Source of the DNA: Epidermidibacterium keratini
Lineage (GTDB): Bacteria > Actinomycetota > Actinomycetes > Mycobacteriales > Antricoccaceae
DNA length: 64,000 bases
Assembly: GCF_009834025.1 (NCBI RefSeq)
Contig: NZ_CP047156.1
Coordinates: 1,240,001 to 1,304,000 of the forward strand
Direction of reading: 5' to 3'
Under the pieces are notes generated by a model that saw only the letters and a list, made by a program, of their open reading frames with translations, did no database searches and had not been told where the DNA came from. Made by a program: the position numbers and the translations under genes. Shown here one piece after another: positions 1 to 64,000 of this stretch (the stretch's first letter is position 1; each line of letters opens with the position of its first letter).

Positions 1-1
1 G

Positions 2-907
2 TCGTATGTCAACGGCGGGATCACGACCATGATCTCGGCCGGCGAACCGCACCTCCCCGGACGCCCACGCGACGCGGCTGGAGTGAAGGCGCTGGCGATC
101 CTGGCGCACAAGTCGTTCCAGGCCGTGCGCCCGCTCGGTGCGACCGTGCACGCGGGCGCCGTACTGCTCGAGCCAGGCCTCACCGAGGGTGACTTTGCCG
201 AGATGGCAGCAGAAGGCGTCTGGCTGGTCGGCGAGATCGGCGTCTCCAGCGTCTACGAGATCGAGCAGGCCCTCCCGCTTGTCGAGATGGCCAAGAAGCA
301 CGGCTTTCGCGTCCCGGTGCACGTCGGCGGGGCCTCAGTTCCCGGCTCGAACGTCATCGGCGCCGACATCGTCGTCGGCCTGCAACCGCACGTCGCCGTG
401 CACTGCAACGGCGGCCCGACGGCGCCATCCAACGACGACATCGCCAGAATCATTGAAGAATCGAGCGCTGCCGTCGAGGTCGTGCAGGCCGGAAACATCC
501 GCGCGCTCGTCGACGTGATCGCCATGCTGCGCGAGCGCGATGCGCTCGACCGGCTGCAGATCGCCAGCGACACCCCGTCTGGCACCGGGATCGTCCCATC
601 GTCGATCCTGCGCACGATGGCCTACACCGTCGCGCTCGGCGGGCTCGACGTCGACGATGCCGTGTGTGCCGCAACCGGTCAGACCGCGCGCAGGTTTGGT
701 CTCGACTGCGGCGTCATCGAGGTCGGCGCGCCGGCCGACTTCGCCGTACTCGACGCACCTCGGGGGTCAATGGCATCCGATGCTGCCGGTGCGCTCGAGA
801 TCGGCGACATGCCCGCTGTGGCAGCGGTTGTCACCGACGGCATCGTCCGGCTGACCGCCAGTCGCGTCACTCCTCCCCCGCAGCGCGCGGCGACGCACAG
901 CCCATAA
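2..907 (+). CDS. enamidase-like amidohydrolase (5' truncated by window edge)
   Basis: The frame is already open at base 2, so the gene starts upstream; the ATG at 29 is internal. The segment TTMISAGEPHLPGRP followed by DAAGVKALAI closely matches, from memory, enamidase of the anaerobic nicotinate fermenter Eubacterium barkeri, which hydrolyses 1,4,5,6-tetrahydro-6-oxonicotinate to 2-formylglutarate. HVGG, HCNGGPTA, SDTPSGTGIVP and the C-terminal composite domain (GAPADFAVLDAP) also fit. The metal-binding N-terminal HxH lies before the window. A permease follows 51 bp downstream on the same strand, suggesting a heterocycle-catabolism operon. Enamidase subfamily is well supported; nicotinate as the true substrate is inferred. 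Confidence 0.85.
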   Translation, partial: SYVNGGITTMISAGEPHLPGRPRDAAGVKALAILAHKSFQAVRPLGATVHAGAVLLEPGLTEGDFAEMAAEGVWLVGEIGVSSVYEIEQALPLVEMAKKHGFRVPVHVGGASVPGSNVIGADIVVGLQPHVAVHCNGGPTAPSNDDIARIIEESSAAVEVVQAGNIRALVDVIAMLRERDALDRLQIASDTPSGTGIVPSSILRTMAYTVALGGLDVDDAVCAATGQTARRFGLDCGVIEVGAPADFAVLDAPRGSMASDAAGALEIGDMPAVAAVVTDGIVRLTASRVTPPPQRAATHSP

Positions 908-958
908 CGCATCACCAGCCCAGTCCCGGGGCTGCCCCAACCCTCTGTAGGAGGCGCA

Positions 959-2365
959 ATGACCACCCGTAACGAACCCACGCCGGATGTTGAGGTCGTC
1001 GAGCACGACATCCACGAGCACGAGGAGCGCGAGGACTACGCGCGCTCCCGCGTCCCCGAGCACGCCCGACGCAGCACCGGCGCCGTCTTCATGGTGCTCG
1101 TCGGCATCGTCACGGCCTTCTTCTTTCCGACCGTCGGCGGCAGCTATCTGCTGGCGTACGGCGCCGCCGCTACGTGGATCGCCCTGCTGGTGGGCTTTCT
1201 CATCCTCATCGCACTTACTCTGGTCGTCGCCTCAGCCGCGAGCCGCGAGGGACTGACAGCCGAGCTGCTCACCCGCGGCTGCGGCTACGGGTTCGTCGGC
1301 AGCGTCCTCACGACGCTGATCTACGCGGCCACCTTTGTGCTCTACACCGCGCTCGAGGGCCAGATACTCGCCACCTCGATCGACCAGATCTGGGACCTGC
1401 CTGACATCGTCTGGTACATCATCGTCGGGCTGATCTTCATCCCGTTGACGTGGTACGGCATGACCCAGCTGACCTGGATTATGTGGCTGACCTTCCCGAT
1501 CTACGTCATCCTGGTGACGATCGCGGTCGTGAAGGCAATCAACGAAAACGGCGGCTTCCCGACCGAGCTGTTCACCGCAGCGCCGGAGGGCTCGATCACC
1601 GGCATACTCGGCTTCCTCGGCGTCATGGCCGGTCTGGCCGGCACGATCGGGCTCAACCCCATGGAGGCCAGCGACTACAACCGCTTCATCGCCGCAGACC
1701 GCTTCAAGAAGGTCGCCTGGAAGAGCATCGTGCTGCCCTACGCGCTGATGTTCTTCGTCGCGATGCCGCTGGGCATGTTCTTCACGCTCATCACCAACGA
1801 GGTCAATCCGGCGGTCTACTTCTCCTCGCTGCTCGGCGTCGGTCTCGGCGTGCTGCTCGCCTGGATCTCCCAGGTGCGCATCAACCTCACCAACGTGCAC
1901 CTCGGCTCGATCGCGCTCACCAGCGCCGCACAGCGAGTCACCAAGCGTCCGCCCGGCCGCATGGTCTGGGTCACCGTCGTCGCGGTGCTGTCGATCCTGC
2001 TCATGCAGGCCGACGTACTTGGCAATGTGCTGGGATTCCTGGAGTGGAACGGCATGTTCCTGCTCGCCTGGGTCGGCACGGTCATCGCCGACCTGCTGAT
2101 CGTGCGCAAGGCGCTCGGGATCGTGCGCGGACCGATCGAGTACCGCGAGGGCCACATCCGCAAGTTCAACCCGGTCGGTGTCACGGCCCTGCTGGCCGCC
2201 GTACTCGTCGGGTCGATCCTGCTCTACGCGGCTGACGGCACGATGCTGCGCGGGCTCGCACCCTACATCGCGTTTGCGGTCGCGGTCATCGTGCACAGCG
2301 TGATGGCTGTGGTCACCAAGGGTCGGTTCTACTTCAGCGACCAGACTCCGGAGCCGGCTCGCTAG
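959..2365 (+). CDS. NCS1-family purine/cytosine-type permease
   Basis: This 468-residue integral membrane protein has a charged N-terminal tail (about 40 residues) and then about twelve hydrophobic segments. Features such as the early SYLLAYGAAATWIALLVGF helix and GTIGLNPMEASDYNRF in the middle fit the nucleobase:cation symporter-1 (cytosine/purine/allantoin) family. A good ribosome site (GTAGGAGG, 947-954) precedes the ATG. Its position just after the enamidase suggests uptake of an N-heterocycle such as nicotinate or a pyrimidine, but the sequence does not fix the substrate. Its 3' end overlaps the convergent MFS gene by 32 bp. Confidence 0.8.
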   Translation: MTTRNEPTPDVEVVEHDIHEHEEREDYARSRVPEHARRSTGAVFMVLVGIVTAFFFPTVGGSYLLAYGAAATWIALLVGFLILIALTLVVASAASREGLTAELLTRGCGYGFVGSVLTTLIYAATFVLYTALEGQILATSIDQIWDLPDIVWYIIVGLIFIPLTWYGMTQLTWIMWLTFPIYVILVTIAVVKAINENGGFPTELFTAAPEGSITGILGFLGVMAGLAGTIGLNPMEASDYNRFIAADRFKKVAWKSIVLPYALMFFVAMPLGMFFTLITNEVNPAVYFSSLLGVGLGVLLAWISQVRINLTNVHLGSIALTSAAQRVTKRPPGRMVWVTVVAVLSILLMQADVLGNVLGFLEWNGMFLLAWVGTVIADLLIVRKALGIVRGPIEYREGHIRKFNPVGVTALLAAVLVGSILLYAADGTMLRGLAPYIAFAVAVIVHSVMAVVTKGRFYFSDQTPEPAR

Positions 2366-3602
2366 CGATCTCCGGTTCGGCCTGGAACTCCTCTGCAGGC
2401 CCGGCCCACCACATCACCGCGGCGCCGATCAGCGACAGCGAGCCCGCGACGACGTACGACAGGCGGTAGTCGCCCGAAAGGTCATAGAGCCAGCCCAGCA
2501 GCAGCGGTCCGCCCGCCGTACCGATCACCACGAAAAGCTGAGAGCGGCTGAAGAGACGGGCATAGTCGCGTACGCCGAAGCGGTGGCTGATCAGCAGCGA
2601 CTGCAGCAGCAGGATGTTGCCGACCGTTGCGCCGAAGACGACGACCATCGCGAAGAACGCGAGGGTGTTGTAGGAAAACGCGAGGATCGACAGCGACACG
2701 GCCTGCACAACGCCGAGTACGACGGTGAACCCGCCCATCGGCACGCGGTAGACCAAGCGACCGCCGGCGAGCCGGGCGATGACCGACATCGCCGCGACGA
2801 CGAACGTGGCAAACGCGGCCGCGACCGCCCCTGTCCGCTCCTCGGCGAGCTTGACCAGCTGCTGGAGCGAGCCGACCTGTGCGGCCATGAGCAGCACGTA
2901 GGCTGCGGTCATCGCGCGGAAGAACCGGGTGCGGATGGCGATGGAGTACGGCTCACCAGGCAGCGCGACCGTCGGCGCATCCGGCGCCGCGCGAGCGCCG
3001 TCCGGAAGCCAGCCGAGCGCCGCGGGATCGGGACGGATCAGCCACACGATGACCGGGACGGTGCCGACGAGCCAGACGGCGGCCAGGATCGGCGTCGCCT
3101 GCGAGAGTCCGACATGGTCGGTCAACCACTTGGCAAGTGGCGTCAGCACCATGCCGCCCACCGACAGACCCGTCGAGGCGATCGACAGCGCGATCGAGCG
3201 GCGGCGGTTGTACCAACGGGTGACCACGGTCGTCACGGGAACGAGGCCGGCGCTTCCGAACCCGAAGGCAAACAGCAGATACACCAGGTATAGCTGCCAT
3301 TGTTCGTGGACCTGGCCGAGCAGCGCCAGGGCGATCGCGCCGACTATCGCACCGGCAACCATGACCCGTCGGGCGTCGTACCGCGTGATCAGCCGCGCCA
3401 CGGCCAGCCCGACGAACCCGGTCGCCACGAAGAACACCGTGGTGGCAAGCGAGATCGACGACAGCGACCAGCCGCGCTCCTTGCTGAAAGCGTTGAGGTA
3501 GACCGCAAGCCCGTAGAAGCACAGGCCCGATGTCGTCGTCAGCGAGATGAAGCAGCCGGCCACGACTCGGCCGCCGGGGAACCGAGCACTGTCCATGATC
3601 AC
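2334..3602 (-). CDS. MFS transporter, monocarboxylate/OFA-like
   Basis: The 422-residue protein has twelve hydrophobic helices. The cytoplasmic loop between helices 2 and 3 (LARLITRYDARRVMV region) and the RWYNRRRSIALSIASTGLSVGG segment are typical of MFS carriers of the oxalate/formate-monocarboxylate type. It likely moves a small organic acid or catabolic intermediate; no substrate can be assigned. ATGs at 3602 and 3596 are both possible starts. It diverges from the dehydrogenase gene across a 133-bp spacer. Confidence 0.75.
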   Translation of the reverse strand: MIMDSARFPGGRVVAGCFISLTTTSGLCFYGLAVYLNAFSKERGWSLSSISLATTVFFVATGFVGLAVARLITRYDARRVMVAGAIVGAIALALLGQVHEQWQLYLVYLLFAFGFGSAGLVPVTTVVTRWYNRRRSIALSIASTGLSVGGMVLTPLAKWLTDHVGLSQATPILAAVWLVGTVPVIVWLIRPDPAALGWLPDGARAAPDAPTVALPGEPYSIAIRTRFFRAMTAAYVLLMAAQVGSLQQLVKLAEERTGAVAAAFATFVVAAMSVIARLAGGRLVYRVPMGGFTVVLGVVQAVSLSILAFSYNTLAFFAMVVVFGATVGNILLLQSLLISHRFGVRDYARLFSRSQLFVVIGTAGGPLLLGWLYDLSGDYRLSYVVAGSLSLIGAAVMWWAGPAEEFQAEPEIASEPAPESGR

Positions 3603-3659
3603 CCCCGTGCCCTAAGCGCTCATGAGTCTTTGCGCGGGACTCTACGCTATGCGAACTAT

Positions 3660-3670
3660 CTAGCGGCTAG
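3660..3670. promoter_or_regulatory. short palindrome in divergent promoter region
   Basis: CTAGCGGCTAG is a perfect 11-bp palindrome in the spacer between the divergent MFS and dehydrogenase genes. It could be an operator, perhaps for the nearby AraC protein; this is a guess from position only. Confidence 0.25.
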
Positions 3671-3735
3671 GGTGAGTACGGCGCCCAATCGGCGGCCAAT
3701 CACGAGTCCCACGTGACGTTCCGGAGGCAGGCACA

Positions 3736-5034
3736 GTGAGCGAGCAGACCGCAGCCGACTACATCAAAGAAGCCGAGGAGAAGGCCGTCCACGTCGACGA
3801 CCTGCCCGAGGACACCCGCACCCGGGAGGTGCACTCAGTCGCCGTCATCGGCGCCGGCACCATGGGCGGCGGGATCGCCATGGTCTTCAGCAACGCCGGC
3901 ATACCGGTCACGCTGATTGAGCAGGCGCAAGACGGACTTGACCGCGGGATCGCCACCATCAAAGGAAACTACGACCGCACAGCGGCGAAGGGTCGGATCT
4001 CCGAGCAGGACGTCGCCGACCGCATGGAGCGGATCACCCCGACTCTGAAGCTGGACGACGCGGCCGACGCCGACCTCATCATCGAGGCCGTGTTCGAGGA
4101 CATGGACGTCAAGAAGGACGTCTTCACCCGCCTCGACGCCATCGCCAAGGACGGCGCGATCCTGGCAACCAACACCTCCCGGCTGGACGTCGACGAGATC
4201 GCGGCGGTGACCGGCCGTCCGCAGGACGTCATTGGCCTGCACTTCTTCAGCCCAGCCAACGTCATGAAGCTGTTGGAGGTCGTGCGCGGCGCGCAGACCG
4301 CTCCGGACGTCATCGCCACAAGCATGCAGCTCGCTCCGAAGGTCGGCAAGAAGCCGGTGCTCGCTCGCATCTGCGACGGCTTCATCGGCAACCGCATGCT
4401 GACGCCGTACCGCCGAGAGGCCGAGTTCCTCATCGAGGAGGGCGCTACTCCGCAGCAGGTCGACGGCGTACTGAAGGACTTCGGACTCGCGATGGGCCCG
4501 TTTGCGATGTCCGACCTCGCTGGGCTCGACATCGGCTGGGCGGCGCGCAAGCGGCAGGCTCCGACCCGCCCGGAGCACCTGCGCTACTCGAGCATCGGAG
4601 ACCAGCTCTGCGAAGCCGGTCGTTTTGGGCAGAAGACCGGCGCGGGCTACTACCGCTACGAGAAGGGCGACCGTACGCCGATCCCCGACCCCGAGGTTCA
4701 AGCCATCATCGAGAAGGCCTCCGCCGAGGCCGGCATCGAGCGCCGCGAGATCACCGATGAGGAGATCATCGACCGCACCATGCTGGCACTGGTCAACGAG
4801 GGCGCGAAGCTGCTCGAGCAAGGCATCGCCCAGCGCGCGTCGGACATCGACGTCGTCTACGTCAACGGCTACGGATTCCCCGCCGGCAAGGGCGGCCCGA
4901 TGCGGTGGGCCGAAGAGCGCGGGCTGGCCGACGTACTCGCCACGATCGAGCGGCTGCACGAACAGCACGGAGAGGTCTGGGAACCCGCACCGCTGCTGGT
5001 GCGCCGCGTGGCAGAGGGCGCGACGCGCTTCTGA
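3736..5034 (+). CDS. 3-hydroxyacyl-CoA dehydrogenase
   Basis: This NAD-dependent enzyme of beta-oxidation-type pathways oxidises 3-hydroxyacyl-CoA to 3-oxoacyl-CoA. The N-terminal Rossmann motif VAVIGAGTMGGG lies at about residues 36-47, and NTSRLDVDEIA and GLHFFSPANVMKLLEV carry the usual catalytic region (H in HFFSP). It is followed by two C-terminal helical domains (DGFIGNRML, then GYGFPAGKGGPM). The C-terminal duplication and 432 residues fit the stand-alone monofunctional form with two C-terminal repeats. The start is a GTG with GGAGG at 3722-3726. It may serve the same catabolic route as the neighbouring transporter and enamidase genes. Confidence 0.9.
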   Translation: MSEQTAADYIKEAEEKAVHVDDLPEDTRTREVHSVAVIGAGTMGGGIAMVFSNAGIPVTLIEQAQDGLDRGIATIKGNYDRTAAKGRISEQDVADRMERITPTLKLDDAADADLIIEAVFEDMDVKKDVFTRLDAIAKDGAILATNTSRLDVDEIAAVTGRPQDVIGLHFFSPANVMKLLEVVRGAQTAPDVIATSMQLAPKVGKKPVLARICDGFIGNRMLTPYRREAEFLIEEGATPQQVDGVLKDFGLAMGPFAMSDLAGLDIGWAARKRQAPTRPEHLRYSSIGDQLCEAGRFGQKTGAGYYRYEKGDRTPIPDPEVQAIIEKASAEAGIERREITDEEIIDRTMLALVNEGAKLLEQGIAQRASDIDVVYVNGYGFPAGKGGPMRWAEERGLADVLATIERLHEQHGEVWEPAPLLVRRVAEGATRF

Positions 5035-5054
5035 GTTAGCGACGTGTTTCTGAG

Positions 5055-6044
5055 CTAACGGACGGCGGCACCGCGACGGCGAGTCTGGGAGGGCAACTCG
5101 TCAAAGCGGTCTTTGTAGGCCGAGGCAAACCGCCCGAGGTGACGCAGCCCGACCTGTTCGGCGATCTGCGCCACCGACGACTCCTCGCCGGGGTGCTGCA
5201 GCAGCTGGCGGGCCCGCGTGAGGCGCATGGTCAGGAGGTACTCGACCGGCGTACACCCGTGCACGTCTTGGAAGACTTTTTGCAGGTGACGCACCGAAAT
5301 GCCGGTCGCGGCCGCCCACTCGTCCATGGTGATCCGCGACGCGACGCGGGTGCGCGCCCACGCCACTGCTCGGCGCACGTGGATCGCGCTCGAGGCGCGG
5401 GTGCCCACCGTGCGCAGCTCGGGCGCGAGAGCCAACGGCAGCTCGATCATCAGGGCGCTCAGCAGCAGCTGCTCGAAGGTCGCCAGCATCGGAAGTGACG
5501 GACGCGGCCACATTGCCAGCACGCGATCGACGTACTGCCACGCCGCATCGACCACCCCCGAGTTCGGGAGTCGGCCGGGACCTGACTGAACCCGCATGCG
5601 CGAGGAGTCCTCACCGGTGAGCTCCAGGCGGTACTCGCGCAGCCGCTCCTCGGTCGTCGTCACGAAGACAGCGCCCTCTTGGGTCGAGGGGACCAGCACG
5701 GTCGGCGACTCGCGCCCCAGCACGAATCCGTCCCGATAGCGGGTCTCGTGCTGCCCCGGCGATGAGACGCTCATCGGGCCGATCGGCACAACCCAGCAGA
5801 TCGCGCTGCCGCTCGGCTCTGCGGTCATGCGGGCGGGGGCGCCGTACCGCACGAAAGCCAGCGTCGTGTCTCCCACAACGACGCCGGTCGCCAGCCCGTC
5901 GAGCACGCCGTGGATCGGGTCAAGCTCATGCGGCACGGTGAGATTAGCGACGAAGTCGCGCAGTACGTCGGCGCGGGCGGATTCCTCCCGCAACTGCCCC
6001 AAGAAAGGCAGCGACTCCCCCCGAATTGAGCGCATGAGCAGCAC
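5055..6044 (-). CDS. AraC-family transcriptional regulator
   Basis: The protein has 329 residues. An N-terminal sensor domain of the AraC-binding-2 type spans about 30-190. A C-terminal double helix-turn-helix runs from about 230 to the end, with MDEWAAATGISVRHLQKVF as first helix pair and VAQIAEQVGLRHLGRFASAYKDRF as second. It lies tail to tail with the dehydrogenase gene (20-bp gap) and is a good candidate regulator of the enamidase/permease/dehydrogenase cluster. The effector is unknown. Confidence 0.85.
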   Translation of the reverse strand: MLLMRSIRGESLPFLGQLREESARADVLRDFVANLTVPHELDPIHGVLDGLATGVVVGDTTLAFVRYGAPARMTAEPSGSAICWVVPIGPMSVSSPGQHETRYRDGFVLGRESPTVLVPSTQEGAVFVTTTEERLREYRLELTGEDSSRMRVQSGPGRLPNSGVVDAAWQYVDRVLAMWPRPSLPMLATFEQLLLSALMIELPLALAPELRTVGTRASSAIHVRRAVAWARTRVASRITMDEWAAATGISVRHLQKVFQDVHGCTPVEYLLTMRLTRARQLLQHPGEESSVAQIAEQVGLRHLGRFASAYKDRFDELPSQTRRRGAAVR

Positions 6045-6430
6045 AATAGGCAGCCTCGCGAGTGATCGCTACCGAATCATCGAACTGAATCCGAAACGCG
6101 ACCTTCCAGATTGCGCTACACGGTGTCCACATAACGACCGAACTTCCCCGATTAGCGGCCTATTTGTCGCGTACCTCAGATGCAGTACATATTTTCAATA
6201 CGGCGTCCAACCCGCTCGGGGGACGTGGGGTAACCCGCGTGAGTGGACTGGACGTGATTGGGGCGGATCTTTAAGTAGCCGTGTGCTTCTGACGTTTTGT
6301 GCTCCAGCACCGATGATGGTCGGTTGGCCGGCTCTCGCGGCGGCGCGTGAACGACGTGGGGGGTGCCGCCGCGCCTGTGAGGCGCCAGGTCAGCCAGCGT
6401 TCACCCTTTACCGAACGGCCGTCATCGGCG
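6045..6430. other. intergenic region without recognisable gene
   Basis: About 390 bp upstream of the AraC gene hold no convincing ORF on either strand. The first part should contain the AraC promoter. One short perfect hairpin (GCGCCT, loop GTG, AGGCGC at 6371-6385) is seen. The region runs straight into the tandem repeat array. Confidence 0.5.
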
Positions 6431-6807
6431 TGCGTAAAGCATGACCGGCGGCCCGCTAGCAAACGCGACCGTAATCGTGGTCTCGCGGGCAAAAAGGCGT
6501 GCTCAGAAGCACGACCGCCAGCCCGCTAGCAAACGCGACAATAAGCCGTGGTCCCGAGGGGAATCGGCGTGCGTAAAGCATGACCGGCGGCCCGCTAGCA
6601 AACGCGACCGTAATCGTGGTCTCGCGGGCAAAAAGGCGTGCTCAGAAGCACGACCGCCAGCCCGCTAGCAAACGCGACAATAAGCCGTGGTCCCGAGGGG
6701 AATCGGCGTGCGTCAAGCATGACCGGCGGCCCGCTAGCAAACGCGACCGTAACCGTGGTCCCGCGGGCAAAAGGGCGCGCCCAGAAGCGCGACCGCCAGC
6801 CCGAAGA
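6431..6807 (-). repeat. 69/70-bp tandem repeat carrying terminator-like hairpins
   Basis: The core CCCGCTAGCAAACGCGAC starts at 6452, 6522, 6591, 6661 and 6730, and a degenerate sixth copy at 6800 runs into the thioesterase stop codon. Units alternate between two variants, giving a 139-bp higher-order period. Each unit also holds a hairpin. Read on the minus strand it is, for example, CGTGCT-TCTG-AGCACG followed by CCTTTTT, which looks like an intrinsic terminator placed after the minus-strand thioesterase gene. Stem sequences differ between copies but keep pairing. This is not CRISPR: the spaced parts are themselves repeated. Confidence 0.85.
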
Positions 6808-7608
6808 TCAGACTTCGGTGACGAGCAGCGGCTGGGCCACGGTGCCGCACATACCGTCGGCGTCACCGAGTACGGCGTGGGTCAGTCCGCCGCCATCGGG
6901 CGCGATCGTGGTCTTGGCATCGAGCATCACCCACTCCCCCGACGGCTGACGCAGCGACGTATAGGTAATGGTCGGCGGGATGAACAGCCACTTGCCGATC
7001 GGCAGCTCGTTGGAGATTCCGTTGGCCGAGTCCGCGACGATCACTGCGCGGTCCTGCCCGGTCAGCTCGCGTCCGGCGATCAGCGAGATGCGCGGTCTGG
7101 CCCAGACGACGGCGTCACCCGGGTCGGAGAACGAGCCGCTCGCAAACCGCCATTCGATCGCACGGCCATATCCCCAGTCGGGGTTCATCCCGGTGAAGTA
7201 GTTCTGCTCTTGCTTGTCAGGCAAGGGAAGTACGCCGTACTCCTGCCAGCCACCGGTCGGCGGCTGGGATGCGGCCGCGATAAACCAGGCACTCGCGCTG
7301 ACGACCGGCTTGCCGTCGACCTGCAAGGTTGCCTCCGTGCGGCTGATGCGGCGTCCGGGTCGTGTCACCGTCACGTCGACTTCGCACCGCGCGAGTGGGA
7401 TGGGCCCGAGGAAGTCGACGGTCAGCCGGCCGAGGCGCAGCGACTGCTCCGGCAGCGCATCACCCATGCATCGTGCCAGCAGCGCCGACGGCGGTCCGCC
7501 GTGTTGGGCCGCCGGATCCCACGGGCTCTGCGTCGCATGCGTCGCGTCGAAGACACCGTCTCCGGCCGGTAGATAGAAGGCGTCCTCGAGCGGGGTCAGC
7601 GATGCCAT
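6808..7608 (-). CDS. acyl-CoA thioesterase family protein (tandem hotdog)
   Basis: The 266-residue protein has the layout of TesB-like double-hotdog thioesterases. The first hotdog contains QHGGPPSALLARCM and RLTVDFLGPIPLARCEVDV (about 35-105). The second contains a C-terminal TTIAPDGGGLTHAVLGDADG (about 230-255), with the DGGG-type turn usual for the active-site region. It would cleave acyl-CoA to acid and CoA. Only 17 bp separate it from selD upstream on the same strand, so the two may be co-transcribed. Chain-length preference is unknown. Confidence 0.75.
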   Translation of the reverse strand: MASLTPLEDAFYLPAGDGVFDATHATQSPWDPAAQHGGPPSALLARCMGDALPEQSLRLGRLTVDFLGPIPLARCEVDVTVTRPGRRISRTEATLQVDGKPVVSASAWFIAAASQPPTGGWQEYGVLPLPDKQEQNYFTGMNPDWGYGRAIEWRFASGSFSDPGDAVVWARPRISLIAGRELTGQDRAVIVADSANGISNELPIGKWLFIPPTITYTSLRQPSGEWVMLDAKTTIAPDGGGLTHAVLGDADGMCGTVAQPLLVTEV

Positions 7609-7625
7609 ATCGGCACGGTAGCCGA

Positions 7626-8609
7626 TCAGCGAACGGTGATGAGCGCCTCGCCGCTCGGTACCAGCTGGCCGATCACCGGGTAGCCGGGGACTTCCCCGGC
7701 GACCAGCAACCCGCCGGACGTCTGGGCGTCGGCGAGCAGGACGAGCTCATCTTCGGAGACCGAGCTGCGTAGGTGCGGGCGCACCCAGTCGAGGTTGCGC
7801 CGGCTGCCGCCGGGCACATATCCATCGGCGAGTGCCTGACGAGCGCCCTCGACGTACGGCACCGCCACCGAGTCGACGACAGCGCTGATCCCGCTCGCGC
7901 GGCACAGCTTCATCAGGTGCCCAAGCAGACCGAACCCGGTGACGTCGGTCGCGGCGCGCGCTCCAGCGTTCAGCGCGGCGCGGGAGGCGTCGCGGTTCAA
8001 CGTGGTCATCACCTCGATCGCCTCGTCGAAGACTTCGCCGGTCGCCTTGTGCCGGTTGTTGAGTACGCCGAGCCCGAGCGGCTTGGTGAGGGTGAGGGGC
8101 AGTCCGGCGCGGGCTGCGTCGTTGCGCAGCAACCGGCCCGGGTTGGCGATGCCGGTGACCGCGACGCCGTACTTCGGCTCTGGGTCGTCGATCGAGTGCC
8201 CGCCGGCGAGGTAGGAGCCGGCCTGCGCGCACGCGTCGCCGCCGCCGCGGAGCACTTCGGCGGCGATCTCGAACGGGATCACGTCGCGTGGCCAGCAGAG
8301 CAGGTTGACCCCGACCAGCGGCGTACCGCCCATCGCATAGACGTCTGACAGCGCGTTGGTCGCGGCGATTCGCCCGAACGTGTAGGGGTCGTCGACAACG
8401 GGGGTGAAGAAGTCAGCCGTCGCGATCACGGCCTGGTCGCCGTCGAGGCGTACGGCGGCCGCGTCGTCACCGTCGTCAATGCCGACGAGCAGGTCGCCGC
8501 CGGCCCGCGATGCCGGCAGGTCGCTGAGGACCCGTTCGAGCTCACCGGGCGGGACCTTGCAGGCGCAGCCGCCTCCGGATGCGTATTGGGTTAGTCGAAT
8601 CTGCGACAT
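7626..8609 (-). CDS. selD: selenide, water dikinase
   Basis: SelD makes selenophosphate, the selenium donor for tRNA-Sec conversion. RLTQYASGGGCACK near the N-terminus matches the glycine-rich active-site loop of SelD. The catalytic position is encoded as Cys (TGC), not selenocysteine. GIDDGDDAA (about 45), TADFFTPVVDDPY, GHSIDDPEPKYGVAVTG and DVTGFGLLGHLMK are standard SelD/PurM-fold motifs. The start at 8609 gives MSQIRLTQ, as in other SelD proteins; a GTG/ATG three codons up is possible. It diverges from tRNA-Sec and selA, making a compact selenium locus. Confidence 0.96.
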   Translation of the reverse strand: MSQIRLTQYASGGGCACKVPPGELERVLSDLPASRAGGDLLVGIDDGDDAAAVRLDGDQAVIATADFFTPVVDDPYTFGRIAATNALSDVYAMGGTPLVGVNLLCWPRDVIPFEIAAEVLRGGGDACAQAGSYLAGGHSIDDPEPKYGVAVTGIANPGRLLRNDAARAGLPLTLTKPLGLGVLNNRHKATGEVFDEAIEVMTTLNRDASRAALNAGARAATDVTGFGLLGHLMKLCRASGISAVVDSVAVPYVEGARQALADGYVPGGSRRNLDWVRPHLRSSVSEDELVLLADAQTSGGLLVAGEVPGYPVIGQLVPSGEALITVR

Positions 8610-8671
8610 GGCCGCCACTCTAGGCCCACCTCCCCCTAGGCTGGGGCACCTGACGGCGCTGCATTCGTCAG

Positions 8672-8763
8672 GGAGGCGTTTCTCGTCTGGTGACGGGCGC
8701 AGTCTTCAAAACTGCTGTGGGTGAGTACCTCACCCAGGCGGGTTCGATTCCCGTCCGCCTCCG
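8672..8763 (+). tRNA. selC: tRNA-Sec (anticodon TCA)
   Basis: A 92-nt structure has acceptor GGAGGCG paired with CGCCTCC and discriminator G at 8763. The anticodon loop CTTCAAAA has TCA at its centre. A long variable arm (GGGTGA/TCACCC) and a T arm with GGTTCGATTCC complete it. The long variable arm and UCA anticodon between selD and selA identify selenocysteine tRNA. Confidence 0.95.
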
Positions 8764-8913
8764 CTGTGGTTCTTAGGGCCCCGAACTTGCGAGTGGGGTT
8801 TGCCCGAGCACAATGACGCTGCCGGGAATCGGGAGGAGCTTGCGACGGATCCCGTCCGCCTCCGCTGTGCTCGGGCAGGCCCCCGAGGTTGCGAGTGGCC
8901 CAGGTTTGCCGGT
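8750..8913 (+). repeat. imperfect tandem duplication of the tRNA-Sec 3' end
   Basis: CCCGTCCGCCTCCGCTGTG occurs at 8750-8768 (tRNA 3' end plus flank) and exactly again at 8851-8869. Both copies are followed by related sequence (GGCCCC, then TTGCGAGTGG and GGTTTGCC). The offset is 101 bp. The second copy includes a hairpin CTCGGG/CCCGAG (8870-8887). Such duplications mark tRNA-targeted integration or slipped duplication; no integrase gene is present here. Confidence 0.75.
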
Positions 8914-8970
8914 TCTGCGGTGGAGTTTTGAGGTCTGACGGGCCGCTAGACCTCAAAACTCCACCGCAGA
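8914..8970. repeat. perfect 23-bp inverted repeat
   Basis: The arms 8914-8936 and 8948-8970 are exact reverse complements with an 11-nt loop. The outer ends read TCTGCGGTGGA and TCCACCGCAGA. It lies between tRNA-Sec and selA and could act as a terminator or as a small palindromic element. A second palindrome at 25424-25482 shares the outer CTGCGGTGGA. Confidence 0.9.
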
Positions 8971-9029
8971 TGGTGAGATCGGGCAAGTCCGCCTCCGCGA
9001 CCCGCCGCCCCGGACTGTTCAATGGGGAC

Positions 9030-10331
9030 ATGACCGACGGTTCGACCGACACGCCAGACCCGCGCCGCGCGACCCCGCGGACCGACGCGGTCCTGGCCGA
9101 TCCGCGGCTGGAGCAGGCCGTGCAGCGGCTCGGCACCGACATCGTCAAGGACGCCGTACGCCGCGCGCAGCAGCAATGTCGCGACGGGCTGATCAGTCCG
9201 GAGTACGTCGCCGACACGGCCTACGCCGCGCTGCCGGCTGCGGCGACCGGCATGCGACGGGTCCTTAACGCGACGGGCATCATCGTGCACACCAACCTCG
9301 GACGGGCGCCGCTGTCAGATGCCGCCCGCCTGGCGCTTGAGGTTGCGGCTGGGACCACCGACGTCGAGCTCGACCTCGCGACCGGTCGTCGCGGGCCCCG
9401 GGGCGCGGGTGCGCGCGAGGCCCTCGCGGCAGCCGTTCCCGAGGCCGGCGGCGTACACGTCGTCAACAACGGCGCAGCCGCGCTCGCGCTCGTCGCCTGC
9501 GTGCTCGCGCAGGGCCGCGAGATCGTCGTCGCGCGCGGCGAGCTCGTCGAGATCGGCGACGGCTTCCGGATTCCCGAGCTGCTCGAGTCGGTGGGCGCGC
9601 GCCTGCGCGAGGTCGGCACGACCAACCGGGTGCGACTCGAGGACTACGTCGCGGCCATCGGCGACCAGACAGGATTCGTGCTCAAGGTCCACCCATCGAA
9701 CTTCCGCATCGAGGGATTCACCAGCACTGTCGATGTTGCATCCCTTGCTCAGCTGGACATCCCGGTTGTCGCAGACATCGGCTCGGGGCTACTGCGAGCG
9801 CATCCGCGGCTGCCCGACGAACCCGACGCCTCGACGACGCTGCGCGCCGGCGCGACCCTCGTCACCGCGTCCGGGGACAAGCTGCTGGGCGGCCCCCAGT
9901 GCGGGCTCATGCTGGGCGACCGTGCACTCGTTGAGCGACTTCGCAGACACCCGTTTGCCCGTGCATTGCGCGTCGACAAGCTGACGCTGGCAGCGCTTGA
10001 GGCGACGCTGCGCGGACCCCGGCCGCCGGTGGCCGCCGCCCTGCACGCATCCGACGCCACGCTGCAGGAACGCGCGGAACGACTGGCAGCAGAGCTCGGC
10101 GAGGTCGCCTCCGTTGTGCGATCGGGCGGAGCCGTCGGCGGTGGCGGCGCACCGGGCGTCACGCTCGACAGTTGGGCGGTCGCGTTGCCTGAGCAGTACG
10201 CCGAACCGCTGCGCACCGGTGATCCGGCCGTCATCGGGCGAGTCACCGGCGGCCAGCTGCTGCTCGACGTACTCGCCCTTGCCGACGACGACGTCGAGCT
10301 GGTGGTCGATGCCGTGCGCCGTTGCCAATGA
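9030..10331 (+). CDS. selA: L-seryl-tRNA(Sec) selenium transferase
   Basis: SelA is the PLP enzyme that converts Ser-tRNA-Sec to Sec-tRNA-Sec with selenophosphate. Seen here are the N-terminal domain (DAVLADPRLE, about 15-80), RRVLNATGIIVHTNLGRAPLS, NNGAAALALV, RIPELLESVGARLREVGTTN, and the PLP-lysine motif SGDKLLGGPQCG with Lys at about residue 284. The ATG at 9030 (433 aa) is preferred over the in-frame ATG at 8889, because the extra 47 codons run through the palindrome and tRNA-derived repeat. A class II aldolase follows after 13 bp. Confidence 0.95.
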   Translation: MTDGSTDTPDPRRATPRTDAVLADPRLEQAVQRLGTDIVKDAVRRAQQQCRDGLISPEYVADTAYAALPAAATGMRRVLNATGIIVHTNLGRAPLSDAARLALEVAAGTTDVELDLATGRRGPRGAGAREALAAAVPEAGGVHVVNNGAAALALVACVLAQGREIVVARGELVEIGDGFRIPELLESVGARLREVGTTNRVRLEDYVAAIGDQTGFVLKVHPSNFRIEGFTSTVDVASLAQLDIPVVADIGSGLLRAHPRLPDEPDASTTLRAGATLVTASGDKLLGGPQCGLMLGDRALVERLRRHPFARALRVDKLTLAALEATLRGPRPPVAAALHASDATLQERAERLAAELGEVASVVRSGGAVGGGGAPGVTLDSWAVALPEQYAEPLRTGDPAVIGRVTGGQLLLDVLALADDDVELVVDAVRRCQ

Positions 10332-10344
10332 GAGGATCGCTGCG

Positions 10345-10980
10345 ATGACCGACCTTGATCCCCCTCTGCTTGAGCTCGCCGGGCAGCTCGGTTCCGTCGG
10401 GGCCGACGCGGTCGGTCGAGGACTCGTGCTGGCCAGCGGCGGCAACCTATCGGCGCGGCTGCCGGGCGCCGACACCTTCGTGGTGACCGGCAAGGGCACC
10501 TGGCTTGACCGGCTCGGTACTGACGACTTCGCGCTGATGGACCTCGGCGGCGGCGTACTCGCCGGTGCTGAGCCTTCCAGCGAATGGAAGCTGCATCAGC
10601 GCACCTATCTCGCGCGCCCCGATGTCACCTGCGTGATCCACCTGCACCCGCAGATGTCGGTGCTGCTGACCGCGCTGGGCCACCCGATCCGGCTGATGAC
10701 CCTTGATCATGCCTTCTACGTGAAGTCGATCGGTACGACGCCGTACTTTCCGAACGGCTCGGACGAGCTCGCCGACAGCGCGGCCGAGCAGGCCCGCGAG
10801 CACAACTGCGTCGTACTCGGAAACCACGGCTGCTCGGCGGTCGCGGACTCGATCGAGATGGCCTACCGCCGGGCGCTCAACCTCGAGCAGGCGGCGACGG
10901 CGACGTTCCACGCTCTGCAGCTCGGCGACACGACGACGAGCTTCCCTCCGGACGAGCTTGCCCGGCTGCATCACGCGTGA
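10345..10980 (+). CDS. class II aldolase/adducin family protein
   Basis: The 211-residue single-domain protein has the zinc-site pattern of L-fuculose/L-ribulose-phosphate-type aldolases: GGNLSARL near residue 35, SSEWKLHQ, the HLHPQ histidine pair at about 94-98, and GNHG at about 156. It probably cleaves or epimerises a small sugar phosphate or hydroxy-acid; the substrate is not evident. It lies 13 bp after selA and is likely co-transcribed. A role in selenium metabolism is not known for this family, so the linkage may be incidental. Confidence 0.8.
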   Translation: MTDLDPPLLELAGQLGSVGADAVGRGLVLASGGNLSARLPGADTFVVTGKGTWLDRLGTDDFALMDLGGGVLAGAEPSSEWKLHQRTYLARPDVTCVIHLHPQMSVLLTALGHPIRLMTLDHAFYVKSIGTTPYFPNGSDELADSAAEQAREHNCVVLGNHGCSAVADSIEMAYRRALNLEQAATATFHALQLGDTTTSFPPDELARLHHA

Positions 10981-11092
10981 TGGAAGTTATCCACAGCGAC
11001 GGCGTGTTTCCACTTTGGCAGGTCTGAGCGCTCGCGCGTGACGTCGACGACGCCTACCTTTCCCGGTCAACCACTGCGACCGAGGGAAGACC

Positions 11093-12403
11093 ATGGCTCA
11101 CACTCGTACGTCCGCCCGCTTTTTCGCGCTGATCCTTGCTGCCCCGGTCTTTGCCGGACTGTCGACCGCCGGGCCGGCTTACGCCGAACCCGACCTCTAT
11201 GCCGGGCCGCATGCCGAGAGCGGACTCGTTGTCCAGATCGCCGATATAGGTGCGATGGGCACCTATACCTACGTTGTCGATGCGCCCGGCGAGGCCGACC
11301 CCATTGCCTACTGCATCGATGTCGCGGCCGACTATCGTCCGGGAGCGCCACTGATGGAACAGCTGTGGTCGCAGGCGCCACGAATCAGCGAGGTCGCGCC
11401 GCAGCTGAACTGGGTGCTGCGCAACAGCTATCCCAACCAGACCCTCGAGGCGACTGCGGCCGGATCAGGTGCGTCGTTTCACGAGGGCCTCTCCGCCGCC
11501 GAGGCGATTGCTGCGACGCAGGCGGCGCTGTGGCACTACTCCGACGGAGTCACGATGTCCTCGGCGTCTGGGACGGCGGAGGAACAGGCCGACGTCATGG
11601 CGCTATACGCCTACCTGACCGGACCGGCCAACGTCGGAGCTGCCGAGGATCCCCCAGGCTCGCTGTCGCTGGAAACCGCTGCCAGCATTGGGAAGTCAGG
11701 CTCGCGGATCGGTCCGATCACGGTCAGTACGTCGTCCGACATCGTCACGCTCAGCATCGACGGACCGGCCAACGTCCGGATCATCTCGGTCGACGGAACC
11801 CCGCTGACGCAGGCCGCGAACGGTGACCAGGTGTACGTCGACGTTCCCGCGGGAACGCCTGCTGGATCGGCGACGCTTACCGCATCGGCGACCTCGGTCG
11901 TGACCAGCGGACGGATCTTCGCACCGGCGCGAACCGAGCCGGAGTCGACGACGCAGACCCTGGTGCTGGCCACCACGAAAACGGAGTCAATGACCATCGA
12001 GCTGCCGGTGACCTGGACGGCTCCACCGCCACCGACCTCGACACCAGCAACGTCGTCCCCTCCGCAGACCTCCGCGCCGCCGTCGTCCCCTCCGCAAACC
12101 TCCACACCACCGTCAACGTCGCCACCCCCTGCGACAACGCCACCGGTCACGACGCCCCCGCCAGTCACCACGCCGCCAATCACGACGCCGCCGGCACCGA
12201 CTACTGCACCTGAGACCCCTACCCCCTCCGCACCCGCGTCCACGACAGCTCCCGCCGTGGCACCCACGAGCTCGCCGCCGCCGACCACCGCGCCAACACT
12301 CGCGGACACCGGCAGCGACGCCACCACGACCGCCGCATGGGCCGGCGGCCTGCTCGCCGTCGGCTCGTTGACACTGTGGGCAGGTCGACGTACTCGCCGC
12401 TAA
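11093..12403 (+). CDS. secreted thioester-domain (TQXA) surface protein with LADTG sorting signal
   Basis: The 436-residue cell-wall protein has a signal peptide (1-31, cleavage near AYA-EPD). An N-terminal thioester domain shows the two diagnostic blocks, AYCID (Cys74) and TQAALW (Thr142-Gln143), which form an internal Cys-Gln thioester in adhesins of Gram-positive bacteria. A beta-rich middle region follows (about 170-330), then a Pro/Thr/Ser-rich stalk (about 337-402), LADTG (403-407), one membrane helix and an RRTRR tail. Class E-type sortases accept LAxTG motifs. The domain is known to bind host or surface ligands covalently in streptococci; the ligand here is unknown. Confidence 0.88.
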   Translation: MAHTRTSARFFALILAAPVFAGLSTAGPAYAEPDLYAGPHAESGLVVQIADIGAMGTYTYVVDAPGEADPIAYCIDVAADYRPGAPLMEQLWSQAPRISEVAPQLNWVLRNSYPNQTLEATAAGSGASFHEGLSAAEAIAATQAALWHYSDGVTMSSASGTAEEQADVMALYAYLTGPANVGAAEDPPGSLSLETAASIGKSGSRIGPITVSTSSDIVTLSIDGPANVRIISVDGTPLTQAANGDQVYVDVPAGTPAGSATLTASATSVVTSGRIFAPARTEPESTTQTLVLATTKTESMTIELPVTWTAPPPPTSTPATSSPPQTSAPPSSPPQTSTPPSTSPPPATTPPVTTPPPVTTPPITTPPAPTTAPETPTPSAPASTTAPAVAPTSSPPPTTAPTLADTGSDATTTAAWAGGLLAVGSLTLWAGRRTRR

Positions 12404-12496
12404 CCCCCAGGTGACCGTGAAGTTTGCTGCGACACCGCGTCGGCGAATTCGCGTGGAGGGCTTGCAGACAGAGCAATTCACCCGCACAATCGAGGC

Positions 12497-14026
12497 ATGT
12501 CGCTTATTGAACGTGGTTCAGCAAGGTCGGATGTCGACTACGACGTCATCATCGTGGGCGCCGGGCTGTCCGGCATCGGTGCGGCGTACCGGCTGCAGGA
12601 GTCACACCCGCACCGCAGCTACGCGATCCTTGAAGGGCGCGAGGCGATCGGCGGCACGTGGGACCTCTTCCGCTACCCCGGGGTGCGCTCGGACTCCGAC
12701 ATGTACACCCTCGGCTACCCGTTCCGCCCGTGGACCAACCGCAAGTCGATCGCCGACGGCGAGACGATCCGCGAGTACGTGCGCGACACCGCCGTCGAGA
12801 ACGGCATCGACCGGCATATCCAGTTTCAGACGAAGGTCCGGCGTGCCGAGTGGTCCAGCGTCGACGAGCGCTGGACCTTGAGCGTGACTCGGACCGACGG
12901 CGACGAGACGCGCACCGAGGAGCTCACCGCCGCGTTCGTGTTCATGTGCTCGGGCTACTACAACTACGAACACCCCTACGAGCCCGTTTTTGACGGCATC
13001 GACGACTTCGCGGGCCAAGTGGTGCACCCGCAGTTCTGGCCCGAGGACCTCGACTACGAGGGCAAGAAGGTCGTTGTCATCGGCTCCGGTGCCACAGCCG
13101 TGACCGTCGTACCGGCGATGACCGACCGCGCCGAGCACGTGACGATGCTGCAGCGTACGCCGACCTACTTCACCGTCCTGCCCGAAGAGGACCCGCTCGC
13201 TAAGCCGCTGCGCTCGCTGCTGCCGGAGAAGCTGGCTTACAAGATCATCCGCGGCAAGAACGTCGCGCTCACGTCCGCCTTCTACCAGCTGTGCCGGCGA
13301 CGTCCCGAGGTCGCCAAGAAGCTGCTCAAAGGTCAGGTCACGCACTTCCTGAAAGACGCCGAGCAGACCGAAAAGCACTTCAACCCGCCCTACCAGCCTT
13401 GGGACCAGCGCCTGTGCGTCGTGCCGGACGCCGACTTCTTCCGTGCCGTGCGCTCGGGCAAGGCCTCTGTCGTCACCGACCACATTGAGCGCTTCGTTCC
13501 CGAAGGCATCAAGCTGCGCTCGGGCAAGATCATTGAGGCAGACATTGTCGTCACCGCAACGGGTCTTTCGCTGCAGATGGTCGGCGGCGTTGATATCTCG
13601 GTCGACGGCACACCCGTCGACGCGAGCGAAAGCTGGCTGTATCGCGGCGTACTCCTCAGCGGAGTGCCCAACCTCGCGATCTGCATCGGCTACGTCAACG
13701 CCTCGTGGACCCTGCGCTCGGATCTGACCGCTCGCTACGTCGCACGCTTGCTCACCTACATGGACAAGAACGGCTACTCGGTTGCAGCCCCGACGTCTCC
13801 GAACGGCCAGGACGAGCAGCCGCTGCTGCCTCTGGATTCGGGCTATATCGCGCGTTCGGCCGCACTCATGCCGAAGCTTGGCACCGACGACCCCTGGCTG
13901 ATGCCGCAGAACTACCTGCGTGATGCCGCGTCAATGCGCAGCGCCGATCTGACCCGCTCGATGACCTTCGGCCGGCGCGCCCGCAAGCCGGTCGCCGCCG
14001 GTGAGCGTGAACGTTCCGCTGTCTAG
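12497..14026 (+). CDS. FAD-dependent monooxygenase, EthA/Baeyer-Villiger type
   Basis: The 509-residue enzyme has an FAD-binding GAGLSG (21-26), an NADPH-binding GSGATA (about 197-202), and the Baeyer-Villiger fingerprint FxGxxxHxxxW as FAGQVVHPQFW (171-181). The GGTWDLFRYPGVRSDSDMYTLGY segment is typical of the mycobacterial EthA-like subgroup. It probably oxygenates ketones or heteroatoms with NADPH and O2. It is monocistronic as far as can be seen. Substrate unknown. Confidence 0.88.
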   Translation: MSLIERGSARSDVDYDVIIVGAGLSGIGAAYRLQESHPHRSYAILEGREAIGGTWDLFRYPGVRSDSDMYTLGYPFRPWTNRKSIADGETIREYVRDTAVENGIDRHIQFQTKVRRAEWSSVDERWTLSVTRTDGDETRTEELTAAFVFMCSGYYNYEHPYEPVFDGIDDFAGQVVHPQFWPEDLDYEGKKVVVIGSGATAVTVVPAMTDRAEHVTMLQRTPTYFTVLPEEDPLAKPLRSLLPEKLAYKIIRGKNVALTSAFYQLCRRRPEVAKKLLKGQVTHFLKDAEQTEKHFNPPYQPWDQRLCVVPDADFFRAVRSGKASVVTDHIERFVPEGIKLRSGKIIEADIVVTATGLSLQMVGGVDISVDGTPVDASESWLYRGVLLSGVPNLAICIGYVNASWTLRSDLTARYVARLLTYMDKNGYSVAAPTSPNGQDEQPLLPLDSGYIARSAALMPKLGTDDPWLMPQNYLRDAASMRSADLTRSMTFGRRARKPVAAGERERSAV

Positions 14027-14077
14027 TCACGGCGTACGCCGTCTCGGCTCCGGCCTCGCGGCGTCTACCATCAAGAT

Positions 14078-14527
14078 GTGACTGCATCGGAGGAAGACGC
14101 CGCCAGGGACGACCAGCGTGAGGTCCAGCGTCGGGGCGTGGCAACGCGGCGCTCCTTCGTCGTCGGCACGACCGCGGCCGCAGCAGCAGCCACCCTCGCC
14201 GCGTGCAGCAACTCCGGACCGAAGGCCACCGAGGTCAACCCGGGGACCAAGCTCGCCGACGTCAGCGAGATTCCGGTCGGCGGAGGCAAGCTCTTCTTAG
14301 AAGGCACGATCGTTGTGACTCAGCCAGAGTCAGGCGATTTTCTTGGTCTGTCGGCCGTGTGCACGCATCAAGGTTGCACGGTGCGCGAGGTCAGCGGCGA
14401 CAAGATCTACTGCGGCTGCCACGGGTCGGAGTTCGATCTCGAGGGCGGTGTGGTCAAGGGCCCGGCGACAGAGCCGCTGCCGGAGAAGAAGATCGAGATC
14501 CGCGATAACGGCGTCTACACCGTCTAA
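14078..14527 (+). CDS. Rieske [2Fe-2S] lipoprotein with Tat signal
   Basis: The 149-residue protein has a twin-arginine-like leader (RRGVATRRSFVVG), a hydrophobic alanine stretch and a LAAC lipobox, so it is likely exported folded and lipid-anchored. The Rieske cluster ligands are CTHQGC and CGCHGS near the C-terminus. The start is GTG at 14078. Such small Rieske proteins act as periplasmic-face electron carriers; the partner is not visible here. Confidence 0.9.
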   Translation: MTASEEDAARDDQREVQRRGVATRRSFVVGTTAAAAAATLAACSNSGPKATEVNPGTKLADVSEIPVGGGKLFLEGTIVVTQPESGDFLGLSAVCTHQGCTVREVSGDKIYCGCHGSEFDLEGGVVKGPATEPLPEKKIEIRDNGVYTV

Positions 14528-14531
14528 CCCG

Positions 14532-14636
14532 CGATCCGAACGTTAATCCCGCCGATCCGAACGTTAATCCCGCCGATCCGAGAGATATTTCCGCCGATCC
14601 GAGAGATATTTCCGTCGATTCGAGAAAAAGGGGGCG
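14532..14636 (+). repeat. 21-bp tandem repeat array, left of cobO
   Basis: Units beginning CGATCCGA start at 14532, 14553, 14574, 14595 and 14616 (the last degenerate), so the phase is exactly 21 bp. The first two continue AACGTTAATCCCGC, the next two GAGATATTTCCG(C/T). It ends just before the cobO start codon, with an A-rich GAGAAAAAGGGGG stretch that also supplies the ribosome site. Confidence 0.88.
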
Positions 14637-14639
14637 TCC

Positions 14640-15254
14640 ATGCCAGAAGGCAAGATAGCCGTCGAGCCGCAGGATGGGCTCACCACCCGCCAGCGTCGTA
14701 CTCAGCCGCTGTTCATCATCAACACCGGTGACAACAAGGGAAAGTCGACCGCCGCCTTCGGTACGGCTCTTCGGGCCTGGAACCAGGGTTGGGATATCGG
14801 GGTGTTCCAGTTCGTGAAGTCGGCTAAGTGGCGAATCGGCGAGGAAGATGCCTTCGTCACCCTCGGCAAGCTCCACGAGGAGACCGGCGCGGGCGGACCC
14901 GTCGAGTGGCACAAGATGGGCCAAGGTTGGAGCTGGTCACGCAAGCAAGGCAGCGATGAGGACCATGCTGCCGATGCGCTTGAGGGATGGCGCGAGATCC
15001 AGCGGCGTATCGCCGACGAGCGGCACGAGCTCTACGTGCTTGATGAGTTCACCTATCCCCTGAAGTGGGGCTGGATTGACGTGGCGGAGGTCGTCGAGAC
15101 GATAACCAATCGCACCGGCCGTCAACACATCATCATCACCGGGCGCGACGCTCCGGCTGAACTCGTCGAGATCGCCGATCTGGTGACCGAGATGCGCAAG
15201 ATCAAGCATCCGATGGACGCAGGACGCAAAGGGCAGCGCGGCATCGAGTGGTGA
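14640..15254 (+). CDS. cobO: cob(I)yrinic acid a,c-diamide adenosyltransferase
   Basis: The 204-residue CobO/BtuR-type enzyme transfers the 5'-deoxyadenosyl group of ATP to the cobalt of corrinoids. The P-loop GDNKGKST (30-37), the family-specific GWDIGVFQFVK, and YVLDEFTYPLKWGW (metal/ATP site) are clear. It may serve corrinoid salvage because no other cobalamin genes are near and no cobalamin riboswitch was recognised upstream. The gene is bracketed on both sides by 21-bp repeat arrays in opposite orientation. Confidence 0.93.
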   Translation: MPEGKIAVEPQDGLTTRQRRTQPLFIINTGDNKGKSTAAFGTALRAWNQGWDIGVFQFVKSAKWRIGEEDAFVTLGKLHEETGAGGPVEWHKMGQGWSWSRKQGSDEDHAADALEGWREIQRRIADERHELYVLDEFTYPLKWGWIDVAEVVETITNRTGRQHIIITGRDAPAELVEIADLVTEMRKIKHPMDAGRKGQRGIEW

Positions 15255-15274
15255 CCGTCGGCCGCGGTTTCTCT

Positions 15275-15350
15275 CGGATCGGCAGAATTAACGTTCGGAT
15301 CGGCGGAAGTAACGTTCGGATTGCGGGAAATAACGTTCGGATTGCGGGAT
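15275..15350 (-). repeat. 21-bp tandem repeat array, right of cobO (inverted)
   Basis: Units of the same family as the left array, in reverse orientation, have CGGAT(C/T)(G) starts at 15275, 15296, 15317 and 15338, again exactly 21 bp apart. Three share the AACGTT core. It lies in the 106-bp convergent gap between cobO and ligD. Confidence 0.85.
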
Positions 15351-15360
15351 GGGCGAACGG

Positions 15361-17796
15361 TTATTCGCGGCGGAGGTCGGCGATGGTCTTGTCCGGACGC
15401 CAGCCGCGCCAGACCGCTTGACGGAGCCGATTGTCGTTTGACCACTCGGCAAACGTCACCTCACCGACATACACCGGCGTCACCCAATGCGCATCGCGTG
15501 CGTCTTCCGGCGGCACGTCGCTGACCTGAGGGGTACGCCGCTCGATCTTGCGCAGCTTGGCCGCGGTCTGGGCAAGGTCGCGGTCGGAGAACCCGCTGCC
15601 GACGCGGCCGGCGTACACCAGCTCACCCTCGACCGGGACCGCGACTAAAAGTGAGCCGATGGTGCCCGACCGGTTGCCCTGCCCAGGCCGCCACCCGACG
15701 ATGGCGACCTCCTGGGCGCGCTGGTGTTTGATCTTGATCCAGGTGTGCGCACGCCGGCCGGGCTGGTAGATGCTGCCGCTGCGCTTGGCCATCACGCCCT
15801 CGAGCTTGAGCTTCTTGCTCATCGAGATCGCGGTGTCCTGGTCATCGCCGAACGAGGGCGGCACGTGCACCGTCGTACCGCCCTGCACGACCTCCTCCAG
15901 GATCTCGCGGCGCTCCTCGTACGGCGCCTTCAGCAGCGACTGCCCGTCCAGGTGGAGGATGTCAAACAACATCAGCTGCACCTTGGCAGTGCTTTCTGAG
16001 CGCGACCTTCCCTGCAATAGCTGGAAGTTTGGCCGTCCGGTCGAGTCGAGCGCGACGACTTCGCCGTCGAGTACGACGTTGCGGCCGTCGATCAGCTCCT
16101 TCAGCTCGGCCACCTCGCCAAAGGTCGGCAACAGGTCGATGCCGCGGCGGCTGCGCATGAACAGCTCACCGTCGGCAAGAGTGGTGATCGCCCGGTAGCC
16201 ATCCCACTTGACCTCATAGACCCAGTCGTCGCCGCGCAGGTCCCCGACGGTACCGGCTGAGGCGAGCATGGGAGATATATCAGCGAAGTCGGGTAGCCGA
16301 GGTGCCTTCTTGCGCTCGGCACCGAGCCCAAGCTTGCGGGTGCGCGGCGGTGTCGGACCGTACCGCTTGCCACTGCGCGCCGGTGTGTCAGGCGGGGCAT
16401 CCGCATGCTCGGGCTGGTCGTCCATCAGGTGGATCAGCCAGTTCTTTGGATCGCCGCCGAGCTTGGTGTTGATGAGGGCATAACGCCGTGGTTCCTCGAG
16501 CCCACCATCGGGCTGGCCGTGTAGCGTCACGATGACTTCCTTGCCCTCGCGCCACTTTTCGAGCTCGAAGGTGCCGTGGTCCCAGATCCGCATGTGGCCG
16601 GCGCCGTACTCGCCCTTCGGGATCTCGCCCTCGAACGTGGCGTACTCCATCGGGTGGTCCTCGGTCTGCACCGCGAGGTGGTTCTCACCGCCGTCGGTCG
16701 GCGGCCCCTTCGGGATCGCCCACGAGGCAAGCACACCGTCACGCTCCAGCCGCAGGTCGTAGTGCAGCCGCCGGGCGTGGTGCTCCTGAATCACGAACCG
16801 CCGGTCATCGCTGGAGACCGCGCGATCTTGCGGGACCGGCTCGGGAGTCTTGCTGGCATCGCGCATGGTGCGGTACGTCGCCAGCCGGTCCGGGCTGTCG
16901 AACTCGGCAGCCTCGATCGCCGCCATCGGATCACCGATCACGTCGACACGAGCCAGTGTCTCCTCGAAGTCCAGCTGCCGAAGATCACCATCCAGCTCAT
17001 CCCAGTTGCGCGGTACGGCGACCATCGGACGGTCGCGTCCCCGCAGCGAGTACGGCGCGATTGTGGTCTTCTTGCCGTTGTTCTGGCTCCAGTCGACCAG
17101 CACCTTCCCGCCACGCTTGGCCTTCGTCATGTCGCTGACCACGAGGTCGGGATGGTCGGCCTCAAGCGCACGCGCGAGCTCCTTCGCAAACGCCGAGATC
17201 TGATCCGAGGTGCGCTTGCCATCGAGCGCGGCATAGAGGTGGATGCCCTTGCTGCCACTGGTCACGGGGATCGACGGCATTGACAGATCGTCCAAAATCT
17301 CCTTACACAGCAGTGCAACTTCGATGCACTCCGGCAGACCGGCTCCTTCCCCCGGATCAAGGTCGAGCACCAGGCGGTCCGGGCGGTGGATCCCGCCCCG
17401 CGGCCCGAAACGCCACTGCGGCACGTGAATCTCCAACGCCGCGATCTGCGCGAGCCACACCAACGTCGCCGCATCGTCAACGAGCGGGTAGTAGGCCGTA
17501 CGCGAGCTGTGCTCGATCCCCTCGCGATGGACCCACTGCGGCGTACCGCCTCCGAGGTTCTTCTCGAAGAACACCGAACCTGGGTCAGCGTCCGTGCCGA
17601 CGCCGTTGACCCAGCGCTTACGGGTCGCCGGCCGGCCGGTCGCGTGAGGGATGAAGTACGGCGCGATCTGGGCGTAGTAGAAGATGACATCGCGCTTGGT
17701 CGTGCCGGTCTCGGGGTACATGACCTTGTCGAGGTTGGTCAGACGGATACGGTGGCCGTCAACGGCCACCGATGTGTTTTCGCCCGTAAGCGCCAT
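15361..17796 (-). CDS. ligD: multifunctional ATP-dependent DNA ligase D (Pol-PE-Lig)
   Basis: The 811-residue enzyme of bacterial non-homologous end joining has the mycobacterial domain order. A primase-like polymerase spans about 15-300, with metal-binding DLD at 145-147. A 3'-phosphoesterase spans about 332-480 (RRFVIQEHHARRLHYDLRL, then GEIPKGEYGAG). A ligase spans about 505-811, with adenylated Lys530 in YEVKWDGYR. Together these fill, trim and seal double-strand breaks. It is divergent from ku across about 50 bp, the usual partner arrangement. Confidence 0.96.
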   Translation of the reverse strand: MALTGENTSVAVDGHRIRLTNLDKVMYPETGTTKRDVIFYYAQIAPYFIPHATGRPATRKRWVNGVGTDADPGSVFFEKNLGGGTPQWVHREGIEHSSRTAYYPLVDDAATLVWLAQIAALEIHVPQWRFGPRGGIHRPDRLVLDLDPGEGAGLPECIEVALLCKEILDDLSMPSIPVTSGSKGIHLYAALDGKRTSDQISAFAKELARALEADHPDLVVSDMTKAKRGGKVLVDWSQNNGKKTTIAPYSLRGRDRPMVAVPRNWDELDGDLRQLDFEETLARVDVIGDPMAAIEAAEFDSPDRLATYRTMRDASKTPEPVPQDRAVSSDDRRFVIQEHHARRLHYDLRLERDGVLASWAIPKGPPTDGGENHLAVQTEDHPMEYATFEGEIPKGEYGAGHMRIWDHGTFELEKWREGKEVIVTLHGQPDGGLEEPRRYALINTKLGGDPKNWLIHLMDDQPEHADAPPDTPARSGKRYGPTPPRTRKLGLGAERKKAPRLPDFADISPMLASAGTVGDLRGDDWVYEVKWDGYRAITTLADGELFMRSRRGIDLLPTFGEVAELKELIDGRNVVLDGEVVALDSTGRPNFQLLQGRSRSESTAKVQLMLFDILHLDGQSLLKAPYEERREILEEVVQGGTTVHVPPSFGDDQDTAISMSKKLKLEGVMAKRSGSIYQPGRRAHTWIKIKHQRAQEVAIVGWRPGQGNRSGTIGSLLVAVPVEGELVYAGRVGSGFSDRDLAQTAAKLRKIERRTPQVSDVPPEDARDAHWVTPVYVGEVTFAEWSNDNRLRQAVWRGWRPDKTIADLRRE

Positions 17797-17846
17797 ACGA
17801 TTCAGTATGGCCGGGAATGGCCGACGAGACGCAGGAGACGCCGAAC

Positions 17847-18782
17847 ATGAGATCCATCTGGAAGGGCTCGATCGCTTTTGGGCTCGTGAACGTGCCCGTC
17901 AAGCTCTATTCCGCGACGGAAAGCCACGACGCCCCGCTGCATCAGGTCCACACCGCTGATGGCGGGCGGATCCGCTACCAGCGCAAGTGCGAGGTGTGCG
18001 GCAACATCGTCACCTACGACGAGATCTCCCGGGCCTACATCGACGGCGACGAGACCGTCATGCTGACCTCCGACGACTTCGCGGCGCTGCCGGTCGAGAA
18101 GTCGCGCGAGATCGAGGTTGTCGAGTTCGTGCCGCGCGAGCAGGTCGACCTGATGCTGTACTCCTCGACGTACTACCTGGAGCCGGATTCGAAGTCGCCC
18201 AAGGCGTATGTGCTGCTTCGGGAGGCGCTCGAGGAGACCGACCGGCTCGCGATCGTGAAGTTCGCGCTGCGCCAGCGGACGCGGCTCGCGGCGCTGCGGG
18301 TGCGCGGCGACGTACTCGTCATGCAGACGCTGCTCTGGCCGGACGAGGTGCGCGAGCCGGAGTTCGAGGCGCTCGATGACGACGTCACGATCGGCAAGAT
18401 GGAGCTGCAGATGGCCTCGCAGCTGATCGAGTCGCTGTCGGAGGACTTCGAGCCGGAGAAGTTCACCGACGACTATCAAGCACAGCTGCAGCGGCTGATC
18501 GAGGCGAAGATCGAGAAGGGCGACACGCTTGTCGCTGAGGACGCCTTCGACGACGAGGAGGGCGAGGGCGACGACAGCGGCGATGTCATCGACCTGATGG
18601 AGGCACTGCGCCGATCGGTCGGCAAGAAGCGCGGCACCGACGAAGAGGACGAGAAGAAGCCCGCCAAGAAGACGGCAGCAAAGAAGGCCGCCAAGAAGGC
18701 GCCGGCGAAGAGGGCCCCCGCCAAGAAGACGGCAAAGAAGACCACGAAGAAGACCGCCGCCAAGAAGTCCGCCGCGTCCTAG
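17847..18782 (+). CDS. ku: Ku DNA end-binding protein
   Basis: The protein starts MRSIWKGSIAFGLVNVPVKL, the canonical Ku N-terminus, with GGAG at 17834-17837; an ATG 30 bp upstream is less likely. The Ku core bridges DNA ends and recruits LigD. After about residue 260 the protein becomes a Lys/Ala/Pro-rich histone-H1-like tail (repeated AKK), known in some actinobacterial Ku proteins to aid DNA binding. It overlaps the convergent TetR gene by 4 bp. Confidence 0.96.
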   Translation: MRSIWKGSIAFGLVNVPVKLYSATESHDAPLHQVHTADGGRIRYQRKCEVCGNIVTYDEISRAYIDGDETVMLTSDDFAALPVEKSREIEVVEFVPREQVDLMLYSSTYYLEPDSKSPKAYVLLREALEETDRLAIVKFALRQRTRLAALRVRGDVLVMQTLLWPDEVREPEFEALDDDVTIGKMELQMASQLIESLSEDFEPEKFTDDYQAQLQRLIEAKIEKGDTLVAEDAFDDEEGEGDDSGDVIDLMEALRRSVGKKRGTDEEDEKKPAKKTAAKKAAKKAPAKRAPAKKTAKKTTKKTAAKKSAAS

Positions 18783-19351
18783 CGCGCGACCGGTACGCCG
18801 AGGCCCACGAGCTGCAGGTGGGTCGCGACGAGCTGCTCGGCAAACTCGGCCTCGCGCTCGGGCTCGGCGATCGCCAGCTGCGCAAACCGCAGCGTGATGC
18901 CGGTGATGATCTCGACGTGCGTCCACGCCGGCAGCGCGAGGTCGACCTCGCCGGCCTCGGCTAGCACCCGAAGGTACTTCGCGTGCCGTTTGTTGGTGCG
19001 CGTGTGAATCTCGTCGAGCCAGCGCGCGAACTCCGGGTCGCTGAGCGCCTGGTGGTTGATGACGGTCAAGATTCCGTAGTGGCGCACACACTCGCGCAGG
19101 TACGCCGTCAGCGTCAGGCGCAACGTGTCGGCGGCGTCAACCCCGGACTGTTCCTGCAGCGCAATGAAATCCTGCTGCACGCGCGCCGCGACCGCGTGCA
19201 ACGCGTCGTGCTTGGAGTCGAAGTAGGCATAGACCGTCGGGCGCGTCACCCCCGCAGCCTTGGCGATGTCGGCCATCGTCGCGTTGGCGTAGCCGAGACG
19301 GGCGAAGACGTCCTCGGCGGCGTCGGTCAGCTGCTCGCGGCGGTTGATCAT
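18779..19351 (-). CDS. TetR-family repressor of the carboxylase operon
   Basis: The 190-residue protein has the TetR N-terminal HTH (MADIAKAAGVTRPTVYAYFDSKHDAL, residues about 26-51), followed by a helical ligand domain. Its ATG overlaps the carboxylase stop codon by 4 bp (ATGA), so it is translationally coupled to the acyl-CoA carboxylase and probably autoregulates the operon. The likely effector is an acyl-CoA or fatty acid, inferred from the partner. A TetR-like palindrome sits upstream of the operon. Confidence 0.88.
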   Translation of the reverse strand: MINRREQLTDAAEDVFARLGYANATMADIAKAAGVTRPTVYAYFDSKHDALHAVAARVQQDFIALQEQSGVDAADTLRLTLTAYLRECVRHYGILTVINHQALSDPEFARWLDEIHTRTNKRHAKYLRVLAEAGEVDLALPAWTHVEIITGITLRFAQLAIAEPEREAEFAEQLVATHLQLVGLGVPVAR

Positions 19352-22300
19352 CGCGGCCCCTCCGAGATCGCGATGGCCTGCACAAGCAGCTCGCGGGTGC
19401 GCTCCGGGTCGATCACGTCGTCGATCTCAAAGACGGTCGCCATGTTCAACGCCTTTCCGCGTTCGTACTGTTGCGCCACGAGAGTCTCGTAGAGCTCGCG
19501 CCGTTGCGACGGGTCCTCGACCGCCTCCAGCTCCTTGCGGTAGCCAAGGCGTACGGCGCCCTCCAGCCCCATGCCGCCGAACTCACCGGTCGGCCACGCG
19601 ACGGTGAGCGCCGGGCGGTGCATGGACCCACCGGCCATCGCCTGCGCGCCGAGGCCGTAGCCCTTGCGCAGCACGACGGTAAAGATCGGCGGCGTGAGCC
19701 GGGCACCGGCGACAAACATCGCGCCGAATCGGCGTACTGTCGCGGTCTTCTCCGACTCGGGACCGACCATGAAACCGGGGGTGTCACAGAGCGAGATCAC
19801 GGCAATTCCGTGGTCGTTGCACATCGTCAGGAACCGGGTCGCCTTGTCGGCCGCGTCCGCGTCGATTGCACCGCCGAGGTGGTGGGAGTTGTTGGCCATG
19901 ATGCCGACGGGTACGCCGTCCAGCCGGGCCAGCGCCGTCGTAATCCCGACCCCGAACCCGCCGCGCAGCTCGCGCACCGAGTCGACGTCGGCAAGGGTCT
20001 CGATCACCGGCGCCACGTCATAGCTGCGCAGCCGGTTTTCGGGGACGAGATGGCGCATCAGCCGCTGGTCGTGCGCCTTACCGACGGTGCGGCGTCCGGT
20101 GAGTACGCCGACCACATCGCGGGCGGCCGCGACCGCGGCCGGTTCATCGTCGGCAAGGATGTCGACCACGCCAGTCCGATAGTGCATCGCGGCCGGACCG
20201 ACCTCGTCGGGGTGGTAGACGCCGAGCCCGCCGCCTTCGATCATGGCCGGCCCGCCCATGCCGATGCTCGCCTCGGGAGTCGCGATCACGACGTCACACG
20301 CGCCGAGCAGCGCAGCGTTGCCGGCGAAGCAGTAGCCCGACACGATCCCGACGATCGGCACGGTCCCGGCGAGCGAGGCGAGCGTCCAGAAGGTCGGCAC
20401 CTCCAGCTGCGCGACGTGTGAGATGTCGCTGTCGCCGGGGCGTCCGCCCCCGCCCTCGGCAAACATCACGATGGGCAGCCGCTGACGCTTCGCGAGGTCC
20501 AGGAACCGGTCGGTCTTGCGGTGGTTCTGGTAGCCCTGGGTGCCGGCCAGCACGGTGTAGTCGTAGGACATGACGGCGACCGGCTGCCCGTCGATGGTCG
20601 CCGTACCCAGCACGATTCCGTCCGCCGGCGTCCGTTCGATCAGATCCTGCAGCTCGCGTCGACGTCGCTGCGCCGCAATGGTGAGCGCGCCGTACTCGAC
20701 GAAGCTTCCCGGATCAACCAGGTCGGCGATGTTTTCGCGCGCCATCCGCCGGCCCTGCGCGTGCCGCTTGGCCACGACTTCCGGGCGGCCTTCGTCGAGG
20801 CCGTATAGATGACGTTCGATGCTTTCGGCGAGGTCGGGACGGATCTCATCAAGGTCGATCGTGCCGGCCTCTTCGTCGGCAACCTCTGCGTCCGGGTCCT
20901 CCTCGAGCGCCACGACGTAGTCGCCGGTCTCGACGACGTCACCGACGTGCACCGCAATCGCGCGGATGGTGCCCGCCCGGTCGGCCGCGACGACATGCTG
21001 CATCTTCATCGCCTCGAGCACCAGCAGCTCCGAGCCCGGAGCAACGACATCGCCGACTGCGACCGGGATGTCGACTACGACGGCTTGCATGGGCGCGGTC
21101 AACGCGCTCGCGCCGTCGGGCGGCGCCTCGCCGCCGGTCCGAACGCTGCCGCCGACGGTAGCCATCTCCGAGGCAGCCGGGTGCTCGCCAGGCGCGGCGT
21201 ACTCGTCGGCCTCGGCGATCAGCTGGGCAAGGTCGGCGTCGACGTACGCCGTGCCGATCGCACCATCGGCGAAGTCGGAGCGCGCCAAGATCGCCTGCAG
21301 CAAAGGAATGTTGACCGGTACGCCGGCCACGTCGAACTCACCGAGGGCACGCCGCAGCCGACGCACCGCCTGCGCGAAGGAACCCTCGGTGACGATCAGC
21401 TTGGCCAGCAGCGAGTCGTAGCGCGGGGAGATCTGGTAGCCGGCGTAGCCGTGGGTGTCGACGCGCACTCCGCGGCCGGTCGGCGGCGCGAACCGGGTGA
21501 GCGTCCCGGTGCCCGGATGCACAGTGCCGTCGGCGCTGAGGGTCTCGGAGTTGACGCGCACTTGGACCGCCACGCGCGTCGGGTCGGGCAGCGAACGCAC
21601 GTCCAGCTCGGCAAGCGTGTCCCCATCGGCGATCCTCAGCCCAATCTCGACGAGGTCGAGGCCGGTGACCTGCTCGGTGACGGTGTGCTCGACCTGGATG
21701 CGCGGATTCACTTCCAGGAAGGAGATGTCGTCGCCGCTGACCAGGAACTCGACGGTCGCGAGCCCGGCGTACGGCGCCGAGCTCATCAGCGCGGCGGCCG
21801 CCTCGTGCAGGCGGCGGCGTACTCCCGCGTCGATCCACGGCGCAGGCGCGATCTCGACGAGCTTCTGGCGGCGCCGCTGCACGCTGCAGTCGCGGTCGCC
21901 GAGTACGGCGATCGCCCCGGTGCCGTCACCGACGATCTGCACCTCGACGTGGTGGGCATCTTCGAGCAGCTGCTCGACATAGAGCGAGCCGTCACCGAAT
22001 GCGGCCTTGGCCTCGGAGGCGCATCGGGCGAATGCCGGCTCAAGGTCGGCGCGGTCTCGCACGGGAGCCATGCCGCGCCCGCCGCCGCCGGCGAGCGCCT
22101 TGACCATGACAGCGGCACTCGAGCCCAGCGAGTCCCAGAAGTCCTGAGCCTGCTGCAATGTCGTGGGTCCGCTCGTCGCTCGGGTAGTTGGGACGCCGGC
22201 GGCTTGCGCCTGCGCCCGGGCCTGAGCCTTGTCGCCAAACAGCAGCAGCGCCTCCGGCGACGGTCCGACGAAGGCGATGCCCGCCTCGGCGCAGCGTCGC

Positions 22301-22569
22301 GCGAACTCGGCGTTTTCAGATAGGAACCCGAAGCCGGGATGGATCGCGTCGGCTTGCGTCTCGATCGCCGCGGCAACGATGGCGTCGATGTCCAGGTACG
22401 CCGCGACGCCCGAGCCAGGCAGCAGCACAGCTCGGTCGGCTGCGGTGACGTGCGCGGTGGCGGCGTCGTCCTCGGGGTGTACGGCGATCGTCTCGATGCC
22501 CAGCGCGGCCGCGGTGTCGATGATGCGCACCGCAATCTCGGCGCGGTTGGCTACGAGCAAGCGGCGCAT
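19348..22569 (-). CDS. single-chain acyl-CoA carboxylase (BC-BCCP-CT fusion)
   Basis: This 1073-residue biotin-dependent carboxylase carries all activities in one chain. Biotin carboxylase spans about 1-450 (ATP-grasp loop KALAGGGGRGM, EVNPRIQVEHTVTE). The biotinyl domain has the EAMKMQ acceptor lysine at about 522. Carboxyltransferase alpha/beta domains run from about 570 to the end (GGGGRPGDSD, KGYGLGAQAMAGG). The layout resembles the single-chain long-chain acyl-CoA carboxylases described from mycobacteria. It would make malonyl- or alkylmalonyl-CoA; chain preference cannot be read from sequence. Confidence 0.9.
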   Translation of the reverse strand: MRRLLVANRAEIAVRIIDTAAALGIETIAVHPEDDAATAHVTAADRAVLLPGSGVAAYLDIDAIVAAAIETQADAIHPGFGFLSENAEFARRCAEAGIAFVGPSPEALLLFGDKAQARAQAQAAGVPTTRATSGPTTLQQAQDFWDSLGSSAAVMVKALAGGGGRGMAPVRDRADLEPAFARCASEAKAAFGDGSLYVEQLLEDAHHVEVQIVGDGTGAIAVLGDRDCSVQRRRQKLVEIAPAPWIDAGVRRRLHEAAAALMSSAPYAGLATVEFLVSGDDISFLEVNPRIQVEHTVTEQVTGLDLVEIGLRIADGDTLAELDVRSLPDPTRVAVQVRVNSETLSADGTVHPGTGTLTRFAPPTGRGVRVDTHGYAGYQISPRYDSLLAKLIVTEGSFAQAVRRLRRALGEFDVAGVPVNIPLLQAILARSDFADGAIGTAYVDADLAQLIAEADEYAAPGEHPAASEMATVGGSVRTGGEAPPDGASALTAPMQAVVVDIPVAVGDVVAPGSELLVLEAMKMQHVVAADRAGTIRAIAVHVGDVVETGDYVVALEEDPDAEVADEEAGTIDLDEIRPDLAESIERHLYGLDEGRPEVVAKRHAQGRRMARENIADLVDPGSFVEYGALTIAAQRRRRELQDLIERTPADGIVLGTATIDGQPVAVMSYDYTVLAGTQGYQNHRKTDRFLDLAKRQRLPIVMFAEGGGGRPGDSDISHVAQLEVPTFWTLASLAGTVPIVGIVSGYCFAGNAALLGACDVVIATPEASIGMGGPAMIEGGGLGVYHPDEVGPAAMHYRTGVVDILADDEPAAVAAARDVVGVLTGRRTVGKAHDQRLMRHLVPENRLRSYDVAPVIETLADVDSVRELRGGFGVGITTALARLDGVPVGIMANNSHHLGGAIDADAADKATRFLTMCNDHGIAVISLCDTPGFMVGPESEKTATVRRFGAMFVAGARLTPPIFTVVLRKGYGLGAQAMAGGSMHRPALTVAWPTGEFGGMGLEGAVRLGYRKELEAVEDPSQRRELYETLVAQQYERGKALNMATVFEIDDVIDPERTRELLVQAIAISEGPR

Positions 22570-22599
22570 CGGGACGACCTTTCGGGGGATGGCCGTACT

Positions 22600-22613
22600 T
22601 TACATCCGTGTAA
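22600..22613. promoter_or_regulatory. candidate TetR operator upstream of carboxylase
   Basis: TTACATCCGTGTAA is an inverted repeat (TTACA, 4-nt spacer, TGTAA) about 30 bp upstream of the carboxylase start codon on the minus strand. Position and symmetry fit autoregulation by the coupled TetR protein. Confidence 0.5.
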
Positions 22614-22794
22614 GACGCCGAACGCTCGTGGCGGGGCTGCGGCGGCTGGCCGTTATCGAGCCGTCACCCAACCACAGATCGGCGTACTCGACGACGCCCG
22701 ATCTGCCGCGGTGCGGGCCGGGTTTGGTCGTGGCCCGACGGGTTCGTGACCATCTCGTTACCTTGCGGCGCTGCGGCGCCGGACTCACGAAGGG

Positions 22795-23442
22795 CTACGC
22801 GGGCCAGCCGTTGATGCCGACGATGTCGGTGACCGGCGGGCGCTCGACGGCCTTGAAGTCCGTCCCCTTGGTGTAGGCGACCGGCAACAGAGCCAGCTGC
22901 GTCGCGTCGTCGGGGATGCCGAGGATCTGCGCGGCCCGCTTCTCCTCGTTGAGGTGCAGGGTCGTGTAGACGGTGCCGAGCCCACGCGAGCGCAGCGCGA
23001 GGTTGAAGCTCCAGATCGCCGGGATGATCGAGCCATAGAACGACGCCTGCCCGGCAATCGGCAGCTTCTCCGGCCGGCCAAGCGAGCACGGGATCACCAG
23101 GGCCGGCACCTGCGCGAGAATCTCGGGCAAGAACCGCGAGCTTTGCCGCACACGCGCGGTCTGTTCCGCGTCAGGGGTATCTGAGGCACCCGCACCGGCG
23201 AGGTACTCGCTGCCGCCGTCGATATAGGTCTGGGCGATCTCGCGGCGCTTGTCCGGATCGGTGATCACGATCCACCGCCAGCGCTGGCGGTTGCCGCCGG
23301 TGGGCGCCTGCTGGGCGAGGTCGATGCAGTCCAGGATCACCTGGATATCGACGGGGCGCTCGAGGTCAAGACGCTTGCGTACGGCGCGGGTTGTGGTGAG
23401 CAGCTTGTCGGTCTGGGACAGGTCAAACGGGGCATCGGTCAT
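22795..23442 (-). CDS. nitroreductase-family FMN oxidoreductase
   Basis: The 215-residue protein has the nitroreductase fold: TTTRAVRKRLD near residue 16-26 (FMN phosphate contact), QQAPTGGNRQRWRWIVI at about 48-64, and a C-terminal GLGTVYTTLHL. It likely reduces nitro or quinone substrates with NAD(P)H. It stands alone, divergent from an AraC gene. Substrate unknown. Confidence 0.82.
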   Translation of the reverse strand: MTDAPFDLSQTDKLLTTTRAVRKRLDLERPVDIQVILDCIDLAQQAPTGGNRQRWRWIVITDPDKRREIAQTYIDGGSEYLAGAGASDTPDAEQTARVRQSSRFLPEILAQVPALVIPCSLGRPEKLPIAGQASFYGSIIPAIWSFNLALRSRGLGTVYTTLHLNEEKRAAQILGIPDDATQLALLPVAYTKGTDFKAVERPPVTDIVGINGWPA

Positions 23443-23517
23443 GCCTCATTCGACCACGCACGCGGCTCGGCAGGCTAGCCACATGACGCGCAGCGCCCGC
23501 CATGACAGGCTGAACTC

Positions 23518-24309
23518 ATGGTCAGCGAGTACGTCGCATGGCGCCCAGGACCAGCGCTGGGTCGGTGGGTGCGCTCGATGCACGGCTACCGGATCGAGGA
23601 CATCGACTCCGGCGTACACATCGGCATGCCGTCGACCACGTTGACCGTGATCGTGGCGCTTGAGGAGCCGCTGCTGCTCGGCGGAGCGGCAGGGGCCCGT
23701 CCCAGCGAGTTCGAGTCAGTCGTCGCGGGGCTGCACACCACTCCGGCACACATCCACCACGGTGCGCGCCAGGTCGGCCTGCAGGTGTCGCTCGACCCGA
23801 CTGCGGCGCGGACGCTGTTTGGCGTACCCGCCGCGGAGCTTGCCGCCACCGAACGGCCATTGCACGAGCTGATCGGGGTGACCGCCGGCGAGCTCGACCA
23901 GATCCGCGCGGTCACGACGTGGCCGGATCGGCTCGCCGCGCTCGAGCGCCTGCTGACCCGCCGGCCACGCGATGACCGCCCGGCGAGCGCCGCGGCGCAC
24001 AGCTGGCGGGCGATCGGTCGCAGCGGCGGCTCGGTGCGAGTCGCCGAGCTCAGCGGCGATGTCGGCTACTCACCGCGTCGGCTTCAGCAGCTGTTCCGGG
24101 CTGAGTACGGCGTGAGCGCTAAGGAGGCGGCCTCGCTGCGCCGGTTTGAGCGCGCGCACCGCATGGTTGCCGCGGGCGGCGTACTCGCCGAGGTCGCGAT
24201 GCACTGCGGCTACGCCGACCAGGCTCACCTCACGCGGGACTGGCGGCGGTTTGCCGGGATGCCGCCGACGCAGTGGCTGCGCGAGGACCTGCTGCGCTAC
24301 GGCCGCTAG
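23518..24309 (+). CDS. AraC-family transcriptional regulator
   Basis: The 263-residue protein has a variable N-terminal domain (about 1-150). The C-terminal AraC DNA-binding domain comprises VAELSGDVGYSPRRLQQLFR and LAEVAMHCGYADQAHLTRDWRRFAGMPP, the second ending in the usual G-x-x-P. It diverges from the nitroreductase gene by 75 bp and may control it. It overlaps the convergent hydrolase gene by 4 bp. Confidence 0.85.
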   Translation: MVSEYVAWRPGPALGRWVRSMHGYRIEDIDSGVHIGMPSTTLTVIVALEEPLLLGGAAGARPSEFESVVAGLHTTPAHIHHGARQVGLQVSLDPTAARTLFGVPAAELAATERPLHELIGVTAGELDQIRAVTTWPDRLAALERLLTRRPRDDRPASAAAHSWRAIGRSGGSVRVAELSGDVGYSPRRLQQLFRAEYGVSAKEAASLRRFERAHRMVAAGGVLAEVAMHCGYADQAHLTRDWRRFAGMPPTQWLREDLLRYGR

Positions 24310-24926
24310 AGGGTGCCCAGCCAGGTGTCGATGTTCGACCGGATCGTCGCCGCGTCCTTCTTCAACCCGTGGTCGCCGTCGACAAAGACGACCTCGCCTT
24401 GCGGCGGCGCCTCGGGCCGACCAAACGGGTCGCTGCGGCCCTGGATCACCAGCGTCGGCACGGTGACCGCCGACAGCTCGTCCTGGCGGGACTTCTCCGG
24501 GCGGCCCGGTGGGTGCACCGGAAACGCGAGGGCGAGTACGCCGTCCGCGCCCACGGCGTCCGCCGTACGGCACGCCACTCGCGCACCAAACGACCGACCG
24601 CCACACACCAGCGGACCCTTCGAGTACGCCGGACGCAGCTCGGCGACCACGGCCTCCCACGCGGCATCGACCTGCTTGGCTGGCGCCGGCGCCTTGCGGC
24701 CGGCGACGCGGTAAGGCTGCTCGATGAGTCCGACGGCGTACCGATGCTCCAGGGCTACCGCGGCCGCGAGGTGCAGGTCGACGGCGCGCACTCCCCCGCC
24801 CGCGCCGTGCCCGAGCAGCATCAACCCGGCCGGTTTCGCGCGCCCGGTGGGGCGGTAGAGCTGCGCCCGCGCGGGGCCGTGTGGGGTGTCGATCTCGGAG
24901 ATGGTGGCATCGTCTTCAGCGAGCAC
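24306..24926 (-). CDS. alpha/beta hydrolase of the Tex30/KANL3 type
   Basis: The chosen GTG at 24926 has GGGAG just upstream; the ATG at 24977 would add 17 residues with no family match. GHGAGG forms the oxyanion region, GGRSFGARVA holds the nucleophile Ser, and DGDHGLKK the C-terminal His. The size (206 aa) and motifs fit the dienelactone-hydrolase-like Tex30 group. Physiological substrate unknown. Confidence 0.75.
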   Translation of the reverse strand: MLAEDDATISEIDTPHGPARAQLYRPTGRAKPAGLMLLGHGAGGGVRAVDLHLAAAVALEHRYAVGLIEQPYRVAGRKAPAPAKQVDAAWEAVVAELRPAYSKGPLVCGGRSFGARVACRTADAVGADGVLALAFPVHPPGRPEKSRQDELSAVTVPTLVIQGRSDPFGRPEAPPQGEVVFVDGDHGLKKDAATIRSNIDTWLGTL

Positions 24927-25012
24927 GCGTCGCTCCCTTCGTCGCCACCGAGTCTGGCACGTTTCGCATTCGTCCAAGACGAACCGCCAGGCGCCGCACC
25001 ATGCTCAACGGC

Positions 25013-25417
25013 ATGACAAACCAACGCAAGGACCACAACATCTGGAGCGCGGTGTCCTACGACGACGCTCACGCCGCTCGCGCGTGGTTGCGCGAGCTTG
25101 GCTTCGAGGACGGGATCCTCGTCCCCAACGACCCCAATCAGCCCGAGGGCGCGATCATGCACAGCGAGATGCTGTGGCCAGAAGGCGGCCGCGTGATGGT
25201 GCATAGCGGTGCTGAGAAGGAGCCGGAGTTCGCGATGCCGCGCGGATCGGGCCGGGTATATGTCGTCGTCGACGACCCCGACGCGGTCTACGCGCGAGCC
25301 CAGAAGCTCGGGGCTCGGATGGTGCGCGAGCTGGAGGATACCGACTACGGCTCGCGCGGTTTCTCGATCGCCGATCCCGAGGGCAACACCTGGAGCTTCG
25401 GCACCTACGCCGGCTAA
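25013..25417 (+). CDS. VOC-superfamily (glyoxalase/bleomycin-resistance-like) protein
   Basis: The 134-residue single-chain protein has two beta-alpha-beta-beta-beta modules. The second ends with SIADPEGNTWSFGTYAG, a classic VOC C-terminal motif with the Glu metal ligand. The first module begins WSAVSYDDAHAARAWLRELGF. It is probably a small-molecule lyase or antibiotic-binding protein; no specific reaction can be assigned. ATGs at 25001 and 25013 are both in frame. Confidence 0.78.
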   Translation: MTNQRKDHNIWSAVSYDDAHAARAWLRELGFEDGILVPNDPNQPEGAIMHSEMLWPEGGRVMVHSGAEKEPEFAMPRGSGRVYVVVDDPDAVYARAQKLGARMVRELEDTDYGSRGFSIADPEGNTWSFGTYAG

Positions 25418-25423
25418 CCCGCG

Positions 25424-25482
25424 ACCTGCGGTGGAACCTGTAACGCTACGGCGCCCGTAGCGTTAGAGGTTCCACCGCAGGT
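25424..25482. repeat. 28-bp inverted repeat (one mismatch)
   Basis: The arms 25424-25451 and 25455-25482 pair with a single mismatch and a 3-nt loop. Outer ends are ACCTGCGGTGGA and TCCACCGCAGGT. It directly follows the VOC gene, so it may terminate it. The outer 10 bp CTGCGGTGGA is the same as in the palindrome at 8914-8970, while the inner parts differ. Confidence 0.9.
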
Positions 25483-25549
25483 GGTTCGGGGAGGGGCGCC
25501 TGGCTGTGGATAACTCGGGCCTGCCGGGGGTACGCCGTACGCTGCTGGC

Positions 25550-25960
25550 ATGCAGGAATTTCAGCGTGCCGTCGAGGCCGATGACCAAGAAGCCATCCAA
25601 GCACTGCTGGCCGACGACGTCGTCTTTCGCAGCCCGGCCGTGCACACTCCCTACCGCGGCAAGGCCGCGACGTCGGTCATTCTCGCGGCCGTCGGTCAGG
25701 TCTTCGAGGACTTTCGATACACCGCCGCCGTCGAGCAGGACGGGCTGTCAGTGCTCGTCTTCGAAGCCCATGTCGGTGAGTTCGAGCTCGAAGGCGCCGA
25801 CTTCATCCGGGTGGGCGACGACGGCAAGATCGTCGACCTGCGGGTGATGATCCGCCCGCTCAAGGGGCTGAACGCCGTCGTCGAGGGCATGGCCAAGGCG
25901 ATCCCCGGCGCGATGGCACAGCTAGGCGTGAGCCCGGAACAGATGAAGGCCAGTAGTTAG
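25550..25960 (+). CDS. SnoaL/NTF2-like protein
   Basis: The 136-residue NTF2-fold protein has an N-terminal helix FQRAVEADDQEAIQALLADDVVFRSP, the cone-shaped sheet, and ending strands with DFIRVGDDGKIVDLRVMIRPL typical of this family. Members act as small hydrolases, isomerases or binding proteins. The context (between a palindrome and a terminator, single gene) gives no function. Confidence 0.7.
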   Translation: MQEFQRAVEADDQEAIQALLADDVVFRSPAVHTPYRGKAATSVILAAVGQVFEDFRYTAAVEQDGLSVLVFEAHVGEFELEGADFIRVGDDGKIVDLRVMIRPLKGLNAVVEGMAKAIPGAMAQLGVSPEQMKASS

Positions 25961-26022
25961 ATCGGACACGATGTGGCGTGTCCTACAGAGTTTCCGAGCG
26001 TGCTGGCCGACAATGAAAAGGC

Positions 26023-26055
26023 AAGACCCCGCCAAGTATGAGTTGGCGGGGTCTT
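26023..26055. terminator. hairpin terminator between convergent genes
   Basis: A 13-bp perfect stem (AAGACCCCGCCAA with TTGGCGGGGTCTT) and a 7-nt loop lie between the NTF2-like gene and the amidohydrolase 3' end. No strong T tract is seen, so it may act in both directions as a stable stem. Confidence 0.7.
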
Positions 26056-26160
26056 AAGCGTTTCGGGGTCTCGACCGGAAGAGTCTCCGCGGCGGAAGTG
26101 GTTTCGACGGACGCCACTCGCCCTAGCGGACTCGCGGCTGCTCAACCACCGCGGGGTTAG

Positions 26161-27363
26161 TTAGACGAGGGCACCGCGGCGGATGATGCGGCGCTTATCG
26201 AGCCCCGGCCGGTCGATGATCGCGGTGGTGAGCCCTTCGGCCTCCAGCAGGATCAAGTCCGCGTCGTCGCCCGGGGTGATACCCGGCATCAGCTCGTCGT
26301 GCGCCGGTCGCGATGCATCCGGGTCGATGACCTGCCGCCCACCGAGGGTCGCGACGTACGCCGCCTTGCGGAAGTCGTCCTCATACTTGATGTTTTGCTG
26401 CAGGCACAGCTGGTAGAGGCGATCGAGCATGTCACCGTTGCCGTACGGCGACCAATAGTCGCGCATCCCGTCCTGCCCGAGCCCGACACGCACTCCGGAG
26501 TCCATGAGCCGGCGAAACGGCAGCTGCACCGAGCGGCGCGGCGCGACAGTCGCCATCGCGACGTCGAGGTCGGCGAGCTGCTCGATCAACGCGGCCTCGA
26601 CGGCAGCGTCATTGGTGCCGAGCGCCATGCCGTGGCTGATCGTGACCTGACCCTGCATACCCAGCGCGCGGGTGCGCTCGAAGACCAGCTCCCACGAAAA
26701 CGCGCCGAGCTCGCCGGACTCGTGGATGTGCAGGTCAACAGGCTTCTGATACTTCTGCGCCAACCCGAACACCACGTCTAGGTGGCCCTTCGGATCGCGA
26801 TCCAGTCCGCACGGGTCGATCCCGCCGACGACATCGACCACCCCGCGGGCGAGCGCAGCATCAAGCAGGTCAGCGGTCCCCGGGTCGATCATGATCCCGG
26901 ACTGCGGAAACGCCATGATCGTGACGTCGGCTTGCTCGGCGTACTTCTCCTTGGCCGCGAGTACGCCGTCCAGCCGCTCGAGCTGGGCATAGCTGTCGAT
27001 CTGGGCGTAGGAGCGGATCTTCGTGGCACCGCACTCGATGAGCCGGCCCAGCATCCGGGTCGCTTTCTGCGCGATCGGCAGATCCTCGCGCCAGCCGGCG
27101 CGGTCGGCTTCGATGTGCTCGATCAGCGACGGCCCTGCGGTGTGCGGCTTAAACGGCAGCCCCCACCGGGTGGAGTCCAGGTGCACATGCACGTCGGCGA
27201 AGGTCGGCAGCGCGACCCAGCTCTCGCCTTCGACCACCTCTGCCTCGGGATACGACGCGTCGGGGTCATGATCGACAACGTTCGATATAGAGCCGCCGTC
27301 GATGATGATGTCGCTTTCGCCGCCGCCCCAGGGTCGGACGCGGCGCAGCACCAGCCGGCTCAT
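26161..27363 (-). CDS. cytosine-deaminase-like amidohydrolase
   Basis: The 400-residue metal-dependent hydrolase has PTFADVHVHLDSTRWG (metal-binding HxH), DLHIHESGELG, ISHG and GQDGMRDYWSPYG, in the order seen in the cytosine deaminase/N-isopropylammelide group. It would deaminate or hydrolyse an N-heterocycle. Its start overlaps the acetoacetyl-CoA synthetase stop by 4 bp (ATGA), so both are one operon, an unusual pairing that hints at a shared catabolic route. Confidence 0.8.
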   Translation of the reverse strand: MSRLVLRRVRPWGGGESDIIIDGGSISNVVDHDPDASYPEAEVVEGESWVALPTFADVHVHLDSTRWGLPFKPHTAGPSLIEHIEADRAGWREDLPIAQKATRMLGRLIECGATKIRSYAQIDSYAQLERLDGVLAAKEKYAEQADVTIMAFPQSGIMIDPGTADLLDAALARGVVDVVGGIDPCGLDRDPKGHLDVVFGLAQKYQKPVDLHIHESGELGAFSWELVFERTRALGMQGQVTISHGMALGTNDAAVEAALIEQLADLDVAMATVAPRRSVQLPFRRLMDSGVRVGLGQDGMRDYWSPYGNGDMLDRLYQLCLQQNIKYEDDFRKAAYVATLGGRQVIDPDASRPAHDELMPGITPGDDADLILLEAEGLTTAIIDRPGLDKRRIIRRGALV

Positions 27364-29333
27364 GCGTTCTTCCCGGCGAGTCGCGCGGAGGCGATGTCGC
27401 GGAACGTCGTCATGTTTTCTGGTACGTCGATCACGTCGGGGTTGACGACGTCTTCGTAGTCGGCACCTTGGATCATGCGCTTGATGGGCACTTCGAGCTT
27501 CTTTCCGGTTCGGGTGTGCGGGATCCCCGCGACGGCGATGATCTCATCCGGCACATGCCGCGGCGAGGCCATCTCCCTGATGCGCGACTTCATCCGGTCG
27601 CGCAGCTCGTCGGTGAGTTCGAAGCCCGGGTTGAGTACGACGAACAGCGGCATCCAGTAGCCGCCGTCGCGTTCTTCCGCGCCGATCACCAGCGCCTCGC
27701 CGACCTCCTCCATCGACTCGACCGCCGAGTAGATGTCCGAGGAGCCCATGCGTACGCCGTGCCGGTTGAGCGTCGAGTCGGAGCGTCCGTGCACCAGCAC
27801 GCTGCCGCGGTCAGTGATGGTGATCCAGTCGCCGTGGCGCCATACTCCGGGGAAGACGTCAAAGTAGGCCGCGTGGTATTTCTGTCCGTCCGGGTCGTTC
27901 CAGAAGTAGATCGGCATACTCGGCAGCGGTTCGGTGCAGACGAGCTCACCGACCTGGTTGACGACCGGCTTCCCGTCGTCGTCCCACGCCTCGACCTTGA
28001 CGCCGAGGCCGCGGCACGGCAGCTCGGCGCTCCATACCGGAAGCGTGGGTGAGCCCATCGCAAACGCGCTCGCGATATCGGTGCCCCCACTCATCGAGAA
28101 GAGCGGAATATCGCCGACCTCGTCGCGCACATAACGAAAGACGTGGTCCGGGCACGGTGATCCGGTCACGCCCATGATCCGCAGCGCAGACAGATCGAAG
28201 TCCTTCGATGGATGAATTCCCTGGTCTTGCGAGGCGTTCAAAAATCCCGGGCTGGTGCCAAAGATCGTCACGCCGCACCGCGAGACGACGTCCCAGCAGG
28301 CGGCCGCCGTTGGCGCCATCGGCGCACCGTCGTAACAGACCGACGCGCCGCCGGCGGTCAGCCCGCCGATCAGGCAGTTCCACATCACCCACGACGGGCT
28401 GGTGTACCACATGAACCGGTCGGCGGGCTTGAGATCCCAGTTGGTCATCAGCAGGCTGACCTGCACCACCATCACCCCGCCGTGCCCGTGCACGATGCCC
28501 TTGGGAAGTCCCGTCGTACCCGACGAAAACAGCACCCACAGCGGGTGGTCGAAGTCGACCAGCTCCGGCTGCCACGGGTGATCACCGGAAACGGCGTCGG
28601 CGTACTCGATGGCATCGGGTACGCCGTCAGTGCCGAGGCGGTTGATCGCGATGACGTTCGTGACGGTCGGCAGGCCCTCACGCAACGTCGCGACCGCGTC
28701 GCGCTGGTCGCGTGCCTTGGTGGCAAACCAGTGCCCGTCGGCAGTCACCAGCACCTTGGGCTCGAGCTGGGCGAAGCGATCGACCGCGGCCTGCGGCGCG
28801 TAGTCCTGCCCGACGCCTGACCAGATCGCTCCGAGGGAGATCGTGGCGAGCGCGGCGACGATCGTCTCGGCGATGTTGGGCAGGTAGCCGACAACCACGT
28901 CCTTAGGCTGAACGCCCAGCTCGCGCAGCGTGTGCGCAAACGCAGCCGTCTGCCGGCGCAGCTCGCGCCACGTGAGCTCGGCATAGTCGCCCTGCTCGCC
29001 GGTGGTGATCAGCGCGATGTCGTCGTCGGCGCCGCGGGTGAGCACGAACTCGGCGAAGTTGACCTTGGCGCCCTCGAACCACTTCGCGCCGGGCATGACG
29101 TGCCGATCAAGCACCCGCGTGTACGCCGACGGGTCGCCGAGCTTGAAGAACTCCCAGACGCCGGCCCAGTAGTCCTCGATGTTCTCCACCGACCAGGCCC
29201 AGAAGTCGTTGTAGTCGGTGACGTCGACGCCGTGCTTGTGCCCGATCCACTGCCCGAACTCGTAGACGTTGGTCGTGGCGGCGTACTCCGGGGTGGGCTG
29301 CCACATGACTTCGGGGACCGGAATCTCGCTCAT
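27360..29333 (-). CDS. acetoacetate-CoA ligase
   Basis: The 657-residue ANL-superfamily enzyme activates acetoacetate with ATP and CoA. The N-terminus (TNVYEFGQWIGHKHGVDV, YNDFWAWSVENIEDYW) matches acetoacetyl-CoA synthetases. The phosphate loop SSGTTGLPKGIVHGHGG is at about 272-288, and the C-terminal RTGKKLEVPIKR holds the catalytic Lys. It links ketone-body or leucine-type degradation to thiolysis. It is translationally coupled to the downstream amidohydrolase. Confidence 0.88.
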   Translation of the reverse strand: MSEIPVPEVMWQPTPEYAATTNVYEFGQWIGHKHGVDVTDYNDFWAWSVENIEDYWAGVWEFFKLGDPSAYTRVLDRHVMPGAKWFEGAKVNFAEFVLTRGADDDIALITTGEQGDYAELTWRELRRQTAAFAHTLRELGVQPKDVVVGYLPNIAETIVAALATISLGAIWSGVGQDYAPQAAVDRFAQLEPKVLVTADGHWFATKARDQRDAVATLREGLPTVTNVIAINRLGTDGVPDAIEYADAVSGDHPWQPELVDFDHPLWVLFSSGTTGLPKGIVHGHGGVMVVQVSLLMTNWDLKPADRFMWYTSPSWVMWNCLIGGLTAGGASVCYDGAPMAPTAAACWDVVSRCGVTIFGTSPGFLNASQDQGIHPSKDFDLSALRIMGVTGSPCPDHVFRYVRDEVGDIPLFSMSGGTDIASAFAMGSPTLPVWSAELPCRGLGVKVEAWDDDGKPVVNQVGELVCTEPLPSMPIYFWNDPDGQKYHAAYFDVFPGVWRHGDWITITDRGSVLVHGRSDSTLNRHGVRMGSSDIYSAVESMEEVGEALVIGAEERDGGYWMPLFVVLNPGFELTDELRDRMKSRIREMASPRHVPDEIIAVAGIPHTRTGKKLEVPIKRMIQGADYEDVVNPDVIDVPENMTTFRDIASARLAGKNA

Positions 29334-29399
29334 TTTGCGCCTGCCTTGCTGGGACGTCGCGACGGGACGGCGGCCGGGTGGCCGCGCTCAGCGCCGAGT

Positions 29400-30311
29400 C
29401 TAGTCAGCGGTCCGGCCGGCCCCTGGCCTCGTAAACGAGTCTTCGATCCGGCGGATCTGCGCCAGCCCCATCAGCGAGACGACGTCATCGAAGGTGTCCA
29501 TGGAGCCCGCGTACGACGCGGTGCTGCCGCTCTCGCGCAGCTGCCGCAACATGCCGCCGACCGCCCGGGTGACGGTGAGCAGCGCGCTGATCGGGAAGAT
29601 GACCAGCCGGAAGCCGAGGTCACGGACCAGCTCGATGGTGACATCTTCGGTGCGCCCGCCCTCGACCCAGTTAAAGAGCAACCGGTGGTCGCCGAGCTCG
29701 CGAGCGATCCGCTCGATGTCCTCCCGAGTGGGCGGTGCCTCGACGAAGAGTATGTCGGCACCGGCGTCGGCAAATGCCTTAGCGCGCTCGATCGCCTCGC
29801 CCACGCCCTCGACCGCGCCCGCGTCGGTGCGCGCGATGATCAGCAGGTCGGGGTCGGTGCGAGCACCCACGGCGGCGCGGACCTTGGCCACCGCCTCGTC
29901 CCGCGCGATGACCTCCTTGCCGCTCATGTGCCCGCAGCGCTTGGGAAAGACCTGGTCTTCCAGCTGGATCGCGCCGACCCCAGCCTGCTCGTAGTCGTGC
30001 ACCGTGCGCACGACGTTGAGCGCCCCGCCGTACCCGGTGTCGGCGTCGGCGATGAGCGGTACGTCGACCGCGGCGCACAGCCGACGGAGCGCATCGGCCA
30101 TCTCGGTCTCGGTCAGCAACCCGATGTCCGGGCGACCGAGCAGACTGGCGGTGGCACCGAACCCGGTGAAGTACGCCGCCTCGAAGCCGGCGTCCTCGAC
30201 GAGGCGCGCGGTGACCCCGTCGTACACGCCGGGGGCGATCACCATGCCGCGATCGAGGGCCTCGTGCAGGGCGCGACGCGGTGTGGGGCTGGGGTTGAGG
30301 AAATCGGACAT
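29400..30311 (-). CDS. isocitrate lyase/PEP mutase family lyase
   Basis: The start at 30311 (MSDFLNPSP, 303 aa) avoids a spurious 61-residue extension. The alpha/beta barrel shows DADTGYGG, QLEDQVFPKRCGH (catalytic K-R-C-G-H at about 122-126), IARTDA and DILFVEAPP. These fit 2-methylisocitrate lyase and the closely related 2,3-dimethylmalate lyase. The latter follows enamidase in clostridial nicotinate fermentation, which is notable given the enamidase at the window start, but the two genes are 28 kb apart. No prpC/prpD partners are present here. Confidence 0.78.
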   Translation of the reverse strand: MSDFLNPSPTPRRALHEALDRGMVIAPGVYDGVTARLVEDAGFEAAYFTGFGATASLLGRPDIGLLTETEMADALRRLCAAVDVPLIADADTGYGGALNVVRTVHDYEQAGVGAIQLEDQVFPKRCGHMSGKEVIARDEAVAKVRAAVGARTDPDLLIIARTDAGAVEGVGEAIERAKAFADAGADILFVEAPPTREDIERIARELGDHRLLFNWVEGGRTEDVTIELVRDLGFRLVIFPISALLTVTRAVGGMLRQLRESGSTASYAGSMDTFDDVVSLMGLAQIRRIEDSFTRPGAGRTAD

Positions 30312-30366
30312 GGGCGCTCCGTGGTCGACGCGGTAGACACCTCCATCCTGCGCTACCGGGCCCGAC

Positions 30367-30783
30367 CTACGGGGCGACTTTGCGCAGCAGCCGCAGCAGC
30401 TCGGCGCGTTCGTCGGCATCGAGTACGCCGTAGAACTCGCGCGCGACCTCGCGGCGTACTGCCCCAACCTCGGCCAGCAGGGCGTGGCCGGCATCGGTCA
30501 TCTCGATGACGACGGAGCGGCGGTCGTCGGGGTTGGGCGAACGGGTGGCCAGGCCCTTTTCCACGAGGTGGTCGACGACCTCGGTCGCCGAGCGGGGCGC
30601 GATGCGCATGCGCTCGGCGAGATCGGCGATGCGCGGCCGCCCGCCGAGGCGTTCGATGGTGCGCAGCGCGCGCACCTGGTGCATCGCGATGCCGTGCGGG
30701 CCGAGCTGCTCGGCCGAGGCGCGGCGTACGGCGCGCGCCACGGCGGTAAGCGTGTCGTCGATCTCGTCGAACGTGCTGGCCAC
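30367..30783 (-). CDS. MarR-family repressor
   Basis: The 138-residue winged-helix protein has PRIADLAERMRIAPRSATEVVDHLVEKGLATRSPNPDDRRSVVIEMTDAG, which contains the recognition helix and wing of MarR proteins (residues about 50-100). It is divergent from an ABC exporter with a 21-bp imperfect palindrome between them, the typical layout of a drug-responsive repressor controlling itself and an efflux pump. Confidence 0.9.
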   Translation of the reverse strand: MASTFDEIDDTLTAVARAVRRASAEQLGPHGIAMHQVRALRTIERLGGRPRIADLAERMRIAPRSATEVVDHLVEKGLATRSPNPDDRRSVVIEMTDAGHALLAEVGAVRREVAREFYGVLDADERAELLRLLRKVAP

Positions 30784-30808
30784 GGGAATAACCTACGCCC
30801 TCCGTGTG

Positions 30809-30829
30809 GTTACCACATCGTGAGGTAAC
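30809..30829. promoter_or_regulatory. candidate MarR operator
   Basis: The half-sites GTTACCACA and TGAGGTAAC flank TCG, with one mismatch from a perfect inverted repeat. It lies in the divergent promoter region, 26 bp upstream of the marR-like start codon. Confidence 0.65.
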
Positions 30830-30907
30830 CTCCTCATGCTTCATGACTTCCCCGAGGGCGCACCACAGTGCGGCTGGTCGGGGTCTCTCTCTGGAAGGAG
30901 CCGCCCT

Positions 30908-32659
30908 ATGCAGGACTCCTCGACTCACGCCGGACGCCGTGGGCACGGCGGACGCGGCCCAGGTCGCATCGACCCGGAGGACCGAGCTCAGCTCGCCGAG
31001 TCCCCGGTCGACCCGCGCCGCGTGCTGGCGCTGTTTAGCCCGCATCGTCTCGCGATCGCGTTCGTGGTCGCACTCATCGTGACCTCCTCCGTCATCTCGC
31101 TGGCCCAGCCGTTCCTGGTGCGCGAGATCATCGACGTTGCGCTCCCCCAAGGCGACACGAGTCTGCTGATCTGGGCCGTCGCCGCCATGATCGGTATCGC
31201 CGTCGCGACCGCCGTACTCGGCGTTGTCCAGACCTGGCAGTCAACCAAGGTCGGTCAGGCGGTCATGCACCGGCTGCGCACCCAGGCCTTCTCACACGTG
31301 CAAGACCAGTCGATGGCGTTCTTCACCCGGGTGCGTACCGGTGAGGTGCAGTCGCGGTTGACCAACGACATCGGCGGCATGCAAAACGTCGTCACCACCA
31401 CCGCGACCTCGATCGCCTCCAACGTCACCACGGTCGTCGGTACGGCGGTCGCCATGCTCGCGCTGAGCTGGCGACTGTCGCTGCTCTCACTCATCGTGAT
31501 CCCGCCGGCCATCTGGGTCAGCCGCCGCGTCGCGCTGATGCGCCGCGACAAGACCACTGAGCTGCAACGGAGGATGGCCGACCTGCAGTCGCAGATCGAC
31601 GAGCGGCTTTCGGTCAACGGCGCGCTGCTCATCAAGACGCTCGGCGCCGGCCGCCGCTCCAGCGACCAGTTCGAGGGCGCCTCCTCCGACGTGGCTGACC
31701 TCGAGGTGAAGTCACAGCTCGCCGGCCGGTGGCGGATGAGCACGATGACGATCGTCTTCTCGGTCATTCCCGCGCTGATCTACCTCGCCGCGGGCTTCCC
31801 GGCGACCTCCGGCGGAATGACGATCGGGACGCTCGTCGCGTTCAGTGCCCTGCAGGCCACGATCTTCCGGCCCATCCTTGGCCTGCTCAGTGTCGGCGTG
31901 CAGTGGGTGTCCTCGATGGCGCTCTTCAGCCGCATCTTCGGCTACCTCGACCTGCCCGTCGAGGTCACCGCCCCGAGCGATCCAGCCCGCTTCGAGAAGT
32001 CCGAGGTGCGCGGTGACGTCGTACTCGACGACATCAGCTTCCGCTACCCGAAGGCCGACCGCGACGCGCTGTCGTCGATCAATGTGCAGGTCCCGGCCGG
32101 TACGTCGCTGGCCGTGGTCGGCGAGACCGGCTCCGGCAAGACCACCCTCGGCGGGCTGGTCGCGCGGCTGGCCGACCCGACCTCCGGCGCGGTCCGCATT
32201 GACGGGGTCGACGTACGCGACATTGCCCCGGAGGATCTCGCCGCAGTCGTCGGCGTCGTCAGCCAGGAGACCTACCTGATCCACGGCACGATCCGCGAGA
32301 ATCTGCTGCTGGCCAAGCCCGACGCGAGCGACATCGAGCTGTGGCGAGCGCTGGCCGCCGCGCAGATCGACGAGCTGGTCGCGGGCTTGCCCGAGCAGTT
32401 GGAGACGAAGGTCGGCTCGCGCGGGCACCGCTTCTCCGGCGGTGAGAAGCAGCGGATCGCGGTCGCCCGCACCCTGCTGCGCGACCCGCGCGTGCTGGTG
32501 CTCGACGAACCCAACAATTCGATGGGTTGTTCGTTCCGGACACCTCGATTCTACCGTCGTGGCAGGGCAACGTCACGCCCTGATGCTCGACGTCGGCTCC
32601 TTGGGAGACGGTATGGCGTGCCGTGTCGCACCGCGCCGGTCGGGAGGGGTGGTCGCTGA
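30908..32659 (+). pseudogene. ABC exporter (permease-ATPase), 3'-truncated by island insertion
   Basis: The start at 30908 follows GGAAGGAG (30893-30900). Residues 1-534 are a normal ABC-B/multidrug-type half exporter: six membrane helices, Walker A GETGSGKTT, Q-loop SQETYLIHG, and signature FSGGEKQRIAVAR. At the Walker B (VLVLDE, ending 32509) homology stops. The next codons read Pro-Asn-Asn-Ser-Met and then 40-odd basic residues unlike any ABC protein. The D-loop, H-loop His and C-terminus are missing, so ATP hydrolysis should fail. The divergent MarR protein would have lost its pump. Confidence 0.88.
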
Positions 32660-34467
32660 TGGCTACACCGCTTCTGGGGGCCGAAGGGCTGCACTTGGAG
32701 TACCCGACGCGGGTGGTCTTCGACTCGCTCTCGGTCGGGATCGAGGAGGGCGACCGGATCGGGATCGTCGGTCGCAACGGTGACGGCAAGTCGAGCCTGC
32801 TGGGGATGCTCTCGGGGCAGATCGAGCCGCAGGCGGGTCGGGTGACCCGGCGCGGCGGCGTGCGGTTCGGCGTGCTCGGTCAGAGTGACGACCTCGATCC
32901 GGAGGCCACGGTCGGGTACTCGATCGCCGGCGACGCGCCGGAGCATGAGTGGGCCAGCGATGCCCGCATCCGCGATGTGATCGGCGGGCTGGTCTCGGAT
33001 ATCTCCTGGGATGCGGTGATCGGCCGACTCAGCGGAGGGCAACGGCGGCGCGTGGCCCTCGCCGCCTTGTTGGTGGGTGACTACGAGCTCATCGCGCTAG
33101 ATGAGCCTACGAACCATCTTGATGTGGAGGGTATCGCTTGGCTGGCTGAGCACATGAAGCGACGCTGGCCCAAGAACAGCGGCGGACTGCTGGTCATCAC
33201 GCACGATCGCTGGTTCCTCGATGAGGTCTGCACCGAGACGTGGGAGGTGCACGACGGCACGGTCGAGCCGTTCGAGGGCGGCTACGCCGCCTACGTGCTC
33301 CAGCGGGTCGAGCGAGATCGGATGGCCGCTGCGGCCGAGAGCAAGCGGCAGAACCTGATGCGCAAGGAGCTGGCGTGGCTGCGGCGAGGCGCTCCGGCGC
33401 GCACGTCGAAGCCGAAGTTCCGGATCGACGCGGCCAACGAGCTGATCGCTGACGTGCCGCCGGTGCGCAACCCCATCGAGTTGCAGCGGGTCGCTGTCGC
33501 ACGTTTGGGCAAGCAGGTCGTGGACCTGGAAGACGCGAGCGTGAGCTTCGGGGACCGGACGATCCTCGATGACGTGACCTGGCGGATCGCCCCTGGTGAG
33601 CGCACCGGCATCTTGGGCGCGAACGGTGCGGGCAAGTCGACGCTGCTCGGACTGATCTGCGGCACCCTGGAGCCGACCGAGGGACGGGTCAAGCGGGGTA
33701 AGACGGTGCAGGTCGGCATCCTCGATCAGCAGTTCTCCCAGCTCGCCGATATCGGCGGTGACCGGGTGCGCGAGGTCCTGGCCCGCACCAAGACCACGTT
33801 CCAGATCGACGGGAAAGACCTCACCCCGGCGCAGCTGCTGGAACGGCTCGGCTTCGCCCGCGAACACCTCTCGGCACGCGTCGATGACCTCTCCGGCGGG
33901 CAGAAGCGGCGGCTGCAGCTGCTGATGCTGCTGCTCAGTGAGCCGAACTTGCTGCTACTAGACGAGCCTACGAACGACGTTGATGCGGACATGCTCGCCG
34001 CGTTGGAAGACCTACTGGACTCCTGGCCGGGCACGCTGATCGTGGTCTCGCACGACCGCTACCTGCTGGAGCGGGTCACGGACCAGCAGTACGCCATCTT
34101 GGACGACGGGCTGCGGCATGTGCCGGGCGGGGTGGATGAGTACCTGCGGCTGCGAGCCGCGCAGGAGCAGCAGGCCGTGACCCCGTCGCCGATGAGCGCC
34201 CAGGCCGCCGAACAGAAACCATCGTCGCCTTCGTCTTCGGAGTTGTCGGGTGCGGAGCGCCGGGCGGTGCAGAAGGAGATCGGCGCGATCGAACGCCGGC
34301 TGGAGAAGCTGTCGGGAAGCATCGACCGCATCCATCAGCGTCTCGCCGACCACGATCAGAGCGACTACGGGGGCCTGCAAGGCCATACCGATGAGCTGCG
34401 CGAGGCGGAGGGCGAGGTCGCCGAGCTCGAAGAGCGGTGGCTGGAGCTGTCCGAGTCGATCAGCTGA
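32659..34467 (+). CDS. ABC-F family ATPase, Uup-like
   Basis: The 602-residue soluble protein has two ABC domains: Walker A GRNGDGKSS with signature LSGGQRRRVALA and LDEPTNHLD, then GANGAGKST with LSGGQKRRLQLL and LDEPTNDVD. They are joined by an ABC-F linker (RMAAAAESKRQNLMRKELAWLRRG). A C-terminal coiled coil (about 520-602, EIGAIERRLEKLSGSIDRI) is like the DNA/ribosome-binding tail of Uup. ABC-F proteins act on ribosomes, and some give antibiotic resistance. The tail and short linker favour Uup-type housekeeping over resistance, but carriage on an island leaves both open. GGGAGGGG precedes the ATG. Confidence 0.88.
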   Translation: MATPLLGAEGLHLEYPTRVVFDSLSVGIEEGDRIGIVGRNGDGKSSLLGMLSGQIEPQAGRVTRRGGVRFGVLGQSDDLDPEATVGYSIAGDAPEHEWASDARIRDVIGGLVSDISWDAVIGRLSGGQRRRVALAALLVGDYELIALDEPTNHLDVEGIAWLAEHMKRRWPKNSGGLLVITHDRWFLDEVCTETWEVHDGTVEPFEGGYAAYVLQRVERDRMAAAAESKRQNLMRKELAWLRRGAPARTSKPKFRIDAANELIADVPPVRNPIELQRVAVARLGKQVVDLEDASVSFGDRTILDDVTWRIAPGERTGILGANGAGKSTLLGLICGTLEPTEGRVKRGKTVQVGILDQQFSQLADIGGDRVREVLARTKTTFQIDGKDLTPAQLLERLGFAREHLSARVDDLSGGQKRRLQLLMLLLSEPNLLLLDEPTNDVDADMLAALEDLLDSWPGTLIVVSHDRYLLERVTDQQYAILDDGLRHVPGGVDEYLRLRAAQEQQAVTPSPMSAQAAEQKPSSPSSSELSGAERRAVQKEIGAIERRLEKLSGSIDRIHQRLADHDQSDYGGLQGHTDELREAEGEVAELEERWLELSESIS

Positions 34468-34498
34468 CGGGCCAGGGCTCCCGCCCCGCAGACAGAGG

Positions 34499-34533
34499 TT
34501 CGCGCCTGCCGCTTCGTGAGCGACAGGCGCGAA
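34499..34533. terminator. strong hairpin between convergent genes
   Basis: TTCGCGCCTG (34499-34508) pairs perfectly with CAGGCGCGAA (34524-34533), with extra inner pairing GCTT/GAGC. It lies between the ABC-F gene and the convergent small gene and probably terminates both. Confidence 0.75.
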
Positions 34534-34557
34534 TGCTGATCCCGATGACCGGGGTGA

Positions 34558-34794
34558 TCAGGCCTGCGGCGGTCTGTGCTCGTTTCTTGTTTCGGCGGGG
34601 GTGGGTTCTCGGTAGGTCTCGGGAACCTCTTCGGCGCGACGACTGGCTCGTGATTCTCCGATCTCCTGCAACGTGAGACGGATCAGCATCTCCGACAGCT
34701 TGTGCAGATCGGGTGGTTCGCGATGCACCGCCCTGATAGAGAAATGTCGTTCGTCGTACCGACGCCGCGAGGTCTTCTTCACGTACTTACCCAT
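34558..34794 (-). CDS. small basic hypothetical protein
   Basis: The 78-residue charged protein starts MGKYVKKTSRRRY and has a good ribosome site (GTAGGAG, ATG 6 bp later). A central amphipathic helix LHKLSEMLIRLTLQEI is followed by a polar Pro/Glu/Arg-rich tail. No family is recognised. It stands 9 bp after a small membrane protein gene on the same strand, so the two form an operon. Confidence 0.6.
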   Translation of the reverse strand: MGKYVKKTSRRRYDERHFSIRAVHREPPDLHKLSEMLIRLTLQEIGESRASRRAEEVPETYREPTPAETRNEHRPPQA

Positions 34795-34803
34795 CGTGCA
34801 CTC

Positions 34804-35169
34804 CTACGCCGAGACCGTCGGTTCGGCGATAACGTGCTCCCGAGAGTTACGCTCCGTGCGCCGCTCGGTGTGCTCGTGGATGCGCACGCGGGCAAGCAGA
34901 ACCAGGCTGACGGGGCCGATCCAGAGCAACTTGAGCCCCGACCAGATCGCGACCAGCACGATGAGGTTGAGCCAGCCCGGCCCGCCGTCACGGATGATGA
35001 CGGTCAGTAGGCTCGCGGCGTAGAGGTACGGGATCGCGAGCAGCATCGCCGGGATGCCCCACTTGAGGCCGCGACGGGTGCGGACCTTGTCGAGCACGAT
35101 GTTGGTCGGCATCCGGCGGCGCATGAAGACGCGGATATGGATGCTGGCGAACCAGATGAGTCGGAACAT
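34804..35169 (-). CDS. small membrane protein of mobile-element type
   Basis: The start at 35169 is supported by GGAGG six bases upstream. The 121-residue protein has an Arg-rich N-terminus, two hydrophobic segments (IPAMLLAIPYLYAAS and LNLIVLVAIWSGLKLLWIG) and a charged C-terminal tail. I do not recognise a defined function. Together with the downstream small basic protein it resembles element-backbone membrane genes next to conjugation loci. Confidence 0.55.
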   Translation of the reverse strand: MFRLIWFASIHIRVFMRRRMPTNIVLDKVRTRRGLKWGIPAMLLAIPYLYAASLLTVIIRDGGPGWLNLIVLVAIWSGLKLLWIGPVSLVLLARVRIHEHTERRTERNSREHVIAEPTVSA

Positions 35170-35378
35170 GATGCCTCCAAGCACGCAACTGTGATGAGGC
35201 AGTACGTGTGGAGTGTCCCGAAGGACGGCCCCAAAAGGGGGCCTACATGGTGAGGGGCGAATCTGCCTCTGTGCTTCTCACTCTACGCCGCGCGTACGAC
35301 GCGCGGTAGCCCCCGCGGGCCGTGCTCGGTCGCTGGCGGTGCACCTTGCCGGTGACCGTCTGGGAAGGGACACAGATC

Positions 35379-36392
35379 ATGGCGAAGCTGGCAGAGCAGG
35401 CGAAGGGTGAGCGGCAGGCACGGATGATGCTGTCGATGATCGCCGAGCCTGACGACGCGGCCACCGGCCGCATCCTGCACCGACTCGGCGGGGTCGAGAC
35501 GCTCCGGCTGCTCGAAGACGACCAGGCCGCGGTGCCGGAGATGAACCGCGCCGATGCGATCGCCTGGCTCAACCGCGTCGCCCCGCGCATTGAGGGCGAC
35601 ATCTCGGCACGAGTTGCGGAGGCGGAACGAGCCGGTATGTCCACGCTCATCCCGACCGATACGGACTGGCCGCACGCGCTCAACGACCTCGGCTCCCGCG
35701 CCCCGTACCTGCTGTGGACACGCGGGGCGACCTCCTTCCTCGCAGGCGCTCTCACGGATCGGGTCACGATGACCGGCTCCCGGGCGGCCAGCGAGTACGG
35801 CGTCCAGGTCGCCGGGCATCTCGCCGGAGACCTGGCCCAACAGGAGCGCACCATCGTCGCCGGCGGCGCCTACGGCATCGACGCCGCAGCACACCGGTCG
35901 GCACTCGCCGACGGTGGAGGCACGATCGCGGTACTGGCCGGCGGCATTGACCGTCCCTACCCGCGCGGGAACTCGGACCTGCTGGCCCGGATCGGCGATC
36001 TGGGGGTGCTGGCCAGCGAGGCTCCTCCGGGGGCGACGCCGACCCGGTGGCGGTTCATGGCCCGCGCCCGTCTGCTGGGTGCGCTCTCGGGCGCGACGGT
36101 GATCCCAGAGGCAGGCTTCCGGTCGGGATCGCTGCTGGTGGCAACAGAAGCCCACCGGCATAGCCGCGCCGTCGGAGCGGTCCCCGGCCCGGTCACGTCG
36201 GCGGCGAGTGCGGGTCCGCATGAGCTCATCAAGCGCGGACGCGCCGAGATCATCACCGATACCGCGGACGTGACCGCCCTGCTGGATTCGCTGGATGATC
36301 CAGGCCGGCTGCTGAACCGCCAGGCAGCCTATCGGCCGTTCGAGACTCAGGAGCCCGCTTCTTTCGGGTTGCCGACAATTCGTCAGTTCTAG
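35379..36392 (+). CDS. dprA: DprA/Smf-family DNA-processing protein
   Basis: The 337-residue protein contains the DprA Rossmann-like core: VTMTGSRAASEYG, IVAGGAYGIDAAAHRSAL (about 165-182), VLAGGIDRPYPRGN and GFRSGSLLVATEAHRHSRAVGAVPG. It binds single-stranded DNA and loads RecA on incoming strands. GGGAAGGGA precedes the ATG. No C-terminal winged helix is obvious. On an island it may protect or process transferred single strands; a second chromosomal dprA would be expected elsewhere. Confidence 0.88.
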   Translation: MAKLAEQAKGERQARMMLSMIAEPDDAATGRILHRLGGVETLRLLEDDQAAVPEMNRADAIAWLNRVAPRIEGDISARVAEAERAGMSTLIPTDTDWPHALNDLGSRAPYLLWTRGATSFLAGALTDRVTMTGSRAASEYGVQVAGHLAGDLAQQERTIVAGGAYGIDAAAHRSALADGGGTIAVLAGGIDRPYPRGNSDLLARIGDLGVLASEAPPGATPTRWRFMARARLLGALSGATVIPEAGFRSGSLLVATEAHRHSRAVGAVPGPVTSAASAGPHELIKRGRAEIITDTADVTALLDSLDDPGRLLNRQAAYRPFETQEPASFGLPTIRQF

Positions 36393-36505
36393 GATCGCCA
36401 CGCTGAAAACGTCGAGACCACACGGGCGAGAAGCCGTCTCTGTGGAGCGCAGTCATCCCGGCAGAGGTGCCCTTCACTCGGTTGATGGGTTGAGTGCAGC
36501 GGAAA

Positions 36506-38647
36506 CTAAATCGTTGCCACTACTTCTCCGAGAAGCGAACGTTCAAAACTAGTAAGCGGTATTCTCTCTGTGCCACGCAACGCCTGAATTGCTTCAAGCA
36601 TCTCATCGAGACTTCGGGAGTTCCCAAGTCCGCGTACCAACTGTCGCGATATCTCAAGAGGCAGGCCGTACTCCTCCAACGTAGTGAGATGCGGAGCGGA
36701 GAACATGCTCTCAACTCGGGCCGCGAAACCGTCGAATGACCCAGATTCCAATCCGCGCTCCTCAAGAATCTCGCTCACGACTACATCGAGCGCCCTCAAC
36801 GCAGTGGGAAAATTGTGGTCTAGCCAGTACCGCACGAAATCGAACGCCGCCTCAATCTTCTCGTCAACGCTGGAAGATTGATCATGTTCGTTCTCAACAA
36901 ACCCCGCGATAATGTCCTTCATTCGGCCTTCAACGAGAGACGCTTGATTGACTTGATAAGCGAGTTGCTGCGCGCTGTATGCGCCGTGCCCACGATGATA
37001 CGAAGGAGGAATGTAGTTCCATATCAGTTCGCAGACTGCCCGAAGCTCCGCCCATTTTGGGTAGGAAGTAGACCACTGCAGCGGCTGAAGCCGTGACGTG
37101 GGCAGCGTGCGAATATGCTTCGCAAGCTCGGTTGCAGCTTCCGGTTCCACACCCTTTATCGAGCGCAGAACCTTCAGGCTAAGGCCCGACTCTTCTAATA
37201 CAGGTGACACCCGCTCCCTGGTCTCGTCGCTCCAATCTCCTTCGTCGATCTGCACGAGTAGTGAACTCGGGGCAATATCGCTTTGGCTGACTCCAGGAAT
37301 GTCAATCTCGGGAAACTCTCTCGTCGGGGCATCATGAAAGAGCACGATCTCACCCACGAAATGCTTAAACATTCTGCCAACACGGCCACGTATGTTGGCG
37401 AATGTGAAGTAGTTGTATGCCCTATTAGCAACTTTGCGATCAAGAATTATGATGCGTTTTGCTCGGGTATTGACTCCTTCGATCAGAGAGTTCGTGCAGA
37501 CAAGCGTGTCAAGATCACCGTCTTCGAATCCCTGTACCATCTTTTGTGCGAGCCAACGAGGAAGGCGTCCATGATGCACACCCACTCCACGTCGCAGCGC
37601 TCTTGAGACAATCCAATCCGGATGGTAGTTCTCTTCGATCCACTCGGCTACTTCCGGTAAGCCCCGACTAACGGTCGCGCCACTTGACCGCTGTTCGATC
37701 AGCGCTTCCAAAACCTTTCGCGTCTTTGCTGGGCTTTGGCAATATACCAATGTGGGGTCACAGGACGAACCAATCAGTTCGGCTACTATCGCGAGGCGTT
37801 CTTCGTCGTTTGAAGCCTTGAGTTTTCTGGTGTCAGCAGCAACGGTGGAGAAATCAGTTCTGATGAAAGAAGCACGAAGGTTAGAAGGGAGGACTGATGC
37901 GAGGCCCTCCACGACTGGACCCGCAAAGTAAAACTGGGCGCCAGTCTTAGCGAGTCGCAAGAATGCCTGATTCAACATTGATGCGCGTTGTTCTAGAGTG
38001 CCTTCGCTCTCCTCCGCAAGCTTGTAGAACTCGTCAATGAAGAAGAAATCAACCGCAGGGAGTTGAGGAACCGCGAGCAACCGCTCCTGTGTCATGACCA
38101 GGATGTTGCGTTCACTCAACTCCTGGTTCGGGTGGGTGACAATCTTGTACTCACGAAATTGGGAGAGGCGTCGGCGGGTCTCATCCAGAAGTGCGATTGT
38201 AGGAACCACGAGTACCAGGTTCTTGTACCTGCCAGTTTGAACTAGTGCATCTATAACCACACTCTTTCCAAAGCTGGTTGGCGCCGAGAGAATTACATTC
38301 TCTCCTTCAACCAGGCGGTGAAATACTTGAGACTGAATGCGGTGGAAGACGGTCTCAGAGGCTGGGTTGGGTCGGTTCATTTCCATGATGACCGCATCCC
38401 GAAGAGAGTCATGGTCTGCACCTTGAACGGCATAGGGGTACAGTCCGTGCAGCATTGCTAAACTTCGAAGGATTTCGCCCTCGGGTCCCGTCCTACTGAT
38501 TTTCTCAAGCGCTCGAATTACAAGATCCGTGCTTTCAGATCCGATGCCATTAATTGAAGTGAAAGCAGCAATATCGGATAGGATCTCAAACGCGTCGTCA
38601 ACCTCACCGCGTAGCAGAGATGTCAGTTCTGCGTGAGAGCCTGCCAT
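36506..38647 (-). CDS. hamB: Hachiman helicase HamB
   Basis: The 713-residue SF2 helicase has motif I SAPTSFGKS (121-129), motif II IDEF (204-207), a motif III-like YFAGP, and C-terminal lobe motifs VCTNSLIEGVN and NIRGRVGRM. Divergent DEAD-box form plus the gene directly before it (DUF1837/HamA) identify the helicase of the Hachiman anti-phage system, which translocates on DNA and releases the HamA nuclease when it meets damaged or phage DNA. It overlaps hamA by 25 bp. Codon use is much less GC-biased than in its neighbours, a mark of recent transfer. Confidence 0.88.
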   Translation of the reverse strand: MAGSHAELTSLLRGEVDDAFEILSDIAAFTSINGIGSESTDLVIRALEKISRTGPEGEILRSLAMLHGLYPYAVQGADHDSLRDAVIMEMNRPNPASETVFHRIQSQVFHRLVEGENVILSAPTSFGKSVVIDALVQTGRYKNLVLVVPTIALLDETRRRLSQFREYKIVTHPNQELSERNILVMTQERLLAVPQLPAVDFFFIDEFYKLAEESEGTLEQRASMLNQAFLRLAKTGAQFYFAGPVVEGLASVLPSNLRASFIRTDFSTVAADTRKLKASNDEERLAIVAELIGSSCDPTLVYCQSPAKTRKVLEALIEQRSSGATVSRGLPEVAEWIEENYHPDWIVSRALRRGVGVHHGRLPRWLAQKMVQGFEDGDLDTLVCTNSLIEGVNTRAKRIIILDRKVANRAYNYFTFANIRGRVGRMFKHFVGEIVLFHDAPTREFPEIDIPGVSQSDIAPSSLLVQIDEGDWSDETRERVSPVLEESGLSLKVLRSIKGVEPEAATELAKHIRTLPTSRLQPLQWSTSYPKWAELRAVCELIWNYIPPSYHRGHGAYSAQQLAYQVNQASLVEGRMKDIIAGFVENEHDQSSSVDEKIEAAFDFVRYWLDHNFPTALRALDVVVSEILEERGLESGSFDGFAARVESMFSAPHLTTLEEYGLPLEISRQLVRGLGNSRSLDEMLEAIQALRGTERIPLTSFERSLLGEVVATI

Positions 38648-39507
38648 GCTTTCAACCTCCCATCGAAAGCGGACGTGAGTTCGGCCTTGGTGTCCATTGG
38701 GAAGAAAAACACGTGTGCCCTGATCTGACGAGGAAGTGTCCAGTTCTCGTACCTGTCTCGCAGACTCTTCCAGTTGTTCATGACCTCGGTTCGTAGATCA
38801 GCGAGGTACTCCTCAGTGCTCTCCTTGTGCCTGCCCGCAGCTTCGCTGTCATAGGAAATGAAGATAGGAACTACGACACTCTTGAATGTTCTGTCCAACG
38901 AGGTCTTTCGAGACAACAGCGCGGTGATCTTGTCCCGGTGAGGATAGTCGTCAGGAATCTTGTCGGTTATGGCGGCAAATTCGTACCGCAGGTAGTCGCG
39001 ACTGAGATGTAGCTTCAGCTCATCATATATTGCGCTGGCTGCACCGTAGCTGTCTTTATAGAGCTTCGATTCGCCAAGCCAGAGTTCCAGTTCCCCGGAG
39101 GCTCCTGTATCGACAATGTGGGCACAGTCGAAACCTTTGACAGTGTCGTTGGCAGCGTCTTTGAAGTAGATCCGGGATATAAGTCTCGAACTTCCATAGA
39201 ACTTGCGCAGAATCATGTGAAGGAGGAGTTCACCAATTTCTCCTCTTCTCTCAAAGTCAATGGTGGCGTAGACACGACTGAGAGCCTTCCCGAGCAGTGC
39301 TGTGCCAGTAGCGTGGTTGTACCCTTCCAGTTCTTGCGTAGGAAGAATCCAATCTGCTGCCCAATTGATCAGATCGACGCTGAGGTCATCGGAGCGCCAT
39401 GTTCCATCTTCGAAACCGGCGCAAAACGTTGCAGATGGTAAGAGACTGTCGGTGTGATCTACGACGAGTTCAAGGATCGTCTCAGGAACTGGGAGCTTCG
39501 TAGCCAT
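38623..39507 (-). CDS. hamA: Hachiman nuclease HamA (DUF1837)
   Basis: The 294-residue protein has the DUF1837 pattern: RRGEIGELLLHMILRKFYG (about 88-106), ISRIYFKDAANDTVKGFDCAH with Asp127, and ELWLGESKLYKD with Glu146/Lys148. These make a (D/E)-x-K nuclease site. In Hachiman, HamA is an effector nuclease held inactive by HamB and released for indiscriminate DNA degradation. It is first in the operon, and its stop lies inside the hamB start region. Confidence 0.87.
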   Translation of the reverse strand: MATKLPVPETILELVVDHTDSLLPSATFCAGFEDGTWRSDDLSVDLINWAADWILPTQELEGYNHATGTALLGKALSRVYATIDFERRGEIGELLLHMILRKFYGSSRLISRIYFKDAANDTVKGFDCAHIVDTGASGELELWLGESKLYKDSYGAASAIYDELKLHLSRDYLRYEFAAITDKIPDDYPHRDKITALLSRKTSLDRTFKSVVVPIFISYDSEAAGRHKESTEEYLADLRTEVMNNWKSLRDRYENWTLPRQIRAHVFFFPMDTKAELTSAFDGRLKAWQALTQN

Positions 39508-39669
39508 TGCCGACAGTTACCTCCGTGGATAGCTGAAGACGCTCAACGGAGGTGCCCATGAGGTCGAAGTTGCTGTCATAGCTACGCGTGCCGCAGCCAT
39601 GCGGTTGAGTCACATCCTATCCTCTTCGGCTGTAGCCAAGAGGTCCTCTGGCGTGAGTGTCACCAGATG

Positions 39670-42600
39670 TCACAGGGATCGTTCTTGCCTCCTGACGCTG
39701 ACAGAACGTTGGGCGACAGAGTCTCCGGTCTGAGGAGTATCCGCAGCTACCCGACGTATGGCTGCCGCTGCGCGGGCGCGGTCAATCTTCTGCGCCGCGC
39801 TCTGGGGTGCCGGGCCGAGTGGGGTGTCGTCGCTGATTTGATAGCGGTCGCGGTAGGCCGCGATGGTCCGGGCGTCACGTCGCCAGCGTGCCTGTTCGCG
39901 GTCACCGGACGGCGGGTCACCGAGCGGCTGGGTCCACGGTTCGCCGGTCTGGCGGGCGGTGTCGAGGATCGCGTCGGCGCGGGTCTCGATCAGCTCTCGT
40001 CGCTCGGTCAAGGCCTGGAGCATGTCTGCCGCGATCGGGCCCTGCACGTGCGGGATGAGGCCGGCGATCAGCCGCGGGGTCTTCCTCATGCGCCCCGACC
40101 CGGCCGGCTGGGCGGTGGCGCGTGCGAGACGGTAATGCATGACCTTGGCGATGTCCTCGGCGTCATCGAAGCCGCGAGCAGCCACCAGGCGCGGGAAGAG
40201 CGTATCGACGTCGTGGTGGTTGGCCTCGGCGCGGCGCAGCTCGGCAGTCAGCGCTCCGAACGCGACCGAGCCCAGCGTGGCGTCGGCCTGTTCTTCGGTC
40301 AGGCCCGAGTCGCGGATGAGGGCGGCCCAGCGGTCGTGTTGGGCGGCTGCGGCGATGGTTTCGTACTCGGCGGCGAGCTGGGCGATCGAGCCCCACTGGT
40401 CCTGCTCGGCGGTGATCGTCTCGTGCGCGGAGAGCTCGGCTCCCGAGTGCTGCAGCACTCCGTAGAGGACCGAGCGGCCGGTGGCTTCCTCGTTGTCCGA
40501 GGGGTGCGGTGCGGCGTGGTCGTCGGGGCGGTCGAGGACGACGTAGGCGTGGTTGGACTCGCGGCCGCGGGTCATCGCGACGTAGACGTTCTCACGGGTC
40601 GAGGACGGCTCGACCAGCACATGCGCGGTATCGACGGTGATGCCCTGCGCCCTATGCGCAGTGACGGCGTATCCCAGATCGACGTGCTCGGCCACGTAGT
40701 CGGCCGGCAGCACGATCGACCCGAACCTGCGGCCGGGCTTGCGGATCGTGATCGACCCGTCATCGCGCACGTCGGTGACCTGCCACCGCGCGCCGTTGCG
40801 CACCCATCCCCGGCCCGTGCCGGTGCGCAGGCGTCGATCGTTGCGGCGGGTGATGACCGTGTCCCCGACGCCAGCGGACGTGCCCTCGGCCAGTGCGACC
40901 TCCCGGCCGGGTTTGATCTTCCCGGCCAGGATGAGATCGGCGCGGGCCCTCGCGTTGAGCGCGGTCACGTCTTCACGGGTCTCGGCGATCAGCACCGAGG
41001 CCCGTCTGGCGTCGCGGTCGGCACGCCAAGCGGTGTAGGCGGCATCGATCATGTCCTCGGCATCGCCGTCGCTGATGCGGCCGTGACCTGCGTAGGTGTC
41101 GATCACGCGGGTGCGGCCGTGGCGCAGATCGAGGGAGGCGGTCTTCTCCCATTCGTGGACGAAGCGGTGCACGTCCACGAGCTCGGGGGCGTCGTCGCGG
41201 TCGGCCACGAGCATCCCGAAGCTCCCGCCCGCATCGACGGATTGGAGCTGTCCGTAGTCGCCGACCAGCAGCACTTTCGCGCCCGTCTCGGCTGCGAGGC
41301 CGGTGATGCGCTCCAGCGACAGAGTGCCCGCGAGGCTGGCTTCGTCGATGATGACGAGCTGCCCGGCCTGGAACGTCTCCCCGCGGAGAAGGTGGTTCTG
41401 CCACCACTTCGCCGTGTTCTCGGTCGCGATCCCGAGATCATCGCCGAGGACCTGCGCCGCCACGGCAGAGGGAGCCAGCCCGACCACGGTCCCGTGGCCG
41501 TGCTGCTTCTCCCATGCCCGCCGCAATGCCGACATGGCGGTGGTCTTCCCGGCACCTGCCGGGCCGACCAGCACGTCGAGAACACGGCCGGAGACCGCGA
41601 TCTGGGTGAGCGCTGCGGCCTGGTCGTCGCCGAGCAGGCGCCCTTCCTGGTCGGGCTTCGCGGTGATCTTCTCGACCGTCTCGACCTCGACGGTCGGGCC
41701 GGTCAGGGTGCGGGAGCGTTCCAGGAGACGGTCTTCGGCCTCCAGCAGCACCGTGGAGGAGAACACGGTCGAGTGGCGGGGCCGGAACACGCTGGTGCCG
41801 TCTGGGCGGCGGAACGCGGCCGGGCTGGTGGCGAGCTCGGGCGGCGTCAGCCGCAGTGAGGCCTGCTCGGCGGCATCGGCGATCATCCCCACGATCGCCT
41901 CCCGGTCGCTGGCGGTCGCGAATCGCCATGCCATCGACTGCCGGCTCGCTTCGGAGTGCAGGTTCCATCGCCGCCAGGTCGAGCGTTTCTCGCCGACGAC
42001 CTCGACCACCGCCTGCCCGAGCTCGGAGATCACCTCCAATGGCACATCATCTGCCCGCAACGGCCGCACCTGCTGCGCCTCGGCGAGAAGGCTGCCGGCC
42101 CAGCCGGTCGCGTCCTCACCCAGCAGTTGGCCGGCCCGGTCGCGCCAGCCAGCGGTCAGGTCGGCCAGGGAATGGACCTGCTTCTCGGGCCGGGTGGCGA
42201 GAGTGGCCTGGGCGCGCAGGCGCACGATCGTCCGTGCGGAGGGCCGGCGGCCGTGCTCGGCGGTGTAGGCGGCGATGAGCCGGTCGGTTTCGGCGTCGAT
42301 ATCGCGGGCGCGGGAGGAGAACTCCTCGACCAGCTCCTCGCTGACCCCGGTGATCTCCCACGCCGGGTTGCGGTCCCGGCCCCGATCCCGTGCCTCCCAC
42401 TCCACGCCGAGCGTGCCGGTGAGGCGGTCGGCCAGGACCGCGTTGTAATGCTCCGAGAGCGCGACGACCGCCGCGTGCATCGGGCGGCCATCCAGTGACC
42501 GCCATCGTCCGTCCAACGCGGTCTGGACCTTGTTGGAGATCACGACGTGAGTGTGCAGCTGCGGGTCCCCGGAGCGGCTGTCGTAGTGATCGAAGGCCGT

Positions 42601-43227
42601 GGCGATCAGTCCGGTCACGTCGACCTGGGCGACCGCGCCGTCGGCGGCGGTGTAGCCGGTGCGGGTCGCGGCGACCTCGCGCTCCATGAAGTTCACGACC
42701 TCGGCGATCGCCTCGTGATGCGCCTGGGCGATCAGGGCCTGCGTGCCGGCGTCGGCCACGCCCCACAGCACGGAGACGGACTTCGGCACCGAGAACGTGT
42801 AGTCGAACCCCGCGACCGCACGGCGGTTGCCCCGCTCGATCTCCTCGGCCTCGATCTGGCTGATCTGCTCGGCACGCTCACCCATCCCCAGGCCGGGGTC
42901 GAGGTCGGCGGCGCGCTTCTCGATCCGGTCGGCGACCGAGACGTACCGTGGGAAGGCCCGCCCGAGCGGGTCGCCGCTGACGGGATCGCGGCCCATCCCG
43001 ATCAGCAACTGCAACTGCGACTCCGAGACCTCATCGCCGAGAGCGATCCGCCCGTCTCCGAGGCCGCGAAGGGCCGACCCGATCCAAGTGCCCGGTGGTG
43101 TTCCCTCTTCCGTGTAATACCTGGTCAACGGGGTCGAGAGGGAGCGGTCGCCGTCGGCGGCGGCGATCGTGCGCATCAGGTACTTGTACCCGTCGCCCGC
43201 GCTCATCACCCGCATCGAGACCGTCAT
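39670..43227 (-). CDS. MobF-family conjugative relaxase-helicase (TraA/TrwC type)
   Basis: The 1185-residue protein has a TrwC relaxase domain (1-320), with catalytic tyrosines YY at 37-38 and the three metal histidines H214, H225 and H227 (DPQLHTHVVI). An SF1 helicase follows, with Walker A GPAGAGKTT near residue 560, IIDEASLAG, GDYGQLQSVD and YVAMTRGR. A C-terminal tail is mostly helical. It nicks the transfer origin and unwinds the transferred strand, so the island can be mobilised or is self-transmissible. No oriT could be assigned. Confidence 0.93.
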   Translation of the reverse strand: MTVSMRVMSAGDGYKYLMRTIAAADGDRSLSTPLTRYYTEEGTPPGTWIGSALRGLGDGRIALGDEVSESQLQLLIGMGRDPVSGDPLGRAFPRYVSVADRIEKRAADLDPGLGMGERAEQISQIEAEEIERGNRRAVAGFDYTFSVPKSVSVLWGVADAGTQALIAQAHHEAIAEVVNFMEREVAATRTGYTAADGAVAQVDVTGLIATAFDHYDSRSGDPQLHTHVVISNKVQTALDGRWRSLDGRPMHAAVVALSEHYNAVLADRLTGTLGVEWEARDRGRDRNPAWEITGVSEELVEEFSSRARDIDAETDRLIAAYTAEHGRRPSARTIVRLRAQATLATRPEKQVHSLADLTAGWRDRAGQLLGEDATGWAGSLLAEAQQVRPLRADDVPLEVISELGQAVVEVVGEKRSTWRRWNLHSEASRQSMAWRFATASDREAIVGMIADAAEQASLRLTPPELATSPAAFRRPDGTSVFRPRHSTVFSSTVLLEAEDRLLERSRTLTGPTVEVETVEKITAKPDQEGRLLGDDQAAALTQIAVSGRVLDVLVGPAGAGKTTAMSALRRAWEKQHGHGTVVGLAPSAVAAQVLGDDLGIATENTAKWWQNHLLRGETFQAGQLVIIDEASLAGTLSLERITGLAAETGAKVLLVGDYGQLQSVDAGGSFGMLVADRDDAPELVDVHRFVHEWEKTASLDLRHGRTRVIDTYAGHGRISDGDAEDMIDAAYTAWRADRDARRASVLIAETREDVTALNARARADLILAGKIKPGREVALAEGTSAGVGDTVITRRNDRRLRTGTGRGWVRNGARWQVTDVRDDGSITIRKPGRRFGSIVLPADYVAEHVDLGYAVTAHRAQGITVDTAHVLVEPSSTRENVYVAMTRGRESNHAYVVLDRPDDHAAPHPSDNEEATGRSVLYGVLQHSGAELSAHETITAEQDQWGSIAQLAAEYETIAAAAQHDRWAALIRDSGLTEEQADATLGSVAFGALTAELRRAEANHHDVDTLFPRLVAARGFDDAEDIAKVMHYRLARATAQPAGSGRMRKTPRLIAGLIPHVQGPIAADMLQALTERRELIETRADAILDTARQTGEPWTQPLGDPPSGDREQARWRRDARTIAAYRDRYQISDDTPLGPAPQSAAQKIDRARAAAAIRRVAADTPQTGDSVAQRSVSVRRQERSL

Positions 43228-43286
43228 GCAGACCAGGTGGACAGACTCACCACGGCATCGGTGTGAGCCTCAATGCCGGAGGTTGG

Positions 43287-43619
43287 CTACAGGGCCGGCC
43301 CGTCGTCGGACGGGCCGCGCCGCCGGGGAGCCTGCACGGTGGGCTCGAAGGTCGAGCGAAAGGGGTTCGGGAGCTGTCGGCGTGTTGCACTGGGGTTGCG
43401 CAACTGGTCGATCTCGCGCCGTTGCGCCTGGAGTTGCTCGTTCAGACCGTCCATGCTTGTGCGCAACTCGGCGAGCTGCTCGCTGATCTTCGCGTTGGCT
43501 TCGGTCAGGTAGTGCATGATCGCGGCCTCGTAGCGCTCGGCATCAGAGGGTTGCAGCTCCGCGTTCACCACAACGAACTCAGCGAGAGCAAACGATCCGT
43601 TCCCGGCGGCCTCACTCAT
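43287..43619 (-). CDS. small coiled-coil hypothetical protein
   Basis: The protein has 110 residues from the ATG at 43619 (an ATG nine codons up is also in frame). The middle (about 30-80) is a heptad-rich helix, ANAKISEQLAELRTSMDGLN and on. The C-terminus is basic and Pro-rich. The start overlaps the end of the preceding frameshifted gene, as in a coupled operon leading to the relaxase. It may be a relaxase accessory protein; this is inferred from position only. Confidence 0.55.
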   Translation of the reverse strand: MSEAAGNGSFALAEFVVVNAELQPSDAERYEAAIMHYLTEANAKISEQLAELRTSMDGLNEQLQAQRREIDQLRNPSATRRQLPNPFRSTFEPTVQAPRRRGPSDDGPAL

Positions 43620-43983
43620 GCGACGGGAGGCCATGCGGGAGAACATTGCCGTGCGAGCGGCCCAAGGGGGAACTCGCCACCGTAGATGTCGCCGAAGGCT
43701 TCCTGGATGAGCTGGACCGTCTCCGGAGTGAGCAGCAACGGGTTCTCGCTCTCGATGACGGAGGCCATCGCCATGCAGCTCTCAGCAACCGCGTGGTGCG
43801 AGGCAGTCCTGCCCTTGATCTCCTGCGTGAGGTTCGGAGGCTCCAGCTCGTGCGGCTTCTGCTTCGTGAACACGTTCCAGAGATCGACTCCCGTGCGCTC
43901 ATGGTAGGCGCCGTAACGACGTAGATCGTCAGCGATCTTGCCTCGCTCAGCTCCGTGATCGCGAGCTCCACCCGTTCCACCAT
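43616..43983 (-). pseudogene. small mobile-element protein with apparent frameshift
   Basis: A good ribosome site (AGGAGA) and ATG at 43983 begin MVERVELAITELSEA. Sense then continues in a different frame as KIADDLRRYGAYHERTG through NVFTKQKPHELEPP to EAFGDIYGGEFPLGP. The two pieces join at about 43934. Neither single frame gives a protein-like sequence across the join. It is either a genuine frameshift or a sequencing error. Function unknown; it sits upstream of the coiled-coil and relaxase genes. Confidence 0.6.
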
Positions 43984-44340
43984 GACCTGTCTCCTGTCCC
44001 TTCGCTCGGCCCGCCGCGGGGCCTGTCGATCTCCAGGTGACCGCGCGATCCCGCCGCCGCGAAGCCTTGTCAACCTGGGTTGACACCTTGATCTGCAAGA
44101 GGTGTGGACCAACTCTGAGCGGTAGGTGATCAGGCTGGCGACGAGAGAACGCCGAGCCAAAAATTATGCCGTGGGAAGCCCGGTAAGGGTCGCGCAGGTG
44201 ACAGGGAGGTGAGTGGGAAGCGCTGGAGAAGTTCGGCGCCGGAGACGGACTCGCTTACCTGGCAGCAACCAGACCGGTAGGGCAGGCAACCGCTCAGCAC
44301 CGGGAAAGCCAATCACCCGGAGCAACTTGTGTCTGCACGT
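43984..44340. other. intergenic region, no gene seen
   Basis: About 350 bp lie between the divergent relaxase-operon start and the methyltransferase remnant. No convincing ORF, tRNA or repeat is seen. It should contain the promoter for the minus-strand relaxase operon and is a natural place for an origin of transfer, but no nick-site motif was recognised. Confidence 0.4.
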
Positions 44341-51313: not shown

Positions 51314-53551
51314 TTACTTCTGGCGCTCCAGGACGGAACGCGTGCTGGCTTCGGGTGTGAGGTCGATGCGCCGCAGCAGCTGGGCGTTGAGCGCGACAAC
51401 CACGGTGGAGGCTGACATCAGGATCGCGCCGATCGACATTGGCAGGACGAATCCCACCGGTGCCAGGATACCGGCCGCCAACGGCACCGAAAGAAGGTTG
51501 TAGCCGGCGGCCCACCACAGGTTCTGCTTCATCTTGCCGTATGCGCGTCGCGACAGCTGGATGATCGAGAGCACGCTGCGTGGGTCGGAACTGGCCAGGA
51601 TCACCCCGGCCGAGGCGATGGCGACATCGGTGCCCGCGCCGATCGCGATGCCGACATCGGCCTGCGCCAGAGCCGGGGCGTCGTTGACGCCGTCGCCGAC
51701 CATCGCGACCCTCTTGCCCTCTTCCTGCAGCTGGGAGACCTTCGCGGACTTGTCCTCCGGGCGCACGCCGGCGAAGACGCGGTCGATGCCGAGCTCCCGT
51801 CCGACCTCGTTCGCGACCGCCTCGGCATCGCCGGTGATCATGACGACCTCGACACCGAGGGCGTGGAGGGCGTCGACGGCGTCGCGGGATTCTGGCCGGA
51901 CCTCGTCGGCGAGCCTCAGCCCGCCGACCACCTGGCCGCCGCGGAGAACGTGCAGAATGATCGCGCCCTCGGAGCGCCATGCCTCGGCCGTGCCGACCTC
52001 GTGCTGACCGGTCTCCTCGAGCAGCCGGGGCCCGCCGACGCGGACCTTCTGGCCGGAGACGGTCGCGGTGACGCCGACGGCGGGCGAGGATGAGAAGCCG
52101 CTGGCCTGCTGGAGGGCAAGGCCCTTGTCCTTGGCGGCGGTGACGATGGCCTTGGCGAGCGGGTGCTCGCTGTCGGCCTCGGCCGAGGCAGCGAGGGCGA
52201 GGACCTGGTCGGCGTCGAGTTCGCCGGTCGGCTCGACGCCGGTGACGGTGGGCTCGCCCTTGGTCAGCGTGCCGGTCTTGTCGAACAGCACCGCGTCGAC
52301 CTGCCGCATGGACTCCAGCGCCAGGCGGTCCTTCACTAGGACGCCTCCGCGGGCGGCTCGCTCGGTGGCGATGGAGACGACCAGCGGGATCGCCAGGCCG
52401 AGGGCGTGGGGGCAGGCGATGACGAGCACGGTGATGGTGCGCACGACGGCCTCGTCGGGCATGCCGATGAGCGTCCAGACGACCGCAGTGACCAGCGCCG
52501 CGCCAAGAGCGAACCAGAACAGCCAGGCCGCGGCCTTGTCGGCGATCCGCTGGGCGCGGGAGGATGAGTTCTGCGCCTCGGCGACGAGCCGGTTGATGCC
52601 GGCCAGGGCGGTGTCGTCACCGGTGGCGGTAATCTCCACCCGCAGGCCGGAGTCGGTGGCGACGGTGCCGGCGGTGACGGTCTGGCCCTCGCCGCGAGAG
52701 ACCGGGCGGGACTCGCCGGTGATCATGGACTCGTCCATGTCGGCGCGGCCGTCGACGATGGTTCCGTCGGCCGGGACGCTGCCGCCGGGGCGCACGATGA
52801 CCACGTCGCCCACGTCGAGGTCGGCTGGGGCCACCTTGACGACGTTCTCGCCCTCGACGCGCTCGGCCTCGTCTGGCAGCAGTGCCGCCAACGAGTCGAG
52901 CGCCGAGGTGGTCTGGGCCAGGGAGCGCATCTCGATCCAATGGCCCAGCAGCATGATGACGATCAGCAGCGCCAGTTCCCACCAGAATTCGAGCTCGTGA
53001 TGGACGAGCCCGAGCGTGGCGGCCCAGGAGGCGAAGAAGGCCACCGTGATCGCCAGAGCGATGAGCAGCATCATCCCGGGCTTGCGGGACTTCAACTCGC
53101 TGACGGCACCGGTGAGGAAGGGCCTGCCGCCCCAGACGTACATGACGGTGCCCAGTGCCGCGGCGACCCAGCCCGCCCAGCCGGGGACCTCGTAGCCCAG
53201 CAGCATGGCGAACATCGGTGAGAGGGCAACCGCGGGGATGGCGATGACGAGGTTGATCCAAAACAGCCGGCGGAACTGGCCAACGTGGTCCCCGTGCCCG
53301 CCATGGCCGCTGTGATCTCCGTGCCCACCGTGCTGGGCATGCTCATCGTGGCCGCCGTGCTCGTCGAGGCCCGTGTGGCCTGAGTGCTGCCCGTGGTCCA
53401 TGGCGTGGCCCTGATGCCCGGTGTGCTGACCCTCGCGCGTGCCGTGCGCATCCGCCGAGGCGTGCGCGGACACAGACCCGTGGTGATGCTCGCCGTGGGC
53501 GGGTGTATCGGTTTCGTGGCCGTGGTGCTGGTGTGAGTTCGGGTCCGTCAT
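51314..53551 (-). CDS. copB: CopB-type heavy-metal P1B-ATPase with His-rich N-terminus
   Basis: The 745-residue pump has residues 1-90 extremely His/Gly/Asp-rich (repeats of GHGDH and HGG) instead of an HMA domain. The membrane metal site is CPH (380-382), the mark of P1B-3/CopB ATPases. TGES lies at 278-281, the phosphorylated Asp424 in DKTGT, and [10 protein letters not shown] later. It exports copper (Cu2+ or Cu+) across the membrane. It lies between the YdhK lipoprotein gene and csoR on one strand. Confidence 0.93.
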   Translation of the reverse strand: MTDPNSHQHHGHETDTPAHGEHHHGSVSAHASADAHGTREGQHTGHQGHAMDHGQHSGHTGLDEHGGHDEHAQHGGHGDHSGHGGHGDHVGQFRRLFWINLVIAIPAVALSPMFAMLLGYEVPGWAGWVAAALGTVMYVWGGRPFLTGAVSELKSRKPGMMLLIALAITVAFFASWAATLGLVHHELEFWWELALLIVIMLLGHWIEMRSLAQTTSALDSLAALLPDEAERVEGENVVKVAPADLDVGDVVIVRPGGSVPADGTIVDGRADMDESMITGESRPVSRGEGQTVTAGTVATDSGLRVEITATGDDTALAGINRLVAEAQNSSSRAQRIADKAAAWLFWFALGAALVTAVVWTLIGMPDEAVVRTITVLVIACPHALGLAIPLVVSIATERAARGGVLVKDRLALESMRQVDAVLFDKTGTLTKGEPTVTGVEPTGELDADQVLALAASAEADSEHPLAKAIVTAAKDKGLALQQASGFSSSPAVGVTATVSGQKVRVGGPRLLEETGQHEVGTAEAWRSEGAIILHVLRGGQVVGGLRLADEVRPESRDAVDALHALGVEVVMITGDAEAVANEVGRELGIDRVFAGVRPEDKSAKVSQLQEEGKRVAMVGDGVNDAPALAQADVGIAIGAGTDVAIASAGVILASSDPRSVLSIIQLSRRAYGKMKQNLWWAAGYNLLSVPLAAGILAPVGFVLPMSIGAILMSASTVVVALNAQLLRRIDLTPEASTRSVLERQK

Positions 53552-53621
53552 GATTCCTCTCCTCCGTCATCGAGCCAGGCCGATTGCCGCTCACCCGGTG
53601 GCCGGGCAAGCGAACGTCGGC

Positions 53622-54221
53622 TCAGGACGCTGGTTGGATCTCGCTCTCGACGACCCACTTGTGGTTCGTCATCTTCATGCCGTCCGTCTCGTAGTCGACC
53701 ATGTAGACCGTCTCATCGGTGGACGAAGCGATGGTGGCCTTTACGCCTTCCATGCCTTCCATGTGCTCGGCGAGCAGAGTCACCTCTGTGCCGTCGGCCA
53801 GAAGCTCGTCGCCGGCATCCTCAATTTCTTCCTGCACGACCCACTTGTGATCAGTGACGGGGTCGCCGCCACCTGCGGGCGTGTAGTTCACGGAGTACGT
53901 GTACGTGTCGAATGCGCCGGAAATCGTTGCTGTAGCCCCTTCCATGCCTTCCATGTGGTCGGCCGTGAGCTGCACCTCGGTACCGACAGGGTAGGTGGGC
54001 TCACTGGCTTCGGCGATACCCTCGGGTGCCGGTCCGCCGTCCATCGGGTGCTCCATCTCCTCATCACCGCTTTCTGCGTTGTTGCCGCCGTGGCCCTGAT
54101 GCTCCTCAGTAGCCGAAGGGTCGGTCTGCTGGTCGTCGTCTGCTCCGCTGGCGCAACCGGCGAGCACGAGCGCCACTCCGAGCGCTCCCGCTGCCAGTCC
54201 TGTTCGCAGTCTCCTCTGCAT
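53622..54221 (-). CDS. YdhK-type lipoprotein with two DUF1541 repeats
   Basis: ATG 54221 follows AAAGGAA. The signal peptide ends in a LAGC lipobox. After a Glu/His/Met-rich linker (EEMEHPMDGG), two repeats each contain LxADHMEGMEGATATI or LLAEHMEGMEGVKATI and end with NHKWVV or DHKWVV. The His-Met-Glu-Gly-Met clusters are plausible copper ligands. This family often accompanies copper ATPases, and a CsoR-type palindrome lies 32 bp upstream. Confidence 0.85.
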   Translation of the reverse strand: MQRRLRTGLAAGALGVALVLAGCASGADDDQQTDPSATEEHQGHGGNNAESGDEEMEHPMDGGPAPEGIAEASEPTYPVGTEVQLTADHMEGMEGATATISGAFDTYTYSVNYTPAGGGDPVTDHKWVVQEEIEDAGDELLADGTEVTLLAEHMEGMEGVKATIASSTDETVYMVDYETDGMKMTNHKWVVESEIQPAS

Positions 54222-54252
54222 GTCATTTCCTTTCATCAATATGCCTACCATA

Positions 54253-54267
54253 TACCCCTAGGGGGTA
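54253..54267. promoter_or_regulatory. CsoR-type operator candidate (ydhK-copB operon)
   Basis: TACCCCTAGGGGGTA is a near-perfect palindrome 32 bp upstream of the ydhK start codon. Confidence 0.75.
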
Positions 54268-54318
54268 CTAGTCAAGGCTTGTGTGTTGTGTCGGTATGGA
54301 TCAATCGGAAGCCCCTTC

Positions 54319-54648
54319 TCAGAGGGTCTGCTCGTGTTGGATGGGCAATGCGGCGATGAGGGGATGGTCGAAGCCCGTCGGTCCGATCTTCGCGGCTCCT
54401 CCGGGAGAACCCAACTCGTCGAAGAACTCGACGTTGGCCTTGTAGTAGTCAGACCATTCGTCGGGCAGGTCGTCTTCGTAGTAGATGGCCTCGACGGGGC
54501 AGACCGGTTCGCAGGCTCCGCAGTCGACGCATTCGTCGGGGTGGATGTAGAGCGAGCGTTCGCCCTCGTAGATGCAGTCGACAGGACATTCGTCGATGCA
54601 GGCGCGGTCCTTGACGTCCACGCAGGGAAGCGCGATCACGTAGGTCAT
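54319..54648 (-). CDS. fdxA: seven-iron ferredoxin
   Basis: The 109-residue protein has the 7Fe pattern: Cys9, Cys17, Cys21, Cys25 and Cys40, Cys43, Cys46, Cys50 for one 3Fe-4S and one 4Fe-4S cluster, with the helical C-terminal extension of the FdxA family. It is the last gene of the long copZ-copA run, and its ATG overlaps the MFS stop by 4 bp. An electron carrier next to a ferredoxin-reductase-like protein suggests an electron-transfer pair inside the copper operon. Confidence 0.92.
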
Positions 54649-55922
54649 GGCTGCTCCTCTCGGTCGGGTGCGGATCGGCGGTGAGAGCCGGTGGGAGGCT
54701 CGGGGAAGTCGTCAGTCTCTGCCGGGCCTGCGGCCGGGTGCGGGATGCGCAGGCGCAGGACGGTGGCGACGAGGCTGAGGGCGATGATGATCGCACCGAG
54801 GATCGTCATCGTCCCCGACAGGGTGAGCACCGGCACGAGCAATCCGGCGACGATGGTGGGCACGCCGAATGCCAGGTAGGCAACTGTGTAGATCACAGCC
54901 ATCACGGCGGCGCGTTCCGACGATGCCGTGTGGGGCATGAGTGTGCGCAGTACCCCGAGGAACGCTGTGCCGAACCCGGAACCGACGATCGCGACCGAGG
55001 CGACATAGGCTGAGTAGGAACCGAGTGCGAGGGCGCCGATGCTCACTGCGGTGCCGAACGCCAGGGCACTGGTCGCATACAGGCTGATGGTGCGGGCGGA
55101 ACGCCGCTGTAGGACGGACGAGGCGGTGACTCCGGAGATCGCCAGTGCGAAGATGACGATCCCAGCTTGGGTGTGCGTGGAGCCCCCAAGCTCACTGCCG
55201 ACGAGGTCGGCTCCGAGCGCGAGGAAAAGCCCGTTGGTCGCCCACCCGGCGATGATCACGGGCACTCCGGCGGTGAACATGCGGCGCAGGTGCGGTGGCA
55301 CGGTGAACCGCGGACGGAGGTCGCCACGTCGTATCCGGGTCTTCGGGGCCAGTTCCGGTGTGCTCCACACGACCGTTGCCACGATGAGGAAGGCAAGCAC
55401 GAGCGACCCGAAGACGGCAGTTGTCGGTTCGGAGGTGAGATCGAGGAGAAGCGCAGCACCGAGAGCCCCGGCCCCAAGGCCAATCATCGGGCCGATCGTG
55501 TTCCACAGGGCTGCGATGTTCCGATGCGACGGGGACTCGAAGTCGATCATCATCGCCGACAGCGCCGGGATCAGCAGACCCGCTGCGAGCCCTTGCAAGG
55601 CTCGGGCGACCAGGAGCGCCGCGAGGCTACCGGCGAACCAGAACATGGCCACGCTCAGCGCCAGCGCCAAAGAACCGGCGGCCACGACCGGACGTCGGCC
55701 GACGTGGTCGGAGAGTGGTCCGAGGTAGAGCAGCGCGGCCAGGAGGGTGAAGGTGTAGACCGCGAACACGAGTGTGGTGGCGACGGGGATGAGTCCGAGC
55801 CGTTCGGCGATCTGGGGGTAGAACAAGGACGGCGCGCTGGCAGCGGCCATCATGAGAATGGTCGCTGCCAGCGAGAGCACGAAGCCCCGCCGTGGGATCT
55901 GCCTAATACAGTCTCCCGCCAT
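54645..55922 (-). CDS. MFS transporter
   Basis: The 425-residue, twelve-helix carrier has the loop 2-3 motif [13 protein letters not shown] and a helix 4 segment [22 protein letters not shown], placing it with drug:H+ antiporter-like efflux proteins. Its start is 3 bp from the reductase stop. The substrate is unknown; it may export a metallophore or a metal complex given its operon. Confidence 0.83.
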
Positions 55923-55925
55923 CGC

Positions 55926-57071
55926 CTATGCCCGCACGCCGTGGAGCTGCTGCCCCCACTGGTAGACGGTGCCGACTGCGTCGATGCCAGTGACGCCGAC
56001 GACGATGCCGTCGGTCTCGTGGCGGACGATGAACTCCTCACCGGCTTCCAGGTGGGCGTCTGCGCCGGCTGTGTACCCGACTCCGGAGATCATCTGACCG
56101 TAGACCATTGCCATGTAAGGGCTGCGTGGCAGGTAGGCGCCCGGATCGTCGCTAATGCCGAGGTCGTGCAATGCGGCCTGCGCGGCATGCGCACCCTGTG
56201 CGGCGGCGTCTTCCCAATGGTCGATGCGCCAGGCGCCCAGTGCCTCGTCGTGGTGCGTGGCCACACCTCCGGCTGCGTAGACGTGTTCTGCCGCGGCGCG
56301 GAGGTGATCGTCGACGTCGATACCGTTCGTCCACGGTGACGGGGCTGCGGGCGTCGTGCCGAGCGCGAGGAGAAGGAAGTCAGCCACGACGGGATTTCCG
56401 TCGTTGAGGGTGATGGTGACACCGGATTCTGTTTCGTCGACATGCTGGAGAGTGCGACCGAATCGGGCCTGCACCTTGGCGGCATGGTCGGCGGCGAGGC
56501 GCTCAGCCACGGGCGCCCCAAACGCTCCGACGCCGGGAACTGAACTGCGGGAGACCAGCGTGACCATGCGTCCGTCGGCTTGCAGAGACGAGGCTGTCTC
56601 GGCTGCGATGATTCCACCGCCGTAGATCGCTACCCGCGCGGGTCGCCCCAGTCCGGTCAGCAGCTTTCGGATGCCCAGGGCATCCTCCACGGAGTGAAGA
56701 GCGGTGACCCGCCCTTGTCCGGCGTCTTCGCCGCCGAACACGTCAGCGGGCAGGGAGCGAGGCATACTCCCGGTCGCGACGATGAGCGCGTCGTAGGAGA
56801 CCTGTGCGCCGGAGGTCAGCTGGACCTGCTTCGCCGAGGTATCGACTTTGAGCACGGTGTCGGCGATGACCTCGATCTGAGGCAGCGGGAGCTTGATCAT
56901 CTCCGGCGGTGTCGGACCGAACGCGATTCCCTTGATGAGCATCCGCGTATAGGGCGTCTCCCCGGTGCGGGTCACCAGCGTCACCCGGACATCGTCGCGT
57001 GAGGCGAGAGTGCGGGCGGCTGCGGCCCCGGCTGCTCCCGAGCCGAGGATGAGAACGTGCTGTGGGGTCAT
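55926..57071 (-). CDS. FAD-dependent ferredoxin/rubredoxin reductase-like oxidoreductase
   Basis: The 381-residue pyridine nucleotide-disulfide-family protein starts at 57071 (TPQHVLILGSGAAGAAAARTLAS, the FAD motif). A second motif VAIYGGGIIAAETASSLQ binds NAD(P)H, and VYAAGGVATHHDE is the FAD-contacting C-terminal motif. It lacks the CxxC pair of mercuric or thiol reductases, so it should feed electrons to a protein such as the ferredoxin two genes on. Confidence 0.85.
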   Translation of the reverse strand: MTPQHVLILGSGAAGAAAARTLASRDDVRVTLVTRTGETPYTRMLIKGIAFGPTPPEMIKLPLPQIEVIADTVLKVDTSAKQVQLTSGAQVSYDALIVATGSMPRSLPADVFGGEDAGQGRVTALHSVEDALGIRKLLTGLGRPARVAIYGGGIIAAETASSLQADGRMVTLVSRSSVPGVGAFGAPVAERLAADHAAKVQARFGRTLQHVDETESGVTITLNDGNPVVADFLLLALGTTPAAPSPWTNGIDVDDHLRAAAEHVYAAGGVATHHDEALGAWRIDHWEDAAAQGAHAAQAALHDLGISDDPGAYLPRSPYMAMVYGQMISGVGYTAGADAHLEAGEEFIVRHETDGIVVGVTGIDAVGTVYQWGQQLHGVRA

Positions 57072-57118
57072 AGAAGAACTCCTGAACTGCTGGTCGTGAT
57101 CGAACTGATGCGCCGGCG

Positions 57119-57472
57119 TCAGGAGCGCACGAGGCGGGCGATGGCCTCGGACGCCTCGCCGAGCCTCTGCTCGCTCACTGGTCCGCCGGCGAGTGCGGCG
57201 TCGAGGACACAATGCTTGAGGTGATCGTCGAGCAGGCCGAGGGCGACATTTTCGAGTGCCCTGGTGACTGCGGAGATCTGGGTGAGGATGTCGATGCAGT
57301 AGCGGTCCTCGTCGACCATCCGATCGATGCCGCGGATTTGGCCTTCGAGGCGCCGCAGACGATTGCGGTACTTCGTCTTATCGCTGATGTATCCGTGGAC
57401 GGACGCGTCGCCGTCGCCTCCTGCGGGGCAGGTGTCGAGGTGGGTTTCGGTGGTGGGAGTCGTAGTGGTCAT
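57119..57472 (-). CDS. csoR: CsoR-type copper-sensing repressor (second copy)
   Basis: The 117-residue paralogue of the first CsoR has RRLEGQIRGIDRMVDEDRYCIDILTQISAVTRAL and LDDHLKHCVLDAAL, with the same Cys-His-Cys ligands. An N-terminal Thr-rich tail carries one further Cys. It lies in the copZ-copA run and so is probably autoregulated through the copZ promoter palindromes. Confidence 0.9.
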   Translation of the reverse strand: MTTTTPTTETHLDTCPAGGDGDASVHGYISDKTKYRNRLRRLEGQIRGIDRMVDEDRYCIDILTQISAVTRALENVALGLLDDHLKHCVLDAALAGGPVSEQRLGEASEAIARLVRS

Positions 57473-57494
57473 GTCGGTTCGCTCCGATCAGGTG

Positions 57495-57527
57495 GCGGGG
57501 TGCCGCAGCGGTGCCGCGGCACCCCGC
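57495..57527 (-). terminator. hairpin between YHS and csoR genes
   Basis: GCGGGGTGCCG and CGGCACCCCGC form a perfect 11-bp stem with an 11-nt loop, 12 bp after the YHS stop. It may reduce read-through from copZ-copA into csoR and the redox genes. Confidence 0.7.
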
Positions 57528-57538
57528 ACGCTGGTGGA

Positions 57539-57790
57539 TTACGCCATGTTGGCGGCGTACTTGGCCGGGTCCGAATCGAACGCAGGCCCACAACCAGCGC
57601 AGCAGAAGTAGTAGCGCTCATCCTCGAAGTCGCGGTAGAGGCCGGCGGCCTCGGCGGTCTTCTTGCTGACCGGGGTGCCGACCATGACCGGGCAGGTGGT
57701 CATGTCATCGGCGCCCCCGCCAAGAAGGTTCTCGCGTCCACCGTTCTCCACGGCCGGGTTGGTCTCGTTCGTGCTGCAGCAGCTGCTCAT
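57539..57790 (-). CDS. small Cys-rich YHS-domain protein
   Basis: The 83-residue protein (start 57790, MSSCCSTNETN) has a YHS metal-binding domain, TCPVMVGTPVSKKTAE then YRDFEDERYYFCCAGCGPAFDSDP. The additional CC pairs at the N-terminus and in FCCAGC give several thiol ligands. It follows copA and is likely a cytosolic copper/metal-binding accessory protein. Confidence 0.8.
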   Translation of the reverse strand: MSSCCSTNETNPAVENGGRENLLGGGADDMTTCPVMVGTPVSKKTAEAAGLYRDFEDERYYFCCAGCGPAFDSDPAKYAANMA

Positions 57791-57843
57791 TCTCTGGTGT
57801 TCCTTCGTTATTGGATTCGTGTGGATGGGTGGGTTCTCGTACG

Positions 57844-60114
57844 TCACTTCGAGGCGACGCTCGTGAACCCGCGCAGGCGGAGGCTGTTGCCGACGACGAA
57901 GACGCTGGAGAACGCCATCGCCGCACCTGCGAGCATGGGGTTGAGCATGCCGAGCGCAGCGACCGGGATCGCGGCGGTGTTGTAGGCGAATGCCCAGAAC
58001 AGGTTGGTCTTGATCGTCGACAGGGTCTTCCTGGACAGGCGGATCGCGTCGACGGCGGCCCGCAGGTCACCGCGCACGAGCGTGATGTCGGAGGCCTCGA
58101 TCGCGACGTCCGTGCCGGTGCCCATCGCCAGGCCCAGATCAGCCTGCGCGAGCGCGGGGGCGTCGTTGACGCCGTCGCCGACCATCGCGACGATCTTGCC
58201 CTCTTCCTGGAGGCGAGTGACGACGTCGACCTTGTCCTTGGGTAGCACTTCGGCGATGACCTCGTCGATGCCGACCTCGGACGCGATCTGGCGGGCCACG
58301 GCCTCGTTGTCACCGGTGAGCAGCACCGGGGTCAGGCCGATCTCCTTGAGCCCGCGGATCGCCTCGGCGCTCGTGGGCTTGACGGTGTCGGCGACGACGA
58401 GGATGCCGCGCGCAGCACCGTCCCAGCCGATCGCGACGACCGTCTTGCCCTCGCCCTCGGCCTGGGCCTTCGCCTGTGCGACCTCCGGAGAGAGCTTCTG
58501 CGACCAGTCCGCCAGCAGAGACTCGCGGCCGACGACGACCGGGGTCCCCTCGACGATGCCCTGCACGCCCTTGCCCTCGACATTGGCGAAGTCCTCTGGA
58601 GTAGGCAGCTGGCCGACTTCCTGGGTCGCGCCCTTGGCGATCGCCTGCGCAATCGGATGCTCCGAAGAGTCTTCCAGTGCACCGGCGAAACGCAGCAGCT
58701 CCGTACGATCCACACCGGGCTCAGTGATCACGTCGGTCAGAGTCATCTTGCCGCTGGTGACGGTGCCGGTCTTATCGAGCACGACGGTGTCGACCTTGCG
58801 AGTGGACTCCAGCACCTCCGGGCCCTTGATGAGGACGCCCATCTGCGCACCGCGCCCGGTGCCGACGAGCAACGCGGTCGGGGTCGCCAGACCCAGCGCG
58901 CAGGGGCAGGCGATGACGAGCACAGCGACCGCTGCGGTGAACGCGGCGGCGACGGGGAACCCGCCTCCCAGCCAGGCGCCGAGGGTGATGAACGCGACGA
59001 CGATGACGATCGGCACGAAGATGCCGGAGATACGATCGGCCAGACGCTGCACCTCGGCCTTGCCGGTCTGCGCGTCCTCGACGAGCTTCGCCATCTGTGC
59101 GAGCTGTGTGTCCGAACCCACACGAGTCGCCCGCACGACCAGGCGGCCGCCGGCGTTGACGGTGGCACCGGTGACCGAGTCGCCCTCGCGGACCTCGACC
59201 GGCACGGACTCGCCGGTGAGCATCGAGGCGTCCACCGCGGAGGAGCCGGAGGTCACGAGACCGTCGGTGGCGATCTTCTCGCCTGGACGGACGATGAACT
59301 CGTCGCCGACCGCCAGCTCAGAGGTGGGGATCTTCACCTCTACGCCGTCGCGGAGTACGGCGACTTCCTTCGCGCCCAACTCCAGGAGGGCGCGCAGCGC
59401 GGCCCCGGCCTGGCGCTTGGATCGCTTCTCGAAGTAGCGGCCGGCGAGGATGAACATCGTCACGCCCGCGCCGACTTCGAGATAAATGTTCGCCGCGCCA
59501 TCCGACGGAGCGATCGTGAACTCGAAGGGGTGCGTCATGCCGGGAGTGCCGGCAGTGCCGAGGAAGAGCGCATAGAGCGACCACAGCAGCGCGACGGAGG
59601 TACCCATCGAGATGAGCGTGTCCATCGTCGCCGCACCGTGCTTGAGGTTCGTCCACGCCGCCTTGTGGAACGGCCAAGCTCCCCAGATGATCACCGGTGC
59701 GGCCAGGGCGAGTGAGGCCCACTGCCAATACGTGAACTGCAGCGCGGGGATCATCGCCATCGCGATCACGGGAACAGTGAGCACGATCGCGCCGATCAGC
59801 CGATGCCGCAGCGAGGTGAGCTCACTGTCTTCCTCCTCCCCGGCCTCGGTCTCCGACATGTTCGCCGTAGTGTCCTTGGGCTTGGGCAGTGCGGCCGTGT
59901 ACCCGGTCTTCTCGACCTCGGCGACCAGCAGTGACGGATCGTAGCCGGCAGGCACGGTGACCTTAGCCTTCTCAGTGGCGTAGTTGACGGTGGCCGCGAC
60001 GCCATCGAGCTTGTTCAGCTTCTTCTCGATCCGGTTCGCGCAGGAGGCGCAGGTCATCCCGCCGATCTCCAACTCGATGTCCGGCCCACCCGTTGGGGGC
60101 GCTGATGTGCTCAT
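57844..60114 (-). CDS. copA: copper-exporting P1B-ATPase CopA
   Basis: The 756-residue pump has an N-terminal HMA domain (GGMTCASC, Cys22 and Cys25). A Glu/Asp-rich linker precedes eight expected membrane segments. The Cu(I) site is CPC at 403-405, TGES at about 300-303, the phosphorylated Asp447 in DKTGT, and [10 protein letters not shown] further on. It takes Cu(I) from CopZ (encoded two genes upstream) and exports it with ATP. Confidence 0.95.
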
Positions 60115-60160
60115 CCTCTTCCTTCTTTCTCAGCTCTCGTGCGACGCCAGGCCCTGCGGG

Positions 60161-61102
60161 TCAGTGGCCGTCGGAATGCGAATCGTCTGTCTTCGAGCCG
60201 TCACCGTGCTCGGCGTCGATCACGAACTCGGCGGTGTGCACCTGCCCGTCGACCTGGAAGTCCAGGTAGAGCAGGTAACGGTCGGCGGTCGGGGCCTCCG
60301 CTGCGAATCGGATCTCGGGTCCGGCCGTGTCCCCGGCCTGGGGCTCGTCGCCCTCGGCGTGGACGTGCAGGTAGGCGAGGTCACCCTCGCGCAGCGCCAC
60401 CAGGTGGCCGAACGCGCCCAGGTAAGGCTCCAGCGTGGTCACCGGCTGACCGTCACGCTCGACCGAGATGGTGAGCTCGCTTGAGGTGCCCGCAGTGAGG
60501 TCGCCGTTGAGGGAGACGGTGTATCCGTCGACCTCGTCGGTGGTCTGCGCCTCGGTCTCGACAGGGGTGAAGTCGCCCGCGACCTCGATTGCGCGGGTGA
60601 GAGTGATGCCTTCGGCTTCCTCGCCCGCGGGTGTGAAGTCGGCGTACACGCGGTAGGTGCCCGCCTCGTCCCAGGTCCACGGCACCGACCAGGTGCCTGT
60701 GCTCGTGTCGAGTTCGGGGTGCACGTGCTGGAAACCGGCGCCGTCGGTGCGCACGGCGATCAGATGCAGGTCCTTCTCGTGCGCGGTGGTGTACTCGGTC
60801 ACCGGTTCGCCGGACTCGTCGAGGATCTGGAAGCTCAGGTCTCCATCCTCGCCTGCGGCCGTGGGGGCCTGGACCGGAGAGAGCACGAAGCCGTCCGCGC
60901 TTGCGGAGACCCCGTTCAGAGCGGGCTCCGCGGTTTCCTGCGCAGCGTCGCCGTGCCCTTCACCGTGTGCGTTCACGTTACTTCCTTCTGCCCATGCTGC
61001 TGCGAAGCTATCGGGAATGACGGCGCCGGCGAGGCCGAAGGCCCCGCCGAACGCCACCACCAACCCGGCCCCGTAGAGCGCGAGCCGTCCTCCGGCCTTC
61101 AT
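60161..61102 (-). CDS. membrane-anchored exported protein of the copper operon
   Basis: The 313-residue protein has one N-terminal hydrophobic helix (ALYGAGLVVAFGGAFGLAGAVI). An extracytoplasmic His-containing linker (HGEGHGD) follows, then two beta-rich segments that repeat a pattern ending HLIAVRTDGAGFQHVHPEL and HLVALREGDLAYLHVHAEG. The FQHVHP and LHVHAE motifs could bind copper outside the membrane. A His-rich tail (DDSHSDGH) closes it. It is coupled to copZ by a 1-bp stop/start overlap. No enzyme family is recognised. Confidence 0.75.
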   Translation of the reverse strand: MKAGGRLALYGAGLVVAFGGAFGLAGAVIPDSFAAAWAEGSNVNAHGEGHGDAAQETAEPALNGVSASADGFVLSPVQAPTAAGEDGDLSFQILDESGEPVTEYTTAHEKDLHLIAVRTDGAGFQHVHPELDTSTGTWSVPWTWDEAGTYRVYADFTPAGEEAEGITLTRAIEVAGDFTPVETEAQTTDEVDGYTVSLNGDLTAGTSSELTISVERDGQPVTTLEPYLGAFGHLVALREGDLAYLHVHAEGDEPQAGDTAGPEIRFAAEAPTADRYLLYLDFQVDGQVHTAEFVIDAEHGDGSKTDDSHSDGH

Positions 61103-61311
61103 CAGACGCGCACCGCCGAGTAGCCGGCCTCCTCGACCGCCGCGAGGACCTTGGCGTCGTCGATCTCACCCTCGGCGGTGACGTTGAGCTTGCCGGTCTG
61201 CGCGCTGACTTGGATGTCCTGGACGCCGGGGATCTCGCTGACCTCCTCGCGGATCGACATCTCGCAGTGGCCGCAGGTCATGCCCGTCACCTGGTAATCG
61301 TTCGAAGCCAT
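61102..61311 (-). CDS. copZ: copper chaperone CopZ
   Basis: The 69-residue single HMA domain has the Cu(I) motif MTCGHC (about 11-16) and a C-terminal EEAGYSA. It delivers Cu(I) to CopA. It is the first gene of the long minus-strand copper operon, with two palindromic operator candidates just upstream. Confidence 0.93.
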   Translation of the reverse strand: MASNDYQVTGMTCGHCEMSIREEVSEIPGVQDIQVSAQTGKLNVTAEGEIDDAKVLAAVEEAGYSAVRV

Positions 61312-61336
61312 CAGGTATCCTCCTTGTATGTCGGTA

Positions 61337-61387
61337 GTACCCCTACCGGGTACGTGTACAAGTCAACGCTATACCCCTGTCAGGTAT
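61337..61387. promoter_or_regulatory. two CsoR-type operator candidates upstream of copZ
   Basis: GTACCCCTACCGGGTAC (61337-61353; arms GTACCC/GGGTAC) and ATACCCCTGTCAGGTAT (61371-61387; arms ATACC/GGTAT) are 34 bp apart centre to centre, about 26 bp and 60 bp upstream of the start codon. The double site may allow tighter control of the main copper operon. Confidence 0.7.
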
Positions 61388-61684
61388 TCCGCAAGGAGGG
61401 AGGCGATCGTGTGAGCTGCATCGCGCAAGTGCTGCAAACGATGGTTGGAGCGTCCGAGGTGTGCCTTGTGGTGCACCGATGCTGCGGGGCGATCCGCTGG
61501 GTTTTGTCGATGCGCGTCGGAGAGTAGTGACCCCTCGGCTCATCAGAACCGTGGACTGCCTTGCCGCATCGACGAAGGCAGCGAAGACTGGTACGAAACC
61601 GACTCCCGCCCCACAGCGATCATGCGCTATTGCTGTTGGCTCGGAACTGGCGAGCTCGTCCGGCTCCACAGGCGTTCGAGATTA
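61388..61684. other. region between copper operon and AraC gene
   Basis: About 300 bp have no clear gene. In-frame sequence upstream of the AraC start (from a TTG at 61445 or the ATG at 61622) is Arg/Ser/Cys-rich and does not look like family sequence, so the region is treated as the promoter/leader of the AraC gene. Confidence 0.4.
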
Positions 61685-62656
61685 GTGAGCGGATCAGACA
61701 AGAGCCAGCAAGAGTGCGCGGCCACGCCAGAGGCAGCGAGGCACTCCTGTGATGCACATTGGCGTAGCCCGCTGGTCGCCCAGACGCTTGCCGTCCACCG
61801 GCCTGTCGGCCCGGTGGTTTACGACTGCCTCAACATCTTGTTCATTAGGTCGGGCTCGGCAATCATGTTCAGCGAGTTCGGTCGTCAGCCGGTCAGCGTG
61901 GGCGATGCGATCCTTCTCGGCCCGAACGTATTGTTCAGCTGCGAGCCCGAGTGCCAAGTGTCGGTGACGTCGATCCGTGTCGATACCGATTTCGCTCTCG
62001 ATCAGTTCTTCTGGCAGCACTCTGCGGTGCTGCACGATCGGCTTGACGCCCCCGGTTTCGCGGAGAAGATCTACTCTGAACCAGCGCAGATCCTGCGACT
62101 CGGCAGAGATCGGGCCGGGATGGTTGTGCCGTGGATTGATGAGATGGTCGCGCTCAGCGTTGAGAGACGGTTCCGAGAGAGATTCAACCGACTCCAGGCA
62201 CTCTGGTTCGCTGTCATGGATGTGCTCGGACCATTCATCCGGGTCTCGCCTGCGAGGCTGACACCATTGCAGCGTGCACGCGCGCGTCCAGTGCTGCCGC
62301 GCAGTCGCAGGTTAGCCCCTCTCCGTCCGGAGGCGCTGCTGGCACGGGAGGCACTGCATGAAAACGTCGCCTATAGGTGGACACTCCACGAGCTGTCCGA
62401 GAGGGTGCGGCTCTCCCCGCAGCAATTGACCCGTGTGTTCGTCGATGCCTTCGGGAAGACCCCGATCGCGTATCTGACGATGCTTCGCGTGCAGGAGATG
62501 GCCAGGCTGCTGCGCGAGTCCGATCTTTCTGTCGCAGCAGTAGGTCGTTGCGTCGGCTGGTCCAGCCGTTCACGGGCGACGGAGGCATTCATCGAGCACG
62601 TCGGGCTCAGCCCGAGTCGCTACCGCTCCATGCGCCCGGTTGTCGCGGATAGATAG
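61685..62656 (+). CDS. AraC-family transcriptional regulator
   Basis: The 323-residue protein from GTG 61685 (SGSDKSQQECAATPEAARHS) has a weak ribosome site; ATG 61622 would give 344. The N-terminal cupin-like domain (VVYDCLNILFIRSGSAIMFSEFG, VSVGDAILLGPNVLFSCEPE) is followed by an AraC HTH (WTLHELSERVRLSPQQLTRVFVDAFG, then LSVAAVGRCVGWSSRSRATEAFIEHVGLSP). It diverges from copZ and precedes ardC, so it may regulate element transfer functions rather than copper genes. Confidence 0.82.
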   Translation: MSGSDKSQQECAATPEAARHSCDAHWRSPLVAQTLAVHRPVGPVVYDCLNILFIRSGSAIMFSEFGRQPVSVGDAILLGPNVLFSCEPECQVSVTSIRVDTDFALDQFFWQHSAVLHDRLDAPGFAEKIYSEPAQILRLGRDRAGMVVPWIDEMVALSVERRFRERFNRLQALWFAVMDVLGPFIRVSPARLTPLQRARARPVLPRSRRLAPLRPEALLAREALHENVAYRWTLHELSERVRLSPQQLTRVFVDAFGKTPIAYLTMLRVQEMARLLRESDLSVAAVGRCVGWSSRSRATEAFIEHVGLSPSRYRSMRPVVADR

Positions 62657-62902
62657 CAGCAGAGTCGTCCGGGAAATCATCACTTCGTCCGGCGTCCGAC
62701 CGGACTCAGCTGCTTCCAGCCCTACGCAGGCTCTGAGGCTGATACGCCAGTAGGTCCACGTCAGGTGCCGCCCGTGTCCTGACGGCCAACCTACCGACTG
62801 TTCCGTTCGCTGACCGTCTGACTCGCCGGAAGCTCCTGGCTCACCTCGCTGGTGCAAGGCCAGCCGCGACCTCGCGGCTGGCCTGCCGAGAGGAGGCCGA
62901 CG

Positions 62903-63988
62903 ATGGCGACGAGGGAGGAAGCCCGCCAACAGCGGGAAGCGAAGCTCGACGAGCTCCACGAGAAGCTCACCGGTGCCGTCGAACGGCTGGTCACCGGTGA
63001 GGACTGGGCCGATGCGATGCGGTTCGCTGCCCGGTTCCGGTCGCGGAGCTTCAACAACGTCTGCCTGATCTGGGAGCAGCACCAGGCCGCATTCGAGGCC
63101 GGCGGGGTGCCCGAACCGTTCCCCACCCTGGTCGCGGGATACAAGCAGTGGCAGCAGCTGGGCCGACAGGTCGAGAAGGGCCAGGCCGGGTATCAGATCC
63201 TCGCCCCGGTCACTGGCAGGTTCGCCTCGACGAACCCGGCCGATCCGGACTCCTGGCGGCGTCTGAACCGGGGTGAGAAGCCGAAGCCCGGTGAGGTCGT
63301 GCGCTCCCGCATGGTCGGCGTGCGCCCGGCCTACGTCTGGGACGCCTCCCAGACCAGCGGCGATCCGATCCCCGAACGGCCAGCGCCACGGCTGCTCGCT
63401 GGCGAAGCCCCCGAAGGTCTGCGCGAGGGTCTGGCGGAGCAGGTCACGGCGGAGGGGTTCGAGCTGCTGTGGGTGCCGCACGAGGGCATGATCGGCGGCG
63501 CGAACGGGCTGACGAACTACTCGACCCGGCAAGTCGCCGTGCGCACGAACATGGACGACGCCGCGCAGGTGAAGACTCTCGCCCACGAGCTCGGGCATGT
63601 GCTGATGCATGGGCCGGACCAGGAGGAGGCGCGGCAGCATCGCGGGATCGGTGAGGTCGAGGCCGAATCGGTGGCGCTGATGATCGGCGCCGCCCACGGC
63701 ATGGACACCACGGGCTACACGATCCCGTACGTGGCCGGGTGGGCGGCGAACGTCGACGGGAAGAACCCGGTCGAGGTCGTGCAGGCCGCCGGTGAGCGCA
63801 TCCGCAAGACCGCGCTCAGCATCCTCGACGGCCTCGACACGAACCAGGTGCCCGACGGCACACCGCCCGGGCTGGAACGCGACGGCCCGGCCCCGAAGAG
63901 CCCACGGCAGGACACGCCCGGTCGGCAAGTGGCGCCGTTGCCGGCGCCGGAGCGGGCCGCTGCGGTCGTGTTGGGGCGGGGGCTGTGA
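62903..63988 (+). CDS. ardC: ArdC-like antirestriction protein (ssDNA-binding plus zinc peptidase fold)
   Basis: The 361-residue protein starts at 62903 with GAGGAGG upstream. An ArdC N-terminal domain (FAARFRSRSFNNVCLIWEQ, GYKQWQQLGRQVEKGQAGYQILAPV) is followed by a metallopeptidase-like domain with HELGH at about 230-234 and a downstream Glu (EVEAESVAL). ArdC proteins bind incoming single-stranded DNA and shield it from host restriction during conjugation, which fits the relaxase on this island. Confidence 0.88.
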   Translation: MATREEARQQREAKLDELHEKLTGAVERLVTGEDWADAMRFAARFRSRSFNNVCLIWEQHQAAFEAGGVPEPFPTLVAGYKQWQQLGRQVEKGQAGYQILAPVTGRFASTNPADPDSWRRLNRGEKPKPGEVVRSRMVGVRPAYVWDASQTSGDPIPERPAPRLLAGEAPEGLREGLAEQVTAEGFELLWVPHEGMIGGANGLTNYSTRQVAVRTNMDDAAQVKTLAHELGHVLMHGPDQEEARQHRGIGEVEAESVALMIGAAHGMDTTGYTIPYVAGWAANVDGKNPVEVVQAAGERIRKTALSILDGLDTNQVPDGTPPGLERDGPAPKSPRQDTPGRQVAPLPAPERAAAVVLGRGL

Positions 63989-64000
63989 TGTCCGAGAGCA
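63988..64000 (+). CDS. start of next gene (cut by window end)
   Basis: An ATG overlaps the ardC stop (TGATG) and opens a frame reading Met-Ser-Glu-Ser to the window edge. Only four codons are visible; identity unknown, but overlap suggests co-translation with ardC. Confidence 0.45.

Follow-up and report, generated by a model that had tools for sequence, protein, structure and literature searches.

The interrupted exporter and the inserted element

The window analysed here, a stretch of 64,000 nucleotides, carries a host MarR-family regulator gene (30367..30783, minus strand; Pfam MarR 3.3e-14) that diverges from the 5' part of an ABC exporter gene of the host (30836..32508, plus strand), which encodes the transmembrane domain and the nucleotide-binding domain (NBD) up to the Walker B motif. 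The open reading frame 30836-32659 reads as an ABC exporter through VLVLDE and then as PNNSMGCSFRTPRF... until the stop at 32657-32659, the exporter being interrupted within its Walker B Glu codon. All seven insertion-free exporter homologues that were read are intact at the cut point, where ATSALDN(D/E/T)TER... continues. The original prediction, that the exporter is normal up to VLVLDE and then runs in unrelated codons to a stop at 32659 overlapping the start of an ABC-F gene, held on each point. It had also placed the missing exporter 3' fragment and an integrase beyond position 64,000, and both were found: the 3' part lies at G000:C1:1325220-1325468 in the same genome, 52.7 kb away and outside the window, is in frame through its own stop without a 5' part, and adjoins the gene of a large serine integrase. 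Counted from the crossover, this exporter remnant covers G000:C1:1325232-1325468.

The exact crossover is the dinucleotide GA, found at 32507..32508 in attL and at G000:C1:1325232-1325233 in attR, which refines the boundary originally set at 32509. attL reads ...CTCGAC-GA-ACCCAACAATT and attR reads ...GCTGCTGGGT-GA-GGCGACCTCGG. From the Glu codon, an in-frame tail of 50 codons is fused to the exporter (32507..32659, plus strand), and its stop TGA overlaps the ABC-F start ATG as TGATG. Comparison of the arms assigned the 22 bp of the element that follow GA (32509..32530) to the right arm of attP, which is near-palindromic about GA: 14 of the 22 positions of each arm agree with the reverse complement of the other, whereas shuffled arms agreed at 5.4 on average and none of 5000 shuffles reached 14. 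The imperfect inverted repeat noticed earlier in the first 30 bp, and judged to suit a recombinase site, is one half of this attP.

The integrase gene (G000:C1:1323652-1325187, minus strand) encodes an N-terminal Resolvase domain (PF00239, 4.1e-18) and a Recombinase domain (PF07508, 2.1e-14) according to Pfam, and its product matches phrog_95 integrase at 3.4e-84 and, weakly, the solved integrase 9iu2 (2.5e-08). The hallmarks of large serine integrases were met, namely a 2-bp crossover, an attP unlike attB, and a near-palindromic attP adjoining the integrase gene. By its domains, crossover and att sites the protein belongs to this class, while its recombination activity is inferred from sequence.

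The element measures 52,727 bp, of which the left 31.5 kb lies inside the window. Its first gene encodes an ABC-F ATPase (32659..34467, plus strand; two Pfam ABC_tran stretches, supported by phylogeny), the proposed replacement copy discussed below. This is followed by genes for a DprA-like protein (35322..36392, plus strand; PADLOC best match ShosA), the Hachiman defence proteins HamB, a helicase (36506..38647, minus strand; PADLOC 3.3e-213), and HamA (38623..39507, minus strand; Pfam HamA 2.7e-48 and PADLOC), a MobF/TrwC relaxase-helicase (39670..43227, minus strand; Pfam TrwC 2.7e-94), a CueP copper-binding protein with a cation diffusion facilitator (45925..47784, minus strand), a copper/heavy-metal module of two P-type ATPases, a DUF1541 protein, an MFS transporter and a disulphide oxidoreductase (51314..60114, minus strand), and an ArdC-N/M78 protein (62852..63988, plus strand). 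The remainder, up to G000:C1:1325233, encodes Prim-Pol, ParB-N, VirB4-like and VirD4/TraG proteins and the serine integrase. MobF scored above its NCBIfam cut-off, TraG-D_C and T4SS-DNA_transf were above cut-off as well, and the VirB4-like protein was detected below cut-offs only. With a relaxase, VirB4-type and VirD4-type proteins, an integrase and defined ends, the criteria for an integrative and conjugative element (ICE) are met. The element is likely such an ICE (T4SS, MOBF); self-transfer is inferred, and no transfer was observed. The description of everything downstream of the junction as mobile-element cargo is refined by the presence of these conjugation genes.

A phage identity was not adopted: no relative of the integrase was found among viral contigs in a search reaching close relatives only, and its best matches in plasmid and phage records were below 40% identity. 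The element DNA gave only partial matches to plasmids, at 71-85%.

Walker B DNA as the attachment site

The same 52,727-bp element was found at 99.996% identity in G791, a complete genome from another family, and the identity spans exactly GA to GA. There the interrupted gene is another ABC gene, an ABC-F, again cut at its Walker B, and an island-free relative of this second host (G799) has the empty site, its flanks matching at 97.2% over 1,302 bp up to GA on the left and, on the right, at 94.3% over the initial 545 bp counted from GA. The presence of a near-identical element in two families implies recent transfer, although not its mechanism, and is a documented case of bacterial families sharing 52.7 kb with hardly a change.

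Among the 15 integrases at least 45% identical (the present one included), 14 are located at the Walker B-coding site of ABC ATPase genes, and their targets amount to about nine different ABC genes, compared with 0 of the 24 integrases at or below 36% identity. Walker B-cut NBD fragments adjoin 13 of the 15, and the 14th (G591) was placed through the other end of its element; for the remaining one (G802), no NBD was found within about 1.45 kb of the integrase. Integrases that are 100% identical over the aligned part occupy different ABC genes (L053 and L094; L055, L097 and L098). A second group of seven integrases, with the pairs shown being 93.7-100% identical, occupies five different ABC genes, which were told apart by eye and by flank comparison without formal clustering. 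On this informal target count, the second group meets the published criterion for multi-targeting, more than three target gene clusters per 90%-identity cluster (PMC10083194). The attP of its member in G356 is palindromic at 15/22 positions (p 5e-05) and centred on GA, for which reason a CC core considered for this group was dropped. No further close integrase turned up in a phylum sample of 396 genomes (E<=1e-80) or in the 17 genomes of the family of G591. All these elements are related to one another, and the counts represent non-independent events.

In the host genome of the present element, CTCGACGAGSCGACC occurs in eight exact copies, of which seven fall within Walker B motifs of ABC-type ATPases, one UvrA-like. 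The targeting of ABC Walker B DNA is shown at the sequence level by the target, the core dinucleotide, the palindromic attP, the boundaries and the varied target genes of identical integrases; neither excision nor expression was observed. The large serine integrase would recombine attP with a Walker B-coding attB of roughly CTCGAC-GA-GSCGAC, and since attB is the Walker B-coding DNA of ABC ATPases, every ABC gene whose codons fit could serve as a site. The earlier suggestion that Walker B DNA would offer an integrase many sites held, as the integrase family enters several ABC genes there.

The carried ABC-F gene: replacement or cargo

In the closest integrase group, comprising six elements, an ABC-F gene lies just inside the left end. 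In all six the broken host frame extends 49-50 codons into the element, and the ABC-F start is at +2 of the tail stop, despite the use of three stop codons (TGA, TAA and TAG). The broken host gene is itself an ABC-F in five of the six, the exception being the present element in its exporter. Over 432 columns, the carried ABC-F shares 78% identity with the N part of the ABC-F that is interrupted in G791. Of the 60 genomes of family f57, 59 match the ABC-F at E<=1e-130 and 56 have one full-length copy; in the three carriers of this family the native ABC-F is broken and the carried one is intact. A chromosomal ABC-F in G003 (78% identical) falls within the carried clade, and the carried genes are thus not a separate lineage. 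The possibility that the G003 gene is an element copy was rejected, as no broken ABC gene lies within 1.5 kb, and we take it to be chromosomal.

With a protein motif as attB, the codon phase of entry is always the same. The frame of the broken host gene then runs 49-50 codons into the element and stops on the start codon of the carried ABC-F, and this overlap of stop and start would couple ABC-F translation to the promoter and ribosomes of the host gene. Through such coupling, the host would keep an ABC-F when the usual target, the single-copy chromosomal ABC-F, is hit. In the present genome, where the element sits in an exporter, the host loses this exporter, and an additional ABC-F would come under the exporter's promoter, which is probably MarR-controlled. 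That the MarR regulator now lacks a working pump, as originally predicted, is a plausible inference only.

Homology between the carried copy and the gene that is broken, as replacement would require, holds for five of the six first-group elements and not for the present one. We consider it likely that this is an ICE using a protein motif as attB and supplying a coupled replacement ABC-F, where the targeting is shown by sequence, and the replacement, the coupling and the function are inferred. An apparent part of the junction-adjoining ABC-F in the strategy, beyond mere cargo, is an inference and the main point that the original prediction missed.

As a separate observation, which counts against replacement, the present element sits in an exporter, where its ABC-F replaces nothing. 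The second domain of the native ABC-F in the same genome offers an intact, exact 15-mer match, yet the element has not used it. Besides, the G356 element of the second group (12.9 kb, the only one sized) contains no intact ABC gene by motif scan, so that targeting can evidently do without a replacement gene.

The Walker B codons of the carried ABC-F are rich in A/T-ending codons in the first domain (CTA GAT GAG CCT ACG AAC CAT CTT GAT, 33097..33123); those of the second read CTA GAC GAG CCT ACG AAC GAC GTT GAT (33958..33984). Three to six A/T-ending codons of 11 are present in 10/10 carried sites, compared with 0-2 in 56/56 native sites (28 orthologues), and the gene-wide A/T-ending share of the native orthologues is not lower than that of the carried genes. 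Avoidance of the attB 14-mer in excess of random synonymous choice was unsupported, with a mean of 2.5 mismatches in the carried sites against 1.88 expected (Fisher p 0.43); control sites match the 14-mer better than random synonymous choice (0.61 mismatches against 1.42 expected). Nor was there support for hypervariability of Walker B in the carried ABC-F, with synonymous divergence at the carried sites significantly raised in none of 10 pairs (lowest p 0.069). Of the evidence for recoding, only the excess of A/T-ending codons stands. The odd codons at both carried motifs may shield the ABC-F from the element's own integrase, which is a weaker inference.

A bolder reading, which in our judgement could fall either way, is that of a natural conjugative insert-and-replace element, with a protein motif of universal conservation as attB, frame-guaranteed entry into many paralogous genes, and an integrase-resistant replacement of the main and widely conserved target expressed via the promoter and ribosomes of the broken gene; both the resistance and the replacement are inferred.

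The best surviving alternative, which we regard as unlikely, accepts Walker B targeting as real and takes the ABC-F for ordinary adaptive cargo, e.g. for ribosome protection, that lies at the left end by chance and does not replace the broken gene. ABC-F proteins are known to act in ribosome protection. In favour of this view, copper and defence genes are also carried, the gene disrupted here is an exporter and not an ABC-F, the one sized second-group element lacks an intact ABC gene by scan, and the NCBIfam model 'ribosomal protection-like ABC-F' is a near miss (355 against a cut-off of 380). Against it, no resistance model reaches its cut-off among the best 25 of 201 NCBIfam models, where Msr, Vga, Lsa, OptrA, Sal, CplR, CarA and producer models remain far below cut-off for the carried ABC-F. 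Moreover, a homologous single-copy chromosomal ABC-F is matched in 59/60 f57 genomes and broken in all three carriers, and the fixed tail length with stop/start overlap in 6/6 elements would be unexpected for passive cargo.

A reversible gene switch, in which excision restores the exporter as phage switches do in comK-like genes, is very unlikely. Other elements are known to act as reversible switches of this kind, the reading frame is open in each half of the exporter, and excision would leave an exact empty site; however, no excision was observed, and the same element occupies an unrelated ABC gene in G791, so that no particular gene need be the target of regulation. An assembly error or random recombination that reached Walker B by coincidence is all but excluded, with no supporting evidence found, by the complete single-contig genome, a second single-contig genome with identical element ends, the empty site in a relative of the second host, the palindromic attP around the core, and the Walker B location of 14/15 close integrase loci.

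Relation to known elements and significance

The reading that we prefer, an ICE with Walker B as attB and a coupled replacement ABC-F, can be set beside several known systems. T4SS-type ICEs of Actinobacteria with a MOBF relaxase have been described (Ghinet et al., 2011, PMC3218068), and the present element resembles them in its MobF relaxase, VirB4-like and VirD4-like proteins and chromosomal integration. Some AICEs also use serine recombinases that insert into protein genes (PMC3218068). Unlike the present case, the main text of that study contains neither 'ABC transporter' nor 'ATP-binding', and its relevant sections no replacement gene. The multi-targeting large serine recombinases (Durrant et al., 2022, PMC10083194) are similar in that one integrase uses several target genes with a 2-bp core. 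However, that clade is largely DUF4368/TndX-like, with DUF4368 found in 63% of it, and its worked example has a TT core and T/A-enriched ends, whereas the target here is a GC-rich protein-coding motif common to a gene superfamily, and the Pfam scan of the present integrase gives Resolvase and Recombinase only, without DUF4368. The words 'ABC transporter', 'transporter' and 'ATPase' are absent from the main text of PMC10083194, the enriched-target list in its supplement not being covered. The Streptococcus serine-integrase ICEs (Ambroset et al., 2016, PMC4701971) likewise disrupt an internal site of a conserved gene (rumA, hsdM, traG or mutT) with very short repeats, but unlike here each integrase group keeps to a single named gene or to a few; the main text nowhere uses 'ABC transporter', and the relevant sections describe no carried replacement.

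The open-access literature searched, supplements not covered, does not pair serine integrases or recombinases with Walker B, and no such case appears in the relevant sections of PMC10083194, PMC3218068, PMC4701971, PMC6579920, PMC5719810, PMC5704250 and PMC7563843, again without supplements. The replacement idea has synthetic analogues in Cleave-and-Rescue and home-and-rescue elements (PMC7951863, PMC7968924). Such elements disrupt a gene that is needed and supply a recoded version of it on which their own enzyme does not act. They are engineered, nuclease-based and eukaryotic, whereas here the gene is broken by the insertion itself and support for the recoding is weak.

Tyrosine integrases prefer tRNA genes, which are conserved and occur in many copies (PMC3218068). 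ABC ATPases form a superfamily that is very large in bacteria, and their Walker B codons represent a serine-integrase solution akin to tRNA-gene targeting that uses a protein motif. The near or fully identical integrases with several known sites also provide a natural set for learning serine-integrase specificity. The carried ABC-F is predicted to let the element disrupt an important gene and yet leave the host unharmed, which, if true, would make it a prokaryotic, recombinase-based counterpart of the engineered cleave-and-rescue elements.

The divided exporter and the element that interrupts it

The exporter reading frame (window 30836-32659) is ordinary through VLVLDE and then reads PNNSMGCSFRTPRF..., while all seven exporter homologues read continue with ATSALDN instead. 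The original observation of unrelated codons after the Walker B motif held. It had also pointed beyond position 64,000 for the missing exporter 3' end and an integrase, and both were found there. A search of the complete source genome G000 (4,018,808 bp), of which the window covers C1:1240001-1304000, located the lost C-terminus at contig positions 1325220-1325456, with 71% identity to the query, in a 3' fragment open to its own stop at 1325468. The integrase gene lies beside the right junction, attR, at G000:C1:1323652-1325187 (-).

The dinucleotide GA (window 32507-32508 at the left junction, attL) is the sole sequence common to attL and attR at the junction. The same element was found inside an ABC-F gene of G791, a complete single-contig genome (3,861,567 bp) of a different family. 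From GA to GA, the two copies span 52,727 bp with 99.996% identity, and the 600 bp outer to each end are 57-59% alike in global alignment. G799, closely related to G791 but lacking the element there, supplies the uninterrupted site: its left flank matches G791 at 97.2% over 1,302 bp, through GA inclusive, and its right flank at 94.3% over the first 545 bp starting at GA. In the first group of elements (own, G791, G797, G763, G591 and G004), the attP arms of five element types pair as a palindrome around GA at 14-17 of 22 positions; the figure is 15 of 22 for the single element tested from a second group of related integrases. The crossover was resolved from both ends in the six first-group elements (for G591, on the right, from the element side only) and in G356 of the second group; for the remaining second-group loci the integrase end alone was read.

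From left to right the element carries ABC-F, DprA-like, Hachiman HamA/HamB, MobF relaxase, CueP, cation diffusion facilitator, two copper-type P-ATPase, MFS, oxidoreductase and ArdC-like/M78 genes, followed beyond the window by those for Prim-Pol, a ParB-N protein, an M23 peptidase, an SCO6881-like protein (below cut-off), a VirB4-like protein, MFS, VirD4/TraG and the integrase. MobF and TraG-D_C score above their cut-offs and VirB4 below. Its assignment as an ICE is inferred from this gene content, transfer itself not having been observed. The DprA/ShosA-like gene adjoins the Hachiman pair (window 35322-39507); a tRNA-Cys (GCA) lies inside the element (window 49228-49301, -), and a tRNA-Sec in the host portion of the window (8672-8764, +).

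The integrase and its targets

The integrase is a large serine recombinase with Resolvase and Recombinase domains (phrog_95). Related integrases were sought in genomes of the order (397, E<=1e-45), the class (394, 1e-70) and the phylum (396, 1e-80), and at 1e-90 in two families represented by 17 and 60 genomes, with overlap between samples. Fifteen loci, our own included, carry an integrase of at least 45% identity, and at 13 of these it adjoins an ABC nucleotide-binding domain fragment beginning at Walker B. At the fourteenth, G591, the contig stops exactly at the core, and the opposite element end is an ABC-F gene cut at Walker B. No ABC gene fragment adjoins the integrase at the fifteenth (G802:C13:544704-546140). 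The order and class searches supplied 24 integrases of <=36% identity; none of them adjoins a Walker B fragment, although on the integrase-start side one of these offered only 76 bp and another 859 bp.

About nine different ABC genes, counted by eye, are hit over the 14 loci. Integrases mutually identical over the aligned part occupy different genes: L053 lies in an exporter and L094 in an ABC-F gene, and L055, L097 and L098 adjoin three different ATPases. The exact 15-mer CTCGACGAGSCGACC occurs eight times in the source genome, compared with once for its reversed control, and seven of the eight copies translate as the Walker B motif of ABC-type ATPases, including a UvrA-like protein and ABC-F proteins; G791 holds two copies, one within an ABC gene. 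The sequence evidence shows a serine-integrase ICE that uses Walker B coding sequence as its attB, has exact ends and several targets, and is present as a near-identical copy in another family.

Several side observations were made. The G591 contig end at the attP GA core (C8; L079/L093) could stem from an assembly break or from a population in which the element is integrated in some cells and excised in others. G797 (C69/C5 and C53; L095, L103, L125, L142) holds one integrase from each group at two different ABC genes, and in G786 the integrase beside an ABC gene belongs to the second group. By eye, more distant integrases of the family (L056-L060, L063, L065, L068-L072, L075, L078) lie beside ComEC, sigma-70 factor or CpaF/TadA ATPase coding sequence, some of the CpaF/TadA sequences being cut near Walker A. 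It is conceivable that the wider integrase family favours protein-motif attB sites generally.

Both multi-targeting serine recombinases and serine-integrase ICEs that interrupt conserved genes have been described before (PMC4701971, PMC10083194, PMC3218068, PMC5704250). The open-access literature searched, which leaves out most subscription journals, yielded no description of Walker B DNA serving as attB, nor of a carried, coupled replacement gene; the PMC10083194 supplement of enriched target genes, which could hold ABC genes, was also not covered.

The carried ABC-F gene

An ABC-F gene (window 32659..34467, +, in our element) lies directly inside the left end of all six first-group elements, and the interrupted host gene is itself an ABC-F in five. 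Against the N part of the ABC-F broken in G791, the carried protein shows 78% identity; our own carried protein shares 54% with the one broken in G004. Reading on into the element, the fused host frame ends after 49-50 codons in all six, and each time the carried gene starts at +2 of that stop, so that the overlap is identical (TGATG, TAATG or TAGTG). The two element ends are on separate contigs in G797 and G591. Our element and that of G791 are near-identical, G797 is close in the ABC-F gene (98%), and G591 and G004 are mutually close; the six elements therefore represent three to four sequence types.

This ABC-F was matched (E<=1e-130) in 59 of 60 genomes of family f57, G786 being the sole one without a match at this threshold. 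Fifty-six hold a single copy, each an open frame of >=602 codons, and G763, G791 and G797 hold a broken native gene plus the carried copy. The carried genes form one group in the phylogeny (support 94/97), within which the chromosomal ABC-F of G003 falls.

Five carried genes offer ten distinct Walker B sites, and at each of these 3-6 of the 11 codons end in A/T. The corresponding count is 0-2 at 56 sites in native orthologues, drawn from 28 of the 56 intact genes because loci were available for the best 30 matches only. Gene-wide A/T-ending shares are 12-15% in carried genes and a median of 16% (range 7-20%) in natives, which are thus not lower. The 14-mer CTCGACGAGCCGAC is absent from all ten carried sites and present at 16 of 31 control and 32 of 56 native sites; nevertheless, mismatches at the carried sites do not exceed the number expected if synonymous codons were picked at random (Fisher p 0.43). 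Ranked against other windows, individual sites stand out only modestly: nine of ten carried sites fall in the top 10% of windows and one at 26%, while the 12 control sites lie at 40-100%. For A/T-ending codons a combined p of 7e-9 was obtained, which overstates the case because related genes were treated as independent.

Proposed consequences for the host

The second group uses the same motif, and a scan of the one second-group element sized (12.9 kb) showed no intact ABC gene; motif targeting is therefore independent of a replacement gene, which may be an addition within the first group. There, we infer that in-frame entry and the overlapping stop and start would couple the carried ABC-F to the interrupted gene, and would thereby make good the loss of the usual target. 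More tentatively, the codons used at the Walker B motifs of the carried gene may guard against self-insertion. Since the element took the exporter in the source genome, the exporter is lost there and an extra ABC-F placed under the exporter promoter, whose probable regulator is the divergent MarR gene.
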